Below, piece by piece: positions 1 through 61,591 of a stretch of DNA of 61,591 nucleotides. This DNA comes from Gammaproteobacteria bacterium (GTDB lineage Bacteria > Pseudomonadota > Gammaproteobacteria > S144-34), in contig JALSJE010000073.1 in NCBI GenBank assembly GCA_026989495.1, positions 1 to 61,591 of the forward strand, written 5' to 3'. Position numbers and translations under genes: made by a program. The notes under the pieces were generated by a model. The model was not told where the DNA came from and searched no databases. It worked only from the letters and a program-made list of their open reading frames with translations. Within the stretch, counting starts at the first letter, position 1, and each line of letters opens with the position of its first letter.

Positions 1-797
1 ACGGCTCTAGTGGATCAGCCCGCCGGGACTTTTTCAACAGCCCCACCCGGCAGCGCTGCCACGTCGCCCCCAGCACCTGCCCGACCGCCTTCCTCAGCCC
101 CTCGGGGGCATCCGAGACCACCAGCCGCACCCCCCTCAGCCCTCGGGTGATCAGACCCCGCAGAAAGGCCTTCCAGAACCCGTGCGTCTCGGCCGGGCCC
201 ACCGCCAGCCCGAGCACCTCGCGCCGGCCCTCGCCGTTGACCCCCACCGCCACCACGCAGGCCTTCGAGACCACCCGGCCCGCCTCCCGGCACTCGAGAT
301 AGGGCGCATCCAGCCACAGATACGGCCACACCCCCTCCAGCGGACGCTCCAGAAACGCCCGCACACGCTCGTCCAGCTCGGCACACAGCCGCGAGACCTG
401 GCTCTTGGAAATCCCTGTCATCCCAAGGGCCTGCACCAGATCGTCCACCTTGCGCGTCGAGACCCCCAGCACCCACGCCCGCTGCACCACCGACACCAGC
501 GCCTGCTCCGACAGCCGCCGCGGTTCCAGAAAGCTCGGGAAATAGCTCCCACGGCTGCGGCTTCGGGATCCGCAGCTCCAGCCGCCCAACCCGCGTCTCC
601 AGCGCCCGATCCCGGTAGCCGTTGCGCCACGTCACCCGCCCCGGGCTGCGCTCGTGTCGCCCCGCACCCACCTGCGCCTCGACCTCCAGCTCCATCAGCC
701 GCTGGAGCAAAAACTCGGCGGCCTCCCGCAGCGGATCCGTCGCCTGGGCCTTCTCAAGCAGCCGCTCCAGTGCCATTCTCTCCTCGGTCTCGGTCAC
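1..797 (-). pseudogene. IS256 (Mutator) family transposase, frameshifted and partial
   Basis: Translation from the GTG at 797 (or the ATG at 776) gives a typical IS256 N-terminus with the segments RSPGRVTWRNGYRDR and LELRIPK. Near 545-556 the frame shifts by one base: the next recognisable segment (SYFPSFLEPRRLSEQ, then VVQRAWVLGVSTRKVDDLVQ) is in a different frame, consistent with one extra G in the GGG run. Beyond it the catalytic-region segment with DAPYLECREAGRVVSKACVV and a TWQRC motif is readable down to the window edge. The C-terminus is missing. Either the gene is truly dead or the G run is a sequence error; the neighbouring IS is also frameshifted, which favours decay. Confidence 0.8.
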
Positions 798-902
798 CGT
801 GCGTCCCTCCTCTCGCTGGTCCGCCTTCTGTCACCAAACCAGTCTACGGGAGGACCACGGTGACCTCCTTTAGAACCCTTCTACACCACGCCCAGGGACA
901 CT
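1..902 (-). mobile_element. IS256-family insertion sequence, cut by the window edge
   Basis: The element carries a Mutator-type (IS256) transposase gene on the minus strand. Its upstream end probably lies near 872-902, where TTCTACACCACGCCCAGGGA resembles the terminal repeats of this family. The other end is outside the window. It abuts the IS21-family element directly, and the IS21 istA reading frame appears to lose its first codons at this junction, so IS256 most likely inserted into IS21. The boundary is an estimate. Confidence 0.6.
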
Positions 903-904
903 AA

Positions 905-2170
905 CTGGCCAAGCTGTCCTGGGAGGCGCGTATGAGCATCGAGGTGCTGGCGGACAAGGGGGTGTCCAACCGTGAGGTGGCTCGGCTGCTCGGGGTGAGC
1001 GAGGGCACGGTGCGCTACCACCGTCGCCGGCAGGCGACGGGTGCGGTCGACGGGCGCCGCCGCCAGGCGCGCAAGGCGGCGGCCTGGCGGGAGGCGATCG
1101 AGTGCTGGCTGGCTGGCCGCGGCGAGGCGGCACCTGCGAACGTGGCTGAGCTGCATGCCTGGCTGGTGGCCGAGCACGGCGATGGGGGGAGCCTGCGCTC
1201 GCTCCAGCGCTACGTGCGCGAGGCCTGGCCGGCGCCGCCGCGGCGGGCCCGGCGGCGCGTGGAAACACCCCCCGGGGCCCAGGCGCAGGCCGACTGGGCG
1301 GTCTTTCCCGGGGTGTGGGTCGGCGGGCGGCGGCAGGATCTGCTGGCCTTCGAGCTGAAGCTGTCGTGGTCGCGCTATCCGGCGGTGGTGGTCTGGTCGG
1401 ATCGCAAGCATGCGCTGGCCTGGCTGGCGGTCCACAACGAGGCCTTCCGGCGCCTGGGCGGGATACCGGCCTGCGTGCGGATCGACAACGAGAGGACGGC
1501 CGTGGTCCGGGGCGCCGGGGCCTGGGGCACGCTCCATCCGGCCTACCGCGCCTATGCCCGCATGGTGCGCTTCCACGTCGATGCCTGCCCGCCGCGGGCG
1601 CCGCAGGCCAAGGGCAAGGTGGAGCGGCGCATCCGCGACCATCGCAGTGCCCTCGACCCCTACGGGTGCCACTGGGCGAGCCTCGCCGAGCTGCAGACGG
1701 CCACCGACGCGCGGGTGCGCCGGCTGAGCCGCCGGCGGCGCTCGCGGCCACGGGCACCGACGTCGAGACGGCCTGGCGGCGCGAGCTGCGGTATCTCGCC
1801 CCGGTGCCCGTGCTGCCGGAGCCCTTCGACGTGGCCGTCGAGCGGCGGGTGGGGGCCGACTGCCTGGTCGCCTTCGAGCACCGGCAGTACTCGGTCCCGT
1901 TCCGGCTCGTCGGCCAGCGGGTCGAGGTCCGCGGCTGTGCCCGCACCGTGCAGATCCTGGCCGAGGGCCGCGTGGTGGCGAGCCACCCCCGCCATACCGG
2001 GCGCCGGCTCCTCATCGACCCGGCCCATTACGAGGGGCCCTCGACGCCCGAGGTCCAGGCCCCGCCCCCGCTGGGCCGCATGGGGGCGCGGCCGCGAGCA
2101 GATCGCCGCCCTCGCCCCCGAGCAGCGCCCCCTGGACCTGTATGCGGCGCTGGCGGAGGTGGCCCGATGA
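905..2170 (+). pseudogene. IS21-family transposase IstA, at least two frameshifts
   Basis: The first part, from the ATG at 932, has an N-terminal helix-turn-helix (VSNREVARLLGVSEGTVRYH) and a DDE integrase core (QAQADWAVF, then ACVRIDNERTAVV, then PRAPQAKGKVERRIRDHR). In-frame coding similarity starts earlier, at about 905 (LAKLSWEARM), which suggests the true start was lost at the IS256 junction. Near 1740 the frame moves by one base into a segment with ETAWRRELRYLAPVPVLPEP. Near 2085-2100 it moves back to end in EQRPLDLYAALAEVAR. The three pieces together make a normal-length IstA. Confidence 0.8.
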
Positions 2171-2947
2171 GCGCCCGGCCGCGCCCCCGGGTGGACCTCG
2201 ATGCCACCGCCGAGCGGCTGCGGCACGCAGGCCTCGTGCACGCTGCAGAACACCTGGCCGAGCGGCTGGCCGAGGCCAACCGCGAGGAGCTCGCCCCCCA
2301 TGCCTTCCTCGACCGCCTGCTGGCCGACGAGCTCGCCGAGCGCGAGCAGCGGCGCATCCGCACCGCGCTCAGGCTCTCCGGCCTGCCCACCGGCCAGACG
2401 CTCGGCAACTTCGACTTCGCCTTCCAGCCCCTCCGTCGAGCGCTCGCGCATTGAGACCCTGGCCACCTGCGCCTGGCTGCGCGCCCGCGAGACCCTGCTC
2501 ATCCAGGGGCCACCGGGTGTGGGGAAAACGCATCTGGCCGTCGCCCTCGGCATCAAGGCCGTCGAGCACGGCTTCTCGGTGCTGTTCCTGCGCATCGAGG
2601 AGCTCATCGCCGCCCTCAAGCGCGACGCCGAGCTCCCGCCCACCCGGCTGCGCCGGCGCAAGTACCTCAACGTGGCACTCCTCATCATCGACGAGATGGG
2701 CTTCGAGCCCATGGACCGGCAGGCCGCATCGCTGTTCTTCCGGCTCGTCAGCTACCGCTACGGGCGAGGCGCCATCCTCATCACCACCAACAAGGGCATC
2801 AAGGACTGGCCCGAGCTGCTCGCCGGCGACGAGGTGCTGGCCACCTCCATCCTCGACCGGCTGCTCCATCACAGCCACGTCCTCAACATCAAGGGCCGCA
2901 GCTACCGGCTGCGCGACCTGGAGCAGGCCCTCAGCCTGAGAGACTGA
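2167..2947 (+). pseudogene. IS21-family ATP-binding protein IstB, one frameshift
   Basis: IstB is the AAA+ helper ATPase of IS21 transposition. The reading starts at the ATG overlapping the end of istA, and the N-terminal part ends with QTLGNFDFAFQP. An extra C in the run at 2427-2430 then shifts the frame. The second part carries Walker A (GPPGVGKTHLAVALG), Walker B (LLIIDEMGFEPM) and the usual LITTNKGIKDW segment, ending at 2947. Removing one C would restore a protein of about 260 aa, normal for the family. Confidence 0.8.
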
Positions 2948-2977
2948 CCATGGAGCAGAATCCACCACAGAGCGGGT

Positions 2978-3020
2978 GCGTAAGAGTAGGTGTCGCCTTA
3001 GCGCGTAAGACTGGATGTCG
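2978..3020 (+). repeat. Direct repeats of the IS21 right end
   Basis: Two 18-bp copies, GCGTAAGAGTAGGTGTCG at 2978-2995 and GCGTAAGACTGGATGTCG at 3003-3020, match at 15 of 18 positions and are 25 bp apart. They lie just after istB, where IS21 elements carry multiple transposase-binding repeats. Confidence 0.55.
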
Positions 3021-3032
3021 TGTGACAGCTGT

Positions 3033-3175
3033 AAGAACTTCCCCGCGGCCATGGACGGCCGCGGGAGGGTTCATGCATAGGGAAGTGCATGACGACTCAA
3101 GGAAAATCAGAATGACCGCGGAGCACCTCAGTGCTGATCAATCCGCGCGGCGGATTGATCAGAGTTTCCATCAGA
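3033..3175 (+). repeat. Structured intergenic repeat, copy A
   Basis: First of five copies in the window. It has three stem-loops. SL1 (3042-3065) pairs CCCGCGGCC with GGCCGCGGG. SL2 (3072-3091) is the CATGCAYAGGGAAGTGCATG hairpin. SL3 (3135-3161) has a perfect 12-bp stem TGATCAATCCGC/GCGGATTGATCA around a GCG loop. A conserved linker between SL2 and SL3 contains GGAAAATCAGAATG. The IS21 right end lies immediately upstream, so the 5' stem-loop present in copies C and D may have been lost here. It is the only copy that does not point at a nearby gene start. Confidence 0.8.
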
Positions 3176-3212
3176 GGTTCCGCAGATGGATGACGGGGGT
3201 ATGACGGGGGCT

Positions 3213-3578
3213 TCAGCCCCGGCGGCTCAGGAGGGAGCGTGCAGCCGATTCGATGGCTTCGAGGGCAGGGCCCATGATCAGCCCTGCCTGGAGGTGATAC
3301 AGGCGGAGCTCGCAGGCGACAGGCAGGTGCAAGGCCGCTCCGCGCGGCTCGAAGGCCGTCCAGGCCATGAATGGGACGCTACCCGCACGCGGCGCCCACA
3401 CCACCCATGCGCGGTCGTCGAGCTCACACTCCACCCCTCTGAAACCCGGCATCGACAGGTGCAGCGGGTGGCCGTGGCGGCGCAGCGCCAGCCGCACGGA
3501 GTTCCAGCAGGGGGCGGGCACGCGCTTGGGGAGGATACGCAGCGGCTCGAAACGCTCCAAGTCGCGCGGGTCGGCCAC
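3213..3578 (-). CDS. Conserved unknown protein at the end of the form IC RuBisCO cluster
   Basis: 121 aa from a GTG at 3578, lying 30 bp after cbbX and on the same strand, so probably its last operon gene. I recognise no named family. It is clearly related along its length to the 120-aa product of 12996-13358, which ends the form IA cluster. Both share PA-CWN near residue 22, a LPLHL/LPLPG-like turn, an aromatic W(I/V)-L/W-R stretch, V(P)F/I-AW-AF, and P-V-CE-L-Y-H/F near residue 90. There is no signal peptide, membrane segment or obvious metal site. A role in RuBisCO assembly or activation is inferred only from position beside two different activases. Confidence 0.75.
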   Translation of the reverse strand: MADPRDLERFEPLRILPKRVPAPCWNSVRLALRRHGHPLHLSMPGFRGVECELDDRAWVVWAPRAGSVPFMAWTAFEPRGAALHLPVACELRLYHLQAGLIMGPALEAIESAARSLLSRRG

Positions 3579-3608
3579 GGCGGAGGCTGGAGGCTGCGCA
3601 CCCGAGTG

Positions 3609-4550
3609 CTAGGGAGTGCCGGTGCCGGCCTCATGGCCGGTGCCGTCCGGCGCCCCCTCGGTGAACACCCGGCTGGCAAGTATGTCTTCAGGCTGCAATG
3701 TGACCAGATCTTCCCTACTCAGCAGCCTCCCTCGATTGGCGAACAGGCGATTGGCCTGGCGCAGGCGCGCCCGGTCGAGCGCGTTGCGTATGGAGCGCGC
3801 GTTGGCGAAGTGGGGCATCTTCATGCGACGGCGAATGTAGTCCCGGAAGACCTCCTCGGCCTCGGGGCTGAAGCGGTAGTTCATCTGCGCGAGCATGAGC
3901 TTTGCGATGGCGAGGAGTTCGTCCTCCGTGTAGTCGGGAAAATCGATGTGGTGGGCGATACGCGAGCGCATCCCCGGATTGCTCTGGAAGAAGCGGTCCA
4001 TCTTGGACTTGTACCCGGCCAGGATCACGACCAGGTCGTCGCGCTGGTTCTCCATCACCTGGAGCAGGATCTCGATCGCCTCCTGCCCGTAGTCGCGCTC
4101 GTTCTCGGGCCGATAGAGATAGTAGGCCTCGTCGATGAACAGCACGCCTCCCATCGCCTTCTTGAGCACCTCCTTGGTCTTGGGCGCGGTGTGGCCGATG
4201 TACTGCCCGACGAGGTCGTCGCGGGTAACGGCCACCAAGTGCCCCTTGCGGACGTAGCCGAGGCGGTGGAGGATGTCGGCCATCCGCATGGCCACGGTCG
4301 TCTTGCCCGTACCGGGATTGCCTGTGAAGCACATGTGCAATGTGGGCGTCTCGGCGCTCAGCGCCAGCTTGCGGCGCAGGCGGTCGACCAGAAGCAGCGC
4401 CGCGATCTCGCGGATGCGCGTCTTGACGGGGGCCAGCCCCACCAGCTCGCGGTCGAGCTGGTCGAGCACCTCCTCGACGTTCGATTCGCGCAGCTCGGCC
4501 TCGAGGTCCACGCTGACCGTGCCGGCTGCGGTCTGCTCAGTCGTCGTCAT
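3609..4550 (-). CDS. cbbX: Red-type RuBisCO activase CbbX
   Basis: 313 aa, a normal length for CbbX, the AAA+ hexameric motor that remodels inhibited red-type (form IC/ID) RuBisCO by pulling on the C-terminus of its large subunit. Walker [10 protein letters not shown] is at residues 77-85, Walker B GVLFIDE at 135-141, and the pore-loop segment GQYIGHT near 115-121. It follows cbbS on the same strand and matches the form IC type of the adjacent RuBisCO. A strong stem-loop lies in the 81-bp cbbS-cbbX gap, so expression relative to cbbLS may be reduced. Confidence 0.95.
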
Positions 4551-4593
4551 GCATCGTCCTCCGCTGGCGGGCGGTCCGGTTCCGCCCGAATGG

Positions 4594-4624
4594 CGCCGGG
4601 GGCGGGCCCAGCCCGCCCCCGGCG
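4594..4624 (-). terminator. Stem-loop between cbbS (form IC) and cbbX
   Basis: A perfect 14-bp stem, CGCCGGGGGCGGGC pairing with GCCCGCCCCCGGCG, closes a 3-nt loop. No T tract follows, so it is more likely a partial terminator or an mRNA-stabilising/processing element than a full stop. An even longer palindrome occupies the equivalent place in the form IA cluster. Confidence 0.6.
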
Positions 4625-4631
4625 GTTCGGA

Positions 4632-5072
4632 TCACGAGCCGTAGCGCTCGTTCTCGGGCCGCTCCGTCGCATAGGGCCGCAGTGTGTAGACGATATGGCG
4701 GTCGTTGGTCTCGGTCCTGACCAGCCCGAAGCCGGGCTCCTCCTTGGGACGGTTGACGATGAAGGACATGCGCGGCGTCTCCCAGCCCCGTGTGGAGTCG
4801 TAGGCCGTCACCCGGATGTAGTGGTTGGGATATGCCTTGCGGCACTCGTTGACCTCGTAGAGGATGCCGGCCGGGTCCTTGAGGTCGAACATGGGCAGGC
4901 CCCACATCTCCCAGTAGGTGTTGCGCGGGTGGGGGTCGTCGGTGAACTCCACGTTGAGCGCCCAGCCCTGATTGAGGGCGTACTCGATCTGGGCGAGGAT
5001 CTGCTCGTCGGTGAGGTCGGGCAGGAAGGAGAACTGGCCCTGCGTGATCCGGTTGCCGTAGTTGGTCATCAT
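4632..5072 (-). CDS. cbbS: RuBisCO small subunit, form IC
   Basis: 146 aa from the first of two adjacent ATGs, preceded by GAGGAGG at suitable spacing. The N-terminus [18 protein letters not shown] and the [18 protein letters not shown] segment are typical of red-type small subunits, as is the long C-terminal extension after SFIVNRP. It packs with CbbL into the L8S8 enzyme that fixes CO2. It lies 13 bp after cbbL and in the same operon. Confidence 0.95.
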
Positions 5073-5085
5073 GGCGGTATCCTCC

Positions 5086-6714
<1,629 letters not shown>

Positions 6715-7641
6715 ATGGCGGAATCAGCATCAGCCCCGGCGCGACTCATGCGACGAGCGACTTTCCGGCAGCTCGAAATCTTCGACGCGGTCGCGCGCAG
6801 CGGCAGCTTCAGCCGTGCGGCTGAGGCGTTGCACCTGACGCAGCCGACCATCTCCATGCAGATCCGCAAGCTGTCCGAGGCGGTCGGGATGCCGCTGTTC
6901 GAGCAGGTGGGCAAACGTGTTTTTCTGACGCATGCGGGGCGTGAGCTGTATGCGGCCTGCCGGGAGCTGTTCCGCACGCTCGACGGTTTCGAGATGTCCA
7001 TCGCCAACCTGCGCGGGCTCAAGCAGGGTGCGCTGCATGTCGCAGCCGTGACCACGGCGGAATACTTCCTGCCGCGCATCCTCGGGGAGTTCTGCCAGCG
7101 CTATCCAGGCATCGACGTCTCGCTCGAGGTGACGAACCGCGAGCATGCGCTCGAGCGTCTGCGCCAGAACCTCGATGACCTTTACATCTTCGGTCAGCCG
7201 CCGCACGATCTCGACGTCGAGGCCGTTCCCTTCCTGGAGAATCCGCTGGTGGTGATCGCCGCGGCGGGTCACCCTCTCGCGGGACAGAGGCGCGTCACGC
7301 CGGAACGCATCGCCCGTGAGCCTTTTCTCATGCGCGAGCCAGGGTCCGGCACGAGGCTCGCCGCCGAGAGCTTCTTCGCGGCCCGCGGGCTCTCGCCGAA
7401 GGTGCGCATGGAGCTCGGCAGCAACGAGGCCATCAAGCAGGCGGTGGCGGGCGGTCTCGGGATCTCGATCCTCTCGGGGCATGCGCTGCGCAAGGGCGAG
7501 GACGGCCTTGCGGTGCTTCCCGTGCAGGGCTTCCCGCTGCGCAAGAGCTGGTACCTGGTCTACCCGCGTGGCAAGCAGCTTTCGGTGGTCGCACGCACCT
7601 TCCTGGAGTTCTCCCTGCGCCAGATAAAGAATAAGTGTTGA
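6715..7641 (+). CDS. cbbR: LysR-type regulator CbbR (first copy)
   Basis: 308 aa from the ATG 7 bp after AGGAGGT; a GTG three codons upstream overlaps that site and is less likely. The N-terminal winged helix contains FRQLEIFDAVARSGSFSRAAEALHLTQPTISMQI, followed by a LysR substrate-binding domain with LRGLKQGALHVAAVTTAEYFLPRIL, characteristic of CbbR. CbbR senses metabolites such as NADPH, RuBP or ATP in other autotrophs. It is divergent from the form IC operon and lies just upstream of, and in the same direction as, the form IA operon, so it may control both. Confidence 0.92.
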   Translation: MAESASAPARLMRRATFRQLEIFDAVARSGSFSRAAEALHLTQPTISMQIRKLSEAVGMPLFEQVGKRVFLTHAGRELYAACRELFRTLDGFEMSIANLRGLKQGALHVAAVTTAEYFLPRILGEFCQRYPGIDVSLEVTNREHALERLRQNLDDLYIFGQPPHDLDVEAVPFLENPLVVIAAAGHPLAGQRRVTPERIAREPFLMREPGSGTRLAAESFFAARGLSPKVRMELGSNEAIKQAVAGGLGISILSGHALRKGEDGLAVLPVQGFPLRKSWYLVYPRGKQLSVVARTFLEFSLRQIKNKC

Positions 7642-7791
7642 TTTATGAAGGACATCAGAAATATTTAGTAGACCTTATCTATAATTTCTATTACTCTGCC
7701 CGCCGTAAGGTGATTGGGCCATACGGCCACACAGTGCGCGCGCCCCGCGCGGGCGGTGCAGGCCAACCATTCCAGACGAGGAAAGGCAGCA
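7642..7791 (+). promoter_or_regulatory. Promoter region of the form IA RuBisCO operon
   Basis: An AT-rich island (about 7621-7698) in an otherwise GC-rich stretch. It contains a perfect -10 hexamer TATAAT at 7680-7685, with no good -35 at 17 bp, which fits activator dependence. A CTTAT half-site at about 7674 resembles the palindrome in front of the second cbbR. CbbR is the obvious candidate activator. Confidence 0.55.
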
Positions 7792-9213
7792 ATGGGTACG
7801 CAGAAATTCCAGGCAGGCGTCAAGGAATACCGCGAGCGGTACTGGGATCCCAACTACACGCCCAAGGACAGCGACATCCTCGCGTGCTTCAAGGTCGTCC
7901 CGCAGCCGGGCGTCCCGCGCGAGGAGGCGGCCGCGGCCGTGTGCGCCGAGTCCTCCACGGCCACCTGGACCACGGTGTGGACCGATCTTCTCACCGATCT
8001 CGACTACTACCAGGGCCGCGCCTACGCCATCGAGGACGTTCCCGGCGACGACGAGGCCTTCTACGCCTTCATCGCCTATCCGATGGGGCTCTTCGAGGAG
8101 GGCTCGGTCGTCAACGTCTTCACCTCTCTGGTGGGCAACGTCTTCGGCTTCAAGGCGGTGCGCTCGCTGCGGCTCGAGGATGTGCGCTTCCCGCTGTGGT
8201 TCGTGACCACCTGCGACGGTCCGCCGCACGGTATCGACGTCGAGCGCGACAAGCTGGACAAGTACGGGCGCCCGCTTCTCGGCTGCACCATCAAGCCGAA
8301 GCTGGGGCTTTCGGCGAAGAACTACGGGCGCGCCATCTACGAGTGCCTGCGGGGGGGGCTGGACTTCACCAAGGACGACGAGAACGTCAACTCGCAGCCC
8401 TTCATGCGCTGGCGCGACCGCTTCCTCTTCGCCATGGAGGCCATCACCAAGGCCGAGGCGGAGACGGGCGAGCGCAAGGGCCACTACCTCAACGTCACCG
8501 CGCCCAACGTCGAGGAGATGTACAAGCGCGCCGAGTTCGCCAAGGAGATCGGCGCGCCCATCATCATGAGCGACTACCTCACCCTCGGCTGGGCCGCCCA
8601 CTCGAGCCTCTCGCGCTGGTGCCGCGACAACGGCATGCTGCTGCACGTGCATCGCGCCATGCATGCCGTCATCGACCGCAACCCCAAGCACGGCATCAAC
8701 TTCCGCGTGCTGGCCAAGCTCCTGCGCCTCCTGGGCGGCGACCACCTGCACTCCGGCACGGTGGTGGGCAAGCTCGAGGGCGACCGCGAGGCCACGCTGG
8801 GCTGGATCTCGCTCATGCGCGAGCGCTATATCAAGGAGGACCGCTCGCGGGGGATCTTCTTCGACCAGGACTGGGGCCACACGCCCGGCGTGTTCCCCGT
8901 CGCTTCGGGTGGCATCCACGTCTGGCACATGCCCGCCCTGGTGGATATCTTCGGCGACGACGCCGTGCTCCAGTTTGGCGGCGGCACCATCGGCCATCCC
9001 TGGGGCAACGCTGCCGGCGCAACGGCCAACCGCGTGGCGCTGGAGGCCTGCGTCAAGGCGCGCAACGAGGGCCGCGACATCATCAAGGAGGGCAAGGAGA
9101 TCCTCACCGAGGCCGCCAAGAGCTGCCCCGAGCTCAAGATGGCCATGGAGACCTGGAAGGAGATCAAGTTCGAGTTCGAGACCGTGGACAAGCTCGACGT
9201 GGCGCACCGCTGA
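7792..9213 (+). CDS. cbbL: RuBisCO large subunit, form IA
   Basis: 473 aa from the ATG preceded by GAGGAAAGG. It carries [26 protein letters not shown] and loop 6 [10 protein letters not shown], so all catalytic residues are present. [20 protein letters not shown] at the N-terminus and linkage to cbbQ and cbbO identify green-like form IA of the cytosolic (IAq) kind. There are no carboxysome genes in the window. Having this enzyme next to a form IC enzyme suggests use at different CO2 or O2 levels. Confidence 0.96.
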
Positions 9214-9264
9214 GTGCCCCCGTCCCTGCCAGTCCACGACCCGAACTCAGAGGAGAGCTGCACG

Positions 9265-9684
9265 ATGAGCGAGATGAACGACTTCCCGTCGCGGATCAAG
9301 GACCCGGCGAGCCGCCGTCTGGGCACCTTTTCCTACCTCCCCGGGTTCACGGAGGAGGAGATCCGCAAGCAGATCAAATACGTGATCGACCAGGGCTGGG
9401 ACTGCGCCATCGAGCACACCGAGCCCGAGTTCGCGCGGCTCCACTACTGGTACATGTGGAAGCTGCCGATGTTCGGCGAGACCGACGTAGACGTGATCAT
9501 GCAGGAGATCGAGGCCTGCAGGAAGGCCAATCCCGGCCATCACATTCGCCTGATCGGATACAACAAGTACCGGCAGACCCAGGGGCTGAGCCTGGTGGTC
9601 CACCGCGGCGACATCCCGCAGGAGTCCACCACGGAGACCTGGATGCACCTCAAGACCAAGGCGCCCGACTGGGTGCTGCGCTGA
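9265..9684 (+). CDS. cbbS: RuBisCO small subunit, form IA
   Basis: 139 aa from the ATG after GAGGAGAG. The core (RRLGTFSYLPGFTEEEIRKQ, then HYWYMWKLPMFGE, then HIRLIGYNKYRQTQGLSLVV) is typical. Form IA small subunits usually end soon after this last segment at about 110-120 aa. Here about 20 further residues follow (IPQESTTETWMHLKTKAPDW), an unusual C-terminal tail. It lies 51 bp after cbbL. A strong palindrome follows in the gap before cbbQ. Confidence 0.94.
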   Translation: MSEMNDFPSRIKDPASRRLGTFSYLPGFTEEEIRKQIKYVIDQGWDCAIEHTEPEFARLHYWYMWKLPMFGETDVDVIMQEIEACRKANPGHHIRLIGYNKYRQTQGLSLVVHRGDIPQESTTETWMHLKTKAPDWVLR

Positions 9685-9693
9685 CGCGCGCAC

Positions 9694-9753
9694 GGCCCCG
9701 TCCGCCGGCGGGGCCCTTTCCCGGCCCGGCGTGCACGCCGGGCCGGGAAAGGG
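9694..9753 (+). terminator. Palindromic stem-loops between cbbS (form IA) and cbbQ
   Basis: Two hairpins overlap. GGCCCCG pairs with CGGGGCC at 9694-9715. A perfect 40-bp palindrome occupies 9714-9753; each half is CCCTTTCCCGGCCCGGCGTG or its complement. There is no T tract. The position after cbbLS suggests partial termination or protection of the cbbLS message, so that structural subunits exceed activase. Confidence 0.65.
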
Positions 9754-9807
9754 GGCTGCATCTCCTGACGAGCCAACCGCTAGCCACCGAGCTGAACGGA
9801 CACGTCC

Positions 9808-10620
9808 ATGACTGCAGCGATCGATACCGACCAGTACCTCATCCGGGAAGAGCCCTACTACCGGGCGGTGGGCGATGAGATCGAGCTGTTCGAAGCCGCC
9901 TACTCGGTGCGCATGCCCATGATGCTCAAGGGTCCGACAGGCTGCGGCAAGTCGCGCTTCGTCGAGTACATGGCCTGGCGGCTCAGGCGCCCGCTCATCA
10001 CCGTGGCCTGCAACGAGGACGTGACGGCCTCCGACCTGGTAGGGCGCTTCCTGCTGGACGCGCAGGGCACGCGCTGGCAGGACGGCCCCCTCACGGTGGC
10101 CGCGCGCATCGGCGCCATCTGCTACCTGGACGAGATCGTCGAGGCGCGCCAGGACACGATGGTTGTCATCCATCCGCTCACGGACCACCGCCGCTTGCTC
10201 CCGCTGGACAAGAAGGGTGAGGTGGTGCAGGCCCACCCGGACTTCCAGCTTGTCATCTCCTACAATCCGGGCTACCAGAGCCTGATGAAGGACCTCAAGC
10301 AGTCCACCAAGCAGCGTTTCGGCGCCCTCGACTTCGGCTATCCGGAGCCGGAGGTCGAGGCCGAGATCGTGGCGCAGGAGTCGGGCGTGGATCCCGCCAT
10401 CGCGGCGAAGCTGGTGCAGGTGGCCGAGCGCTCGCGCAACCTCAAGGGCCACGGGCTCGACGAGGGCATCTCCACGCGGCTGCTGGTCTACGCCGGCCAG
10501 CTCATCGCCAAGGGGATCGCGCCCGTGGCGGCCTGCCGGCTCGCGCTGGTGCGCCCGCTCACGGACGACCCCGACATGCGCGACACGCTCGACGCCGCGG
10601 TCCAGACCTTCTTCGGTTGA
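9808..10620 (+). CDS. cbbQ: RuBisCO activase AAA+ subunit CbbQ
   Basis: 270 aa, a MoxR-group AAA+ ATPase. Walker A GPTGCGKS is at 42-49 and Walker B AICYLDE at 103-109, with the sensor segment VISYNPGYQ. CbbQ forms a hexamer that works with one CbbO to release tight-binding sugar phosphates from form I (green) and form II RuBisCO. CbbQ is closely related to NorQ, but its position between form IA cbbS and cbbO settles the assignment. Confidence 0.94.
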
Positions 10621-10651
10621 GCGGGCGGCCTCGGGCGGCCCGCGCTGCGCC

Positions 10652-12982
10652 ATGACGGTCAGCGTCGACGAGTTCCGCGAGCAGCTCGAGGCCTGTGCGC
10701 CCGAGCTGCGCGACACCCTCGACGGCATCGTCCACGAGGCGAGCCGCGTGATGTCGCCCCAGGGGCTGTCGGACTTCCTCTCGGGCGCACGCGGCTTCTG
10801 CGAGCTCGGCCGCGGCAAGGATCTCGTGATGACCTACCTCGAGGAGATGCCCACGGTCGTGCGCGAGTGCGGCGAAGACGTCATTCGCGACTGCGTCAGC
10901 GCCGCCATGAAGCTCTCCTCCATGACCTCGGGCGCCGTGCTGGCGCTGCTCTTCGCCAGCCTGCCCACCGCCGCGCGCCGCCTCGGCGATCCCGAGCTCC
11001 TCCGCGGCTACCTGGCGCTGGTCCACCGCCTCGCCTCCAAGGCCCCGCGCGGCGTGCGCCCCATGCTCGAGCACGTCGACGAGCTCCTCTCCAAGGTCAC
11101 GCTCACGGGGCTGCGCCAGTGGGTGGACTTCGGCGCCGAGGCCTACCGCAGCGACCTTGCCGGCCAGGCGCGCTACTTCGGCCTGGAGACCGAGGACAGC
11201 CGCGCCATGCTGCGCCAGGTCCGCCGCGGCACTCTCTTCGTCGACGTCCAGCGCAAGCTCAACTTCTACCTGCGCGCCCTGTGGGGCCGCGACTTCTTCG
11301 TGCGCCCGACCATCGCCGACTACGAGGGCTTCCGCCCCTACATCGAGACGGGCGTGCTGCACGTGCCGGACGCGGTGGACGCGGTGGGCGAGGTGGGCGG
11401 CCTGGAGCTCTACCGTGCCATGGTCGCCCACATGGCCGCGCATCTGGTCTACACCCCCCGCCCCCAGGAGGGCGCGCCGCTGAGTCCGGCCCAGCGCTGG
11501 TTCGTCGGTCTGCTCGACGACGCGCGCGTGGAGCACTGCGCCGTGAGCCGCTTCCCGGGCCTGCGCACCCTCTGGCGTGCGCTGCTGGGCCTCGAGCGTC
11601 CCGGGGAGGTGGAGCACCCGAGCCTGCCCGTGCTCGAGCGCGTGGCGCTCGCCCTGCTCGACCCCGAGGCGCGTGTCGGCGACGAGGCGCTGGACGCGCT
11701 GGTACGGCGTTTCCACGCCGAGGTGCCGGAGCACGCAGAAGAGCCCGAGTTCGCATGGCACCTGGGGCTCGAGCTCCACAATGTCTTCGCCCGGCGCAAG
11801 GAGCTGCCGAGCCTGCGCATCCTCGAGAAGCTGCGCGTGCCCTACCGCGACGACAACCGCTTCATCTGGGAACGCGACAGCGAGTGGTGGGCGCAGCAGA
11901 TCGCCTATGTGCCCGAGAGCCAGCGGCAGGTGCGCAAGTACGTCTCGGCGGTGGACATGGCCTTCGAGGTGGACGTCGAGACCGCCGGCGACGACGCCCA
12001 GGAGGTCTGGATCTGCCGCGACGAGTTCTTCGACGACGACGGCGTCAGCTTCAACGAGCGCTTCGGCAAGGAGCCGGTCTCGGAGCCCTTCCACTACCAC
12101 GAGTGGGACTACCGCGTGCAGCTCTACCGTCCCGACTGGGTCACGGTCTACGAGCGCCGCCAACCCCGGGGCGATCCCGAGGCCATCGACCGAATCCTCG
12201 TCGAGCACAAGCCGGTCAGCTTCCGCATCCGGAGAATCATCGACCGGCTGCGGCCGCAGGGGCTGATCCGCGAGCGCAAGCTCGAGGACGGCGACGAGAT
12301 AGACCTCAACGCCGCGGTGGACGCGATGGTGGAGCTGCGCATCGGACGCTCGCCCGACCCGCGCATCACCTACCGCAACGTCATCCGCCGGCGGGATCTC
12401 GCGGTGGTGGTGCTGCTGGATCTTTCCGAGTCCACCAACGACCCCATCGACGGCGAGGAGGGCAAGACCATCCTCGACCTCACGCGCGAGGCCTGCGCCC
12501 TGGTCGCCACCGCCATCGAGGGCATCGGCGACGCCTACGCCATCCACGGCTTCGCCTCCGACGGCCGCCACGATGTCCACTACTACCGCTTCAAGGACTT
12601 CGACCAGCGCTTCGACGACGAGGTCAAGTCGCGCCTGGCGGGCATGAAGGGCGGGCTCTCGACGCGCATGGGCGCGGCGCTGCGCCACGCGGCGCTCGCG
12701 CATCTCGCGCGCCGCTCCGAGCGCCACCGCCTCATCCTGCTGGTGACCGACGGCGAGCCCGCCGACATCGACGAGCGCGACCCCCAGTACCTGCGCGTCG
12801 ACACCAAGAAGGCGGTGGAGGAGCTCCATACCATGGGGGTCATCACTTACTGCCTCACGCTGGATCCCGACGCCGACCAGTACGTGCAGCGCATCTTCGG
12901 GCCCAGCCACTACACGATCATCGACCACGTCCAGCGCTTGCCGGAGCGGCTGCCGCTGCTCTTCGCGAGCCTGACGCGCTAG
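10652..12982 (+). CDS. cbbO: RuBisCO activase adaptor CbbO
   Basis: 776 aa, the usual length. The C-terminal von Willebrand A domain has a MIDAS motif DLSES at about residue 590 and a TDGEP segment at about residue 698; a metal bound there contacts RuBisCO. The N-terminal half binds the CbbQ hexamer. It starts 31 bp after cbbQ. It is a paralogue of NorD, but the context is RuBisCO. Confidence 0.94.
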   Translation: MTVSVDEFREQLEACAPELRDTLDGIVHEASRVMSPQGLSDFLSGARGFCELGRGKDLVMTYLEEMPTVVRECGEDVIRDCVSAAMKLSSMTSGAVLALLFASLPTAARRLGDPELLRGYLALVHRLASKAPRGVRPMLEHVDELLSKVTLTGLRQWVDFGAEAYRSDLAGQARYFGLETEDSRAMLRQVRRGTLFVDVQRKLNFYLRALWGRDFFVRPTIADYEGFRPYIETGVLHVPDAVDAVGEVGGLELYRAMVAHMAAHLVYTPRPQEGAPLSPAQRWFVGLLDDARVEHCAVSRFPGLRTLWRALLGLERPGEVEHPSLPVLERVALALLDPEARVGDEALDALVRRFHAEVPEHAEEPEFAWHLGLELHNVFARRKELPSLRILEKLRVPYRDDNRFIWERDSEWWAQQIAYVPESQRQVRKYVSAVDMAFEVDVETAGDDAQEVWICRDEFFDDDGVSFNERFGKEPVSEPFHYHEWDYRVQLYRPDWVTVYERRQPRGDPEAIDRILVEHKPVSFRIRRIIDRLRPQGLIRERKLEDGDEIDLNAAVDAMVELRIGRSPDPRITYRNVIRRRDLAVVVLLDLSESTNDPIDGEEGKTILDLTREACALVATAIEGIGDAYAIHGFASDGRHDVHYYRFKDFDQRFDDEVKSRLAGMKGGLSTRMGAALRHAALAHLARRSERHRLILLVTDGEPADIDERDPQYLRVDTKKAVEELHTMGVITYCLTLDPDADQYVQRIFGPSHYTIIDHVQRLPERLPLLFASLTR

Positions 12983-12995
12983 CGGGGCGCGGCCC

Positions 12996-13358
12996 GTGGG
13001 CTCGCGGCTGGAGGGAGTCCCCGCGCTGGCCCGCCGCCGCGACCAGGTCCCCGCGGCCTGCTGGAACCTCTGGCGCCGGGCCCGCAAGCGCCTGCCGCTG
13101 CCGCTGCGCCTGCCCCTGCCGGGGCTGCACGCCATGGCGCTGGAGCTCGAGCGCGAGGCCTGGATCTGCCTCGAGCGGCGGGCGGCGGAGGTGCCCGTCA
13201 TCGCCTGGGTGGCTTTCGACGAGGCCGCCCGCGCCGGCATCCACGAGCCCGTGCCCTGCGAGGTGCTCTACTTCCACTTCGCCGCGAGCAAGCTGCGCGC
13301 GCGGGTGCTCGAGCTCATGGTGCGCGAGCTCGGTGCCGCCCTCGACCGGGTGCGCTGA
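12996..13358 (+). CDS. Conserved unknown protein at the end of the form IA RuBisCO cluster
   Basis: 120 aa from a GTG 13 bp after cbbO, so co-transcribed with cbbQO. It is a paralogue of the 121-aa product at 3213-3578 (minus strand). Shared features include ACWN at residues 22-26, a LPLPG turn, AWICLERR versus AWVVWAPR, VIAWVAFDE versus FMAWTAFEP, and HEPVPCEVLYFHF versus HLPVACELRLYHL. It is probably soluble. A function linked to either activase type or to RuBisCO itself is inferred from position alone. Confidence 0.78.
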   Translation: MGSRLEGVPALARRRDQVPAACWNLWRRARKRLPLPLRLPLPGLHAMALELEREAWICLERRAAEVPVIAWVAFDEAARAGIHEPVPCEVLYFHFAASKLRARVLELMVRELGAALDRVR

Positions 13359-13404
13359 CCCCCGGCCGATCGAGGCGGGGCGCCCGGGAGGCGGGGTTGG
13401 CAGA

Positions 13405-13461
13405 GGATTCTTATATGATAAGGGCTTATCATCAGATGTATCTTATGGTAAAAGCGGCCTC
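13405..13461 (+). promoter_or_regulatory. AT-rich operator/promoter of the second cbbR
   Basis: A short AT-rich island contains the near-perfect palindrome ATGATAAG-GG-CTTATCAT at 13415-13432 and a further CTTATG half-site at 13442. LysR-type regulators usually bind dyads of this kind next to their own genes, so autoregulation is likely. Confidence 0.55.
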
Positions 13462-14445
13462 ATGGCCCTCAGCCTGACGCTGCGCCAGCTACAGGTCTTC
13501 GAGGCGGTCGCGCGCCACCGCAGCTACACGCGCGCGGCCGAGGCCCTGTATCTGACCCAGCCGGCCGTCTCCATGCAGGTGCGCCAGCTCGAGCAGCAGG
13601 TGGGCCTCGCCCTGTTCGAGCACGTGGGCCGCCGCCTCTATCTCACCGCTGCGGGTGAGGAGGTGCTGCGCCTTGCGCGCAGCGTGCTCCAGCAGGTGGG
13701 CGAGGCGGAGGCCGCCATCGAGGCTCTGAAGGGCGTGCGCCGCGGGCGGCTGACCATCGCCGTCGCCAGCACCGCCAACTATTTCGCCCCCCACCTGCTG
13801 GGGCGCTTCGCCGCCCGCCACGCAGGCATCACCGTCAGCCTCGACGTCACCAACCGTGAGGGGCTGCTGCGCCACCTCCATGACAACGACGTGGACATGG
13901 TCATCATGGGGCGGCCGCCCGAGGGGCTGGATCTGGAGGCCGAGCCCTTTATGGAGAACCCGCTCGTGGTGATCGCTCCGCCCGACCACCCGCTGCTGGA
14001 CGAGCGGCCCGTGCCTCTCGCACGTCTGCAGGAGGAAACCTTCGTGGTGCGCGAGCCCGGCTCCGGCACCCGCATCGCCATGGAGCGGCACTTCCAGGCT
14101 CACGGTGTGCGGCTCAGCACCGGTATGGAGATGTCGAGCAACGAGGCGATCAAGCAGGCGGTGGAAGCGGGGCTGGGCCTCGGCATCGTCTCGCTGCACA
14201 CGCTGGGCATGGAGCTCGAGCTCGGGCGGCTGGTCGTGCTCGAGGCCGAGAGCTTCCCCATCGTGCGCCACTGGCACCTGGTGCACCGGCGCGGCAAGCG
14301 GCTCTCTCCGGTGGCGGCAGCCTTCGCCGAGTTCGTGCGCGCGGAGGGGGCACGTGCGCTGCCGCTCCCGCGCCTCGAGGTGGGAACCCGGCGTCGAGGC
14401 GGTGGTCGAAGGCACCGGAACCGGCGGGACGGCGCCAGAAGTTGA
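13462..14445 (+). CDS. cbbR: LysR-type regulator, CbbR-like (second copy)
   Basis: 327 aa. The N-terminal winged helix has LRQLQVFEAVARHRSYTRAAEALYLTQPAVSMQV; the effector domain has EAAIEALKGVRRGRLTIAVASTANYFAPHLL, as in CbbR. It is related throughout to the first cbbR product but has a basic Arg/Gly-rich C-terminal extension of about 20 residues. It lies after the form IA cluster, in the same direction. Two CbbRs for two RuBisCOs suggests separate or opposing control. Confidence 0.85.
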   Translation: MALSLTLRQLQVFEAVARHRSYTRAAEALYLTQPAVSMQVRQLEQQVGLALFEHVGRRLYLTAAGEEVLRLARSVLQQVGEAEAAIEALKGVRRGRLTIAVASTANYFAPHLLGRFAARHAGITVSLDVTNREGLLRHLHDNDVDMVIMGRPPEGLDLEAEPFMENPLVVIAPPDHPLLDERPVPLARLQEETFVVREPGSGTRIAMERHFQAHGVRLSTGMEMSSNEAIKQAVEAGLGLGIVSLHTLGMELELGRLVVLEAESFPIVRHWHLVHRRGKRLSPVAAAFAEFVRAEGARALPLPRLEVGTRRRGGGRRHRNRRDGARS

Positions 14446-14482
14446 TCCTGGTCATGCACGGCGCGCCCGAAGCTGGTATGCT
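14442..14482 (+). promoter_or_regulatory. FNR-like box and -10 before the copper efflux operon
   Basis: TTGAT-CCTG-GTCAT at 14442-14455 overlaps the end of cbbR. TATGCT at 14477-14482 is a plausible -10, which places the box centre about 41.5 bp before the expected start point. The right half-site deviates from ATCAA, so this is a weaker candidate than those at 50707 and 59017. Confidence 0.4.
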
Positions 14483-14537
14483 GCCCGAGCTGTGGGGCCC
14501 GCCGGGGGTGGGCGTAAGGGCAGGAGGGGTGAGATCG

Positions 14538-14960
14538 ATGCGGCCCGGACACGGCCAGACGCGCAGCCGACGCAGGACCGCCCTGCTGGCGGGGGGGCTG
14601 CTCGTGCTCGCCTGGCTGGCTGTGCCTGCGGAGGCCTGCCTCGGGGCCCTCGCGCAGCTTGCGGCGGCTACCGCCGGTGACGAGGCCGGCAGGGCCTGCC
14701 AGTCCTGTGGCGGCGAAGACATCGCTGCCATGGGGGCGGGCCATGGCCAGTGCGACGCGGCCGGCTGCGTGGCCGAGGCCATGCCGCCTTGCCCGGCCGG
14801 ACTCGACACCGTGCCGGCCAGCGGCGGGCAGCCACCACTGGCGGTGGCGCGTGCGGGGCTGCGTCTGCCCGTGAGCGACCCCCATGGCGCCCCGGTCCCG
14901 CCCGAGCCGCCGCCCGACAACGAGCCTTCCTATCTCCGCTGCTGCATCCTGCTGATCTGA
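14538..14960 (+). CDS. Small secreted Cys-rich protein, copper-operon associated
   Basis: 140 aa from the ATG after AGGAGGGG. A signal peptide or anchor (TALLAGGLLVLAWLAVPAEA) is followed by a region with several cysteines (CLGAL, CQSCGGED, GQCDAAGC, PPCPAG) and a proline-rich stretch ending in YLRCCILLI. I cannot name a family. Its place as first gene before the Cus-type efflux genes and its many Cys and Met/His residues suggest periplasmic metal binding or sensing. The product of 25277-25690 has a similar design. Confidence 0.6.
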   Translation: MRPGHGQTRSRRRTALLAGGLLVLAWLAVPAEACLGALAQLAAATAGDEAGRACQSCGGEDIAAMGAGHGQCDAAGCVAEAMPPCPAGLDTVPASGGQPPLAVARAGLRLPVSDPHGAPVPPEPPPDNEPSYLRCCILLI

Positions 14961-15042
14961 TCGCCCCTCCCAGCTGATCCCTTGGGCCGGCGGGGCGCCG
15001 TGCGTGCGTCCCGCCCCGGGAACCGACGACGGGAGGAGCGTG

Positions 15043-16353
15043 ATGGACCCTTCTGGACGATTCTGGCGCGTGTGCGCGGCCGTGCTGCTGGCCTTCGCCA
15101 CGCTTGCCCCACCGGACCTGCGCCCGGCGCAGGCGGCCGAGGACGCCGATGCGCTGGACGTGGACGAGGCGGTCTCCATCGCCCTGGAGCGCAGCGCCGC
15201 TCTGGCCTCCGTCCGACAGCGGGCGCAGGCGCTGGCAGCCGTGCCGCCACAGGCGGGCTCGCTCCCCGACCCTATGATCAACCTGGGAGCCATGAACCTG
15301 CCGGTCGACAGCTTCGATCTCGCCCAGGAGGCGATGACGCAGCTCCAGATCGGCTTCGCCCAGGTCATCCCCTTCCCCGGCAAGCTTGCGTTGCGGCGCG
15401 AGGCGGCCGAGCGGGAGGCCGAAGCGGCGGCTGTCGACGTCGATGAGGCGCGCCTGCGGCTCGAACGGGACGTGCGGGTTGCATGGTGGCAGCTGCACTA
15501 CCTCGACCGCGCCCTCGAGGTGGTCGATCGCAACCAGGCGCTCCTGCGGCAGCTCGTCGACGTCGCCCAAGCGGCCTACCGGGTCGGCAAGGGTCTCCAG
15601 CAGGACGTGCTGCTCGCCGAACTCGAGCTCTCGCGCCTCATGGACATGGAGCTCAGGCTGCGGCGGGCGCGCCGTACGGCGGAGGCCCGCTTCAACGCTC
15701 TGCTCAACCGTCCCGCCGACACGCCGGTGCGCCTGCCGCTGCGTACGGGAGGGCGGTTCCCGCCGCCGCCTGACGAGCGTTCCCTCTACGGGAACGCCGA
15801 AGCGGCCCGGCCGCTGCTGAAGGCGCTGCGCGCACGTGTCCAGGCGGCCGCGACGCGTCTCGCCTTCGCCCGGCGTGATCTGATGCCGGACTTTCGGATC
15901 GGCGCAACCTACGGCTTCCGTCAGGGCAGCGGCCCGGGGGGGCGAGAAAGGCCGGACTTCGCCTCGGTGATGGTGGGCATCAAAGTGCCTCTCTACGCCG
16001 AGGCCAAGCAGCGCCGCGCCATCGACCAGCGCAACGCCGAGCTGATGCGCGCGCGCAGCCTGCTTGAGGACGCCTGGCAGCGAGTGCGGGCCGAAATCGG
16101 CGATGCCCTGGCCGTTTACCGCGAGGCGCTCGACCAGATCGAGCTGCTCGAGCGCGGGATCCTGCCCCAAGGGCGCCAGACTCTGGCTGCCATGCTCGCC
16201 GCCTACCAGGTGGGCAAGGTGGACTTCCTCAATGTCGTGCGCGCCCAGATCACCCTGTACAACGACGAGCTGCGGCACTGGGAGGCGTATAGCCGGGCCC
16301 ACCAGGCGCTGGCCCGCCTCGCCGCGGCCACCGGAAAGGAGATCGAGCCATGA
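15043..16353 (+). CDS. cusC: Outer-membrane efflux protein, CusC/CzcC type
   Basis: 436 aa from the ATG after GGGAGGAG. A signal peptide ends near AQAAED. The rest is a TolC-family duplicated helical-barrel protein, with typical segments such as PDPMINLGAMNLP and SVMVGIKVPLYAEAKQ. It forms the outer-membrane exit duct of a tripartite RND metal pump. It overlaps the next gene by 4 bp, so it is translationally coupled with the membrane-fusion protein. Copper/silver specificity comes from the CusA and CopAB context. Confidence 0.9.
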   Translation: MDPSGRFWRVCAAVLLAFATLAPPDLRPAQAAEDADALDVDEAVSIALERSAALASVRQRAQALAAVPPQAGSLPDPMINLGAMNLPVDSFDLAQEAMTQLQIGFAQVIPFPGKLALRREAAEREAEAAAVDVDEARLRLERDVRVAWWQLHYLDRALEVVDRNQALLRQLVDVAQAAYRVGKGLQQDVLLAELELSRLMDMELRLRRARRTAEARFNALLNRPADTPVRLPLRTGGRFPPPPDERSLYGNAEAARPLLKALRARVQAAATRLAFARRDLMPDFRIGATYGFRQGSGPGGRERPDFASVMVGIKVPLYAEAKQRRAIDQRNAELMRARSLLEDAWQRVRAEIGDALAVYREALDQIELLERGILPQGRQTLAAMLAAYQVGKVDFLNVVRAQITLYNDELRHWEAYSRAHQALARLAAATGKEIEP

Positions 16354-17870
16354 ATGCGAGGGCCATCCTGATCGCGGCGGCCGCCCTCGCCGCCGGAGCT
16401 GGCGGCGGCTACTGGTACGCACTGCGTCAGCATCAGGCAGCCGCCCCCGCGGCCGGCCAGCAGGCAGAGGGCCGGAAGATCCTCTTCTACCGCCATCCCA
16501 TGAATCCGAGCATCACCTCGCCGGTGCCGGCCAAGGACGAGATGGGGATGGACTACATCCCGGTCTACGCCGACGAGGCCAAGCCGGCGAAGAAGGAGCG
16601 CAAGATTCTCTTCTACCGCCATCCCATGAATCCGAGCATCACCTCGCCGGTGCCGGCCAAGGACGAGATGGGAATGGACTACATCCCGGTCTACGCCGAC
16701 GATTCCGAAGGAGAGGACGAGCCCGCGGGCACAGTCAAAATCGATCCCGTGGTGGTCCAGAACATCGGGGTGCGCACCGAGCGCGCCCAGCAGCGTGTGC
16801 TCGCCCGACGTATCGTGACGGTCGGGCGGGTGGACTACGACGAGCGCCGCCTCGCGCGGCTGAGCCCCAAGGTCAGCGGCTGGGTGGAGCGGCTCGCCGT
16901 CAGCGAGACGGGGCAGCCGGTACGGCGCGGGCAGGTGCTGTTCGAGATCTATTCGCCGCAGGTCGTGGCCAGCGCGGAGGAATATCTGCTTGCCCTGGAC
17001 AACCGCGACATACTCGGCGCGAGCGTCTATCCCGAGATCCGCCAGGCCGCGGAAAGGCTGGTCCGGAGCGCACGTGAGCGCCTGCGCCTGCTGGATGTGC
17101 CGGAAGGCGAGATCCGCCGCATCGAGCGCACCCGCAAGGTGAGACGCACCGTGCCGCTGAAGGCGCCTTTCGCCGGAATCGTCACCCGCGTTGGCGTACG
17201 AGAGGGTCAGCATGTCACGCCAGGGACCGTCCTGTTCGAGATCGCCGACCTCTCCCGCGTGTGGGTCTACGTGGACGTCTTCGAGCAGGACCTGCCCTGG
17301 GTGCGGGTGGGCGACGAGGCCGAGCTGCGCCTGAAGGCTCTGCCTGGCAAGGTGTTCCGGGGGCGCATCGCCTACATCTATCCCTACGCGGAGCAGCGCA
17401 CGCGTACCGTGCGGCTGCGTCTGGAGTTCGACAACCCCGGGCTGGTGCTCAAGCCCGACATGTACACCACGGTCCATATCCTCGCAGGAAGGCGCGAGCG
17501 CGTGCTCGCCATCCCTGAGGAGGCCGTCGTGCGTACAGGGGTGCGCGAGCAGGTCTTCGTGGCCCGCGGCAAGGGCAAGTTCATACCGCGGCCGGTGCGT
17601 CTCGGCCTGTCGGCTGACGGCTGGGTCGAAGTGCTGGAGGGCCTGCAGCCGGGCGAGCGCGTGGTCACCTCGGCCCAGTTCCTGATCGATTCCGAGTCCA
17701 AGATCCGCGAGGCGGCGGCAAAGATGATGGAGCCGAAGCCGGCTGAGGGGGAGGGGCACGCAGGCCACGGTACGGCCGGTGCCGCCGTGCCCGCCGCGGG
17801 GCATGAGGCCGGCACGGGCGAGGACCGCGATGCAGGCGGCCACGGGGCCGCCGGGGAGGGCGGGCGATGA
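16350..17870 (+). CDS. cusB: Membrane-fusion protein CusB with duplicated metal-binding segment
   Basis: 506 aa, the periplasmic adaptor between CusA and CusC. An N-terminal membrane anchor is followed by two copies of the heavy-metal-binding motif (FYRHPMNPSITSPVPAKDEM then GMDYIPVY), about 42 residues apart; most CusB proteins carry one. Then come the barrel-sandwich and alpha-hairpin domains (LSPKVSGWVERL, FAGIVTRVGVREGQHV) and a His/Gly-rich C-terminal tail. The duplicated DNA is nearly identical, so the duplication is recent or kept uniform. ATGA overlaps on both sides show tight coupling in cusCBA. Confidence 0.93.
   Translation: MNARAILIAAAALAAGAGGGYWYALRQHQAAAPAAGQQAEGRKILFYRHPMNPSITSPVPAKDEMGMDYIPVYADEAKPAKKERKILFYRHPMNPSITSPVPAKDEMGMDYIPVYADDSEGEDEPAGTVKIDPVVVQNIGVRTERAQQRVLARRIVTVGRVDYDERRLARLSPKVSGWVERLAVSETGQPVRRGQVLFEIYSPQVVASAEEYLLALDNRDILGASVYPEIRQAAERLVRSARERLRLLDVPEGEIRRIERTRKVRRTVPLKAPFAGIVTRVGVREGQHVTPGTVLFEIADLSRVWVYVDVFEQDLPWVRVGDEAELRLKALPGKVFRGRIAYIYPYAEQRTRTVRLRLEFDNPGLVLKPDMYTTVHILAGRRERVLAIPEEAVVRTGVREQVFVARGKGKFIPRPVRLGLSADGWVEVLEGLQPGERVVTSAQFLIDSESKIREAAAKMMEPKPAEGEGHAGHGTAGAAVPAAGHEAGTGEDRDAGGHGAAGEGGR
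16476..16700 (+). repeat. Tandem 99-bp duplication inside cusB
   Basis: 16476-16574 and 16602-16700 are 99-bp copies that differ at only two positions, with a 126-bp period. Each encodes one metal-binding segment of about 33 residues. The number of copies keeps the reading frame. Confidence 0.9.
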
Positions 17871-20800
17871 TCAAGGCTGTCATCGACGCCTCCACCCGCA
17901 ACGCCTTCATCGTCATGGTCGCGACCGGCCTGCTGGTAGTCGCCGGGCTGTGGGCCGTGCGCACGATACCACTGGACGCCATCCCGGATCTTTCCGACGT
18001 GCAGGTCATCATCTTCACGGAGTATCCGGGACAGGCGCCGCAGGTGGTGGAGGACCAGGTCACCTACCCGCTTACCACCGCCATGCTGGCCGTGCCCAAT
18101 GCCAGTGTCGTCCGCGGGTACTCGTTCTTCGGGTTCTCCTTCGTCTACATCATCTTCGAGGACGGGACCGACATGTACTGGGCGCGCTCGCGCGTGCTCG
18201 AGTACCTGAACTATGTGGCCAACAAGCTGCCGCCGGGTGTGACGCCTGCGCTCGGCCCGGATGCGACGGGCGTCGGGTGGGTCTATGAATACGCCCTCGT
18301 GGACCGCAGCGGCAGGCACGATCTCGCCGAGCTGCGCTCCATACAGGACTGGTACTTGCGCTACGCACTGCAGACGGTGCCGGGCGTGTCCGAGGTCGCC
18401 TCCGTCGGCGGCTACGTCAAGCAGTACCAGGTCGTGGTGGATCCCAACGCGCTGCTGCGCTACGGCATCCCGCTGGGCAAGGTGCGCCACGCCCTCATGC
18501 GCTCCAACAACGACGTGGGCGGGCGTCTGGTGGAAATGTCCGAGACCGAGTACATGGTGCGCGGTCTGGGCTATTTCCGGTCGATCGCCGATATCGAGAG
18601 CGTGCCGGTCGGTGTGGACCGGGACGGCACCCCGGTGCTGCTCAAGGATGTCGCCACCGTCCGCCTGGGCCCGGAGCTGCGGCGGGGGCTCGCCGAGCTC
18701 GACGGTGAAGGTGAGGTCGCCGGCGGCGTGGTAATCATGCGCTACGGCGAGAACGCGCTCGATACCATCCGTGCCGTGCGCGCCAAGCTGGAGGAGCTCA
18801 AGGCGGGTCTCCCGGAGGGTGTGGAGATCGTGCCCGTCTACGACCGGGGTGCGCTCATAGAGCGGGCGGTAGCCAACCTCAAGGACAAGCTGATCGAGGA
18901 GTTCATCGTCGTGAGCGCAGTGTGCGTGCTGTTCCTGCTGCACGCGCGATCGGCGCTGGTGGCCATACTCTCGCTTCCCGTCGGAATCCTGATCGCCTTC
19001 CTCGTCATGCGGTGGCAGGGCATCAACGCCAACATCATGTCGCTCGGCGGCATCGCCATCACCATCGGCGCCATGGTGGACGCCGCCATCGTCATGATCG
19101 AGACCGCCCACAAGTATCTCGAGCAGGCCGCCCGCGCCAAGGGCGGGCCTCTAAACTCCGCTGAGCGTGCCCGGGCGGTGACGGACGCAGCCAAGGCCGT
19201 GGGGCCCGCGCTCTTCTTCTCGCTGCTCATCATCACCGTCTCCTACATCTCCATCTTCGCTCTGCAGGGGCAGGAGGGCCGTCTGTTCAGCCCCATGGCA
19301 TTCACCAGCACCTATGCGCTGGCCGCTGCCGCGGGCCTTGCGGTGACCCTGGTGCCGCTGCTCATGGTGTGGTTCATCCGTGGCCGCATACTGCCGGAGG
19401 CGAAAAACCCCATAAACCGCTTTCTCCATTTCGTGCATCGACCCGCCCTGCGCATGGCCATGCGCTTCAAGGTGGTCACCATCGTGGCGGCCATCGCGCT
19501 GGTGGCGGCAACGGCCTGGCCGCTCTCGCGGATCGGCTCGGAGTTCATGCCGCCCCTGGACGAGGGCGACATCCTCTACATGCCCACGGTCTTCCCCGGG
19601 ATCTCCATCACCAAGGCCAAGGAGCTGCTGCAGCAGACAGACAAGATCCTGCGCACCTTCCCCGAGGTGGAATCGGTCTTCGGCAAGGTGGGGCGCGCCG
19701 AGACGGCCACGGACCCGGCGCCGCTGTCCATGATCGAGACTATCGTGCGGCTGAAGCCAAAGGATGAATGGCCCGACCCGACCAAGACTACGGCGGATCT
19801 GATGAGGGAGATGGACCAGGCGATCCGTTTCCCCGGCGTGGCCAACGCCTGGACCATGCCCATCAAGACCCGCATCGACATGCTCTCGACCGGTATCAAG
19901 ACGCCGGTGGGCATCAAGATCTCGGGCCCGGATCTGGAGACGCTGGAGCGGATCGGAAAGGACATCGAGAACATCCTGCGCAAGCTGCCCGACACGCTCT
20001 CGGTGTTCGCCGACCGCGCCGCCGGCGGCTATTTCCTCGACTTCGAGATTGACCGCTTCGAGGCTGCGCGCTACGGGCTCACCGTGGGCGACGTGCAGGA
20101 CGTCATCAAGACCGCCATCGGCGGCATGAACGTGACCTGGGTGGTCGACGGCCTCGAACGTTATCCGGTCAACCTGCGCTACCCGCCCGAGCTGCGGGAC
20201 GATCCCGATCAGCTCGCACGCGTGCTCATCCCCACGCCCACGGGGGCCCAGATACCGCTCGGCCAGGTGGCCGACATCCGGCTGCGGCGCGGGCCGCCTG
20301 TCATCAAGAGCGAGGACGCGCGCCCCAACGCCTGGGTGTACGTGGACATCAAGACGTCGGACATCGGGGGCTATGTGACGAAGGCGAAGGCCGCGCTGGC
20401 CGAGGAACTCAGGCTGCCGCCCGGCTACACCCTCTCATGGTCGGGGCAGTTCGAGTACATGGAGCGGGCCGCGGCGCGGCTGCGCATCATGATTCCGGCC
20501 ACGCTCCTCATCATCTTCGGGTTGCTCTACTTCAACTTCCGCAATCTGGTCGAGCCCGTGGTGGTGATGCTGTCGATTCCCTTCGCGGTGATCGGCGGCA
20601 TCTGGCTCGTCTGGTACCTCGGCTACAACATCTCCGTGGCGGTGGCGGTGGGCTTCATCGCGTTGGCCGGCGTGGCGGCCGAGATCGGCGTGCTGGTGCT
20701 GACCTTCATCGACCACGAGGTCGAGCGGCGTCGCCACGAGAAGGGCGCGCGCGAGGGCGCCCACGCCGAAGGCGCCGAGCACCACCATCCGCACCGCGCC

Positions 20801-21088
20801 GTGCCCGCCATGGTCCGGCTCACCGCACGCGAGATCATGGAGGCGGTGGAGGCCGGCACCGCCGAGCGCGTGCGGCCCATCGCCATGACGGCCACCGCCG
20901 TGATCTCGGGCCTGGTGCCCATCATGTGGGGCTCCGGCACGGGCTCGGACGTGATGAAACGCATCGCCGCCCCCATGATCGGGGGCATGGTGACCACCAC
21001 CATCCTGTGCCTGGTGGTGCTGCCGGTGATCTACGGGCTGGTCCTGCAGGCGAAGGAATGGCTGCGGTTCCGTGGGGCCCACGCCTGA
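17867..21088 (+). CDS. cusA: RND heavy-metal efflux pump, CusA type
   Basis: 1073 aa, the inner-membrane proton-driven pump of the tripartite system. Twelve membrane segments and two large periplasmic loops are readable. GRAETATDPAPLSMIE, FMPPLDEGDILYMPT and many methionines in the periplasmic cleft fit the monovalent-metal (Cu/Ag) CusA group rather than CzcA. A His-rich insertion (GAEHHHPHRA near residue 975) lies in a cytoplasmic loop. It overlaps cusB by 4 bp and is last in the cusCBA set. Confidence 0.94.
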   Translation: MIKAVIDASTRNAFIVMVATGLLVVAGLWAVRTIPLDAIPDLSDVQVIIFTEYPGQAPQVVEDQVTYPLTTAMLAVPNASVVRGYSFFGFSFVYIIFEDGTDMYWARSRVLEYLNYVANKLPPGVTPALGPDATGVGWVYEYALVDRSGRHDLAELRSIQDWYLRYALQTVPGVSEVASVGGYVKQYQVVVDPNALLRYGIPLGKVRHALMRSNNDVGGRLVEMSETEYMVRGLGYFRSIADIESVPVGVDRDGTPVLLKDVATVRLGPELRRGLAELDGEGEVAGGVVIMRYGENALDTIRAVRAKLEELKAGLPEGVEIVPVYDRGALIERAVANLKDKLIEEFIVVSAVCVLFLLHARSALVAILSLPVGILIAFLVMRWQGINANIMSLGGIAITIGAMVDAAIVMIETAHKYLEQAARAKGGPLNSAERARAVTDAAKAVGPALFFSLLIITVSYISIFALQGQEGRLFSPMAFTSTYALAAAAGLAVTLVPLLMVWFIRGRILPEAKNPINRFLHFVHRPALRMAMRFKVVTIVAAIALVAATAWPLSRIGSEFMPPLDEGDILYMPTVFPGISITKAKELLQQTDKILRTFPEVESVFGKVGRAETATDPAPLSMIETIVRLKPKDEWPDPTKTTADLMREMDQAIRFPGVANAWTMPIKTRIDMLSTGIKTPVGIKISGPDLETLERIGKDIENILRKLPDTLSVFADRAAGGYFLDFEIDRFEAARYGLTVGDVQDVIKTAIGGMNVTWVVDGLERYPVNLRYPPELRDDPDQLARVLIPTPTGAQIPLGQVADIRLRRGPPVIKSEDARPNAWVYVDIKTSDIGGYVTKAKAALAEELRLPPGYTLSWSGQFEYMERAAARLRIMIPATLLIIFGLLYFNFRNLVEPVVVMLSIPFAVIGGIWLVWYLGYNISVAVAVGFIALAGVAAEIGVLVLTFIDHEVERRRHEKGAREGAHAEGAEHHHPHRAVPAMVRLTAREIMEAVEAGTAERVRPIAMTATAVISGLVPIMWGSGTGSDVMKRIAAPMIGGMVTTTILCLVVLPVIYGLVLQAKEWLRFRGAHA

Positions 21089-21190
21089 GGCGCACGGGCA
21101 CCTGCTCAGGCAGGGAAGCCGGCCATGGTCCGCCGCGCAGGCGCGGCAAGCACGACAACGACAGAGGCAGAGAGACGAGGAGGACGCACG

Positions 21191-23185
21191 ATGAGCAAGG
21201 TGAGAAGGCTGGACAGCGCGCCCGACGCGGGCCGGCGTCGGCTGCTGCGTGGAGCGGCGGCGCTCGGTCTGGCCACCGGGCTCGGCCGCCTGCTGCCGGC
21301 CTACGGCTGGAGCGCGAGCGGCAACATCGAGGCGCCCAAGCGCAGCGAGGGCAATCTCGACATCTTCGAGCTCACCATCGAGCGCCGGCCCCTCCGCTTC
21401 GGGCGGCGTATCGGCCATCCCATCACGATCAACGGCACCGTCCCAGGCCCGCTGCTGCGCTGGAAGGAGGGCAGGGAGGTGGAGCTGCGTGTCACCAACC
21501 GCCTAGACGAGGACACCTCCATCCACTGGCACGGCATCCTGCTCCCGCCCGAGATGGACGGAGTGCCGGGAGTCAGCTTCGCGGGCATCAAGCCCGGGGA
21601 GACCTTCGTGTATCGCTTTCCGGTGCGCCAGTACGGCACCTACTGGTATCACAGCCATTCGGGCCTGCAGGAGCAGCTCGGCCACTACGCCCCGCTGGTG
21701 GTGGAGCCGGCCGGGCCGGAGCCCTTCGAGTACGACCGCGACTATGCGGTGGTGCTGTCGGACTGGACCTTCCATGACCCGCACTGGGTCTTCTCGCGTC
21801 TAAAGAAGTCCGAGGGCTACTTCAACTACCAGCAGCGCACGGTGGGCGAGTTCCTGCGTGAGGCACGCGAGAAGGGCTGGGCGCAGGCCTGGCGTGATCG
21901 TGCCATGTGGGCGGTGATGCGCATGAGCTCGCGCGACATCCTCGACGTGACCGGCGCCGAGTATACCTACCTCATCAACGGCCGCCCTGCCGAGACCGAG
22001 TGGAGCGCGCTGTTCCGACCCGGCGAGCGGGTACGCCTGCGCTTCATCAATGCCGCGGCCATGACCTTCTTCGACGTGCGCATACCCGGCCTCAGGATGA
22101 CGGTGGTGCAGGCCGACGGCCAGCACGTGGCGCCCGTGACCGTGGACGAGTTCCGCATCGGCGTGGCCGAGACCTACGACGTGATCGTCGAGCCCGACGA
22201 CCGGCCCTACACCATCATGGCCGAGGCCATGGACCGTTCCGGGTTCGTGCGCGCGAGCCTCACGCCGCGCGCGGGGCTGCGCGGTCCCGACGTGACGCCC
22301 CGCCCGGGGCCGGTGGAGCGCGACGCCGCCGCCATGGGGCACGCGGGCCACGGCGGGCATGGCGGCCACGGCATGCAGGGCGTTGGCGCCGGCATGCAGG
22401 GCGGCAGCTCCGAGGCCACGGGCGGGGACGGCGGGATGGCCGGCACGGGCCATGCAGCCGGCAAGTCCGCCCCGGACGGCGCCCACGCGGGCCACGCCAT
22501 GCCCGGCGGCCACGGAATGCACCGCCAGGCCGACGCCATGAAGGGCATGGCGGACAGCGAGGGCATGCACGGCATGAAAGGAATGCACGGCATGCACGGC
22601 CACGGGGGCATGGCCCACGGCGCGGCAGCGGCCCCGTCGGGCTGGGTGCTCGCAGGACGCACCGTCAAGCACCCGCCGGGCGGCCACGGCCCGGGCGCGG
22701 CCATGGTCACCGACAACCCCCAGTACCGCATGGACGAGCCGGGCGTGGGGCTGGCGAGCACGCCGGGCCACCGCGTGCTGGTCTACGACGACCTGCGCGC
22801 GCTCGCGCCCTGGCCCGACCGGCGTCCGCCCCAGCGCGAGATCGAGCTCCACCTCACGGGGAACATGGAACGCTACATGTGGTCCTTCGACGGCAAGAAA
22901 TTCACGGAGGTGAGGGGCCCGATCCATTTCCGCCACGGCGAACGCCTGCGGCTGATCATGGTCAACGACACCATGATGGACCACCCCATCCACCTGCACG
23001 GCATGTGGATGGAGCTCGAGAACGCCCAGGGCGAGCTGCGCCCGCGCAAGCACACGGTGGTGCTCAAGCCGGGCGAGATGCTCTCGGTGCTGATCACCGC
23101 GGATGCCCCCGGCGACTGGGCCTTCCACTGCCATCTGCTCTATCACATGAAGGCGGGCATGTTCCGCGTGGTCTCGGTGTCCTGA
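21191..23185 (+). CDS. copA: Multicopper oxidase CopA (copper resistance)
   Basis: 664 aa from the ATG after GAGGAGG. A twin-arginine signal (GRRRLLRG) shows Tat export of the folded enzyme. Copper motifs are IHWHG near 111 and YWYHSHSG near 150 in domain 1, and HPIHLHGMW and HCHLLYHMKAGM near the C-terminus, giving type 1, 2 and 3 sites. A His/Met/Gly-rich insertion of about 110 residues in the middle, with many HGM, MKGM and GHGG units, should bind or feed Cu(I). It oxidises cuprous copper in the periplasm and forms a unit with copB downstream. Confidence 0.93.
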   Translation: MSKVRRLDSAPDAGRRRLLRGAAALGLATGLGRLLPAYGWSASGNIEAPKRSEGNLDIFELTIERRPLRFGRRIGHPITINGTVPGPLLRWKEGREVELRVTNRLDEDTSIHWHGILLPPEMDGVPGVSFAGIKPGETFVYRFPVRQYGTYWYHSHSGLQEQLGHYAPLVVEPAGPEPFEYDRDYAVVLSDWTFHDPHWVFSRLKKSEGYFNYQQRTVGEFLREAREKGWAQAWRDRAMWAVMRMSSRDILDVTGAEYTYLINGRPAETEWSALFRPGERVRLRFINAAAMTFFDVRIPGLRMTVVQADGQHVAPVTVDEFRIGVAETYDVIVEPDDRPYTIMAEAMDRSGFVRASLTPRAGLRGPDVTPRPGPVERDAAAMGHAGHGGHGGHGMQGVGAGMQGGSSEATGGDGGMAGTGHAAGKSAPDGAHAGHAMPGGHGMHRQADAMKGMADSEGMHGMKGMHGMHGHGGMAHGAAAAPSGWVLAGRTVKHPPGGHGPGAAMVTDNPQYRMDEPGVGLASTPGHRVLVYDDLRALAPWPDRRPPQREIELHLTGNMERYMWSFDGKKFTEVRGPIHFRHGERLRLIMVNDTMMDHPIHLHGMWMELENAQGELRPRKHTVVLKPGEMLSVLITADAPGDWAFHCHLLYHMKAGMFRVVSVS

Positions 23186-23203
23186 GCTGAGGGAGGATTC
23201 ATC

Positions 23204-23989
23204 ATGGCCAGCAAGACGATCCGTGCGCTCGCCCCTCTCGCGGCCGGGGCACTGGCGCTCCTCACTGCGACGCAGGCCGCCCGGGCGGCCGGGGTCGGGC
23301 CCAACGCGCAGCCGGGCTGGCCTCTGCCCGTGAACGATGCCGTCACATACGGCAAGGTGCTGGTCGACCGGCTGGAGTACGCCCGCGGCGACGACGAGGA
23401 CGTCCTCGAGTACGACCTGCAGGCCTGGTACGGCGGCGACTACCAGCGCCTGTGGATCGAGACCGAGGGCGAGGACGTCCGCTCCGGCGGCGGGGGCGGC
23501 GACATCGAGAACTTTGACATCCAGTACAGCCGCCTCATCCGCCCCTTCTGGGACGTGCAGGCCGGCGTAGGCTTCCGCCGCGCCTACGGCTCCGGCCCGG
23601 ACCACAACCAGGGCTACCTGGTCCTCGGCGTCCAGGGGCTCGCCCCCTACCTCTTCGAGGTGGACGCCAATATCCGCGTGAGCGAGGCCGGCGATGCCTG
23701 GTTCGACCTGGAAGCCGAGCACGACATGCGCCTCGGGCAAAGGCTGTACCTGCAGCCTCGCTTCGAGACCGTGGTGGCCGCCGGCAGCGACGAGGATTTC
23801 GGCATGGGGCCGGGTCTGAACAGCCTCCGGCTGGGGCTCAGGCTGCGCTACGAGTTCCGCCGCGAGTTCGCCCCCTACATCGGCGTGCGCTGGTGGCGGC
23901 TCTTCGGACGCACGGCCGACATGGCGCGTGACGACGGCGAGCCCACGGACGACTTCGCCGTGGTGGCCGGCATCCGCGCCTGGTTCTGA
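23204..23989 (+). CDS. copB: Outer-membrane copper resistance protein CopB
   Basis: 261 aa with a signal peptide ending near ARAAG, then an outer-membrane beta-barrel ending in a terminal phenylalanine (GIRAWF). Segments such as DRLEYARGDDEDVLEYDLQAWYGGDY and FWDVQAGVGFRR are typical of CopB. This version lacks the long Met/His-rich N-terminal region of plasmid CopB proteins. It starts 18 bp after copA. Confidence 0.9.
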   Translation: MASKTIRALAPLAAGALALLTATQAARAAGVGPNAQPGWPLPVNDAVTYGKVLVDRLEYARGDDEDVLEYDLQAWYGGDYQRLWIETEGEDVRSGGGGGDIENFDIQYSRLIRPFWDVQAGVGFRRAYGSGPDHNQGYLVLGVQGLAPYLFEVDANIRVSEAGDAWFDLEAEHDMRLGQRLYLQPRFETVVAAGSDEDFGMGPGLNSLRLGLRLRYEFRREFAPYIGVRWWRLFGRTADMARDDGEPTDDFAVVAGIRAWF

Positions 23990-23993
23990 GCGC

Positions 23994-24029
23994 GGCACCC
24001 GGGGCGGGCCTGGCCCGCCCCGGTGCCTT
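23994..24029 (+). terminator. Stem-loop after copB
   Basis: GGCACC-CGGGGCGGGC pairs with GCCCGCCCCGGTGCC, with one bulged C and a very short loop. A weak T run (TTC) follows. It could separate copAB from the cytochrome gene. Confidence 0.4.
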
Positions 24030-24057
24030 CACACCGGCTTCGATGGAGATGCGAACG

Positions 24058-24570
24058 ATGGCGAATGCGCGAGCGAAGCTCATGGTCCTGGGCGCGGCCC
24101 TGCTGCTGGCCGGCTGCAGCGGCGGCGAAGAAGGCGGCAGCAAGATGGGCGGCGGCAGCGGCGGCCCGCCTGCGTCCGGTGGCGAAGGCGCCGCCCCCGT
24201 GGCGCGGATTTTCTCCGATCCGGAGATGATCGCGCGCGGGCGGCAGCTCTACCGGGCGAACTGCGCCCGCTGCCACGGCGAGAACGCCCAGGGCGCCTTC
24301 AACTGGCGCCGGCGCGGGCCCGACGGCAAATGGCCGCCGCCGCCCCTCGACGGCTCGGGTCACACCTGGCACCATCCGCTGGCCGCCCTGCGCCACACCA
24401 TCCGTAACGGCACCCTGACGATGGGCGGCAGCATGCCCGCCTGGAAGGACAAGCTCGGCGACGAGGAGATCGACGCCATCATCGCCTGGTTCCAGTCCCT
24501 GTGGCCGGACGAGATCTACCGGCAATGGCTCGCCATCGATGAGCGCGCTCGGCGGCGCAACGCCCGTTGA
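24058..24570 (+). CDS. Lipoprotein c-type cytochrome of the copper region
   Basis: About 170 aa from ATG 24058 (ATG 24043 is an alternative). A lipobox LLLAGCSG gives a membrane-anchored periplasmic protein. Haem c binds at CARCHG with the likely Met ligand in MGGSMPAW. A single domain of this kind often accompanies copAB clusters and may take electrons from the multicopper oxidase. That link is inference. Confidence 0.85.
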   Translation: MANARAKLMVLGAALLLAGCSGGEEGGSKMGGGSGGPPASGGEGAAPVARIFSDPEMIARGRQLYRANCARCHGENAQGAFNWRRRGPDGKWPPPPLDGSGHTWHHPLAALRHTIRNGTLTMGGSMPAWKDKLGDEEIDAIIAWFQSLWPDEIYRQWLAIDERARRRNAR

Positions 24571-24802
24571 GGGCGGTGCTGCCTGAAACGTAGATGCCGT
24601 GGCGGGGAGCGAAGCCTCTGTCGGCGATCCGCCGAGGGGCCTGCCTACCGCCGGGGCGGGCTTTCTCCGCCCTCTCCCGCTGGCCTGGCCTCGCGTGCGG
24701 CCGCGCCTCCGTATCGACGAGTGAATCTTCAGCGCTTTCCTCACGGTGTTCGCATGTTTGACGCAGATCAGCGAAAGCCCCCCCATCCTGTCCTAAGCTG
24801 GC

Positions 24803-24831
24803 TTGAGAAAACGGCTAGCCGCCCCAATAGT
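24803..24831 (+). promoter_or_regulatory. Sigma70-like promoter with internal palindrome before the DUF302 gene
   Basis: TTGAGA at 24803-24808 and AATAGT at 24826-24831 are 17 bp apart. The perfect palindrome CGGCTAGCCG (24812-24821) sits inside the spacer, a position where an unidentified regulator could bind. The rest of the 300-bp gap 24571-24873 holds only a GGGCGG/CCGCCC hairpin near 24655-24675. Confidence 0.4.
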
Positions 24832-24873
24832 AAGTTAGATACCTGCAACCGGCGGACAGAAAGGGTGTAGCAA

Positions 24874-25275
24874 ATGTACGGTTTCTCAATCGTGCTGGAC
24901 CGACCCTTCGAGGACGCGGTGGCGGCAGTGACCGAGGCGCTCAGGCAGGAGGGCTTCGGGGTGCTCACCGAGATCGACGTGCAGGCCACCCTCAAGGCCA
25001 AGCTGGGCGTGGACCATCCGCCCTACCGCATCCTGGGGGCCTGCAACCCGCCACTGGCGCACCGCGCGCTCGAGGCCGACCCCGACATCGGCCTGCTGCT
25101 GCCCTGCAACGTGGTCGTGCGGCAGGAGACCGACGGCCACGTGACCGTGGCCTTCATGGACCCCAAGGCGGTGCTGCAGCTCGTGGACAAGCCGGAGATC
25201 GCCGAGCTCGCCGCCGAGGTGCGCCAGCGCCTCGAGCGCGTGCGCGACGCGCTGGCGCGGGAGGCGGCGGCCTGA
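24874..25275 (+). CDS. DUF302 family protein
   Basis: 133 aa, about the usual length of DUF302, a small dimeric alpha/beta fold. Typical segments are [25 protein letters not shown] and [32 protein letters not shown]. No signal peptide, so cytoplasmic. DUF302 proteins often occur near sulfur or metal genes; no activity is established that I know of. It lies just upstream of a small Cys/His protein gene and downstream of the copper genes. Confidence 0.85.
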
Positions 25276-25276
25276 G

Positions 25277-25690
25277 GTGGCCATGCCCGGGGCGGCCCAC
25301 CGGTTCGCTGCATTCTGCCGGCGCATCGCGCCGGTCGTGGCGCTGGTTTGGGCGCTGGGCTTCCTCGGTCCGCTGGCCGATCGCTGCTGTGAAGCGTGGG
25401 CCGCCGAGGCTGGCGGGGTAGCGGCCGGCCATTCGCACGATCATGATGCCGCCCGGGTCCCCGGACATGACACACGCGAGCCCCCGCTCTGCCTGCCTGA
25501 TCCTTCCAGGCTGCCGACGGTCGCCGCCACGGCGCGCGCAGAGGCGCCCGAGCCGGGCGGCGCCGCACCTTCCCCGTTGATACGGCCTTTCCTCGTCCAT
25601 AACGGGGGGCCGGTGCCACGCGGCCGGATATCGTCTCCCTCCGGTTCGCCGCGCCGGCTCCTGCTGCTCACCCGCAGGCTTCTCATCTAG
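25277..25690 (+). CDS. Small membrane-anchored Cys/His protein, unknown
   Basis: 137 aa starting one base after the DUF302 stop. An N-terminal hydrophobic segment (RIAPVVALVWALGFLGPLA) is followed by CC, HSHDHD and CLPDP, then a proline-rich stretch and a basic/leucine C-terminus (LLLLTRRLLI). The layout resembles small proteins next to Cus/Czc systems and the product of 14538-14960. A metal-related periplasmic role is inferred. Confidence 0.5.
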   Translation: MAMPGAAHRFAAFCRRIAPVVALVWALGFLGPLADRCCEAWAAEAGGVAAGHSHDHDAARVPGHDTREPPLCLPDPSRLPTVAATARAEAPEPGGAAPSPLIRPFLVHNGGPVPRGRISSPSGSPRRLLLLTRRLLI

Positions 25691-25904
25691 CGCTGCGTCG
25701 AAAAGGGTGCCGCGGGCTGTCCGTGGTCCCCCGCCCTGCCGGCGCTTCCGGTCCGGGATGGACGTCCGGATCCGGTGCCCGGGCCCTATTCGGCGAGGGA
25801 CGCCGGCGGCCATCCGCGACGGCGTCCGGTCCTTCCCTTTCGGAATGGCCGACGCCATCGGGGTGGTCCAGGGATGGCTCCGGGTATGTCGGCGCACGGT
25901 CCCC

Positions 25905-26030
25905 CACGGCGGGTGTGGCCGCGGGAGGGCCCACGCACAGGGAAGTGCATGACGACCCGAGGAAAATCAGAATGGCCACGAACTGCTTCGGCGCTGATCG
26001 ATCCGCGCGGCAGGTTGATCGGAATTTCCA
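25905..26030 (+). repeat. Structured intergenic repeat, copy B
   Basis: A diverged copy. SL2 is ACGCACAGGGAAGTGCATGA, with a weakened stem. The linker has GACGACCCGAGGAAAATCAG. SL3 at 25995-26021 is TGATCGATCCGC...GCAGGTTGATCG, with compensated and uncompensated changes. SL1 is largely lost. It lies about 45 bp upstream of, and co-oriented with, the cytochrome c gene at 26077. Confidence 0.75.
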
Positions 26031-26076
26031 GATTCGATAACGCCGAACGAGGCAGAGAGACGCCAGGAGGTCCACC

Positions 26077-26652
26077 ATGAGGTTGAGAACCGTTTTCGCG
26101 GCAATCGGCATCGCATCGATGGCTAGCGTGTCCCCCCCGGCGCCGGCCCACGGCAAGGCATCGATGGCACATGGCACCCACCGGCATGCGGAGTGGGTGG
26201 ATCCGCCGCCCGAATATGCCGGCCGGCATGGCACGCGCTGGGCGGACCTCGAGGCCGCGCTGCGCGGCCAGCGCCTCTACCGGCAGCATTGCGTGCAGTG
26301 CCACGGCGAGGACGGGCGGGGCACGGGTGCCGCCGCCGCAGCGCTCGCCCACAAACCGGCCGATCTCACGAACCACTTCCACAAGCCGCCCCATGATGGC
26401 GACGCCTACCTGTTCTGGCGAGTCAGCGAAGGTGGCACGGTACCCCCCTTCAGCGGCATGGGTTCGCAGATGCCGGCCTTCAAGCACGTGCTGAGCGAGG
26501 ACGAGCGCTGGGACGTCCTCACCTACGTGCACGTCTATTTCCATCTCGGTCTCGCGCGCTGGCGCATGGCCGGGGCGGCCGGTAGCGGCGCAGATGGCGG
26601 GGCCGGGCCACGCCGGGAGGAGGACAGCCATGATGGCCATGAACGTCACTGA
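26077..26652 (+). CDS. Periplasmic c-type cytochrome
   Basis: 191 aa from the ATG after CAGGAGGT, with a signal peptide ending near APAHG. Haem c binds at CVQCHG; a candidate Met ligand is in GSQMPAF. The N-terminal mature part is His/Met-rich (HGKASMAHGTHRHAEW) and the C-terminus ends in HDGHERH, suggesting metal binding. Its end overlaps the MerR-family gene by 23 bp, so the two form one transcript. Structured repeat copy B lies immediately upstream. Confidence 0.82.
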   Translation: MRLRTVFAAIGIASMASVSPPAPAHGKASMAHGTHRHAEWVDPPPEYAGRHGTRWADLEAALRGQRLYRQHCVQCHGEDGRGTGAAAAALAHKPADLTNHFHKPPHDGDAYLFWRVSEGGTVPPFSGMGSQMPAFKHVLSEDERWDVLTYVHVYFHLGLARWRMAGAAGSGADGGAGPRREEDSHDGHERH

Positions 26653-27034
26653 GCTGGCGCGGGCTGCGGGTGTGCCGCCGCATGTGGTGCGCTATTACGC
26701 CCGGATCGGCCTGCTGCATCCTGCGCGCAATCCGGTGAACGGATACCGCCTCTTCGGCGCCGCCGATCTGGAGCGGCTGCGCCTCGCACGCGGCCTGCGC
26801 GCGTTGGGCTGCGGCCTCGACGAGGTGCGGCGTGCCATCGAGGCGATGGAGCGCGGTGAGGAAGCGGGCGAGCGCACGCTCTACGAGATACTCGAGCGCC
26901 AGCTCGAGCGGACCCGGCAGGAAATGGCCGTGCTGCGCATGCGCGAGCACGTCCTTGCGAGGCTGGTCGGACGCCGCCCGCGCCGCAGTCCGCGGCGGGT
27001 GGTGCGGCGCCGTGTCTCGGAGCTGGGCGCCTAG
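26630..27034 (+). CDS. MerR-family regulator without metal-binding cysteines
   Basis: 134 aa from the ATG after GGGAGGAGG. The N-terminal winged helix is ELARAAGVPPHVVRYYARIGLLHPARN, then GYRLFGAADLERLRLARGLRALGCGLDEVRRAI, and a coiled-coil dimer helix ending in a basic tail (RRPRRSPRRVVRRR). Metal-sensing MerR proteins such as CueR need C-terminal cysteines; here the only cysteine is in ALGCGL and none is in the sensor region. It is the best intact candidate to act at the three MerR-type promoters at 29257, 36518 and 37818. The signal it senses is unknown. Confidence 0.85.
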   Translation: MMAMNVTELARAAGVPPHVVRYYARIGLLHPARNPVNGYRLFGAADLERLRLARGLRALGCGLDEVRRAIEAMERGEEAGERTLYEILERQLERTRQEMAVLRMREHVLARLVGRRPRRSPRRVVRRRVSELGA

Positions 27035-27138
27035 CGGCGCGCAGGCGAGCGCCACGCGCCGCGTCCGGCCGGATCGAAGGCTCCAGGCTGAGGGGGCCGC
27101 GCTGCGGTCCCCACGTGACAGAGAGGAGGTACAGAGCC

Positions 27139-28383
27139 ATGGCAGAGAAGCGACGTCGGCTGAAGGAGGCCGCGGCAGCGGTGGCGCTCGGTGCAGCCCT
27201 TGGGGCCGCGCCGGTGCAGGGCGCCGATACGGCGCGGGTGGCTGAGGCGATCCGGGCCGAGCTCGAGGCCCTCAAGTCGCGCATCCGGGAGCTGGAGAAG
27301 CAGCTCGCCGAGCAGCGGCGTGTCGAGCAGGAGGTGAAGGACCTCAGGCGCGAGGTCAGGTCGGCCGCCGAGTGGAAGAGCCCCAACACGCTCATCCATA
27401 TGGCGGGCTACGCGGACGTCGGCTACACCGACACCCGTTCCCGCACCGGCACCTTCGGCTCCGGCACATTCAATCCCATCCTCCATTACCAGTACCGCGA
27501 CGTGGTGATGCTCGAATCCGAGCTTGCCATGAGCGTCGACGAGCTCGGCGAGACCACGACCGAGCTCGAGTACCTCACCATCGACTGGTTCGCCAACGAC
27601 TACGTCACCGTCGTGGCGGGCAAGTTCCTGAGCCCGCTCGGCTGGTTCCGGCAGAACCTGCATCCGTCCTGGATCAACAAGCTGCCCTCGGCGCCGGCGG
27701 GCTTCGGCCACGACCAGGCAGCGCCCAATGCGGAAGTGGGTGTGCAGGTGCGCGGCGGCGTGCCGGTATCCGGCAACGGCAACCGCCTCATCTACGCATT
27801 CTACGTGGGCAACGGGCCGGCGGCCGAAATCGAGTCCGGCGAGATCGAGATGATCGAGACCCCCGGCCTCGGCGGCGACGCCGACGGCAAGAAGGTCTTC
27901 GGCGGGCGGCTGGGGCTCTACTTCCCCGGCCGGCGGCTCGAGCTCGGTCTCTCGGGCGCCGCGGGGCGGGTCGGCGAGATCGAAGAAGTCGGGAAATCCA
28001 GGAAATACACCGGCGTGACACGCGACTACGACTTCCTCGGCGCCGACTTCACCTGGCGGCCACGCCAGTTCGAGGTCCGCGGCGAGTGGGTGCGGCAGAA
28101 GGTGGGTGACCAGCCCGCCAGCTCGGCGCCGGAGGGCGGCACCTGGCAGGCGTGGTACCTGCAGGGCTCCTACCGTTTCATGCCGCATAAATGGGAGGTG
28201 GTCGCCCGGCTCGGCCGCTACCGCACGCCGCACAGCGAGGTGGAGCAGAAGGCGTTGGGTCTCAATTACATCTTCGCGAGCAACTTCGTCGCCAAGCTCG
28301 CCTACGAGTTCAACGACGACCGGGGTGCGGAGTCCTCGGGCTACGAGGACCGGCTGCTGCTTCAGGCGAGCTACGGCTTCTGA
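27139..28383 (+). CDS. Outer-membrane porin with N-terminal coiled coil
   Basis: About 414 aa from the ATG after GAGGAGGT. A signal peptide ends near APVQGAD. A coiled coil follows (about 30-75, IRAELEALKSRIRELEKQLAEQ), then a predicted beta-barrel with many alternating aromatic strands and a terminal phenylalanine (YGF). Segments such as FSN-like KFLSPLGWFRQNLHPSWINK resemble phosphate-selective-type or related anaerobic-respiration porins. The substrate is not evident. It precedes a small cytochrome c gene by 20 bp. Confidence 0.7.
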   Translation: MAEKRRRLKEAAAAVALGAALGAAPVQGADTARVAEAIRAELEALKSRIRELEKQLAEQRRVEQEVKDLRREVRSAAEWKSPNTLIHMAGYADVGYTDTRSRTGTFGSGTFNPILHYQYRDVVMLESELAMSVDELGETTTELEYLTIDWFANDYVTVVAGKFLSPLGWFRQNLHPSWINKLPSAPAGFGHDQAAPNAEVGVQVRGGVPVSGNGNRLIYAFYVGNGPAAEIESGEIEMIETPGLGGDADGKKVFGGRLGLYFPGRRLELGLSGAAGRVGEIEEVGKSRKYTGVTRDYDFLGADFTWRPRQFEVRGEWVRQKVGDQPASSAPEGGTWQAWYLQGSYRFMPHKWEVVARLGRYRTPHSEVEQKALGLNYIFASNFVAKLAYEFNDDRGAESSGYEDRLLLQASYGF

Positions 28384-28403
28384 TCCGAGAGGAGGACACC
28401 ACC

Positions 28404-28685
28404 ATGGGCAAGCGAACAATGGCCGTCCTGGCCGGTCTGGCAATGGGGCCGGCCCTGCTGATGGGGCATGCAGGTGCCGTGTGGGCCGAGTACCCGCCGG
28501 AGGGAGACTTCGTGCGGGGTGCGCGGCTGTGGGCGGAGAACTGCGGCCGTTGCCACAACATCCGCGATCCGCGCGAGCTGCGCGACGACCAGTGGATCAC
28601 CACCGTGTACCACATGCGGGTCCGCGGCGGCCTTACGGGCCAGGACGTACGCGATATCTATACCTTCCTCAAGCAGAGCAACTGA
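28404..28685 (+). CDS. Small periplasmic cytochrome c
   Basis: 93 aa from the ATG after GAGAGGAGG. Signal peptide to about residue 28 (AVWAEY), then FVRGARLWAENCGRCHN with one haem c site. The likely distal ligand is Met in YHMRVRGG. It sits 20 bp after the porin gene and before a strong stem-loop, so it ends that operon. Probably a soluble electron carrier. Confidence 0.85.
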   Translation: MGKRTMAVLAGLAMGPALLMGHAGAVWAEYPPEGDFVRGARLWAENCGRCHNIRDPRELRDDQWITTVYHMRVRGGLTGQDVRDIYTFLKQSN

Positions 28686-28694
28686 AGCCGGAGG

Positions 28695-28722
28695 GGCCGG
28701 CGGGCGGTGCCGCCCGCCGGCC
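28695..28722 (+). terminator. Stem-loop after the small cytochrome gene
   Basis: GGCCGGCGGGCGG and CCGCCCGCCGGCC form a perfect 13-bp stem with a 2-nt loop, 10 bp after the stop codon. No T tract, so Rho-independent termination is uncertain. Confidence 0.5.
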
Positions 28723-28799
28723 CGTGCCGCTGGGGGAGCACAAGTCGGGAGATGCGTCGCCGAACGGCGGGGCGGAAGCCCTCGGCAGCGCGGCCGGAA

Positions 28800-29140
28800 C
28801 GGTATCCCCGCTCGCTGCCGGGCTGGGCGTCGCACCCGCGTGGCTCGATACTACGCCCGCACCGGCTTCCTGCTGCCTGCCCGTGACCTTCGCAACGGCT
28901 GCCGCCTCTTCGATGGGCGGGAGCTGGCGCGACTGCGCTTCATGCGCGCAGGACCCAGGCACCTCGCTTCAGACTGGGCGAGATTCGGGCCATGCTGGCC
29001 GACGCCGATCGGAGCAGATTCCCTTGCCCGCGGGTGCCCAGGGTTCCGGTCCGGTGGATCGCGGAGAACTGCCGGTGCCTCGAGGCCATGCGGGCCCTGG
29101 AGGAGCGCAGGAGAAGGCCTTGGCGGAATGGAAGCGTGAG
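28800..29140 (+). pseudogene. Decayed MerR-family regulator
   Basis: Three frames must be joined to read a MerR protein. First comes PLAAGLGVAP (start of the helix-turn-helix). Then, one base shifted, VARYYARTGFLLPARDLRNG and CRLFDGRELARLRFMRAG. After a second shift near 28965-28985 comes RLGEIRAMLADADRS, then WIAENCRCLEAMRALEERR. The middle part closely resembles the intact MerR at 26630. It lies directly upstream of a MerR-type promoter (29257), where its gene would be expected. No start codon or full frame survives. The rest of the gap to 29330 holds only that promoter. Confidence 0.7.
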
Positions 29141-29256
29141 CCCGATGTGTTGAGACGGGCGAGTCCATCCGCCACCTGATCACGTCCCGTTCTCCCTGGA
29201 CCGGCGGCCCGCGTGACGGGCCCGGCACGCCCTGTCCGGGAGGTGGCGATTAGGTC

Positions 29257-29287
29257 TTGACCTGTACGCCGTGCACAGGTGTGCAAT
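29257..29287 (+). promoter_or_regulatory. MerR-type promoter before the Rieske operon
   Basis: -35 TTGACC (29257-29262) and -10 TGCAAT (29282-29287) are separated by 19 bp, the over-long spacer typical of MerR-activated promoters. The spacer holds the dyad ACCTGT-N9-ACAGGT (29260-29280). Two more sites with nearly the same sequence occur at 36518 and 37818. Confidence 0.75.
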
Positions 29288-29330
29288 GGGGCGACGTCGG
29301 CAGGGGTGTGGCCAGGGAGCGGGAGCCGCC

Positions 29331-29924
29331 ATGGACCGCGATCGCAGACGATGGCTCGCTGGTGCGGCCGTCCTGATGGGCGGCGCGGGGGTGGCCGCCC
29401 TGGCCGTGCCCTTCATCCGCTCGATGGGGCCGAGCGCCAGGGCGCGGGCGGCGGGGGCGCCGGTGCAGGTGGACTTCTCCCGCCTCGAGCCCGGCCAGCA
29501 GATCACGGTCGAATGGCGCGGGCGGCCCGTCTGGGTGATGCGCCGGACCAAACGCATGCTGGCCCGCATGCGCGAGCCCGAGCACCTGCGGCGGCTGCGC
29601 GATCCCGGCTCCCGTGTCGAGACCCAGCAGCCGCCCTACGCGCGCAACGCCACGCGCTCCATCCGCCCCGAGATCTTCGTGGTGATCGGCATCTGCACCC
29701 ACCTCGGGTGCGTGCCCACCTACCGGCCGGAGGAGTCGCCGCCCGACCTGGGTCCCGACTGGATCGGCGGCTATTTCTGCCCCTGCCACGGCTCGCGCTT
29801 CGACCTCGCGGGGCGGGTCTACAAGGGGGTGCCGGCACCCACCAACCTGGTGGTGCCGCCCCATCGCTATCTGTCGGATACCGTGGTCGAGGTGGGGGTG
29901 CATCCGCAGACGGAGGGTGGATGA
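29331..29924 (+). CDS. petA: Rieske iron-sulfur protein, bc1-complex type
   Basis: 197 aa. A basic N-terminus and one membrane segment (WLAGAAVLMGGAGVAALAVPF) give a Tat-like anchor. The [2Fe-2S] cluster motifs CTHLGC (122-127) and CPCHGS (150-155) are intact, as is the PPHRY segment. This is the fold of the ubiquinol-cytochrome c reductase subunit. However, no petB or petC follows: the next genes are a DUF5676-like membrane protein and a YHS protein, and the promoter is of MerR type. It may be a second, copper- or stress-linked Rieske protein rather than the housekeeping one. Confidence 0.85.
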   Translation: MDRDRRRWLAGAAVLMGGAGVAALAVPFIRSMGPSARARAAGAPVQVDFSRLEPGQQITVEWRGRPVWVMRRTKRMLARMREPEHLRRLRDPGSRVETQQPPYARNATRSIRPEIFVVIGICTHLGCVPTYRPEESPPDLGPDWIGGYFCPCHGSRFDLAGRVYKGVPAPTNLVVPPHRYLSDTVVEVGVHPQTEGG

Positions 29925-30223
29925 GCGGCATGCGGGAGGCGGACGCGATGGCGACGATCAGGGCGCGCGTGCTCGCCACGGGCCACGCGACGAGCCTCTT
30001 CCTCGTGGTGAGCTATCTGGCCTGCGTGGCCTGGGACCTTCTGTTTCCGCAGTACGCCATGTTCGAGGCCTGGCGGGCGCTGCTGCCGGGCTTCTCGTGG
30101 AGCTGGGGCGGCTTCCTGGCCGGGCTCGCCGGCAGCTACCTCTACGGCTGGTGGTTCGCCCTGCTGTGGGTGCCTCTGCACGCGCATTTCCTGCGGCGGG
30201 TCGGGAGCGCCGGCGATGCCTGA
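29921..30223 (+). CDS. Small two-helix membrane protein, DUF5676-like
   Basis: 100 aa overlapping the end of the Rieske gene by 4 bp. Two membrane segments are visible (LFLVVSYLACVAWDLLF and GGFLAGLAGSYLYGWWFALLW), with a central WRALLPGFSWSWGGF. Proteins of this form, often labelled DUF5676, occur in copper and metal-resistance clusters. Function unknown. Confidence 0.65.
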   Translation: MSGMREADAMATIRARVLATGHATSLFLVVSYLACVAWDLLFPQYAMFEAWRALLPGFSWSWGGFLAGLAGSYLYGWWFALLWVPLHAHFLRRVGSAGDA

Positions 30224-30992
30224 GGCGCGCGGCGAGGGCGGCGCGGACTTTCTCATCCGCGATCCCGTCTGCGGCATGGGTCTGGACCCCCGCCGGGCCG
30301 CCGCGACGGCCGAGCATGGCGGGCGGCTCTTCTATTTCTGCTCCGAGGGCTGCCGCATGCGGTTCCTGCGCGATCCGGACCGTTTCGCAGGTGGGGGTGC
30401 GACGCCGCGGCTGTGCGTGGGCGTGATGGGCTCGGCCGCCGGAGAGGTCCCGCCGGAGGCGAGGGAGCGGGCCTATGCGCTGGGGCAGGCCATCGCGCGC
30501 CGCGGCTACGTGCTGGTCACCGGCGCCTGCCCGGGCCTGCCCTACGAGTGCGCCCGCGGCGCGCGCAACTTCGGTGGCCTCTCGGTGGGGATCTCGCCCG
30601 CCCTCAGCCTCGACGAGCACCTGCACAAGTACCACTCGCCCGCGGACGCCTACGACGTGATCGTCTACACCGGCAGCGGGCTGATGGGGCGCGAGGTCAC
30701 CAACATCCGCTCCAGCGACCTCGTGATCATCCTCGGCGGCCGCTCGGGGACGCTCGGCGAGTTCGCCATCGCCTATGACGAGGGCAGGCTCATCGGCGTG
30801 CTGGAGGGGACGGGCGGCATCGCCGACCATCTGCGGGGGATCGTGGCGGCCCTGGACAAGGAGACGGGCGCCCGGGTGCTCTACGACTCCGATCCCGTGC
30901 GTTTGCTGGAGCGCCTCGCCGAGGCCTACCGGCGGGGACACTACCGTCGCCCTTCCTGCTTCTGCGCGGAGATGCCGGCGGCCGGGGGCTGA
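30216..30992 (+). CDS. YHS domain fused to a SLOG/LOG-like Rossmann domain
   Basis: 258 aa overlapping the previous gene by 8 bp. Residues 10-60 form a YHS metal-binding domain (RDPVCGMGLDP, then FYFCSEGCRMRF). Residues 65-235 form a Rossmann-like domain of the LOG/TIGR00725 group (VLVTGACPGLPYECARGA, then VIILGGRSGTLGEFAIAYDEGR, with the PGG-GTxxE-like nucleotide site as GGRSGTLGE). A C-terminal SCFCAEM adds cysteines. YHS domains bind copper or other soft metals; SLOG domains bind or cleave nucleotides. The combination suggests metal-gated nucleotide chemistry, which is inference. It is the third gene under the 29257 promoter. Confidence 0.8.
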   Translation: MPEARGEGGADFLIRDPVCGMGLDPRRAAATAEHGGRLFYFCSEGCRMRFLRDPDRFAGGGATPRLCVGVMGSAAGEVPPEARERAYALGQAIARRGYVLVTGACPGLPYECARGARNFGGLSVGISPALSLDEHLHKYHSPADAYDVIVYTGSGLMGREVTNIRSSDLVIILGGRSGTLGEFAIAYDEGRLIGVLEGTGGIADHLRGIVAALDKETGARVLYDSDPVRLLERLAEAYRRGHYRRPSCFCAEMPAAGG

Positions 30993-30996
30993 GCGC

Positions 30997-31587
30997 TCAG
31001 CGGCGGCGGAAGGTGGTGTGGTGGCAGCGGGGGCAGGGCGGGAGGCGGCCCGTGCGCTCGAGCCGGATGGTCTCGCCGCAGCGCGTGCAGACGAAGGTGC
31101 CGGCGTGGGCCACCTCGCCCGTGTGGTAGGCGAGCGCCGCGTCCAGCCGGTCGCCCAGCTCCTGCGCCCACTCGCCGAGCGCGCGGGCGGCGAGCGCGGC
31201 CAGGTGGCCGCCGCGGTCGCGCAGGGTCTCCAGCAGGCCGCCCGCGGTGTCGGTCAGGCGCTCGACGCCGGGCCTGAGCTCACGGGCGGCCGACAGCAGG
31301 TCCTTGCGCACGGTCTCGGCCGCGCGCCCCAGGGTCCCGGCCGTGAAGCGGCCGGCCTCGCGCAGACGGCGCACGCCCTCGTCCACCGCGCGCCGCATCT
31401 GCTCCGGGCTCAGGCGCTCCTGCGCCTCCTCGAGCAGCGCGCGCACCTCGCGCCGCAGGGCCTCGTAGGCCGCCTGCGCCTCGCGCGCCTCCGACGTCTC
31501 CTCACCGGTGCCTTCGCCCTTACCCGGCGCGGCGGGCGCCGCGGCGGTGGTCGCTTCGGTGTCCTGCTGCTTTTCGTCTTCGGCCAT
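30997..31587 (-). CDS. Zinc-ribbon protein with coiled coil, DUF1451-like
   Basis: 196 aa. An acidic Ala/Thr-rich N-terminus is followed by long amphipathic helices (about 35-145) and a C-terminal zinc ribbon, FVCTRCGE then LPPCPRCHHTTF, preceded by TGEVAHAGTF, as in DUF1451 proteins. Cytoplasmic, role unknown. It is convergent with the YHS-SLOG gene and precedes nothing obvious downstream. Confidence 0.8.
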   Translation of the reverse strand: MAEDEKQQDTEATTAAAPAAPGKGEGTGEETSEAREAQAAYEALRREVRALLEEAQERLSPEQMRRAVDEGVRRLREAGRFTAGTLGRAAETVRKDLLSAARELRPGVERLTDTAGGLLETLRDRGGHLAALAARALGEWAQELGDRLDAALAYHTGEVAHAGTFVCTRCGETIRLERTGRLPPCPRCHHTTFRRR

Positions 31588-31631
31588 GGTCGGCTCCCGC
31601 GGCTGGGCGACGTCCCGGCCGGACCGGGCCG

Positions 31632-32324
31632 TCACATGATGAAGAAGGCCTCGTAGATCATATAGAGGCCGGTCGCCACGAGCACAAGGCCGGCGGCGAG
31701 GTCCAGCCTCCGGCTCCAGGCGGTGGCCGCGCGCAGCCGTTCGAGCCAACCCACCGCCAGCGCCCCGGCCAGCAGCGGCACGGCCCGCCCCAGGGCGAAG
31801 GCGGCGAGCAGCGCCGCACCGAAGGCGACCGAGCCGGCCCCGGCCGCCGCCGAGAGCATCACCAGGAGCGCGGGCGTGCACACGGGGCAGACGGCGACGG
31901 AGAAGGGAACGCCGAGCAGGAAGGCGCCCCAGGGGCCCGCCACCGGCCGCCCCCGCACCGTGAACCATGGTATCGAGAGCCGCAGCCACCCTGCCCAGGC
32001 CAGGCCCAGCGCGACGAGCAGCGGCCCGAGCGCGAGCCCCCACCAGCGGCCGAGCAGCGCCCTGGCCCATCCGCCGCCGAGGGCGGCCGCGACCCCGAGC
32101 GCGACGTGCGCGGCCAGCATGCCCGCGGCGAAGGCCAGCGCCAGCGCGAAGGTCCGGCGCGGCGCCCGCGCCGGCGCCACGTAGGCGAGAACGACCGGTA
32201 TGGAGGCGAAGACCAGCGGGTTGAAGGAAAAGAGGAGGCCTGCGGCGAAGCCCAGCACAAGCCCCCACAGGGAGGGCTCCTCGAGCACGAAGGCGAGGCT
32301 GTCGAGGTCCGTGACCAGCTCCAT
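31632..32324 (-). CDS. CcdA/DsbD-like membrane protein
   Basis: 230 aa with six membrane segments. It belongs to the DsbD/CcdA transmembrane group that passes reductant across the membrane by two cysteines. The first motif, normally P-C-V-L-P, reads FNPLVFASIP here and lacks its cysteine. The second reads VAVCPVCTPALL and has a CxxC. Loss of the first cysteine means the usual disulfide relay cannot run as known, so the substrate or mechanism may differ. It precedes the zinc-ribbon gene by 44 bp. Confidence 0.7.
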   Translation of the reverse strand: MELVTDLDSLAFVLEEPSLWGLVLGFAAGLLFSFNPLVFASIPVVLAYVAPARAPRRTFALALAFAAGMLAAHVALGVAAALGGGWARALLGRWWGLALGPLLVALGLAWAGWLRLSIPWFTVRGRPVAGPWGAFLLGVPFSVAVCPVCTPALLVMLSAAAGAGSVAFGAALLAAFALGRAVPLLAGALAVGWLERLRAATAWSRRLDLAAGLVLVATGLYMIYEAFFIM

Positions 32325-32334
32325 GGCCGTGCCC

Positions 32335-33033
32335 TCACGCCCTCGCCGGCCGTGTCCAGGTGAAGTGCTCGAAGACGCCGGACCAGTACATGCCGAAGGC
32401 CACGGCGAAGCCGAGCTCCTCGACCGGCATCCCGAACAACTGGATCCCGCTCAGCGCTTCCAGGTTCCACACCCGCTCGATGTAGCCCGGCGAGAGCCAT
32501 TCGAGCCCCTGCAGGAAGACGACGTAGTAGCCCAGGAAGACGAGCCCGCCCACCCAGGTCTTGCGCGCGAGATCCGGACGGCAGGCGACATTGGCCGCCG
32601 CCCCGATCGCCAGCGCGAGGATGGCGGGATAGATCGGGTTCCACGGCAGCAGGAGCAGGGGCGGGAAGGCGAGGAAGGGTGCGGCCAGCGCCCAGCGGTG
32701 GAAGCGGTGACGGGGATGGCAGCGCTCGTGGGCCGGCAGGGGGGCCGGCGCGCGTCCCGTGAGCACGTTGTAGAGCACCGCGCCCACGCCCCCGATGCCG
32801 AAGCAGAAGATCAGGCTCTCGATGTCGAACCCCGTGCGCAGGGCCAGGTCGAACAGGCTCGGCGGCGCCCAGTACTCCGGCACGAACAGCGGCTCGCTGA
32901 GCCCGAAGGGCGTGGTGTACAGGCTCGCCCAGAGCATCGCCCTGCGGTTCGCGGGCGACAGCCACCAGGCGAGCGCCCACGGCACCAGGAAGGCGCTCGA
33001 CCATACGAGCCATACATACTGGTCGGGGACCAT
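32335..33033 (-). CDS. Polytopic membrane protein with lycopene-cyclase-like domain
   Basis: 232 aa with about six membrane segments. The segment IQLFGMPVEELGFAVAFGMYWSG has the P-x-E-E helix found in lycopene cyclase domain (CarR/CrtYcd-like) proteins, and YTTPFGLSEPLFVPEYWAPPS also fits that group. There are no carotenoid genes nearby, so its substrate is open. It lies 10 bp upstream of the CcdA-like gene and is probably co-transcribed. Confidence 0.45.
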   Translation of the reverse strand: MVPDQYVWLVWSSAFLVPWALAWWLSPANRRAMLWASLYTTPFGLSEPLFVPEYWAPPSLFDLALRTGFDIESLIFCFGIGGVGAVLYNVLTGRAPAPLPAHERCHPRHRFHRWALAAPFLAFPPLLLLPWNPIYPAILALAIGAAANVACRPDLARKTWVGGLVFLGYYVVFLQGLEWLSPGYIERVWNLEALSGIQLFGMPVEELGFAVAFGMYWSGVFEHFTWTRPARA

Positions 33034-33399
33034 ACGCTTCCCGTACGCGCCGTCATTCCCCTGCTCATGTAAACCTGCAAGCAGGTGCCAGCTTCAAGCG
33101 CCCCCCCAAGGTTCCCAAGGGCGGGGGCGGCGGGGCCCGCGGGGCGGGCGTCGGCGGCCATGGACGGCCGCCGCCGAGCCGCAGGGACGCATTTGGCGTC
33201 CCGCACCGCGGGCCCCGGCGCAAAACCGCCCCGCGACCGTCGCAGGCGCACACGCTCCCGCCGCCACCGGCCCCACACTGCCTTCGCGGCCGCTTCCGCT
33301 GCGTCCGTGGAGCGGGCGCCGCATTCCCCCATAGGCGCGGCTTCCTGCCGCGCCGGGACCGGCTGGAAGCCGGCCCCACGGGGGAGGCGGCCGATACGC
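33034..33399. other. 366-bp gene-free stretch with a REP-like hairpin
   Basis: No credible gene. Very GC-rich and rich in short inverted repeats. A REP-like unit at 33332-33384 (GGCGCGGCTTCCTGCCGCGCC followed by a second GGCTGGAAGCCGGCC hairpin) is repeated at 36093-36147. The first part is low-complexity GC. Confidence 0.6.
33332..33384 (+). repeat. REP-like palindromic repeat, copy 1
   Basis: Two hairpins, GCGCGGCTTCCTGCCGCGC and GGCCGGCTTCCAGCC in inverse reading, are separated by a short linker and followed by CCCCACGGGGG. About 50 of 55 positions match the unit at 36093-36147. REP-like intergenic units of this GCGGCTTCC type are widespread in Gammaproteobacteria. Confidence 0.65.
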
Positions 33400-34395
33400 T
33401 CAGGTGTTGCCGAGGACGGCGAGCCAGAAGGGCACCTTGCCGGGCTCGATCCAGCCCGTGACCTCGAGCTTGCCGAGGTCGATCACCGCCACCTTGCTGA
33501 GCCCGGTGACCGCCACGTAGGCCTTGTGCCCGTCGGCGCTCGCGCGCACGCCGTGCGGGCCCTGGCCCACCTCGATGCGCTTGACCACCTCGAGCGTGCC
33601 GGCGTCCACCACGGTGACGACCTTGCCCGCGATGCCGGTGACCAGCACGTAGCGCCCGTCGGGCGTCACGTCCACCCCGTAGTGCGGCGGGCTGAGCGGG
33701 ATGCGCTTGACGATGCGCCGGCCGGGGATGTCGATCACCGTGAGATCCATGCTCGCGTTGTTGGCCACGAACAGGCGTGTGCCGTCGGGCGAGATGTCCA
33801 CGTTGTGCGGCGCCTTCCCTGCGGGGAGCTCGCCGACCTTCTCCAGCCGCTCCATGTCCACCACCGCGATGCGGTCGGTGCCCTGGAGCGTGACGTAGAG
33901 GGTGCGGTTGTCGGGCGAGAGCACGCTGTTGTGGGGCATGGGACCCACGGCGATGGTCTTGACCGGCCGCAGGCGCTCGACGTCGATGACGGTGATGGTG
34001 CCCGCCCCCTCGTCGGCGGCGATGGCGTAGCGGCCCTTGCGGTCCACCTTGATGCCCTTGGGCGTCTTGCCCACGGGGATCCTGGCGAGGCGCTTCCCGC
34101 TGTGGGCGTCATAGGCATAGATGGCGTCCTCGGCAGCGCTGGTGGCGAAGACCACCTTGCCGGCAGGGTCGGCCGAGACGTAGGTCATGGCCTTGCCCGC
34201 GGGCCACTTCTTGGCGTGACCCTTCATGTGACCGTGGTCCGCCATCGCCATGAGCGGGGCCACGGCGTTCTCGCCCTTGAGCGTCACCCAGGCCAGGTCG
34301 CCGTCGGCGGCAGCGGGCCGGGCGGTGCCGATCAGGGGGGCCGCGCAGGCGGCGGCCAACAGGGCGAGGGTGCTCCGAATGGTGCGGTTGCGCAT
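33400..34395 (-). CDS. Periplasmic YVTN-type beta-propeller protein
   Basis: 331 aa from the ATG after AAGGAGG (an ATG five codons upstream overlaps that site). Signal peptide to about ARPAAADG. At least six propeller blades with repeats such as NDRTLYVTLQGTDRIAVVD and DGTRLFVANNASMDLTVIDI follow. A His/Met-rich loop (MADHGHMKGHAKKW) may bind metal. Such propellers accompany cytochrome or copper enzymes. It is the last gene of an ECF sigma/anti-sigma operon, which suggests stress-controlled expression. Confidence 0.82.
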   Translation of the reverse strand: MRNRTIRSTLALLAAACAAPLIGTARPAAADGDLAWVTLKGENAVAPLMAMADHGHMKGHAKKWPAGKAMTYVSADPAGKVVFATSAAEDAIYAYDAHSGKRLARIPVGKTPKGIKVDRKGRYAIAADEGAGTITVIDVERLRPVKTIAVGPMPHNSVLSPDNRTLYVTLQGTDRIAVVDMERLEKVGELPAGKAPHNVDISPDGTRLFVANNASMDLTVIDIPGRRIVKRIPLSPPHYGVDVTPDGRYVLVTGIAGKVVTVVDAGTLEVVKRIEVGQGPHGVRASADGHKAYVAVTGLSKVAVIDLGKLEVTGWIEPGKVPFWLAVLGNT

Positions 34396-34412
34396 GCGTG
34401 CCTCCTTCATGG

Positions 34413-35045
34413 TCAGGCCTCCTCCAGGTGGGGTTGGCTGTCGTTGGGGTGGCGCGGACGGGCCGGGCCGTGCAGGAGGGCCCGCCCCAGGCCCGCCAGG
34501 GCCTCGGACGCCTCCGGCGGGCCGAAGGCGAGCACCGTCACGGCGCCGCGCGCCGCGACGCGCCAGGCCCGCCCGCCGGTCCTGCCCCGGCTGGGCAGGC
34601 GGCCCTGCCAGCGGCCGCCGGTCTCGACCAGCACCTCAGTCACGGTGCCGTCGGCGAGCACCAGACGCAGATGCCGGACGAGCACGCCGGCGACCACGCA
34701 GTTCTTGGTGAGCAGCAGATGCGCGCCCGGCGGGAGCGTGAGCCCCGCCCGGGCGAGCCAGCGCAGGGGTGGGCCGGTGCGCACGCCCTCCAGAGAACGC
34801 TCCTCCTCCAGGTGCCGGAGCGCCGCCTCCACCAGCGGCGCCGGCTGCCGCTGGGCGGGCAGGGCCAGCCAGAGGCCGGCCGCCAGCGCGCCGGCGAGCG
34901 CGGCGGCGAGTGCGCGTGCCCGCAGGCGCCGGCGGGCCTGGCGGCGCTGCTCGGCCAGATTGGCGCGCAGCCGCGCGGCGAGATCCGCCGGCACGGCGGG
35001 ACGCCGCAGCAGCGTTCGCAGCCGTTCGTCGTCCAGTCCCGGCAT
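34413..35045 (-). CDS. Membrane-anchored anti-sigma-like protein
   Basis: 210 aa. A cytoplasmic N-terminal part (LDDERLRTLLRRPAVPADLAARL) is followed by a basic helix, one membrane segment (ALAAALAGALAAGLWLALP) and a periplasmic domain. The place directly after an ECF sigma gene (7 bp gap) and the one-helix topology fit an anti-sigma factor. There is no clear zinc (HxxxCxxC) motif, so it belongs to a non-ZAS type. The periplasmic part could be the sensor. Confidence 0.7.
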   Translation of the reverse strand: MPGLDDERLRTLLRRPAVPADLAARLRANLAEQRRQARRRLRARALAAALAGALAAGLWLALPAQRQPAPLVEAALRHLEEERSLEGVRTGPPLRWLARAGLTLPPGAHLLLTKNCVVAGVLVRHLRLVLADGTVTEVLVETGGRWQGRLPSRGRTGGRAWRVAARGAVTVLAFGPPEASEALAGLGRALLHGPARPRHPNDSQPHLEEA

Positions 35046-35052
35046 CGCTCGT

Positions 35053-35595
35053 CTACCTCCTTCTGCCGACGGGCAGCGGCACCACGCGCCCTCCTGGGGC
35101 CGGCCCTGCCAGCGCGGTCTCCAGGGCCCGGCGTGCCCGTGCGATGCGGCTCATCACGGTGCCGATCGGGATGTCCAGCAGCCTGGCGATCTCACGGTAG
35201 GAGAGGCCGTGCAGGGCGTGCAGCAGCAGGATCTCGCGCTGTGCGGGCGCGAGCCGCTGCAGGGCCGCGGCGAGGTCCAGCATGAGCGCCGTGTCCTCGT
35301 CGTCCCCGGCCGCGCGGGTTTCCGGCGCGGCGATCTCCAAGGGCTCGGCACGCCCGAGCGCATCGCCGCTGGCGAGATGCCGCGCGAGCCGCCGACGCAG
35401 GATGGTGAGCAGCCACGCCAGCCCCGCGCGCTCGGCGCGCAGGCGCCCGAGCCCTTTCCAGGCCTCGTGGTAGGTCTCCTGCACCAGGTCGTCGGCCAGG
35501 TGCGGGTCACCCGTCATCCACAGGGCGTGGCGATAGAGCGCCGCATGGTGGCGCTCGATCAGCCGCTCCATCAGGGCATGCCGCCCGAGCCGCAT
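35053..35595 (-). CDS. ECF-family RNA polymerase sigma factor
   Basis: 180 aa. Region 2 (LYRHALWMTGDPHLADDLVQETYHEAWKGL) and region 4 (LAPAQREILLLHALHGLSYREIARLLDIPIGTVMSRIARARRAL) are clear. There is no C-terminal Cys-rich extension of the CorE kind. Structured repeat copy C lies about 25 bp before the start, on the same strand. It controls at least its own operon, inferred from the usual autoregulation of ECF sigmas. Confidence 0.9.
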   Translation of the reverse strand: MRLGRHALMERLIERHHAALYRHALWMTGDPHLADDLVQETYHEAWKGLGRLRAERAGLAWLLTILRRRLARHLASGDALGRAEPLEIAAPETRAAGDDEDTALMLDLAAALQRLAPAQREILLLHALHGLSYREIARLLDIPIGTVMSRIARARRALETALAGPAPGGRVVPLPVGRRR

Positions 35596-35619
35596 CCGGC
35601 CCTCCCCGTCAGCGTGTCC

Positions 35620-35779
35620 TGGAAACTCAATCCGCGGCGCGGATTGATCAGCATCGAGGCGCTTCGCGGTCCATTTTGATTTTTCTTCGCATTGTCATGC
35701 ACTTCCCTGTGCATGGGTCGTCCCGCGGCCGTCCCCGGCCGCGGGGAAGGCCTGAAAAATCCGCGATTTTTCAGGCCTT
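35620..35779 (-). repeat. Structured intergenic repeat, copy C
   Basis: Best preserved copy, on the minus strand. SL0 (35747-35779) is a 14-bp stem AAGGCCTGAAAAAT/ATTTTTCAGGCCTT. SL1 (35722-35745) pairs CCCGCGGCC with GGCCGCGGG. SL2 (35696-35715) is CATGCAC-N6-GTGCATG. SL3 (35627-35647) pairs TCAATCCGC with GCGGATTGA. The linker between SL2 and SL3 is conserved. It ends about 25 bp before the ECF sigma start codon. Confidence 0.85.
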
Positions 35780-36349
35780 CCTCCTGAGAGTGCGCCGCGC
35801 GGGCGCTGTTATTCCCGCACGGGCGCATTTGCCGGCGCTTCTGTCGTCTCATGGGTGCCGCGATTCGGATGGCCGCACGCCGGTAAGGCGTGAGCGCCTG
35901 CGATGGCCGCGGGTCGGTTGGCGCGGGGGTCCGCGAAGAGGCGCGGCTTCGGCGACCCTCGCAGGCCGCACCCCACCTCGCCGGCGCCGTCCCGCCGCCC
36001 TCGCGGCCGCTTCACCTCCGTCTGCGGGTGAGGCTTCCAGGACACCGCGCCTCTCCCCCCAGGCGCGGTTTCCAGCATGCGACCCTTCCTCCGTAGGCGC
36101 GGCTTCCAGCCGCGCCGGGGTCGGCTGGAAGCCAGCCCCACGGGGGGGTCGGGCGCCGGGCCGGCTGGAAGCCGCCCAACGGGGAAGGCCGGCGCTGCAG
36201 AGGCCGGCGTGCCCTTCCGGGCTGCACCGGGTGGTCTGAGAGGCTCTCGGCCCTGTGCGTGCCAGCTTCCATGTGCCTTGTCCGCGCATGCCGGCTGCGA
36301 TACGCCTCGACGACAAAGGGGATCCCCCGAGAATGCGGAAGAACCCGAT
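35780..36349. other. Gene-free stretch between repeat copies C and D
   Basis: About 570 bp without a credible gene. Contains the REP-like unit at 36093-36147, partial relatives near 36060-36085 and 36155-36185, and otherwise low-complexity GC-rich sequence. Repeats C and D face away from each other across it. Confidence 0.6.
36093..36147 (+). repeat. REP-like palindromic repeat, copy 2
   Basis: GTAGGCGCGGCTTCCAGCCG starts the unit, followed by a second hairpin GGCTGGAAGCCAGCC and CCCCACGGGGG. It is nearly the same as the unit at 33332-33384. Confidence 0.65.
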
Positions 36350-36512
36350 GGAAGGCCTGCGAAATCTCGATCTTTCGGGGCTTCCCCGCGGCCAGGGACG
36401 GCCGCGGGGGGCCCATGCACAGGGAAGTGCATGACAGCTCAAGGAACATCCGAATGGCCGCGGAGCACCTCAGCGCTGATCGATCCGTGCAGCGGATTGA
36501 TCAGAGCTTCCC
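36350..36512 (+). repeat. Structured intergenic repeat, copy D
   Basis: SL0 is degenerate (AAGGCCTGCGAAAT...TTTCGGGGCTT, about 36353-36384). SL1 is at 36384-36409, SL2 at 36414-36433 (CATGCACAGGGAAGTGCATG) and SL3 at 36477-36503 (TGATCGATCCGT/AGCGGATTGATCA). It ends only a few bases before the MerR-type promoter at 36518 and is co-oriented with the YHS gene. Confidence 0.85.
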
Positions 36513-36517
36513 GATTT

Positions 36518-36548
36518 TTGACCTGTGCGCCGCTTGCATGTCTATAAA
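36518..36548 (+). promoter_or_regulatory. MerR-type promoter before the YHS gene
   Basis: -35 TTGACC (36518-36523), 19-bp spacer, -10 TATAAA (36543-36548). The spacer begins TGTGCGCCGCTTGCATGT, matching the sites at 29257 and 37818 in its left half and carrying an imperfect dyad. Confidence 0.75.
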
Positions 36549-36611
36549 GAGGGCACGAGGGTCGCCTGCGCACGCTGTGATGACGGGTCGTGGGGCCCGG
36601 GAGGTGCGAGG

Positions 36612-36803
36612 ATGGAGAAGGATCCGGTCTGCGGCATGGAGGTGGCGCCCGAGCGGGCGGCCGCCAGGGTGGAGCACGGCGGACGGACCTGGTGGTTCTG
36701 TTCGGAGGCCTGCCGGCGGGCCTTCGAGCAGGATCCGGACCGCTACGTCCAGGCGGCCGGGGCCGCCGCGGGCCACCACGGCGAGGGCCGGCCCGGCCGC
36801 TGA
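36612..36803 (+). CDS. Small YHS-domain protein
   Basis: 63 aa from the ATG at 36612, giving MEKDPVCGMEVAPERAAARV then WWFCSEACRRAFEQDPDRYV, a complete YHS domain with DPVCGM and CSEAC cysteines. It is closely related to the N-terminal domain of the YHS-SLOG fusion at 30216, and both follow the same type of promoter. YHS domains bind soft metals, often copper; this may be a free metal carrier. Confidence 0.82.
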   Translation: MEKDPVCGMEVAPERAAARVEHGGRTWWFCSEACRRAFEQDPDRYVQAAGAAAGHHGEGRPGR

Positions 36804-36807
36804 GCGC

Positions 36808-37821
36808 GTGCGCCACGTCCCGGCCACGGGGCAGCGGAGCTGCCATGACGCCCGGGGACGCGAGCGCCCGTGCGCGGGCACGGGGGAGGATGCCGAGCTG
36901 CGACGGGGCGTGCCCTGGCCCGAGCCGCGCTTCGCGGCGTCGGGTCCCGTGGTCGAGGACCGTCTCACCGGACTCGTGTGGAGCCGCGACGCGAACCTGC
37001 CGGGCTTCCCCCTCACCTGGGCGGAGGCGCTGGACTTCGTCGCCCGGCTCAACGCCCGGGGGGTGATGGGCTTCGGGGACTGGCGCCTGCCCAACCGGCG
37101 CGAGCTGCGCAGCCTGGTCAGCCACCAGGCCCGCCGCCCGGCCCTGCCCGAGGGTCACCCCTTCGAGAACGTCTTCTGCGGCTGGTACTGGAGCTCGACC
37201 ACCTACGCGGGCGCGCCGGAGCATGCCTGGTGCGTGGACATGGACGGCGGGCGCATGTTCTACGGCGGCAAGGACCAGTCCTTCCTGGTCTGGCCCGTGC
37301 GCGGGCGGGGCAACGGGCTGCTCGCGCGCACGGGGCAGTCGCGTTGCCACGGCCCCGACGGGCGTTCGACGGGCTGCGCCGGGACTGGTCAGGATGGTGA
37401 GCTGCGCATGGGCGCGCCCTGGCCCGAGCCGCGCTTCGTCCCCCGGGGAGAGGCCGTGCTGGACCGGCTGACGGGGCTCGAATGGCACCGCCGCGCCGAT
37501 CTCCCCGGCCGGCCCTGCACCTGGCAGGAGGCGCTGGATCTGGTCGCCGCGCTCGGCTCGGGCGGGCCGGGCGCCGCGCGCTGGCGGCTGCCCAACGTCA
37601 ACGAGCTCGAGTCGCTCACGGACTGCGCCCGCGCAGGGCCTGCCCTGCCTGCGGGACACCCCTTCGAGGGCACGGGGGTGGAGGGCTGCTGGTCGTCCAC
37701 CACGAGCCTCTACGAGCCGGACTGGGCGTGGGCGCTCTACCTGCAGAAGGGTGCGATCGGCGTGGGGCAGAAGGCGGGCGCCCATTTCCACGTCTGGCCG
37801 GTGCGCGAGGCCGGCCCTTGA
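36808..37821 (+). CDS. Tandem DUF1566 (Lcl C-terminal domain) protein
   Basis: 337 aa from the GTG five bases after the YHS stop; the start is chosen because the internal repeat begins there. Two halves match: TGQRSCHDARG then GVPWPEPRF then RLTGLVWSRDANLPG, and TGQSRCHGPDG then GAPWPEPRF then RLTGLEWHRRADLPG. Each half has WRLPN and CWSSTT/WYWSSTT. DUF1566 domains are C-type-lectin-like folds in Lcl and other surface proteins. No signal peptide is visible from this start, which is odd for the family; a longer N-terminus has no good start codon. Confidence 0.75.
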   Translation: MRHVPATGQRSCHDARGRERPCAGTGEDAELRRGVPWPEPRFAASGPVVEDRLTGLVWSRDANLPGFPLTWAEALDFVARLNARGVMGFGDWRLPNRRELRSLVSHQARRPALPEGHPFENVFCGWYWSSTTYAGAPEHAWCVDMDGGRMFYGGKDQSFLVWPVRGRGNGLLARTGQSRCHGPDGRSTGCAGTGQDGELRMGAPWPEPRFVPRGEAVLDRLTGLEWHRRADLPGRPCTWQEALDLVAALGSGGPGAARWRLPNVNELESLTDCARAGPALPAGHPFEGTGVEGCWSSTTSLYEPDWAWALYLQKGAIGVGQKAGAHFHVWPVREAGP

Positions 37822-37848
37822 CCTGTGCGCTGCATGCAGGTTCAGGTT
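37818..37848 (+). promoter_or_regulatory. MerR-type promoter before the Met-rich operon
   Basis: -35 TTGACC (37818-37823) overlaps the stop codon of the DUF1566 gene. A 19-bp spacer with the dyad ACCTG-N11-CAGGT precedes -10 CAGGTT (37843-37848). The left half is identical to the sites at 36518 and nearly so to 29257. Confidence 0.72.
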
Positions 37849-37931
37849 GTCGGCAGACTGGGGGCCTTGGCCCGCCGCCCGGCGCGGCTGGCCCCTGAGG
37901 ATGGGAACGAAACGGAGAGGAGGGAGACGAG

Positions 37932-38690
37932 ATGGGAAACGGGCATGAAATCGGGCGCGGCCGCGCCCCGGCTGCCCTGGCCGCCGTCCTGGCGGCAGGG
38001 GCGATCCTGATGTCGTCCGGAATCCACGCCCAGCAGCCGGCCGGCACCATGCGGCACGGCATGTCCGGCATGGATGCGATGGGCGGCATGGGCATGGCGG
38101 GCGGCGGCATGATGGGCATGGGCGGCATGATGGGCATGATGCCCATGATGATGCGCGGCATGATGGGCGGCCGCGGCATGATGCCCGGAGCCATGGGCGG
38201 GATGATGCCCATGGGGCCCATGGGCATGATGGGCGGCGGCATGATGGGCATGGGCGGCATGATGCCCGGGATGATGGGCGGCCCCTTCGCCATGCTCGAC
38301 CTGAGCGACGACCAGCGCGGGAGGCTCCGCGCCATCCAGCGCGAGACGGCCTCGAAGATCCGCCGCCTGTGGGTGCAGATGGCCGACGAGGCCGACCGGC
38401 TGCGCGACCTGTACGCGGCCGAGCGGCCGGACCCGAAGGCGATCGGCCGCGCCTACGGCAGGATCTTCGACATCAAGCGGCAGATCATCGAGGCCCGGGT
38501 GGCGGCGCGCAACCGCATGATGGACGTGCTCACCCCCGCGCAGCGCAAGCGCCTGCGCGAGATGCGCCGCCGGATGCGGCAGGGGGCCATGGGAATGATG
38601 GGCGGTAGCGGTCAGGGCGCCGCCGGTCCCGGCCCGATGGGAGGCAGGAACGGCGCCCCTGACCACCGGCGGATGATGGAGGGCCGGTGA
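37932..38690 (+). CDS. Met/Gly-rich periplasmic Spy/CpxP-like protein
   Basis: 252 aa from the ATG after GGAGAGGAGG. Signal peptide to about IHAQQ. Residues 40-125 are almost only Met and Gly (units such as MMGMGGMM and GGGMMGMG), with more than 45 methionines. The second half is an alpha-helical Spy/CpxP-like domain with LDLSDDQRGRLRAIQ and VLTPAQRKRLREM (the LTxxQ motif seen twice). A Met cluster this dense should bind Cu(I) or Ag(I) in the periplasm; the helical part may act as a chaperone. It lies under a MerR-type promoter and heads a three-gene operon. Confidence 0.82.
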   Translation: MGNGHEIGRGRAPAALAAVLAAGAILMSSGIHAQQPAGTMRHGMSGMDAMGGMGMAGGGMMGMGGMMGMMPMMMRGMMGGRGMMPGAMGGMMPMGPMGMMGGGMMGMGGMMPGMMGGPFAMLDLSDDQRGRLRAIQRETASKIRRLWVQMADEADRLRDLYAAERPDPKAIGRAYGRIFDIKRQIIEARVAARNRMMDVLTPAQRKRLREMRRRMRQGAMGMMGGSGQGAAGPGPMGGRNGAPDHRRMMEGR

Positions 38691-39082
38691 CGCGAACGGC
38701 GGGTGCTGCCGCGGTCATGGCGCTGGCGCTGGCCGCGCTGGCGGGCTGCGGCGAGGGCGGCGACGGGCGCGGCCGGCTCCACCTGCCGGGGCCCGGCTTC
38801 GTGCCGGACCCCGGACGGGGGCAGGCGCTGTTCCGCGCCCACTGCGCGGAATGTCATGGCGTGGACGCGCGCGGGACCGCGAAGGGGCCGCCGCTGGTCC
38901 ATCCGGTGTACCGGCCTTCGCACCATGCCGATCTCGCCTTCCACTTCGCCGTGCGCGACGGCGTGCGCCAGCATCACTGGCATTATGGCGACATGCCGCC
39001 CGTGCCGGGGCTCACGCCAGAGGCGGTGGGGCACATCGTGGCCTGGGTGCGGGCCGAGCAGCGCCGCGCCGGCATCCGCTGA
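38687..39082 (+). CDS. Lipoprotein cytochrome c
   Basis: 131 aa from the GTG overlapping the previous stop. Lipobox ALAALAGCGEG anchors it to a membrane. Haem c binds at CAECHG; the Met ligand is likely in GDMPPVPG. A His-rich middle (YRPSHHADLAFHF, HHWHYGD) is unusual and may bind metal. It belongs to the operon of the Met-rich protein. Confidence 0.82.
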   Translation: MTRTAGAAAVMALALAALAGCGEGGDGRGRLHLPGPGFVPDPGRGQALFRAHCAECHGVDARGTAKGPPLVHPVYRPSHHADLAFHFAVRDGVRQHHWHYGDMPPVPGLTPEAVGHIVAWVRAEQRRAGIR

Positions 39083-39109
39083 ACCGTCCGGATCGGAAAG
39101 GAGGATCCA

Positions 39110-39376
39110 ATGGCGAAGGAGGTGATGCTCCTGGCCACGCGCCGGTGCAGCCACCGGCCCAACCTGGAGCGGGAGCTGCGCGAGCTCGGCGTGCCCTTCC
39201 GCACGTGCTTCGTCGAGGACGAGCCGGAGCTCGCCCGCCGGCTCGGCGTGCGCGGCTCGCCGTGCCTGGCCGTGGACGGACGCATCGTCTGCGTGGGCCA
39301 GCCCACCGAGGGGGAGCTGCGGGAGCTGCTGGCGCGCCATGGGTGCACGCCGGATGCCTCCCTGCCCGGCACTTAG
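39110..39376 (+). CDS. Glutaredoxin-like thioredoxin-fold protein
   Basis: 88 aa after AAGGAGG. MLLATRRCSHRPNLERELRELGVPF, a cis-proline loop GVRGSPCLAV and VCVGQPTEGELRELL fit a small glutaredoxin-like fold. The active site has a single cysteine where CxxC is usual (CSHR). Probably a cytoplasmic thiol or metal-handling protein. Convergent with the HDOD gene, with a 4-bp overlap at the stop codons. Confidence 0.7.
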   Translation: MAKEVMLLATRRCSHRPNLERELRELGVPFRTCFVEDEPELARRLGVRGSPCLAVDGRIVCVGQPTEGELRELLARHGCTPDASLPGT

Positions 39377-40215
39377 CCGAAGAGCAGGGTGTGCGCCTCC
39401 TCGAGCCGCTCGCCGGCCTGGGCGAGCAGGGCCTCGGCCGATTCCTCCGGCAGGCCGAGCCGGCCCCAGGGGTCCTCGGCGAGCAGGGGCTGAGGCGGCG
39501 CCGGTGGCGGCTCGTCCCGGTGGGCGAGCACGTTGGCCAGGTGCGTGATGAGCGCGTCCTCGCGCCAGAGTTCCGGGGCGAGCTCAGGGGCATGGTGCCA
39601 GCGCGCCGCCACCACCAGCGGTTCCGGCAGCCGCCAGGCCTCCAGCAGGGCGCCGCCCACCTCGGCGTGGTCGAAGCCCAGGGCCTCGCGCTCGGCCTCC
39701 GGCAGGGGGATCTGCTCGTAGGTCGCGCGCGCAAGCGCGTGGCGGGCGAGCTCGGGCACGCGCCGGCAGAGCAGGAGCTTGCCCACGTCGTGGAGGAGGC
39801 CCGCCACGAAACGCGACTCCGCGGCGCCGTCCCGCCGGGCCTCGGCGATGCCGCGGGCCACCAGGCCCGCCGTCAGGCTGTGGCGCCAGAAGCGCTCCAT
39901 GTCCATGAGCTCGGGCGGTATGCCCTCGAAGATGCGCACCACCACGGTGGCGAGCGCCAGGTCGCGCAGCTCGCGGGTGCCCACCACGGCCACCGCGTGG
40001 CTTATGGTCTCGATGCGCGAGGGGAAGCCGTAGAAGGGGCTGTTGACGATGCGCAGGAGCCGGGCGGCGAGCCCGGCATCGGTCTCGATGACGCGGGCGA
40101 TGTCGCCGGTGGTGCTGCGCGGGTCCTCGACCAGGACGTTGAGCCGCACCAGGACCTCGGGGAGCGAGACCAGCTCCACGGTGCCCCGGACCAGCTCCGC
40201 GGCGGTGAGGCTCAC
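39373..40215 (-). CDS. HDOD-domain signalling protein
   Basis: 280 aa from a GTG after GGAGGAGG. The HDOD domain is clear: LPEVLVRLNVLVEDPRST, then ARLLRIVNSPFYGF, ISHAVAVVGTRELRDLAL, and GLLHDVGKLLL with the HD pair. HDOD proteins are non-catalytic relatives of HD phosphohydrolases that act in c-di-GMP or stress networks. No other domain is present, and the target is unknown. Confidence 0.85.
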   Translation of the reverse strand: MSLTAAELVRGTVELVSLPEVLVRLNVLVEDPRSTTGDIARVIETDAGLAARLLRIVNSPFYGFPSRIETISHAVAVVGTRELRDLALATVVVRIFEGIPPELMDMERFWRHSLTAGLVARGIAEARRDGAAESRFVAGLLHDVGKLLLCRRVPELARHALARATYEQIPLPEAEREALGFDHAEVGGALLEAWRLPEPLVVAARWHHAPELAPELWREDALITHLANVLAHRDEPPPAPPQPLLAEDPWGRLGLPEESAEALLAQAGERLEEAHTLLFG

Positions 40216-40431
40216 CCGCCGCCTCCTCCCTCGGTGGTGCCATCGTGCCGTGCCATCGGCGTTCCTGCCCGCGTGACCCCGGGCCACGCCATCCTCCTGG
40301 TTGTGGTGACTTTTGCGCCATTCTAGCCGGGGAGCCGGGGAGGGGCCAGGCGCGCTTGCCCGGCACACGACCCCGTGCCTATGCTGGGTGCGGGTGCGCC
40401 GCACCGCCGGCGCCCGTCCCGGGGAACCCGG

Positions 40432-41100
40432 ATGATCGCCCTGCCCGATGGCCTCCTGCCTGCGGCCTGGACCTGGACGGCGCTCGCCGCCTACGCGGCT
40501 GCGCTCGCCTGGGCCGTGCGGCGCGCACCCTGGACGCGGCTGCGCGACGGCGAGATGCAGCATGTCTTCCTGGGTGCCTCGGTGCTGCTCATGTTCCTCT
40601 GGACCCTGCGGGGGGCCGTGGCGCCCGGCCTCGGGGTCCATTTCCTCGGCGCCACGGTGCTGACGCTCATGTTCGGGCCCGAGCTCGCGCTCGTGGCCCT
40701 GGGGCTGGCGCTCGCGGGCTCGGTGCTCCAGGGCCTGGGCGGGTGGGGCACGCTGGGGGTCAATGGCCTGGTGGCGGGGGTGGTGCCGGTGGCGGTGAGC
40801 CAGGGCGTGCTGCGCCTCGTCGAGCGGCACCTGCCACCGCACCTGTTCGTCTACATCTTCCTGGCCGCCTTCTGGGGCGCGGCGCTGGCGATGGCGGCCA
40901 GCGTGATGGTGCAGGTGGGCGTGCTGGCGGCCGCAGGCGTCTATTCCCTCGGTGCGATGGCGGGCGAGTACCTGCCCTTCCTGCCGCTGCTGATGCTGCC
41001 CGAGGCCTTCCTGAACGGCGCGCTGGTCACGGCCCTCGTGGGAATGCGCCCGGGCTGGATCTGGACCTTCGACGACGCGCGCTATCTGCGCGGACGCTGA
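40432..41100 (+). CDS. CbiM-like energy-coupling factor membrane protein
   Basis: 222 aa, about six membrane segments. It resembles the COG3235/CbiM group of substrate-capture proteins for metals (QHVFLGASVLLMFLWTLRG, then GVHFLGATVLTLMFGPELALV, then GGWGTLGVNGLVAG). In CbiM the N-terminal His binds Ni or Co; here the first residues are MIALPDGLLP, without it. No energising ATPase is adjacent, so it may work alone or with distant partners. Confidence 0.7.
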   Translation: MIALPDGLLPAAWTWTALAAYAAALAWAVRRAPWTRLRDGEMQHVFLGASVLLMFLWTLRGAVAPGLGVHFLGATVLTLMFGPELALVALGLALAGSVLQGLGGWGTLGVNGLVAGVVPVAVSQGVLRLVERHLPPHLFVYIFLAAFWGAALAMAASVMVQVGVLAAAGVYSLGAMAGEYLPFLPLLMLPEAFLNGALVTALVGMRPGWIWTFDDARYLRGR

Positions 41101-41260
41101 CCCGGATCAGTTTGCGACGGCGCATCGTTCAGCTTTCGTTCAGCCCGGCTGTGCAAGATTTGCTCCTGACGGCGACGCTCTGACAGAATACGCGCCCGGT
41201 GCCGGCCGGCGTGCCGGCTGGGTGCAACCCCGGGGCCATACGAGCAATGGAGGAACGACA

Positions 41261-41581
41261 GTGAAGAGACGGCTGATCCTGGCTGGGGCAATCCTGGGGC
41301 TCGCTGCGGGCGGCCCGGCGATGGCCGGCGGCGCCGATCTCGCCGCGGGCAAGAAGGTCTATGACGAGGCGTGCTTCGCCTGCCACAGCACGGGTGCGGC
41401 GGGTGCGCCCAAGCTGGGCGACAAGGCGGCGTGGAAGGACCGCCTGGCGCAAGGGATGGATGCGCTGGTGGCGAACGCGATCAAGGGCAAGGGCGCCATG
41501 CCGCCCAAGGGCGGACGCATGGACCTCAGCGACGAGGCCATCCGCAACGCCGTCGCCTACATGGCCTCCCAGGCGAAGTAG
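41261..41581 (+). CDS. Cytochrome c5-type monohaem cytochrome
   Basis: 106 aa from the GTG after GGAGGAAC. Signal peptide ends near GPAMAGG. Haem c at CFACHS, Met ligand in GAMPPKGG, as in cytochrome c5. Soluble periplasmic electron carrier, a likely donor to the oxidases in this window. CTGAC-CCGG-ATCAG at 41097-41110, ending the previous gene, is a weak FNR-like site upstream. Confidence 0.88.
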   Translation: MKRRLILAGAILGLAAGGPAMAGGADLAAGKKVYDEACFACHSTGAAGAPKLGDKAAWKDRLAQGMDALVANAIKGKGAMPPKGGRMDLSDEAIRNAVAYMASQAK

Positions 41582-41691
41582 GCCGGCGGTTGGAGGCTGC
41601 TGGCTGGAGGGCGCGGGGCACGGGCTCCGCGCCCTCTTTCCGTCTGGAGGCTGAATCCCGGCGGGCGGTGGGACGTGCGCGCCGCCGGCTG

Positions 41692-42795
41692 TCAGGGGCG
41701 CCGCAGCGCGTGGCGCCAGGCCAGGAGCAGGGTCAGCAGCACCAGCGCACCCGCCTGGTGGGCCGAGGCCAGGGGCAGCGCCACGTAGCTCAGCAGCGTG
41801 GCGATGCCCAGCGCCACCTGCACAACGGCCATGCCGAATGTCAGATGGGCGAGCCACTGACCGCGGGCAGTGAGAGGCGCCTGGCGCGCGGCCGTCCACA
41901 GCCCCGCAACCAGGGCCAGCGTGGCGAGCGCGAGGGCCCGGTGGTCGAACTGCACCGCGGCCACGTTGTCCACGAGGTTGCGCCACCAGGGCTCGAGCGC
42001 CAGGTAGCCGGGCGGGATCCATTGCCCCGCCATGAGGGGGAAGGTGTTGAACGCATAGCCCGCGCGCAGCCCCGCCACCAGCCCGCCCGAGAGCAGGGTC
42101 ACGAAGGCGAGACCGACCGCCACGGAGACGCCCCGGCGCAGGCGCGGGGCGTCACGCTCGAGCGCAGGATGCGGCCACAGCAGGCCGAGCAGGATCCACA
42201 CCATGAAGCCGTAGATGAGGACGGCGAGCCCCAGGTGGGCCGTCAGCCGCAGGTGGCTCACGCGCGGGACGTCCACCAGCCCGCTCTTGACCATGTACCA
42301 GCCGAGCAGCCCCTGCAGGCCTCCCAGGACGAACAGGCCCCCCAGCTTCCAGGCGAGCGGACGATCGATGCGGCCGCGCGCCACGAACCAGACCAGCGGC
42401 AGCAGGAAGACGATGCCGATGACCCGCCCCAGCACGCGGTGGGCGTACTCCACGTAGTAGATGCGCTTGAATCCCGCCAGGTCCATACCGCGGTTGACGA
42501 GCCGGTACTCCGGGGAGGCGCGGTACTTGGCGAAGACCTCCTCCCACTCGGTCTGGTTCAGCGGTGGGATGATGCCGAAGATGGGATCCCACTCCACCAT
42601 GGAGAGGCCGGAGCCCGTCAGCCGCGTGATGCCGCCCAGCACCACCATGGCGAAGACCAGCGCCGCACACAGCCCGAGCCACAGGGCCACCGCTCGCCGG
42701 CCGGGAGGGGCGGGCGCTTCCGTGGCGGGGGCGTGAAGGGCGGGTGGCGGGGTCAAGGTTCGGTTTCGCGTTCGGGACGTGGGCAAGGCGGCCAT
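41692..42795 (-). CDS. ctaA: Haem A synthase, CtaA/Cox15 type
   Basis: 367 aa with eight membrane segments. It oxidises the C8 methyl of haem O to form haem A. LTGSGLSMVEWDPI, EYAHRVLGRVIG and HQAGALVLLT carry the conserved residues, including His haem ligands. The long loop and sequence place it with the alphaproteobacterial/mitochondrial group, lacking the cysteine pairs of the Bacillus type. A second, shorter CtaA is at 49619. It is convergent with cytochrome c5 and divergent from ccmA. Confidence 0.9.
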   Translation of the reverse strand: MAALPTSRTRNRTLTPPPALHAPATEAPAPPGRRAVALWLGLCAALVFAMVVLGGITRLTGSGLSMVEWDPIFGIIPPLNQTEWEEVFAKYRASPEYRLVNRGMDLAGFKRIYYVEYAHRVLGRVIGIVFLLPLVWFVARGRIDRPLAWKLGGLFVLGGLQGLLGWYMVKSGLVDVPRVSHLRLTAHLGLAVLIYGFMVWILLGLLWPHPALERDAPRLRRGVSVAVGLAFVTLLSGGLVAGLRAGYAFNTFPLMAGQWIPPGYLALEPWWRNLVDNVAAVQFDHRALALATLALVAGLWTAARQAPLTARGQWLAHLTFGMAVVQVALGIATLLSYVALPLASAHQAGALVLLTLLLAWRHALRRP

Positions 42796-42951
42796 GGAGG
42801 CCGTCGTGGAGGTATCCCGCCGCGCCCGCCGCACGTGGCCGGGCGGGCCTGCGGGACGGCCCCTATTTTGCCCTGCTCGTGGGCGGGGGGCAAAAGCCGC
42901 GCACCGGGCATGCTTGCGCCGTGCCGCCGCGGCCGTTACCGTGCGGCGGCC

Positions 42952-43605
42952 ATGGCAGCGTCGGGACAGGCCCTCGGCGGCGGCCGCCTGGAGGCGGCGG
43001 GGCTCGCATGCGTGCGCGGGGGTCGGGTGCTCTTCCGCGACCTGGACCTCGCCGTCACCGCTGGGCGCATGCTGCTCGTCGAGGGGCCCAACGGCAGCGG
43101 CAAGACCACGCTCCTTCGCGTGCTGTGCGGGCTGCGCGAGCCCGAGGCAGGGGAGGTGCGATGGAACGGCCGGCCCCTGCGCCGGTGGGGGCCCGCCTTC
43201 CGGGCCGCAGTGGCCTACGTGGGCCATGCGCCGGGGCTCAAGGACGACCTCACCGCCGTCGAGAACCTCCGCATGGCCGCGGCCCTGGGCGGTCACGCCC
43301 CCGCCATGCCCCCCGGGGAGGCGCTCGAGCGGGTGGGGCTGTCCGATCGCGCCCAGGTGCGGGCGGGCGCGCTCTCGGCCGGCCAGCGCCGCCGGCTGGG
43401 GCTGGCGCGCCTGCTGGTGCGCCCCGCCGTTCTGTGGGTGCTGGACGAGCCGCTCAGCGCGGTGGACCGGGCGGGCGAGCGTCTGGTGGCGGGGCTGCTC
43501 GCCGCCCATCTCGCCGCGGGCGGCCTGGCGGTGGTGACCAGCCACGCCCCCATCGGGGTGGAGCCCGGTCGTGTGGCGACCTTGCGGCTGGGGGCGGCGC
43601 CGTGA
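42952..43605 (+). CDS. ccmA: Haem exporter ATP-binding protein CcmA
   Basis: 217 aa from the ATG at 42952. ABC ATPase with Walker A EGPNGSGKTTLLR, signature LSAGQRRRLGLARL and Walker B VLWVLDEPLSAVD. With CcmB, CcmC and CcmD it powers release of haem-loaded CcmE. First gene of a complete ccmABCDEFGHI operon with start/stop overlaps throughout. Confidence 0.93.
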   Translation: MAASGQALGGGRLEAAGLACVRGGRVLFRDLDLAVTAGRMLLVEGPNGSGKTTLLRVLCGLREPEAGEVRWNGRPLRRWGPAFRAAVAYVGHAPGLKDDLTAVENLRMAAALGGHAPAMPPGEALERVGLSDRAQVRAGALSAGQRRRLGLARLLVRPAVLWVLDEPLSAVDRAGERLVAGLLAAHLAAGGLAVVTSHAPIGVEPGRVATLRLGAAP

Positions 43606-44288
43606 GCGTCGAGGCTTCGGCGGGTTCGGCCTTCGCGGCGCTGGTGCGCCGCGACCTGCTCCTCGCCTGGCGCCGCCGCGGCGACCGGCTGGTGCCGCTC
43701 GCCTTCTTCGTGATGGTGGCGGCCCTCTTCCCGCTGGGTATTGGTCCCGAACGGGCGGTGCTGTCCGGCATAGCCCCGGGGGTGGTATGGGCAGGGGCGG
43801 TGCTGGCCACCCTCCTCGGCATGGACGCGCTGTTCCGATCCGACCTCGAGGACGGCACCCTGGAGCAGCTGCTGCTTTCGCCCCTGCCCGCGCCGGTGCT
43901 GGTGCTGGCCAAGGTGCTGGCCCACTGGCTGGCCACGGGGCTGCCCCTGGTGCTGGCCGGGCCGGTGCTGGGCGCCGCGCTCCACCTCCCCGCAGCGGCC
44001 CAGCCGGCGCTGGTGGGCGGCCTCCTGCTGGGCACCCCCGCCCTGAGCCTGGTGGGCGCGGTGGGGGCGGCGCTCACGGTGGGCCTGCGCCGGGGCGGGA
44101 TGCTGCTGCCGGTGCTGCTGCTGCCGCTGTACGTCCCGGTGCTGGCCTTCGGGGCGGGCGCGGTGGCCGCGGCGGCCTCGGGCCTGTCGGCGGCGGGCCA
44201 CCTGTATGCCCTGGGTGCGGTGCTGGCGCTGGCGGTGACGCTGGCGCCCGTGGGTGCGGCCGCGGGGCTGCGGGTGAGCGTGGCCTGA
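43602..44288 (+). CDS. ccmB: Haem exporter permease CcmB
   Basis: 228 aa from a GTG overlapping the ccmA stop by 4 bp. Six membrane segments; the segment LFRSDLEDGTLEQLLLSPLP is the family signature. It pairs with CcmA in the CcmABCD complex. Confidence 0.92.
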   Translation: MSVEASAGSAFAALVRRDLLLAWRRRGDRLVPLAFFVMVAALFPLGIGPERAVLSGIAPGVVWAGAVLATLLGMDALFRSDLEDGTLEQLLLSPLPAPVLVLAKVLAHWLATGLPLVLAGPVLGAALHLPAAAQPALVGGLLLGTPALSLVGAVGAALTVGLRRGGMLLPVLLLPLYVPVLAFGAGAVAAAASGLSAAGHLYALGAVLALAVTLAPVGAAAGLRVSVA

Positions 44289-44375
44289 TCCGGCCGGAAA
44301 GGCGACAATGTGGCATCCGGGGCCGCGGTCCAGGCGGGGAACCTATACCCGCCGCGGGCATCTGAGGAGAACGGT

Positions 44376-45092
44376 ATGGTGGCACACCTGCTCACACCCC
44401 AGGGGCTCGACGGCTTCGCTGCGCGGTGGGCGCCCCGCCTGCTGTGGACGGCGGGCCTGATGATCGCGGCAGGCCTCTACGGTGGGCTGGTGCTCGCGCC
44501 GGTCGACGAGGAGCAGGGGGAGGCCTACCGCATCATCTATGTCCATGTGCCGGCGGCATGGCTCTCGCTCTACGGCTACATGGCGATGGCGGCCGCCGGT
44601 GCGGTGGCTCTCATCTGGCGCATCCGCGTGGCCGAGGTCCTGCTGGGGGCGGCCGCGCCGGTGGGAGCGGCCTTCACGGCGCTCGCGCTCGCCACGGGCG
44701 CCATCTGGGGCAAGCCCATGTGGGGCACCTGGTGGGTATGGGACGCACGCCTCACATCGGAGCTCATCCTGCTTTTCCTCTACATCGGCGTGATGGCGTT
44801 GCGGTCGGCCGCCGAGGATCCCCGCGCGGGGGCACGCGCCGCGGCCATCCTGGCGCTGGCCGGGGTGGTGAACGTGCCGATAATCCATTTCTCGGTGGAA
44901 TGGTGGAACACCCTGCACCAGGGCCCCACAGTGACCCGGCTGGCCGCACCGGCCATCCATCCAGCGATGCTGGTGCCGTTGCTGCTGATGGCGGCGGCGT
45001 TCATGGTCTATCACGCCGGGGCCGTGCTGCTGCGGGTGCGCTGCCTGCTGGCCGTCGAGCCGGCCGCGGCCCTTGCGGAGGAGCGCGCATGA
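44376..45092 (+). CDS. ccmC: Haem-handling membrane protein CcmC
   Basis: 238 aa, six membrane segments. The tryptophan-rich WWD motif reads [17 protein letters not shown]; flanking His residues (IIYVHVP and [14 protein letters not shown]) bind haem. It loads haem on CcmE. Separated from ccmB by 87 bp, the largest gap in the operon. Confidence 0.93.
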
Positions 45093-45223
45093 GCCTACTG
45101 GACTTCCTCTCCATGGGGGGATATGGCGCCTACGTCTGGAGCGCCTATGCGCTGATGGTGGCGGTGCTGGCCTGGAACGTCGCGGCGCCGCTCGTCTGCC
45201 TGCGCCGCCGGAGGCGGCCATGA
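45089..45223 (+). CDS. ccmD: Haem exporter small subunit CcmD
   Basis: 44 aa, overlapping ccmC by 4 bp and ccmE by 4 bp. [17 protein letters not shown] is the family core: one membrane helix with a conserved tyrosine, followed by a basic tail LRRRRRP. Confidence 0.88.
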
Positions 45224-45705
45224 GCGTGGCGCTGCCGCACATGCCCCGCGGAGCCCGCCGCCGCGCCATGGGCGTGCTGGCGCTGCTCGTCGGGGTGGGC
45301 GTTGCGGTCGCGCTCGCGCTGCTCGCCCTGCGGGAGAACATCAACCTTTTCTACAGCCCGAGCGAGGTGGCCGCGGGCGAGGCACCCACGGGCCGCGTGG
45401 TGCGCGTCGGCGGGCTCGTGCAGGCGGGAAGCGTGAGGCGTGCCGAGGAGGGGCTTGACGTGGAGTTCGTGCTCACCGACGGAGCGGCCACCGTGACGGT
45501 GCGCTACCGCGGGATCCTGCCCGATCTCTTCCGCGAGGGGCAGGGCATCGTCGCCCAGGGGCGGCTCGGGCCGGAGGGGGTGCTGGTCGCCGACCAGGTG
45601 CTCGCCAAGCACGACGAGAACTACATGCCGCCCGAGGTCGCCGACGCGCTGCGCGAGGCACATGAGCGCAGCGTGCGTGGCGCCGCCCCGGGAGGTGCGC
45701 CGTGA
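45220..45705 (+). CDS. ccmE: Haem chaperone CcmE
   Basis: 161 aa. One membrane anchor, then an OB-fold ([28 protein letters not shown]). The haem-binding segment is [14 protein letters not shown] with the covalent His and a Tyr four residues on. It carries haem to CcmF. Confidence 0.93.
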
Positions 45706-47675
45706 CCGCCGAGCTCGGGCACCTCGCGCTGGCACTGGCGCTGGCCCTGGCGGCGCTCCAGGCCGTGCTCGGCCTGGGCGGCGGTGCCCGGGGCGATGCG
45801 GCCTGGATCGCTGGCGCGCTCGGTGCGGCCCGGGGCCAGGCGCTGCTGACGGTGATCGCCTTCGCCGCCCTCACCTGGGCGGCGGTGCGAAGCGACTTCA
45901 CGCTGCTCTACCTGGCGCAGAATTCCAACAGCCAGCTTCCCCTGCTCTACAAGATCACGGGGGTGTGGGGCGCCCACGAGGGCTCGCTCCTGCTGTGGGG
46001 CATGGTGCTCGCCCTGTGGGGCGCCGCGGTGGCCATCCAGGGCCGACGCGCCCTGCCGGCCGCCTTCCTCGCCCGCCTGGTCGGTGTGCTCGGCCTGGTG
46101 GGCACGGGGTTCCTCGCCTTCCTCCTGCTCACATCCAACCCCTTCGAGCGGCTGTGGCCGCCGCCCCCCGAAGGTCGCGATCTCAACCCTCTGCTGCAGG
46201 ATCCCGGCCTCGCGGCGCATCCGCCCCTGCTCTACATGGGGTATGTGGGGCTGGCCGTGCCCTTTGCCTTCGCCGTGGCGGCGCTGCTCGAAGGGCGCAT
46301 GGAAGCGGCCTGGCTGCGCTGGGCGCGCCCGTGGGCGGCGGTGGCCTGGGTGTTTCTCACCCTCGGCATCGCCATCGGGAGCTGGTGGGCCTACTACGAG
46401 CTGGGTTGGGGCGGCTGGTGGTTCTGGGATCCCGTCGAGAACGCCTCGCTCATGCCCTGGCTCGTCGCCACCGCGCTCATCCATTCGCTGGCCGTGAGCG
46501 AGAAGCGCGGGGCCTTCAAGGGCTGGACCGTGCTGCTCGCCGTGCTCGCCTTCGCGCTGAGCCTGCTCGGCACCTTCCTCGTGCGCTCGGGCGTGCTCAC
46601 CTCCGTCCATGCCTTCGCGAGCGACCCCACGCGCGGGGTCTTCATACTGGTGCTCCTGCTGGCGGTGGTGGGGGGATCGCTTCTCCTCTATGCCCTGCGG
46701 GGCGAGCGGCTGGGTGTGTCCGACGTCCGCTTCGCCCCGGTCTCGCGCGAGGGTGCCCTGCTCGCCAACAACGCGCTCCTGCTCGCGGCGGCCGGCGCGG
46801 TGCTGATCGGCACACTCTATCCGCTCGTGCTCGAGGCCCTGGGCGGAGCAAAGATCTCCGTCGGTCCACCCTATTTCAACGCGGTCTTCCTTCCCCTGGT
46901 GGCGCCCCTGGTGGCGCTGACGGCCGTGGCGGGCGTCCTGCGATGGAAACGCGACGCGGTGGGGCGCCTCGCACGGCTGCTCTGGCCGGCGGGTCTTGCC
47001 GCTCTCGGCGCCGGCGCAGCCGCCGTCCCGGCCGCGCGGGCGCATCTGGCAGCCGCCGCGGGGGTGGCGCTTGCCGCTTGGCTCGCCGGCGGGATCGCCG
47101 TCGCCCTCTGGCAGCGGGCGCGTCACCAGGGTCTGCGTGGGCTCGCGCGGATGGGCCGGGCGGAGGCCGGCATGCATCTCGCCCATCTCGGGCTCGCCGT
47201 CACGGTGGTGGGGGTGAGCCTGGCCGGGCCGCTCGAGCTGGCGCGCGACGTGCGCATGGGAGCGGGCGATGCGGTACGTCTCGGCGGCTACCTTTTCCGG
47301 CTCGAGGGCTTCACGCGGGTGCAGGGCCCGAACTACGAGGGCGTACGCGCACGGTTCCGGGTGCTCGACGGCGATGGTCGCATGGTCGCCCGCCTCTTCC
47401 CGGAGAAGCGCCGCTACGGCTCGCGCACCGACATGCCGATGACGGAGGCCGGCATCGAGGCCGGTGCCTTCCGCGATCTCTACGTCTCGCTCGGCGAGCC
47501 CATCGGGAAGACGGGGGACTGGGCGGTGCGGGTGCACGTGAAGCCCTTCGTCCGCTGGGTATGGGGGGGCGCGCTGCTGATGGCACTGGGTGGGCTGTGG
47601 GCCGCCTCCGACCGGCGCTACCGCATGGGCGTGCGCCTGCGACGTGCGGCCGTCGCCGTGGAGGAACCGGCCTGA
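45702..47675 (+). CDS. ccmF: Cytochrome c haem lyase CcmF
   Basis: 657 aa from a GTG overlapping ccmE by 4 bp. About 15 membrane segments and the WWD domain [19 protein letters not shown]. Conserved His residues in SVHAFASDP and similar loops. It ligates haem to apocytochromes with CcmH and CcmI. Confidence 0.94.
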
Positions 47676-47721
47676 TGGGCGCCGATACGTGGCCTCACCG
47701 GTCGCCGAGGAGGCGGGTGCC

Positions 47722-48276
47722 GTGAGGTTGGGCCCGCACCTGCGCTACGGTCTGCCCCTGCTGGTCTTCGCCGCCCTGGCGGCGCTGCTCTGGCAGGGGC
47801 TCGGGCGCGACCCCAGGCTGGTTCCCTCTCCCCTGGTGGGCAAGCCCGCGCCTGCCTTCAGCCTCCCTTCCCTGCGCGAGCCATCGCGCGTGGTGGGCAC
47901 CGACGATCTCCGTGGCCGCGTGGCCCTGCTCAACGTGTGGGCGAGCTGGTGCACCGCCTGCCGTCAGGAGCATCCGCTGCTGATGCGTGTGGCGCGGGAG
48001 GAGAAGGTGCCCATCTATGGCCTCAACTACAAGGACCGCCGCGAGGATGCGCTGCGCTGGCTCGACGGGCTGGGCGACCCCTATGTGTGGAGCGCGCACG
48101 ATCTCGAGGGCAGGGTCGGCATCGACTGGGGTGTCTATGGGGTGCCGGAGACGTTCGTCATCGATCGGCGGGGCGTGATCCGCTACAAGCACATCGGCCC
48201 GATCGACGAGCGGGCCTGGCGCGAGCGCATCGCGCCCCTGCTGGCCGAGCTGCGCCGCGAGGAGGCCGCACCGTGA
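47722..48276 (+). CDS. ccmG: Thioredoxin-like CcmG/DsbE
   Basis: 184 aa from a GTG after GAGGAGGCGGG. One membrane anchor, then a periplasmic thioredoxin domain with WASWCTACRQEHP active site and cis-proline GVYGVPETFVIDR. It keeps apocytochrome cysteines reduced. Confidence 0.92.
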   Translation: MRLGPHLRYGLPLLVFAALAALLWQGLGRDPRLVPSPLVGKPAPAFSLPSLREPSRVVGTDDLRGRVALLNVWASWCTACRQEHPLLMRVAREEKVPIYGLNYKDRREDALRWLDGLGDPYVWSAHDLEGRVGIDWGVYGVPETFVIDRRGVIRYKHIGPIDERAWRERIAPLLAELRREEAAP

Positions 48277-48770
48277 GACGGCCCCGGCGGGGAGCGGCGC
48301 TGGCGGCCGTGGCGCTCTTCTGGGCGGGGGCGCTGCCTGGGGCGATCGAGCCCCGAGACTTCCCCACCGCCGAGCAGGATGCGCTCTATCACGAGCTCAT
48401 AGAGGAGCTGCGCTGCCTGGTGTGCCAGAACCAGAACCTGGCCGAGTCGAACGCACCGCTCGCCAAGGACCTGCGTGACGAGATCGCCGCCATGGTGACG
48501 GCCGGCAAGGGCCGCGAGGAGGTGGTGGCGTTCCTGGTCGCGCGTTACGGTGACTTCGTCCTCTACCGCCCGCCGTTGCGGCCCGATACCTGGCTGCTGT
48601 GGGCAGGCCCCTTCGTCCTCCTGGTGGCCGGGATTGGCGCCCTGGCGCTGGTGCTGCGGCGCCGCTCGACCGCCGCCGGCGCTCCGGCGCCCGACCCGGG
48701 CAGCCTCGAGCGCGCGCGGGCGCTCCTGCGCGGGTCTGCGCCGGATACCACCGAAGGCGGGCCACGGTGA
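48273..48770 (+). CDS. ccmH: Cytochrome c maturation protein CcmH
   Basis: 165 aa from a GTG overlapping ccmG. LRCLVCQNQNLAES holds the redox CxxC; one C-terminal membrane segment follows (LLWAGPFVLLVAGIGALAL). It works with CcmG and CcmI on the apocytochrome. Confidence 0.92.
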   Translation: MRRPRRGAALAAVALFWAGALPGAIEPRDFPTAEQDALYHELIEELRCLVCQNQNLAESNAPLAKDLRDEIAAMVTAGKGREEVVAFLVARYGDFVLYRPPLRPDTWLLWAGPFVLLVAGIGALALVLRRRSTAAGAPAPDPGSLERARALLRGSAPDTTEGGPR

Positions 48771-49660
48771 GCACCGCGGTCTTCTACGTTCTCGCCGCCG
48801 CGCTCGCGGCGGGGGCGGCGGCGACGGCCCTGGCTCCCCTCCTGCGGGCGCGGCACGGCGGGGCAGACCACCTGGACTCGCGGGCCCGGGCCCACCGCCG
48901 CCGGCTGGCCGAACTGGACGCCGAACACCGCGCCGGCCTGCTCTCGGCCCAGGACCATGCCGAGGCGAGGCGGGAAGTGGAAGCGGCGCTCGCGCGCGAG
49001 CTTGAGGCTGGCGAGGGCCCGGCACCATCCCGCCGGGGGCGGGCTGCCGCGGCAGCACTCGTCGCGGTCGCCCTCGCGGGAGGAATGGCTCTCTACGGCT
49101 GGCTGGGGCGTCCCGACCTCGCCGATCCCTCGCTCGCGGGACGCCTGCCGACGCCCGAGGCGCCGCCGCCCTCCGTCGAGGCCATGGTGGCACGGCTCGA
49201 GGCGCGGCTCAGAGAGCGACCCGAGGACGCGCAGGGCTGGATGATGCTCGGCCGCTCCTACCGGGTCCTGGGGCGGGCCGGAGATGCCGCGCGCGCCTAT
49301 GGCGAGGCCCTCCGGCGGGTGGAGGCCCCGTCTGCGGACCTGCTCGTGGCCTATGCAGAGGCACGCATCCTCGCGGCGGAGGGACAGGTGGACGGGCAGG
49401 CCGCCGGGGCGCTCTCCCGCGCCCTCACCCTGGAGCCGGATCACGCGCTGGGGCTGTGGCTCGACGGGCTCGCCGCCTTCCAGCGCGGCGACTACGCGCG
49501 AGCGCTCGCGCGCTGGGAGCGTGTGCTGAACACCGGCGGGGCTGCCGATCCCCGGGTGGAGTCCATGCTGCGCGAGCAGATCGCCGAGGCGCGCCGCCGC
49601 CTCGACGGCGCCGGCGCCTCATCGGCGCCGGCCGATGGCCAGCCCGAGCAGGAAAAGTAG
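48767..49660 (+). CDS. ccmI: Cytochrome c maturation chaperone CcmI
   Basis: 297 aa from a GTG overlapping ccmH. Two N-terminal membrane helices flank a cytoplasmic loop; a periplasmic TPR region follows (EDAQGWMMLGRSYRVLGRAGDAARAY). It binds apocytochrome C-termini. Its 3' end overlaps the convergent second ctaA by 42 bp. Confidence 0.88.
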   Translation: MSTAVFYVLAAALAAGAAATALAPLLRARHGGADHLDSRARAHRRRLAELDAEHRAGLLSAQDHAEARREVEAALARELEAGEGPAPSRRGRAAAAALVAVALAGGMALYGWLGRPDLADPSLAGRLPTPEAPPPSVEAMVARLEARLRERPEDAQGWMMLGRSYRVLGRAGDAARAYGEALRRVEAPSADLLVAYAEARILAAEGQVDGQAAGALSRALTLEPDHALGLWLDGLAAFQRGDYARALARWERVLNTGGAADPRVESMLREQIAEARRRLDGAGASSAPADGQPEQEK

Positions 49661-50404
49661 CTGCGCCCCGGTCCCGTGGGCGGTGGCGAGCGCCGCCGTG
49701 GGCACGGCGGTGGCCAGGAAGGCGCCCGTCGCAAGCTGGGCGGCCGCCGCCGCCGCAACCCCGGCGGCCAGGCCCGGACGGGCGGCGCGCAGGAGCCGCC
49801 ATGCCAGCATTCCGGCCGCGAGGGCGAGGCCCACCGCCACCGCCCGGTGGGCCAGATGGAGCGGGGCGGCGGGTCCCGCATCCGCGCCGCACAGAGGCAG
49901 CCCCGGGCAGTCGGCCACGGAGAAGCCCGCCGCGATCGTTCCCCCGTTCACGGCCGCGAGTCCCGCGAACGCGGCCACCAGCAGCCCGAGGCGCCGGACG
50001 CCGGGCTCCGGCGTCCCCGGCGCGGCGAGCCAGGCGAGGGCACCCGCCAGGGCCCAGCCGCCCAGCAGGTTAGCCAGCGTCACCGCATCGCGTGCCGCAT
50101 CGCCCGAGAGCGGCCCGATGAGCGCGAGCCCCGCCACGGCGCCGGCCGCCAGCGTGGCGGCGGCGCGCCCGTCGCGCGTGCGCCACGCCCGCACCAGCAG
50201 CCACGCCACCAGCACGAGGACGAGGAGGGCGAGCATGCGGTGGGCGGGGCGCAGCCCGGCAGGTATGGTGAAGACCGCTTCGCCGTAGCATGAGGGCCAC
50301 GGCTGGCAGCCCAGCCCCGAGCGCAGATGCCGCACGTATGCGCTCAGCGCACCCAGGACCACCGTCGCGGCCGCCGCCGCTGACGACCATTCTCTCAGCG
50401 ACAT
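49619..50404 (-). CDS. Second CtaA/Cox15-like haem A synthase, cysteine-pair type
   Basis: 261 aa, about eight membrane segments. SGLGCQPWPSCYG in the first loop and DCPGLPLCG in the second give two cysteine pairs, as in Bacillus-type CtaA. His ligands occur in PAHRML, AHRAVAVG and AHGTGAQ. It is divergent from the B-type oxidase operon and convergent with ccmI. Why this genome keeps two CtaA forms is unclear; it may serve the nearby oxidase, or oxidation of a different haem. Confidence 0.78.
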   Translation of the reverse strand: MSLREWSSAAAAATVVLGALSAYVRHLRSGLGCQPWPSCYGEAVFTIPAGLRPAHRMLALLVLVLVAWLLVRAWRTRDGRAAATLAAGAVAGLALIGPLSGDAARDAVTLANLLGGWALAGALAWLAAPGTPEPGVRRLGLLVAAFAGLAAVNGGTIAAGFSVADCPGLPLCGADAGPAAPLHLAHRAVAVGLALAAGMLAWRLLRAARPGLAAGVAAAAAAQLATGAFLATAVPTAALATAHGTGAQLLFLLGLAIGRRR

Positions 50405-50706
50405 GACGGCTCGGGACAGGGCGGGTGGCACCGAACGGCCCGCCGCCTGATGCCGGGCCGCCTGGGGGCTGCTCCTCTCCCGTCTCTCATCGCGTGCCGT
50501 GCGCGCGCGCCTCGCGGCTCCCCGGGGGCAGGGGTGAATCCCGACAGGCGGCCTCCTCCGGACCTGTGCCTTCTCCGAACACGACAGTGCAAGCCCTGCA
50601 GGGTGCGGCGGGCACGGCCGCCGGAGGGCCCCGCAACTGACATCGCGCAGAAGACGGCAGGTGCGGCCGCCGACTCCTGCGCGCCGCGGCATTGTGGCGC
50701 AATCAC

Positions 50707-50748
50707 TTGACCTCCATCAAGGAGATGTCTGCGTCCGAAAACTAGAAA
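50707..50748 (+). promoter_or_regulatory. FNR-type box and -10 before the B-type oxidase operon
   Basis: TTGAC-CTCC-ATCAA at 50707-50720 differs from the FNR consensus at one base. TAGAAA at 50743-50748 is a plausible -10; the box centre then falls 41.5 bp before the expected start, the class II activator position. The rest of the 416-bp gap 50405-50820 shows nothing else I recognise. Confidence 0.65.
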
Positions 50749-50820
50749 ACCTGACATGATCCATCCGGAGGCGATGCACGATCGTGGATTCGGGGCCCTT
50801 ACAGAGAGAGGAGCGGAGCG

Positions 50821-51012
50821 ATGGCAGAGCACGAAGACCAGGCGCGCAAAGAGGAAGGGGGGTCGATGGATCAGTTTGGGGCCGACGTGCCCGTCATGCA
50901 GCGCATCCTCGACAGCCCATTCCTGCTCCTGTTCCTGGGAATCACGATCCCCACCGTCTTCTATCTCGTCTGGGGAATCATGGAGATCATCAGCATCCCG
51001 ATCGCGAAATGA
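50821..51012 (+). CDS. Small single-helix oxidase subunit
   Basis: 63 aa from the ATG after GAGAGAGGAG. A charged N-terminus (EHEDQARKEEGG) precedes one membrane helix (FLLLFLGITIPTVFYLVWGIMEII). The size and position before the CuA subunit match subunit IIa-like peptides of B-type (ba3-like) oxidases. Confidence 0.72.
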   Translation: MAEHEDQARKEEGGSMDQFGADVPVMQRILDSPFLLLFLGITIPTVFYLVWGIMEIISIPIAK

Positions 51013-51076
51013 GGGGATGGGACGGGGGTGACGCCGGCAAGCGGCCGCGGAACGACAACAACCACGAGGTACGGTC

Positions 51077-51613
51077 ATGAGCGCGATTCTACCGCCTGCA
51101 CAGCGGCTCTGGTGGAAGGAGCCGGTCGAGCGCATCGAGATCGTCTGGATCGTCCTGGCGTTCGTCTGGTGCCTGATCCTCACCTTCATGATGCCCTACT
51201 GGCACGTCTTCGGTAAGCAGAACCTCTCCAACGAGGCCTACCGCACGACGCCGCAGGCCTTCGCCGCGAAGGCGCAGGCCGTGGTCGACAAGTGGAAGGT
51301 GCGCGAGGTGGGCGGCGTGCCCGTGGTCAGGCCCCCCGCCGGTGCCGATATCTACCTCGTCGGGAGGCTGTGGCAGTGGTGGCCGGCCTACGAGCTCAAG
51401 AAAGGCGAGAGCTACCGTCTGCACCTGTCGTCGCTCGACTGGCAGCACGGCTTCTCTCTCCAGCCGGTCAATATCAACACGCAGGTGCTGCCGGGGTACG
51501 AGATGGTGATCACGATAACGCCGAACGAGGCGGGCGAATACACCATCGTCTGCAACGAGTACTGCGGTATCGGGCACCACAACATGCTCGGCAAGATCTT
51601 CGTGGTGGACTGA
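51077..51613 (+). CDS. Haem-copper oxidase subunit II with CuA site
   Basis: 178 aa. One N-terminal membrane helix (IEIVWIVLAFVWCLILTFM), then a cupredoxin domain. CuA ligands are complete: H124 (DWQHGFSLQP), C159, E161, C163, H167 and M170 (CNEYCGIGHHNM). The short form with CNEYCG and one helix is typical of B-family oxidases. It takes electrons from a cytochrome c or cupredoxin. A CuA site argues for an electron-carrier donor even if the catalytic subunit reduces NO rather than O2. Confidence 0.92.
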   Translation: MSAILPPAQRLWWKEPVERIEIVWIVLAFVWCLILTFMMPYWHVFGKQNLSNEAYRTTPQAFAAKAQAVVDKWKVREVGGVPVVRPPAGADIYLVGRLWQWWPAYELKKGESYRLHLSSLDWQHGFSLQPVNINTQVLPGYEMVITITPNEAGEYTIVCNEYCGIGHHNMLGKIFVVD

Positions 51614-51626
51614 GGGGGGAGCAGCC

Positions 51627-53330
51627 ATGGCCGTCGATCGCACCTTCCGCATCTGCCCCCAGACGGGGCTCGCCTACCATCGGTCCGCCGAGCAGCTCAT
51701 GAAGGCCCATGCCGTCGCCGGCGTGGTGGCCCTGCTGGTGGGCGGTGTGCTCGCGCTGTTCGTGGCGCTCACCCGCTGGCCGGCCGTGCACATGCTGCCG
51801 GCGGACAGGTTCTACCAGGCGCTCACGGCGCACGGCATCGACATGCTGATCTTCTGGATCATCTTCTTCGAGATCGCCGTGCTCTACTTCACCTCCTCCA
51901 CCCTGCTGCGGGCCCGCCTGGCCTCGCCGCGCGTCGGGTGGGCCGGGTTCGCCCTTATGGTGATCGGCGCCTTGATCACCAACTGGGCCATTCTGCGCGG
52001 CAAATCCAGCGTGATGATGACCTCCTACGTGCCCATGCCGGCCGAGCCCAGCTTCTACCTGGGGCTCATCCTGTTCGCGGTGGGGGCGCTGATCGGCTGC
52101 TTCATCTTCCTCGCCACGCTGGTTATCGCGCGCTACGAGCGCACCTATGAAGGCTCCATCCCGCTGGTCACCTTCGGGGCGCTCACGGCCTGCATCATCG
52201 CCATCCTCACCATCGCCAACGGCGCCATCATCCTGATCCCCACCTGGCTGTGGTCGCTGGGATACATATCCAATATTGACCCCCTCATGTACCGCGTCGT
52301 GTGGTGGGCCTTGGGGCATCCTTCTCAGCAGATCAACGTCTCGGCCCATGTGGCAGTGTGGTACGCCATCGCGGCCATCGTCTTCGGCGCCAAGCCCATG
52401 TCGGAGAAGGTCAGCCGGATGGCCTTCCTGCTCTACATTCTGTTCCTGCAGCTCGCCTCGGCCCACCATCTGCTCGTCGACCCCGGGGTGAGCGCGGAAT
52501 GGAAGATGTTCAACACCAGCTACGCCATGTATCTGGCGGTGCTGGCGAGCATGATCCACGGGCTGACGGTCCCGGGCTCGATCGAGGTGGCCCAGCGGCG
52601 CAAGGGCTACACCAAGGGCCTGTTCGAGTGGCTGCGCAAGGCGCCGTGGGGCAACCCCGTCTTCTCGGGGATGTTCATCTCGCTGGTGGTGTTCGGTTTC
52701 CTCGGGGGTATCTCCGGGGTGGTGATGGGTACCGAGCAGATCAACATCATCATCCACAACACCATCTACGTGCCCGGTCACTTCCATGCCACCGTGGCCA
52801 CCGGCACCACGCTCGCCTTCATGGCGCTCACCTACTTCCTCATCCCCACGCTGTTCCGGCGTGAGCTCATCATGCAGGGCCTTGCCAAGTGGCAGCCCTA
52901 CATCTTCGGCATCAGCATGGCGGTGCTGTCGCTGTTCATGATGGGCGCAGGCACGCTGGGCGTGGCCCGCAGGCACTGGGACATGGCATTCGCCGGCAAC
53001 CCACTCGGCTTCGAGTATCCCACCACCGCCTATCTGATGATGGGTCTGGTGGGGATCGCGGGCGTCGGCGCGGTGATCGGCGGCGCGGCCTATATCCTTA
53101 TTACGGTGGGATCGATCCTCTTCGGGCGGAAGCTCCCCGCCGGCGAGATCACCACGCAGCCGGAGCCGGTGCGCGCCCCCGTATCCGAGGCCTTGGAGGG
53201 CCATGGCGGCGGGGTGGGTGTGCTGGAGGCGCGCGGCACCTTCGCGCTGGCCATGCTCCTGCTCGTGAGCTTCGTGATCTACTACTTCATCAACTGGAAG
53301 TACCTGGCCTCGGTCTGGGGCCTGAGCTGA
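51627..53330 (+). CDS. B-family haem-copper oxidase subunit I lacking the active-site tyrosine (sNOR-like?)
   Basis: 567 aa, about 13 membrane segments. Haem ligands are present: H69 (TAHGIDMLIFW) and the HFH pair H385/H387 (YVPGHFHATVA). CuB ligands H231 and H280/H281 (SAHHLLVDPG) are present. However, the segment that should read GHPxVY reads GHPSQQIN: the position four after H231 is Gln235, so the cross-linked tyrosine of O2-reducing B-type enzymes is missing, and no tyrosine replaces it nearby. NO reductases derived from this family (sNOR, known from norSY-senC clusters of nitrifiers) also lack it. Function as NO reductase or an atypical oxidase is open. Confidence 0.85.
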   Translation: MAVDRTFRICPQTGLAYHRSAEQLMKAHAVAGVVALLVGGVLALFVALTRWPAVHMLPADRFYQALTAHGIDMLIFWIIFFEIAVLYFTSSTLLRARLASPRVGWAGFALMVIGALITNWAILRGKSSVMMTSYVPMPAEPSFYLGLILFAVGALIGCFIFLATLVIARYERTYEGSIPLVTFGALTACIIAILTIANGAIILIPTWLWSLGYISNIDPLMYRVVWWALGHPSQQINVSAHVAVWYAIAAIVFGAKPMSEKVSRMAFLLYILFLQLASAHHLLVDPGVSAEWKMFNTSYAMYLAVLASMIHGLTVPGSIEVAQRRKGYTKGLFEWLRKAPWGNPVFSGMFISLVVFGFLGGISGVVMGTEQINIIIHNTIYVPGHFHATVATGTTLAFMALTYFLIPTLFRRELIMQGLAKWQPYIFGISMAVLSLFMMGAGTLGVARRHWDMAFAGNPLGFEYPTTAYLMMGLVGIAGVGAVIGGAAYILITVGSILFGRKLPAGEITTQPEPVRAPVSEALEGHGGGVGVLEARGTFALAMLLLVSFVIYYFINWKYLASVWGLS

Positions 53331-53384
53331 GCGAGGCGCGAGGCGGCGGGGCCCGGCCCCGCCGCCTCATGCCGGGGGGCCTCC

Positions 53385-54296
53385 ATGCGGGCGGGATCGG
53401 CGGCACGGGTGCAGGCGGAAGCAGATGCGGGCAGGCTGCAGGCCTTCCTCGGCCTCTGGAAGCCCCGCATCGGAATGGCCATCGGCTTCACCGGGGTCAC
53501 GGGCTACGCGCTGGCCGCCGGTCCCGCCTTCGATCCCGTGCTCGCCGCCTGGCTGTTTGCGGGGATGATGCTCGCGGCGGGAGGTGCCGGCGCCTTCAAC
53601 CAGTATGTGGAGCGCGACCTGGACGCGCGCATGCGCCGCACGCGCTCGCGTCCCTTCGTCACGGGCGAGTTCCGTGCCGGACCGCACTGGCTCATGGCCA
53701 TCGCGCTCGTCACGGGCACCGGGGTGGCGCTCACCGCCTGGCGCGCAGGCCCGTGGGCCGCCGTGGGGACGGCGCTCGGCACGCTCGTCTACGCGGTGGT
53801 CTACACCCTGTGGCTCAAGCGGCGCACGCATTGGAACATCGTGATCGGGGGGCTGGCGGGGAGCCTGGCCCTGCTCGCGGGCGCGGGGGCCGTCTCGGGC
53901 CAGGCCATGGGTGCGCCGCTGGTGGTGGCCTTCGCCGTGGTCCTGTTCCTCTGGACCCCCTCGCACTTCTGGAGCCTCGCCATCGCCCTGCGCAGCGACT
54001 ACGAGGCGGCGGACGTGCCCATGCTGCCGGCGGTGGCCGGCCCGCGGCATACCGCGCGTGTGGTGCTCGCCAACACGGTGGTCCTGGTGGCGGCCAGCTT
54101 CGTCCCGGCCGCCCTGGGGCTCGGCCCCGTCTACGGTCTGGTGGCCGCGGGCGCCGGGGCACTGTTCCTCTGGCACAATCTGCGCCAGGTGCGCGCACCC
54201 ACGCCCGCGTCCGGGCGCGCCAACTTCCGCGTCTCTCTCGTGCATCTCGCCCTGCTGCTGGGGGCGGCCACGCTCGCCGCCACCGGTATCTGGTAG
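53385..54296 (+). CDS. ctaB: Haem O synthase (protohaem IX farnesyltransferase)
   Basis: 303 aa from the ATG at 53385. UbiA fold with nine helices. Prenyl-diphosphate motif NQYVERDLDARMRRTRSRP, then SHFWSLAIALRSDYEAADVPM. It adds farnesyl to haem B; with CtaA this yields haem A for the oxidase. It follows subunit I by 54 bp. Confidence 0.92.
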   Translation: MRAGSAARVQAEADAGRLQAFLGLWKPRIGMAIGFTGVTGYALAAGPAFDPVLAAWLFAGMMLAAGGAGAFNQYVERDLDARMRRTRSRPFVTGEFRAGPHWLMAIALVTGTGVALTAWRAGPWAAVGTALGTLVYAVVYTLWLKRRTHWNIVIGGLAGSLALLAGAGAVSGQAMGAPLVVAFAVVLFLWTPSHFWSLAIALRSDYEAADVPMLPAVAGPRHTARVVLANTVVLVAASFVPAALGLGPVYGLVAAGAGALFLWHNLRQVRAPTPASGRANFRVSLVHLALLLGAATLAATGIW

Positions 54297-54307
54297 GCGG
54301 ATCCGCC

Positions 54308-55081
54308 ATGCGTGCGCTGGCGACGCTCCTGCTCGCGGCCGTGGCGCTGCCGGCGGCGGCGCTCGACCCCGAGCGCGCGCTGGCCGTGAGCCAGGCCGCC
54401 ATCGGCCGGCAGGTCTCCGACCACGTGCTCGTGCGCGCCGACGGCACCACGCTGCGGCTCTCGGAGCTCGCCGGCGTGCCCCTCGTGGTGAGCCTGGTCT
54501 ACACCGGCTGCTACCGGATCTGCCCCACCACCACGCGGCATCTGCTGCGGATGGCGCGGCTTGCGCGCAAGGCCCTGGGGCCCGGGCGCTTCAAGGTGCT
54601 GGTGATCGGCTTCGACACCGCACAGGACACCCCCGAGGCCATGCAGGTCTACGCGCGCAAGCAGGGCGCGGCAGGCGAGCCGGACTGGCTCTTCCTGAGC
54701 GCCGACGCCCGCACCGCCCGGGCGCTCGCCCGCGAGCTGGGCTTCGTCTATGAGCCCTCCCCGCGCGGATTCGACCACCTGCTCCAGGTGAGCGTGCTCG
54801 ACGGCGAGCGCCGCGTCTACCGCCAGGTCTACGGCGACGCCTTCACGGCGCCCCAGCTCGTCGAGCCCCTCAAGGAGCTGGCCCTGGGCCGGCGTGCGGA
54901 CAAGGGCCTGCTCGCCCACCTCGCGGATCGCGTGCGGCTCTTCTGCACCACCTACGACCCGTCCACGGGGGCGTACCGCTTCGACTACTCGCTCTTCATC
55001 GGCCTCACCATCGCGGCCCTCATCCTCCTGTCCACGCTGGCCTTCCTCGTGCACGAGCTGCGCCGCCGGGGCGCTTCTTGA
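54308..55081 (+). CDS. SCO1/SenC copper chaperone
   Basis: 257 aa. Signal peptide, thioredoxin-like domain with GCYRICP (CxxxC) and the distal His in GFDHLLQ, plus a C-terminal membrane helix (FIGLTIAALILLSTLAFLV), which is less common in SCO. It inserts copper into the CuA centre. Last gene of the oxidase operon; sNOR clusters also carry senC. Confidence 0.9.
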   Translation: MRALATLLLAAVALPAAALDPERALAVSQAAIGRQVSDHVLVRADGTTLRLSELAGVPLVVSLVYTGCYRICPTTTRHLLRMARLARKALGPGRFKVLVIGFDTAQDTPEAMQVYARKQGAAGEPDWLFLSADARTARALARELGFVYEPSPRGFDHLLQVSVLDGERRVYRQVYGDAFTAPQLVEPLKELALGRRADKGLLAHLADRVRLFCTTYDPSTGAYRFDYSLFIGLTIAALILLSTLAFLVHELRRRGAS

Positions 55082-55120
55082 CCCGGATCATGGTTGGGCC
55101 GCTCACGCGGGCCCTAGCAT
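55078..55120 (+). promoter_or_regulatory. FNR-like box and -10 before the cytochrome b/FeS operon
   Basis: TTGAC-CCGG-ATCAT at 55078-55091 overlaps the sco stop codon. TAGCAT at 55115-55120 is a plausible -10 with near class II spacing. About 400 bp of leader without a credible gene (55121-55524; an Arg-rich frame there looks spurious) precedes the GTG at 55525. Confidence 0.5.
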
Positions 55121-55524
55121 CATCGGTATGAGATCCATCCCGTGCGCACCCCCATCCGGAACCGTGGCGGCCGCCGCAGGTGCGGCGCGGTTGCGGACGC
55201 GCGGGATGGGGTGCGGGCGGCGATGCGGTCTGCGCGGGACGCGAGGACCGACGCTCGCGCTCGGCGCCGGGCCGCGCTGCCTGCGACTGGCCTTCGCGCC
55301 GCTGCGCGGCGCTTCGGCCCCGTGTCCGCGCGGCCGTCCCCGGCCGGCGACGCCCGCGCATCCCGCCTCCCCACACGCACGGGGGAGGGTGTGGGGGTGA
55401 GCGAGGCGCGCCGCAGCGCCCTCAGGTGGGGGGATCTGATTCTGTCGTCGCGCTCGAACCCCATCCGCCTGCGGTGGAATCCGGCAGGGAGGGCAGCGCC
55501 GACGCGGGGCGAGGAGGAGGGCAG

Positions 55525-57099
55525 GTGCAGGCGCTGCTGAGGCTGCTGCGGCGGGGATTCGAGCCCCTGGAGGCGGTCGGCTACCGCCTCTTCGGCGGCG
55601 AGAGCCCCTTCCACCATCTGGGCGCGCTCACCATCTACCTGTTCTGGATCGTGCTGGTGAGCGGCATCTACGTCTTCGCCTTCTACCACACGAGCGTCGC
55701 GGGGGCCTACGAGTCGGTCCAGCGCCTGACCGAGGAGCAGTGGTGGCTGGGCGGGGTCATGCGCAGCCTCCACCGCTACGCCTCGGATGCGGCCGTGCTC
55801 ACCCTGGGGCTGCACATCTTCCGCGAACTCTCGCGTGACCACCACCGCGGGCCGCGCTGGTTCTCCTGGATCACCGGGGTGCCCAACCTGTGGATGGTCT
55901 ACATGCTGGGCATCACGGGCTACTGGATGGTGTGGGACGAGCTCGCCCAGTACATCGCCGTCGCCACCGCCGAGCTCCTCGACTGGCTGCCCATCTTCAC
56001 CGACCCCATGGCGCGCAACTTCCTCACGGAGGGCAGCCTGGGCGACCGCTTCTTCACCCTGCTCGCCTTCCTGCACCTGCTGGGCCTGCCCCTCATTCTG
56101 GTGGGCACCGTCTGGCTCCACATCCAGCGCATCAGCCGCCCGCGCATCAACCCGCCGAGGCGGCTGGCGCTGGGGACCCTGCTGGCCCTGCTCGCGCTTT
56201 CCTTCGTGCAGCCGGCGTCGAGCCACGCTCCGGCAGACCTCACGCGCGCGCCCCAGGTGCTCAGCCTCGACTGGTTCTACCTCGCCATCTATCCGCTCTA
56301 CGACCTGTTCGGTGCTGCGGTGGTGTGGGGGGTGCTGTGGGGCGGGACGCTGCTGCTGTGCGCGCTGCCGTGGCTGCCGCCGCGGCGGCGCGAGTCCGTG
56401 GCCGAGGTGGATCCGGCCTGGTGCAACGGCTGCCGGCGCTGCTTCGGCGACTGCCCCTATGGCGCCATCGAGATGGCGCCCCATCCCGACAAGCGCGGCA
56501 AGGAGATCTCGGTGGTCGACCCTGCCCTGTGCGTGAGCTGCGGGATCTGCGAGGGGGCCTGTCCCTCGGCCACCCCCTTCCGCAGCGTGCGAGAGCTGGT
56601 GAGCGGCATCGAGCTGCCCCAGTACCCGGTGCAGGTGCTGCGCGAGCGCGCGCGCGCTGCGGCCCGGCGCCTGAGCGGGCCGGTGCGCATCGTGGTTTTC
56701 GGGTGCCGGCATGCGGCCGACCCCGCGCAGGTGACGGGGCCGGACACCGCCTCGGTCCCTCTGGTGTGCGCAGGGATGCTGCCGCCTTCCCTCGTCGAGT
56801 ACCTCATCCGCCGCGAGGGCGTGGACGGGGTGGTGATCTCCGGCTGCCGCGCCGGGGACTGCGAGTACCGTCTCGGCACGCGCTGGGTCGAGGAGCGGCT
56901 GGCGGGCACGCGCGAGCCGCATCTGCGGCGCAACGTGCCGCGCGAGCGCATCGCCGTGTGCTGGAGCGGCCCAGACGCGGCCATGCTGCGTGCGTGCGTG
57001 GACGGGCTGCGCGCGCGGCTGGCCGCGCGGTCGCGCGCGGACGAGGCCGGCGGCGGGGCGCGTCCACCCGCGGCGGCGGCCGGAGGCGGCCATGGCTGA
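55525..57099 (+). CDS. Cytochrome b6-like / 2x[4Fe-4S] / MvhD fusion protein
   Basis: 524 aa from a GTG after GAGGAGGAGGG. Residues 1-290 form a cytochrome b6-like domain with two bis-His haem b sites: H-x13-H (SLHRYASDAAVLTLGLHIF) and H-x14-H (FLHLLGLPLILVGTVWLHI). Residues about 295-355 hold two CxxCxxCxxxC clusters (CNGCRRCFGDCP and CVSCGICEGACP). The C-terminal part is MvhD/hydrogenase-delta-like, with FGCRH, PLVCAGM, GVVISGCRAGDCEYRLG and VCWSG cysteines for a [2Fe-2S] centre. This makes a single chain linking quinone-side haems to iron-sulfur centres on the cytoplasmic side. Its partners are the next two genes; no hydrogenase or heterodisulfide reductase is nearby. Confidence 0.88.
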   Translation: MQALLRLLRRGFEPLEAVGYRLFGGESPFHHLGALTIYLFWIVLVSGIYVFAFYHTSVAGAYESVQRLTEEQWWLGGVMRSLHRYASDAAVLTLGLHIFRELSRDHHRGPRWFSWITGVPNLWMVYMLGITGYWMVWDELAQYIAVATAELLDWLPIFTDPMARNFLTEGSLGDRFFTLLAFLHLLGLPLILVGTVWLHIQRISRPRINPPRRLALGTLLALLALSFVQPASSHAPADLTRAPQVLSLDWFYLAIYPLYDLFGAAVVWGVLWGGTLLLCALPWLPPRRRESVAEVDPAWCNGCRRCFGDCPYGAIEMAPHPDKRGKEISVVDPALCVSCGICEGACPSATPFRSVRELVSGIELPQYPVQVLRERARAAARRLSGPVRIVVFGCRHAADPAQVTGPDTASVPLVCAGMLPPSLVEYLIRREGVDGVVISGCRAGDCEYRLGTRWVEERLAGTREPHLRRNVPRERIAVCWSGPDAAMLRACVDGLRARLAARSRADEAGGGARPPAAAAGGGHG

Positions 57100-57598
57100 G
57101 CGCGCTGCGGCGCGGATGCTCGGGCAGGCGCTGGCCTATGCGGCATTCGCCGCTTTCGTGGGCCTTTTCGCCGTGCGCCCGGCCTGGACCCGCCTCCCGC
57201 CGGATACCGCCGAGCTCAAGGTGAGCATCGTGCACCGCGGCCAGCCCGTGGGCGAGTGCCGTGAGCGCACCGAGGAGGAGCTCGCGCGCCTGCCGCCCAA
57301 CATGCGCATCCGCGTGGTGTGTCCGCGCGAGCGGTCGCCGCTCGAGCTCGAGATCTACCTCGACGGGCGGCTGCTGCACCGTGAGATCAAGGCTCCCAGC
57401 GGGCTCCGGCACGACGGGCCGGCCTACATTTACCACCGCTTCGCCGTGCCGGCAGGGGAGCACATCGTGCGAGTCCGCCTGCGCGACAGCGTGCGCGTGG
57501 AAGGATATCCCTACGAGCGCGAGGAGCGGGTGCGGCTCGACCCCGGACGCTCGCTCGCTGTGGATTTCGATCCCCTCCAGGGTATCCGGTTCCGCTGA
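57093..57598 (+). CDS. Membrane-anchored unknown protein of the cytochrome b/HCO operon
   Basis: 168 aa from an ATG overlapping the previous stop by 7 bp. One N-terminal helix (LGQALAYAAFAAFVGLFAV) and a periplasmic domain rich in beta strands (LELEIYLDGRLLHREI, RFAVPAGEHIVRVRLRD). One cysteine pair-like set (GECRERT and VVCPRE). No family recognised. The conserved position between two respiratory subunits suggests a structural subunit of the same complex. Confidence 0.7.
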
Positions 57599-57607
57599 GG
57601 TGCACAG

Positions 57608-59020
57608 ATGGAGGAGGTGAGCGGCATATTGCGGACGGGGGAGCGCGTGCCCGCGCGCACGCGTGTCGTGCAGGCCTACGCGCTGCCGGTGCCCGCGGGC
57701 GTGGCCGCAGCGCTCGCGCGCGGCTGGCTCCGGCTGGGTGTGGGGGCGCTGCTGCTGTCGGGGCTCTTCTCCGTCCTCATCGTGCTGTCCCGCGCCCCGG
57801 GCGTGGCCGAGCGCCTGCCGTGGACCAACCTCTTCCACACGGCGCTGGTCGTGCATGTGGACCTGTCGGTGCTGGTGTGGTTCCTGGCCTTCGCGGGCGT
57901 GCTCTGGAGCCTGCACGGGGCCGAGCGTGCGCCCGCGCTCGGACGTACGGCGCTTGCACTGTCCACTGTCGGCACGGGGGTGATGGCCGCCGCCCCCTTC
58001 CTGGGCGCGGACCGGCCGCTCATGAGCAACTACATCCCGGTGCTGGACCATCCCCTGTTCCTGGCGGGGCTGCTCCTCTTCGGCGCGGGCTGCCTCGTGC
58101 AGCTCGCGCGCGCGCTGACGCTGGCTCCACCCGTGGGGCCTGCCATCACGGGTGAGGGTGCGCTGCGCTTCGGCATCAACACGGCCTCGGTAGCGGCGGG
58201 CATGGCCGTGCTGGCCTTCGCCTGGTCCTGGCTGCTGCTGCCGGAATTTCTTGCCGGCAAGGAGCGTTACGAGCAGCTCTTCTGGGGCGGCGGGCACGTG
58301 CTGCAGTACGTGCACACCCAGCTCATGCTGGTGGCCTGGCTGTGGCTCGCCCAGCAGGCGGGCCTGCGCCTCGCGCTCACGCCCCGGGTGGTGGTGGTGC
58401 TGTTCGCCTGGGGGCTGGTCACCGTCTTCCTCACCCCGCTCATCTATCTCGCCTTCGAATTCGGCTCGGTCCCGCACCTGCGGGCCTTCACCTGGATGAT
58501 GGCCTTCGGCGGAAGCCTCGCCGCCGCCCCCATCGGGCTCGCCGTGCTGGTGGGGCTGGCCCGGGCCGGCCCTGCCACGGGCGATGGGTCCGTCGCGCGC
58601 AGCGGGCTTGCGGCCTCGCTGCTGCTCTTCGGAGTGGGCGGGCTGCTCGGCTTCGCCATCGAGGGCGGAGACGTGCGCGTGCCGGCCCATTACCACGGGA
58701 GCATCGTCGGCATCACCCTCGCCTTCATGGCGCTCGCCTACCTGCTCATGCCGTGCCTGGGGCTCGGCCGGCCGCCGGTGCGGCTGGCGCGCTGGCAGCT
58801 GCGCCTCTACGCCGGCGGGCAGCTCCTGCACGTGCTGGGGCTGGCCTGGTCCGGCGGCTACGGCGTGCCGCGCAAGACGCCCGGCGCCGCCCAGGGGCTC
58901 GACACGCTGCCCGAGATCCTCGGCATGGCGGTGATGGGCGTGGGCGGGCTGCTCGCCATCGTCGGCGGCATGCTCTTCGTGGTCGCGGCGGGCATGGCCC
59001 TGGCGCGTCACACGAATTGA
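57608..59020 (+). CDS. HCO-superfamily subunit I-like protein lacking the CuB HisHis pair
   Basis: 470 aa, about 12 membrane segments. Haem ligands of the superfamily are present: H83 in helix 2 (VVHVDLSVLVWFLAF) and H361/H363 in the late helix (VPAHYHGSIVGITLAFMAL). Helix 6 reads WGGGHVLQYVHTQLM, with H230 and a tyrosine four residues later (Y234). The next helix, where oxidases have HisHis for CuB, reads LTPLIYLAFEFGSVPH and has none. The active-site metal must therefore be absent or ligated differently (for example by the Glu/His nearby). It lacks a CuA subunit; electrons may come from the cytochrome b/FeS fusion. NO reduction is one possibility. Confidence 0.82.
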   Translation: MEEVSGILRTGERVPARTRVVQAYALPVPAGVAAALARGWLRLGVGALLLSGLFSVLIVLSRAPGVAERLPWTNLFHTALVVHVDLSVLVWFLAFAGVLWSLHGAERAPALGRTALALSTVGTGVMAAAPFLGADRPLMSNYIPVLDHPLFLAGLLLFGAGCLVQLARALTLAPPVGPAITGEGALRFGINTASVAAGMAVLAFAWSWLLLPEFLAGKERYEQLFWGGGHVLQYVHTQLMLVAWLWLAQQAGLRLALTPRVVVVLFAWGLVTVFLTPLIYLAFEFGSVPHLRAFTWMMAFGGSLAAAPIGLAVLVGLARAGPATGDGSVARSGLAASLLLFGVGGLLGFAIEGGDVRVPAHYHGSIVGITLAFMALAYLLMPCLGLGRPPVRLARWQLRLYAGGQLLHVLGLAWSGGYGVPRKTPGAAQGLDTLPEILGMAVMGVGGLLAIVGGMLFVVAAGMALARHTN

Positions 59021-59058
59021 TCCAGATCAATACTGGCGGTGGGGGTGGCCCGCATGCT
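59017..59058 (+). promoter_or_regulatory. Perfect FNR box and -10 before the first fnr gene
   Basis: TTGATCCAGATCAA at 59017-59030 is a perfect FNR/Anr/Dnr consensus and overlaps the stop of the HCO-like gene. CATGCT at 59053-59058 is a weak -10 at class II spacing. The fnr-like gene starts at 59091, so autoregulation is likely. Confidence 0.7.
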
Positions 59059-59090
59059 GGGCCGCACGGGACTGTTTTCTGCGCAGGATC

Positions 59091-59849
59091 ATGCCCCGGC
59101 CCACGCGAGCCACCGCGAGCGGAGACGCCGGCACCACGCTGCGTTGCCGGCGCTGCTGCTTCGGCCCCCTGTGCCTGCCGGGCGGTGTCCAGCCCGCCGA
59201 GGTCGCGCTGCTGGACGGCGTGGTGGAGGCGCGACGCACCCTCGCCGCAGGCGAGGTCCTGGTGCAGGCGGATGCCCCTTTCCGCGCCCTCTACGCCGTG
59301 CGCTCCGGCTCGCTCAAGTCGCAGGTCCGCTGCGGCGAGCGCGTCCAGGTGCTGGCGTTCCATTTTCCGGGCGAGCTCGCCGGGTGGGATGGCATCGGCC
59401 ATGGGCGCCACCGCGTCGAGGTGGTGGCCCTGGAGCCGTCCTCGGTGTGCTTGATCCGCTATCACCGCCTGATGGGGCTCGCCGACCGCATCCCGCGCCT
59501 CTACCGCCGCCTTCTGGCGCTGATGGCGGGCGCCACACAGTGCGACTGGACCGTGGCCGTGGCCGGGCCGGGTGGTGACGCCGAGCAGCGCGTGCTCGCT
59601 TTCCTGCTCAACCTGGCCGAGCGCCGGCTGGCGGCGGGGCTCGCGGTGGACGAGGTGCGCCTCGGCATGTCGCGCGACGACATCGCCAGCTACCTCGGCC
59701 TGGCCCCGGAGACGGTCAGCCGCGCCATGGTGCGCGTGAGCCGCAGCGGTCTGGTGCGCATCCACCGCCGGCGGGTGCGCTTCGGCGACCTCGAAGCTCT
59801 GCGCGCCGCCGTCCTCTCCGGGTGCCCGGAGCTCGCCGCCGCCGAATGA
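59091..59849 (+). CDS. FNR-type oxygen-responsive regulator (first)
   Basis: 252 aa. N-terminal cysteines C19, C22 and C28 (CRRCCFGPLC) have the C-x2-C-x5-C spacing of FNR; the fourth is C120 (EPSSVCLIRY). These should hold an oxygen-labile [4Fe-4S] cluster, and an extra C23 lies within. A cyclic-nucleotide-like sensor domain follows, then the helix-turn-helix MSRDDIASYLGLAPETVSRAMVRV. The ETVSR recognition helix fits TTGAT sites such as the one upstream. It probably drives the two HCO operons. Confidence 0.9.
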   Translation: MPRPTRATASGDAGTTLRCRRCCFGPLCLPGGVQPAEVALLDGVVEARRTLAAGEVLVQADAPFRALYAVRSGSLKSQVRCGERVQVLAFHFPGELAGWDGIGHGRHRVEVVALEPSSVCLIRYHRLMGLADRIPRLYRRLLALMAGATQCDWTVAVAGPGGDAEQRVLAFLLNLAERRLAAGLAVDEVRLGMSRDDIASYLGLAPETVSRAMVRVSRSGLVRIHRRRVRFGDLEALRAAVLSGCPELAAAE

Positions 59850-60159
59850 CGGCGGTGGGAGGGTGGACAAGGCCCTATGCCGGCGATGGCCGTCAAGCGG
59901 TGCCCCTGGGATTTCGGCAAGGGCAAGCTGGCGTCGGGCAGATATCGCAGGACCCTGCGCTGCTTGCCGCCGCAGCCACCCGTTCTCGCGCACCCGCAGG
60001 CAGGCGCCGTTGAGCACACGTGCCTGCCAGGCACGCCCCGCCGCGCCGCGGACATCCAGTCACGCCAACATGCGACGGCCGTCTGGCAGGTAGTGCCGCT
60101 GGCAGGGCCGTTTGACCAGCCCTGAGGCGCTTCGTGTTCCATCCCGAGGTTTCGTTTAT

Positions 60160-60262
60160 CTTCATGCGCAGGGAAGTGCATGACGACACGCGGATAGTCG
60201 AAATGGACCGCGAAGCTCCATTGCGCCGATTGATCCGCGCAGCGGATTGATCAGAGCTTCCA
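60160..60262 (+). repeat. Structured intergenic repeat, copy E
   Basis: SL2 is at 60163-60182 (CATGCGCAGGGAAGTGCATG) and SL3 at about 60229-60253 with inner stem ATCCGC/GCGGAT and flank ATTGATCAGAGCTTCC. The linker is conserved. SL0 and SL1 are missing. It ends two bases before the FNR-like box at 60264 and is co-oriented with the second fnr gene. The rest of 59850-60160 shows no recognisable gene. Confidence 0.78.
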
Positions 60263-60263
60263 A

Positions 60264-60305
60264 TTGATCTCGGTCATTTATCCGGGTGCGGCGTGCGCCT
60301 AGGGT
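60264..60305 (+). promoter_or_regulatory. FNR-like box and -10 before the second fnr gene
   Basis: TTGAT-CTCG-GTCAT at 60264-60277 has a perfect left half. TAGGGT at 60300-60305 is a weak -10 at class II spacing. The same right-half variant GTCAT occurs in the box at 14442. Confidence 0.45.
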
Positions 60306-60480
60306 TGGACACGGGGCGCCGCGTCCCTACGGCCGTCTCCTCGGCGCGGACCAGCATGGCATGGCTCCTCGGAGCCGAGCCGGGGAGGGGTGTTCTGGAA
60401 GTCGGCGGCCGGCCGCGCTCCCCGCGACTGAGCGCTGCGCGTTCCCGTGTCCGCGCGGCCGGCGCAGGAGACCGCGATCC

Positions 60481-61266
60481 ATGAACGAGTCCAGCAACGT
60501 GACGCCGCTGCTGACGCCGGCCAACCGCCGGCGCTTCCCGCCCTACTGCCCGCCGGTCGAGTGCACCGCGTGCACACTGCTCGCGCTGTGCCGCATGGCG
60601 GGGCTGGGTGTGGACGAGCGGCGTCTGGCCGACACGGTGGGGCGGCGCCGGCCCGTGGCCCGCGGCGCCGAGGTGCGCCCGCGCCGGGTGCGCTCGGTGG
60701 TGGCAGTCCGCTCCGGGGCCCTCAAGAGCGAGATGCTGCGGCCCGGGGGCGAGCCCCAGATCGTGGCCTTCCACCTGCCGGGGGAGCTGGTCTCGCTGCC
60801 GGCGGCGGACGAGGCCGGCGAGCCCGAGCTGCGCACGGTGGCGCTGATGCCCTCGGAGGTGTGCGAGCTGCCGGTGCAGGAGCTCCACGGCTTCGACGCC
60901 GAGGAGTCCGCCCGTTTTCATCTGCGCCTGGCCCAGGAGGCCACAGGGGCGCTGCTGGCCGCCCAGCGGACGCTCGCCTGGACCCGCAGCGAGGGTGCCG
61001 AGGCGCGGCTTGCCGGCTTCCTCCTCGACATCGCCGCACGCTTCGCCAGCCGTGACCTGCCGGCGCAGGCCTTCCGGCTGCCCATGCCGCGGCGCGACAT
61101 CGCCAACTTCCTCGGGCTGGCGGAGGAGACGGTCTGCCGCCTGTTCCGGCGCTTCCACGGCCGCGGCTGGATCGCCGTCAGCGGCAAGCGCATCGTCATA
61201 CGCGACCCCTCCAGGCTGCGGGCGGTGGCCGCCGGCGCAGCCCCGCGCGAGGGCGACAGGGGCTGA
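60481..61266 (+). CDS. FNR-type regulator (second), altered recognition helix
   Basis: 261 aa. Cysteines C28, C31 and C37 (CTACTLLALC) have FNR spacing, with an extra C23; the fourth is C128 (PSEVCELP). The helix-turn-helix reads MPRRDIANFLGLAEETVCRLFRRF: the usual E-x2-S-R has Cys for Ser, so site preference may differ from TTGAT. Like FNR it should be active without oxygen. It is co-oriented with the first fnr gene, 630 bp away. Confidence 0.88.
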   Translation: MNESSNVTPLLTPANRRRFPPYCPPVECTACTLLALCRMAGLGVDERRLADTVGRRRPVARGAEVRPRRVRSVVAVRSGALKSEMLRPGGEPQIVAFHLPGELVSLPAADEAGEPELRTVALMPSEVCELPVQELHGFDAEESARFHLRLAQEATGALLAAQRTLAWTRSEGAEARLAGFLLDIAARFASRDLPAQAFRLPMPRRDIANFLGLAEETVCRLFRRFHGRGWIAVSGKRIVIRDPSRLRAVAAGAAPREGDRG

Positions 61267-61275
61267 GGACGGGCG

Positions 61276-61591
61276 TCAGTCGCCCACCACCCGCACGGTC
61301 CCCCGCATCTCTTCATGGGGGCCGCAGCGATACGTGTAGCGTCCGGGCCGCTCGAAGCGGCGTTCGTAGCTCTCTCCGGGAAAGAAGTACTCCGGCTCGG
61401 GCTCACCCGACTCCTCGAACCAGACGCTGTGATACTGGCGCCGTTCCCGGTTGATCCAGCGGACGGTTGTTCCAGGTCTGATCACGATCTCCGCGGGCTC
61501 GAAGGCGTAACGCCGTATCTCCACGATCACGACGTCGCCGTGACCGTCACCGGCTGCCCCAGCCCACGCTGGTGTCGATGCCCATCCGAGC
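61276..61591 (-). CDS. Periplasmic cupredoxin (partial, runs off the window)
   Basis: The reading frame is open to the window end, so the 5' end is missing. The visible part begins within a signal peptide (LGWASTPAWAGAAGDG) and continues as a small blue-copper domain. Type 1 copper ligands are present: His in QYHSVWF, then Cys, His and Met in YRCGPHEEMRG. It may donate electrons to, or accept from, the nearby enzymes. It is convergent with the second fnr gene. Confidence 0.82.
   Translation of the reverse strand, partial: LGWASTPAWAGAAGDGHGDVVIVEIRRYAFEPAEIVIRPGTTVRWINRERRQYHSVWFEESGEPEPEYFFPGESYERRFERPGRYTYRCGPHEEMRGTVRVVGD

Follow-up and report, generated by a model that had tools for sequence, protein, structure and literature searches.

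eNOR, also known as ba3-a1, is a biochemically characterised NO reductase related to the B-family oxidases (PMC11388526), and is reported to reduce NO with reduced cytochrome c (PMC8879329). Its published signature combines a Gln at the active-site Tyr position with a gene for a cupredoxin subunit II directly upstream (PMC8756737). The reductases gNOR, nNOR, sNOR and bNOR are likewise described as B-family-related (PMC11388526). Although widespread, this N2O-producing eNOR has been little studied; in the portion of the literature covered here, its operon is described as holding subunits I, II and SCO.

The window analysed (the whole stretch of 61,591 nucleotides, from a member of the Gammaproteobacteria) carries a gene pair, 51077 and 51627, that resembles eNOR, a B-family haem-copper NO reductase with a CuA subunit II, in its Gln-for-Tyr exchange, upstream CuA gene and B-family kinship. 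Unlike the operon described in those sources, this locus adds a cytochrome b/FeS/MvhD chain (g1) and two further genes (g2 and g3). The three genes are closely packed on the plus strand (55525–59020); g1 starts with GTG, g2 overlaps it by 8 nt, and g3 begins 10 nt past the end of g2. Upstream on the same strand lie genes for a 63-aa membrane protein, the CuA subunit II, a complete HCO subunit I, CyoE and SCO, and a gap of 443 bp separates SCO from g1 (Table 1).

The original prediction treated g1–g3 as a stand-alone respiratory complex without a CuA subunit; the upstream CuA–eNOR–CyoE–SCO context was missed. CuA is indeed absent within 55525–59020, but a CuA subunit II is encoded in the same gene array (51077–51613). 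The stand-alone reading is not supported, because the HCO that has HisHis, the Gln of eNOR and its own CuA partner is encoded just upstream (50821–53330). The broader proposal of a conserved multi-gene redox module, with quinone-type cytochrome b chemistry and a link to NO, is supported.

Individual parts of the module recall other systems. g1 shares with cytochrome b6 of b6f and cytochrome b of bc1 the fold family and the four haem-site His, and its PEWY-like DWFY motif may be a further resemblance. It differs in adding two [4Fe-4S] motifs and an MvhD domain, and its operon, within the window, holds no Rieske or c-type partner. With the Hdr-Mvh and Qmo complexes g1 shares FeS and MvhD domains, the best profile match being to the HdrA2 C-terminus and MvhD chains; its cytochrome b, however, is of the b6 type, and no HdrA-type flavin subunit was found among the operon genes searched. 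For g3, the best solved-structure profile match and fold is subunit I of the Thermus thermophilus ba3 oxidase, a B-family HCO, although g3 lacks the CuB HisHis pair and its Tyr is not conserved. The oxidase assembly factors SURF1 and CtaG offer a parallel in function only, suggested by neighbours of the g3 family (aa3 oxidase, CyoE, CtaA, SCO); g3 is not homologous to them but is an HCO paralogue.

Table 1. Features of the eNOR locus and the adjoining g1–g3 module
Feature	Coordinates	Strand	Basis
CtaA-like gene (haem A synthase family), divergent to the operon	49619..50692	-	Pfam COX15-CtaA 8.6e-12
Perfect FNR/Dnr-type box TTGACCTCCATCAA upstream of the eNOR operon	50707..50720	+	Motif scan
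Small membrane protein, 63 aa, likely small eNOR subunit	50821..51012	+	Similar small ORF at the equivalent position in Defluviimonas and Thermus eNOR operons
Predicted eNOR CuA subunit II, motif C-x3-C-x3-H-x2-M	51077..51613	+	COX2/cupredoxin Pfam matches, sequence
Predicted eNOR catalytic subunit I; HisHis kept, Gln235 replaces active-site Tyr	51627..53330	+	COX1 1.7e-68, invariant GHxxQQxN, column table
CyoE-type haem O synthase	53385..54296	+	UbiA 2.8e-49
SCO1/SenC copper chaperone	54308..55081	+	SCO1-SenC 3e-9
FNR-type box, one mismatch, gap before g1	55078..55091	+	Motif scan
g1: cytochrome b6-like (6 predicted TM) with two [4Fe-4S] and MvhD domain	55525..57099	+	Pfam, alignment, PDB profile search, sequence
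g2: membrane-anchored beta-rich protein, fold family unassigned	57092..57598	+	Sequence, fold prediction
g3: HCO subunit-I fold, both haem-ligand sets, helix-VII HisHis pair missing	57608..59020	+	Alignment, structure model
Perfect FNR-type box before first fnr gene	59017..59030	+	Motif scan
FNR-family regulator, C-x2-C-x5-C and one more Cys	59091..59849	+	NCBIfam Fnr 1.1e-45, under cut-off; sequence
FNR-type box, one mismatch, before second fnr gene	60264..60277	+	Motif scan
Second FNR-family regulator, C-x2-C-x5-C and one more Cys	60481..61266	+	NCBIfam Fnr 6.5e-37, under cut-off

The predicted upstream eNOR, its regulation and its host

The 51627 product has the HisHis pair and all haem ligands, with Gln at the active-site Tyr position. 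The motif GHxxQQxN is invariant in it and about 50 relatives, which have the HisHis pair too. The CuA subunit II gene lies directly upstream. The two genes probably encode eNOR, and NO reductase activity is predicted from this signature and the literature. A homologue on the Thermus plasmid pTF24b adjoins nirS.

FNR/Dnr-type boxes were searched as TTGAY-N4-RTCAA. With at most one mismatch, nine occur in the window, against 0.98 expected. The operon is preceded by a perfect box at 50707, as in an FNR/Dnr regulon, and 15 of 18 eNOR loci have a perfect box 250–520 bp upstream of the CuA gene (0.04 expected). These boxes show the eNOR operon to be under predicted FNR-type control. The FNR-type control suggested at the outset is supported, and the two regulators first noticed at the locus are confirmed, their genes lying downstream of g3; the start of the second was set by judgement. 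g1 may also possess a promoter of its own in the 443-bp gap.

The host genome encodes NosZ and NirF/NirN, NirJ and NirDL-type genes, while narG and NirK gave no match above cut-off. nirS was not recovered in the draft, in which the haem-d1 contig ends near the NirF/NirN, NirJ and NirDL-type genes; a genome of the same genus (G002) has a NirS-length match beside NirF. Seven COX1-family proteins are present: two aa3, two cbb3, eNOR, g3 and one g3 paralogue. Since all those other than eNOR are of aa3, cbb3 or g3 type, eNOR is the sole recognisable NO reductase in this genome.

Composition of the g1, g2 and g3 proteins

g1 is a single chain with Pfam matches to Cytochrome_B (4.6e-16), Fer4_7 (1.7e-10) and FlpD/MvhD (8.8e-9). 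Its two bis-His haem b sites are formed by H83, H97, H184 and H199, with spacings of 14 and 15. These four His are invariant in 15 relatives from several phyla, as are the eight ferredoxin Cys and three Cys of the MvhD domain. The domain composition first proposed for g1 stands. Where the Qo motif is expected, the alignment of relatives shows a D-[WY]-F variant, read as DWFY in g1. In a PDB profile search cytochrome b6 ranks first, and the C-terminal half matches HdrA and MvhD chains. The FeS–MvhD part probably faces the cytoplasm and the DWFY motif the periplasm, a topology predicted by analogy with cytochrome b6/subunit IV and from loop charges. The analysis turned up no cytosolic partner for the MvhD domain.

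g2 consists of an N-terminal anchor and a beta-rich domain, in keeping with its first description as a membrane-anchored unknown. Assignment to SCO, Rieske or cupredoxin proteins was rejected, as there is no family, sequence or fold match, and a weak BT_MCC_alpha Pfam match below cut-off was disregarded. In Balneolota and Calditrichota, g1 and g2 are fused into one chain.

g3 adopts the 12-helix fold of HCO subunit I and has His ligands for both the low-spin and the high-spin haem. It matches Pfam COX1 (1.7e-10), and its AlphaFold2 model (pLDDT 89.3, pTM 0.90) has an HCO fold whose top Foldseek matches are all HCO subunits I, with a TM-score of 0.73 to the ba3 oxidase. Searching the PDB with the g3 sequence alone gave no match, and a profile was required; a plasmid search with g3 also gave none. 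Among 58 aligned sequences, the haem ligands His83, His361 and His363, as well as His230 and Gln233, are conserved in every relative with a residue at the column. This agrees with the subunit I keeping both haem-ligand sets that had been proposed. The H230-x3-Y234 motif noted at the same time is present, but of its two residues only His230 is a family feature; Tyr234 is local, being Phe in 46 of 58 relatives.

The absence of the HisHis pair, also pointed out initially, extends to the family. The two columns corresponding to HisHis of the upstream HCO hold 0 and 1 His in the 58 sequences and are mostly Ile/Leu and Tyr/Leu. Misalignment was rejected as the cause, as HH occurs between helices VI and X in just one of the 58, where it is off the helix-VII position. 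Of the three distal CuB/FeB-site His expected of a catalytic HCO, whether an O2 or an NO reductase, g3 retains His230 only.

A tree was made that covers aa3, ba3, cbb3, cNOR and eNOR, the last represented by Thermus/Thermomicrobium and other relatives found here. In it all 67 g3 proteins cluster in a single clade (SH-aLRT 100), and a long stem separates them from each of these groups. An apparent sister position to eNOR was not used as evidence because of the long branches. Identification of g3 as cbb3 (CcoN) or cNOR (NorB), one of the outcomes that would have undone the initial description, was rejected on the basis of its own clade.

Linkage and co-occurrence with eNOR

The array CuA–eNOR–(CyoE)–SCO–g1–g2–g3 recurs, with rearrangements, in Gammaproteobacteria, a Myxococcota MAG, Nitrospirota, SAR324, Balneolota and Calditrichota, and conserved linkage of the three genes is thereby confirmed. 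A Planctomycetota contig carries g3–CuA–eNOR. The module is not required by every eNOR, because a Defluviimonas plasmid has the whole array, g1–g2 included, except g3, and in Thermus and Thermomicrobium all three genes are missing from the eNOR loci.

Across 369 genomes of the same class, g3 occurs in 45, eNOR in 33 (excluding one further weak match, G361) and both in 27; g3 is thus found in 27 of 33 eNOR-positive and 18 of 336 other genomes. In 80 genomes of the class, g1 is present in 32 of 33 with eNOR and in 0 of 47 without. The genomes are related, and Fisher p-values overstate their independence, though the positives span many families. Within the class, g1–g2 specifically accompanies eNOR. 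Haem-d1 (NirS-family) genes accompany 30 of 33 eNOR-positive genomes, 9 of 17 with g3 but no eNOR, and 2 of 30 with neither; in many genomes nirS lies near eNOR or g3 on the same contig.

The distribution of g3 is broader than that of eNOR. Some relatives adjoin genes of an aa3 oxidase, in most cases together with CyoE, CtaA or SCO (loci L069, L071, L128, L129, L130, L148, L150, L151, L152 and L155), and the g3 paralogue in the host genome follows an aa3 subunit I. By gene names read by eye, others lie beside CcsB/ResB-like genes (L057, L059, L136, L156) or rpoH-like genes (L127, L133). Because g3 is also found beside aa3 oxidases and CtaA/CyoE/SCO genes, we infer that it is a non-catalytic, haem-bearing accessory or haem-handling factor of CuA-type HCOs and not itself an NO reductase.

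Possible roles of the module

The module is probably the downstream part of the FNR-controlled eNOR operon, with g1–g2 as a dedicated redox partner of eNOR and g3 as a non-catalytic accessory. The partner role is suggested because g1 tracks eNOR almost one to one in the class and the array recurs across phyla. The operon would remove NO made by nitrite reductase: the CuA subunit (51077) would take up electrons and hand them to subunit I (51627), whose haem/metal site, judging from the eNOR signature and the literature, would reduce NO to N2O. The cytochrome b part of g1 may link the quinone pool, via the haems b, to the two [4Fe-4S] sites and the MvhD domain on the cytoplasmic side. The likeliest task of g1–g2 would then be to support NO respiration by shuttling electrons between quinone and an iron-sulphur or flavin carrier in the cytosol, the partner and direction being putative. 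g3 would serve as the haem-binding HCO-fold paralogue, in an accessory or haem-handling capacity for CuA-type HCOs.

A partner such as g1, near-obligate in the class and similarly linked in distant phyla, would couple NO reduction both to quinone and to the iron-sulphur redox pool of the cytosol, and this coupling could alter the understanding of eNOR energy conservation. The g3 family, an HCO fold whose haem sites are intact and whose distal metal site is gone, lies near eNOR and aa3 oxidase assembly genes and is a candidate for haem delivery to subunit I. The enzyme is already known; the accessory module appears undescribed in the eNOR literature searched, a limited scope outside which the original eNOR paper falls and within which no description of g1–g3 was found.

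The 443-bp gap with its possible promoter before g1, the missing nirS of the draft, the failure to find a partner of the MvhD domain, and the eNOR loci that lack g3 or the whole module were counted against this explanation. The reported use of reduced cytochrome c by eNOR also weighs against a redox partner (PMC8879329); with that donor, a quinone-linked partner would not be required for turnover.

The strongest rival reading gives all three genes a part in the biogenesis or repair of eNOR, not in its turnover. g1 would supply electrons for haem or copper-site maturation, and g3 would hold haem or hand it to subunit I. The module follows CyoE and SCO, g3 relatives sit among the oxidase-assembly and CcsB/ResB-like neighbours described above, and the route of haem A to subunit I has been posed as an open question (PMC9145763). 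A chain with two haems, two clusters and an MvhD domain is, however, elaborate for a maturation reductase, and the Thermus eNOR does without the module. We regard this role as a serious contender, though an unlikely one.

Two other proposals concern g3 itself. It might be a haem-based NO or O2 sensor or scavenger that protects HCOs and acts apart from g1–g2, as its mononuclear high-spin haem site, its conserved distal His and Gln, and its occurrence in genomes without eNOR or g1 could suggest. Such a function is improbable, as g3 carries no signalling domain and ligand binding is only putative. The original suggestion that g3 is a non-canonical NO reductase, or another gas-reducing HCO, draws on the linkage to nir genes and on the retention of both haem-ligand sets, distal His230 and Gln233 in all relatives. 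It was set aside as highly improbable, given that two of three distal-metal His are missing family-wide in a separate long-stemmed clade, that a complete eNOR stands in the same operon, and that several g3 genomes lack haem-d1 genes.

A more speculative proposal, to which we give very little credence, makes g1–g2 a quinol-oxidising, electron-bifurcating partner of eNOR and g3 a haem-carrying component of the same complex. Quinol would be oxidised at the periplasmic DWFY motif; one electron would go to NO via cytochrome c and CuA, and the haems b would lead the other into the [4Fe-4S]–MvhD chain on the cytoplasmic side. In an autotroph, NO reduction would in this way drive formation of low-potential reductant.

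That g1–g3 is an independent oxidoreductase merely neighbouring eNOR, as the 443-bp gap ahead of g1, with its one-mismatch FNR box, might hint, is scarcely credible against linkage repeated across phyla and the near one-to-one occurrence of g1 with eNOR.

Paralogues and operon variants

A paralogue of g3, the HCO-fold protein encoded at 57608-59020 of the window, is carried on contig C53 of the same genome at 42% identity, and the helix-VII HisHis pair is absent from it too. The genome G334 has a cNOR-type norB downstream of g3, and eNOR and cNOR therefore share one cluster in some genomes. In the Defluviimonas plasmid operon (L108), g2, the membrane-anchored beta-rich protein, is followed by a hemerythrin-family gene. 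Second matches to g1, the cytochrome b6-like chain, occur in G084, G157 and G342; each covers the cytochrome b part only, from about residue 6 to 293, and lacks the FeS/MvhD portion.

Further redox and putative carbon fixation genes

Pfam and PDB sequence searches with the membrane protein encoded beside haem-d1 genes (L054) returned zero matches. For the Rieske protein of the window, no cytochrome b partner was found among the scanned neighbouring ORFs. Judged by sequence and gene order alone, the window carries RubisCO-like and CbbQ/CbbO-like genes, which suggests that the host is an autotroph.

Coordinates of the features
Location	Coordinates	Strand	Feature
C53 (L017)	5170-14635		aa3 oxidase, g3 paralogue and NosZ together
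G334 (L120)	9680-11050		norB, cNOR type
L108	17526-17930		hemerythrin-family gene, in place expected for g3
L054	3710-5011		434-aa membrane protein, flanked by haem-d1 genes and CtaA-like gene
Window	6706-12982		LysR gene, then RubisCO large and small subunit-like and CbbQ/CbbO-like genes
Window	29271-29924		Rieske protein, UCR-type TAT signal
Window	61276-61530	-	small cupredoxin ORF, plastocyanin/azurin-type, at end of window
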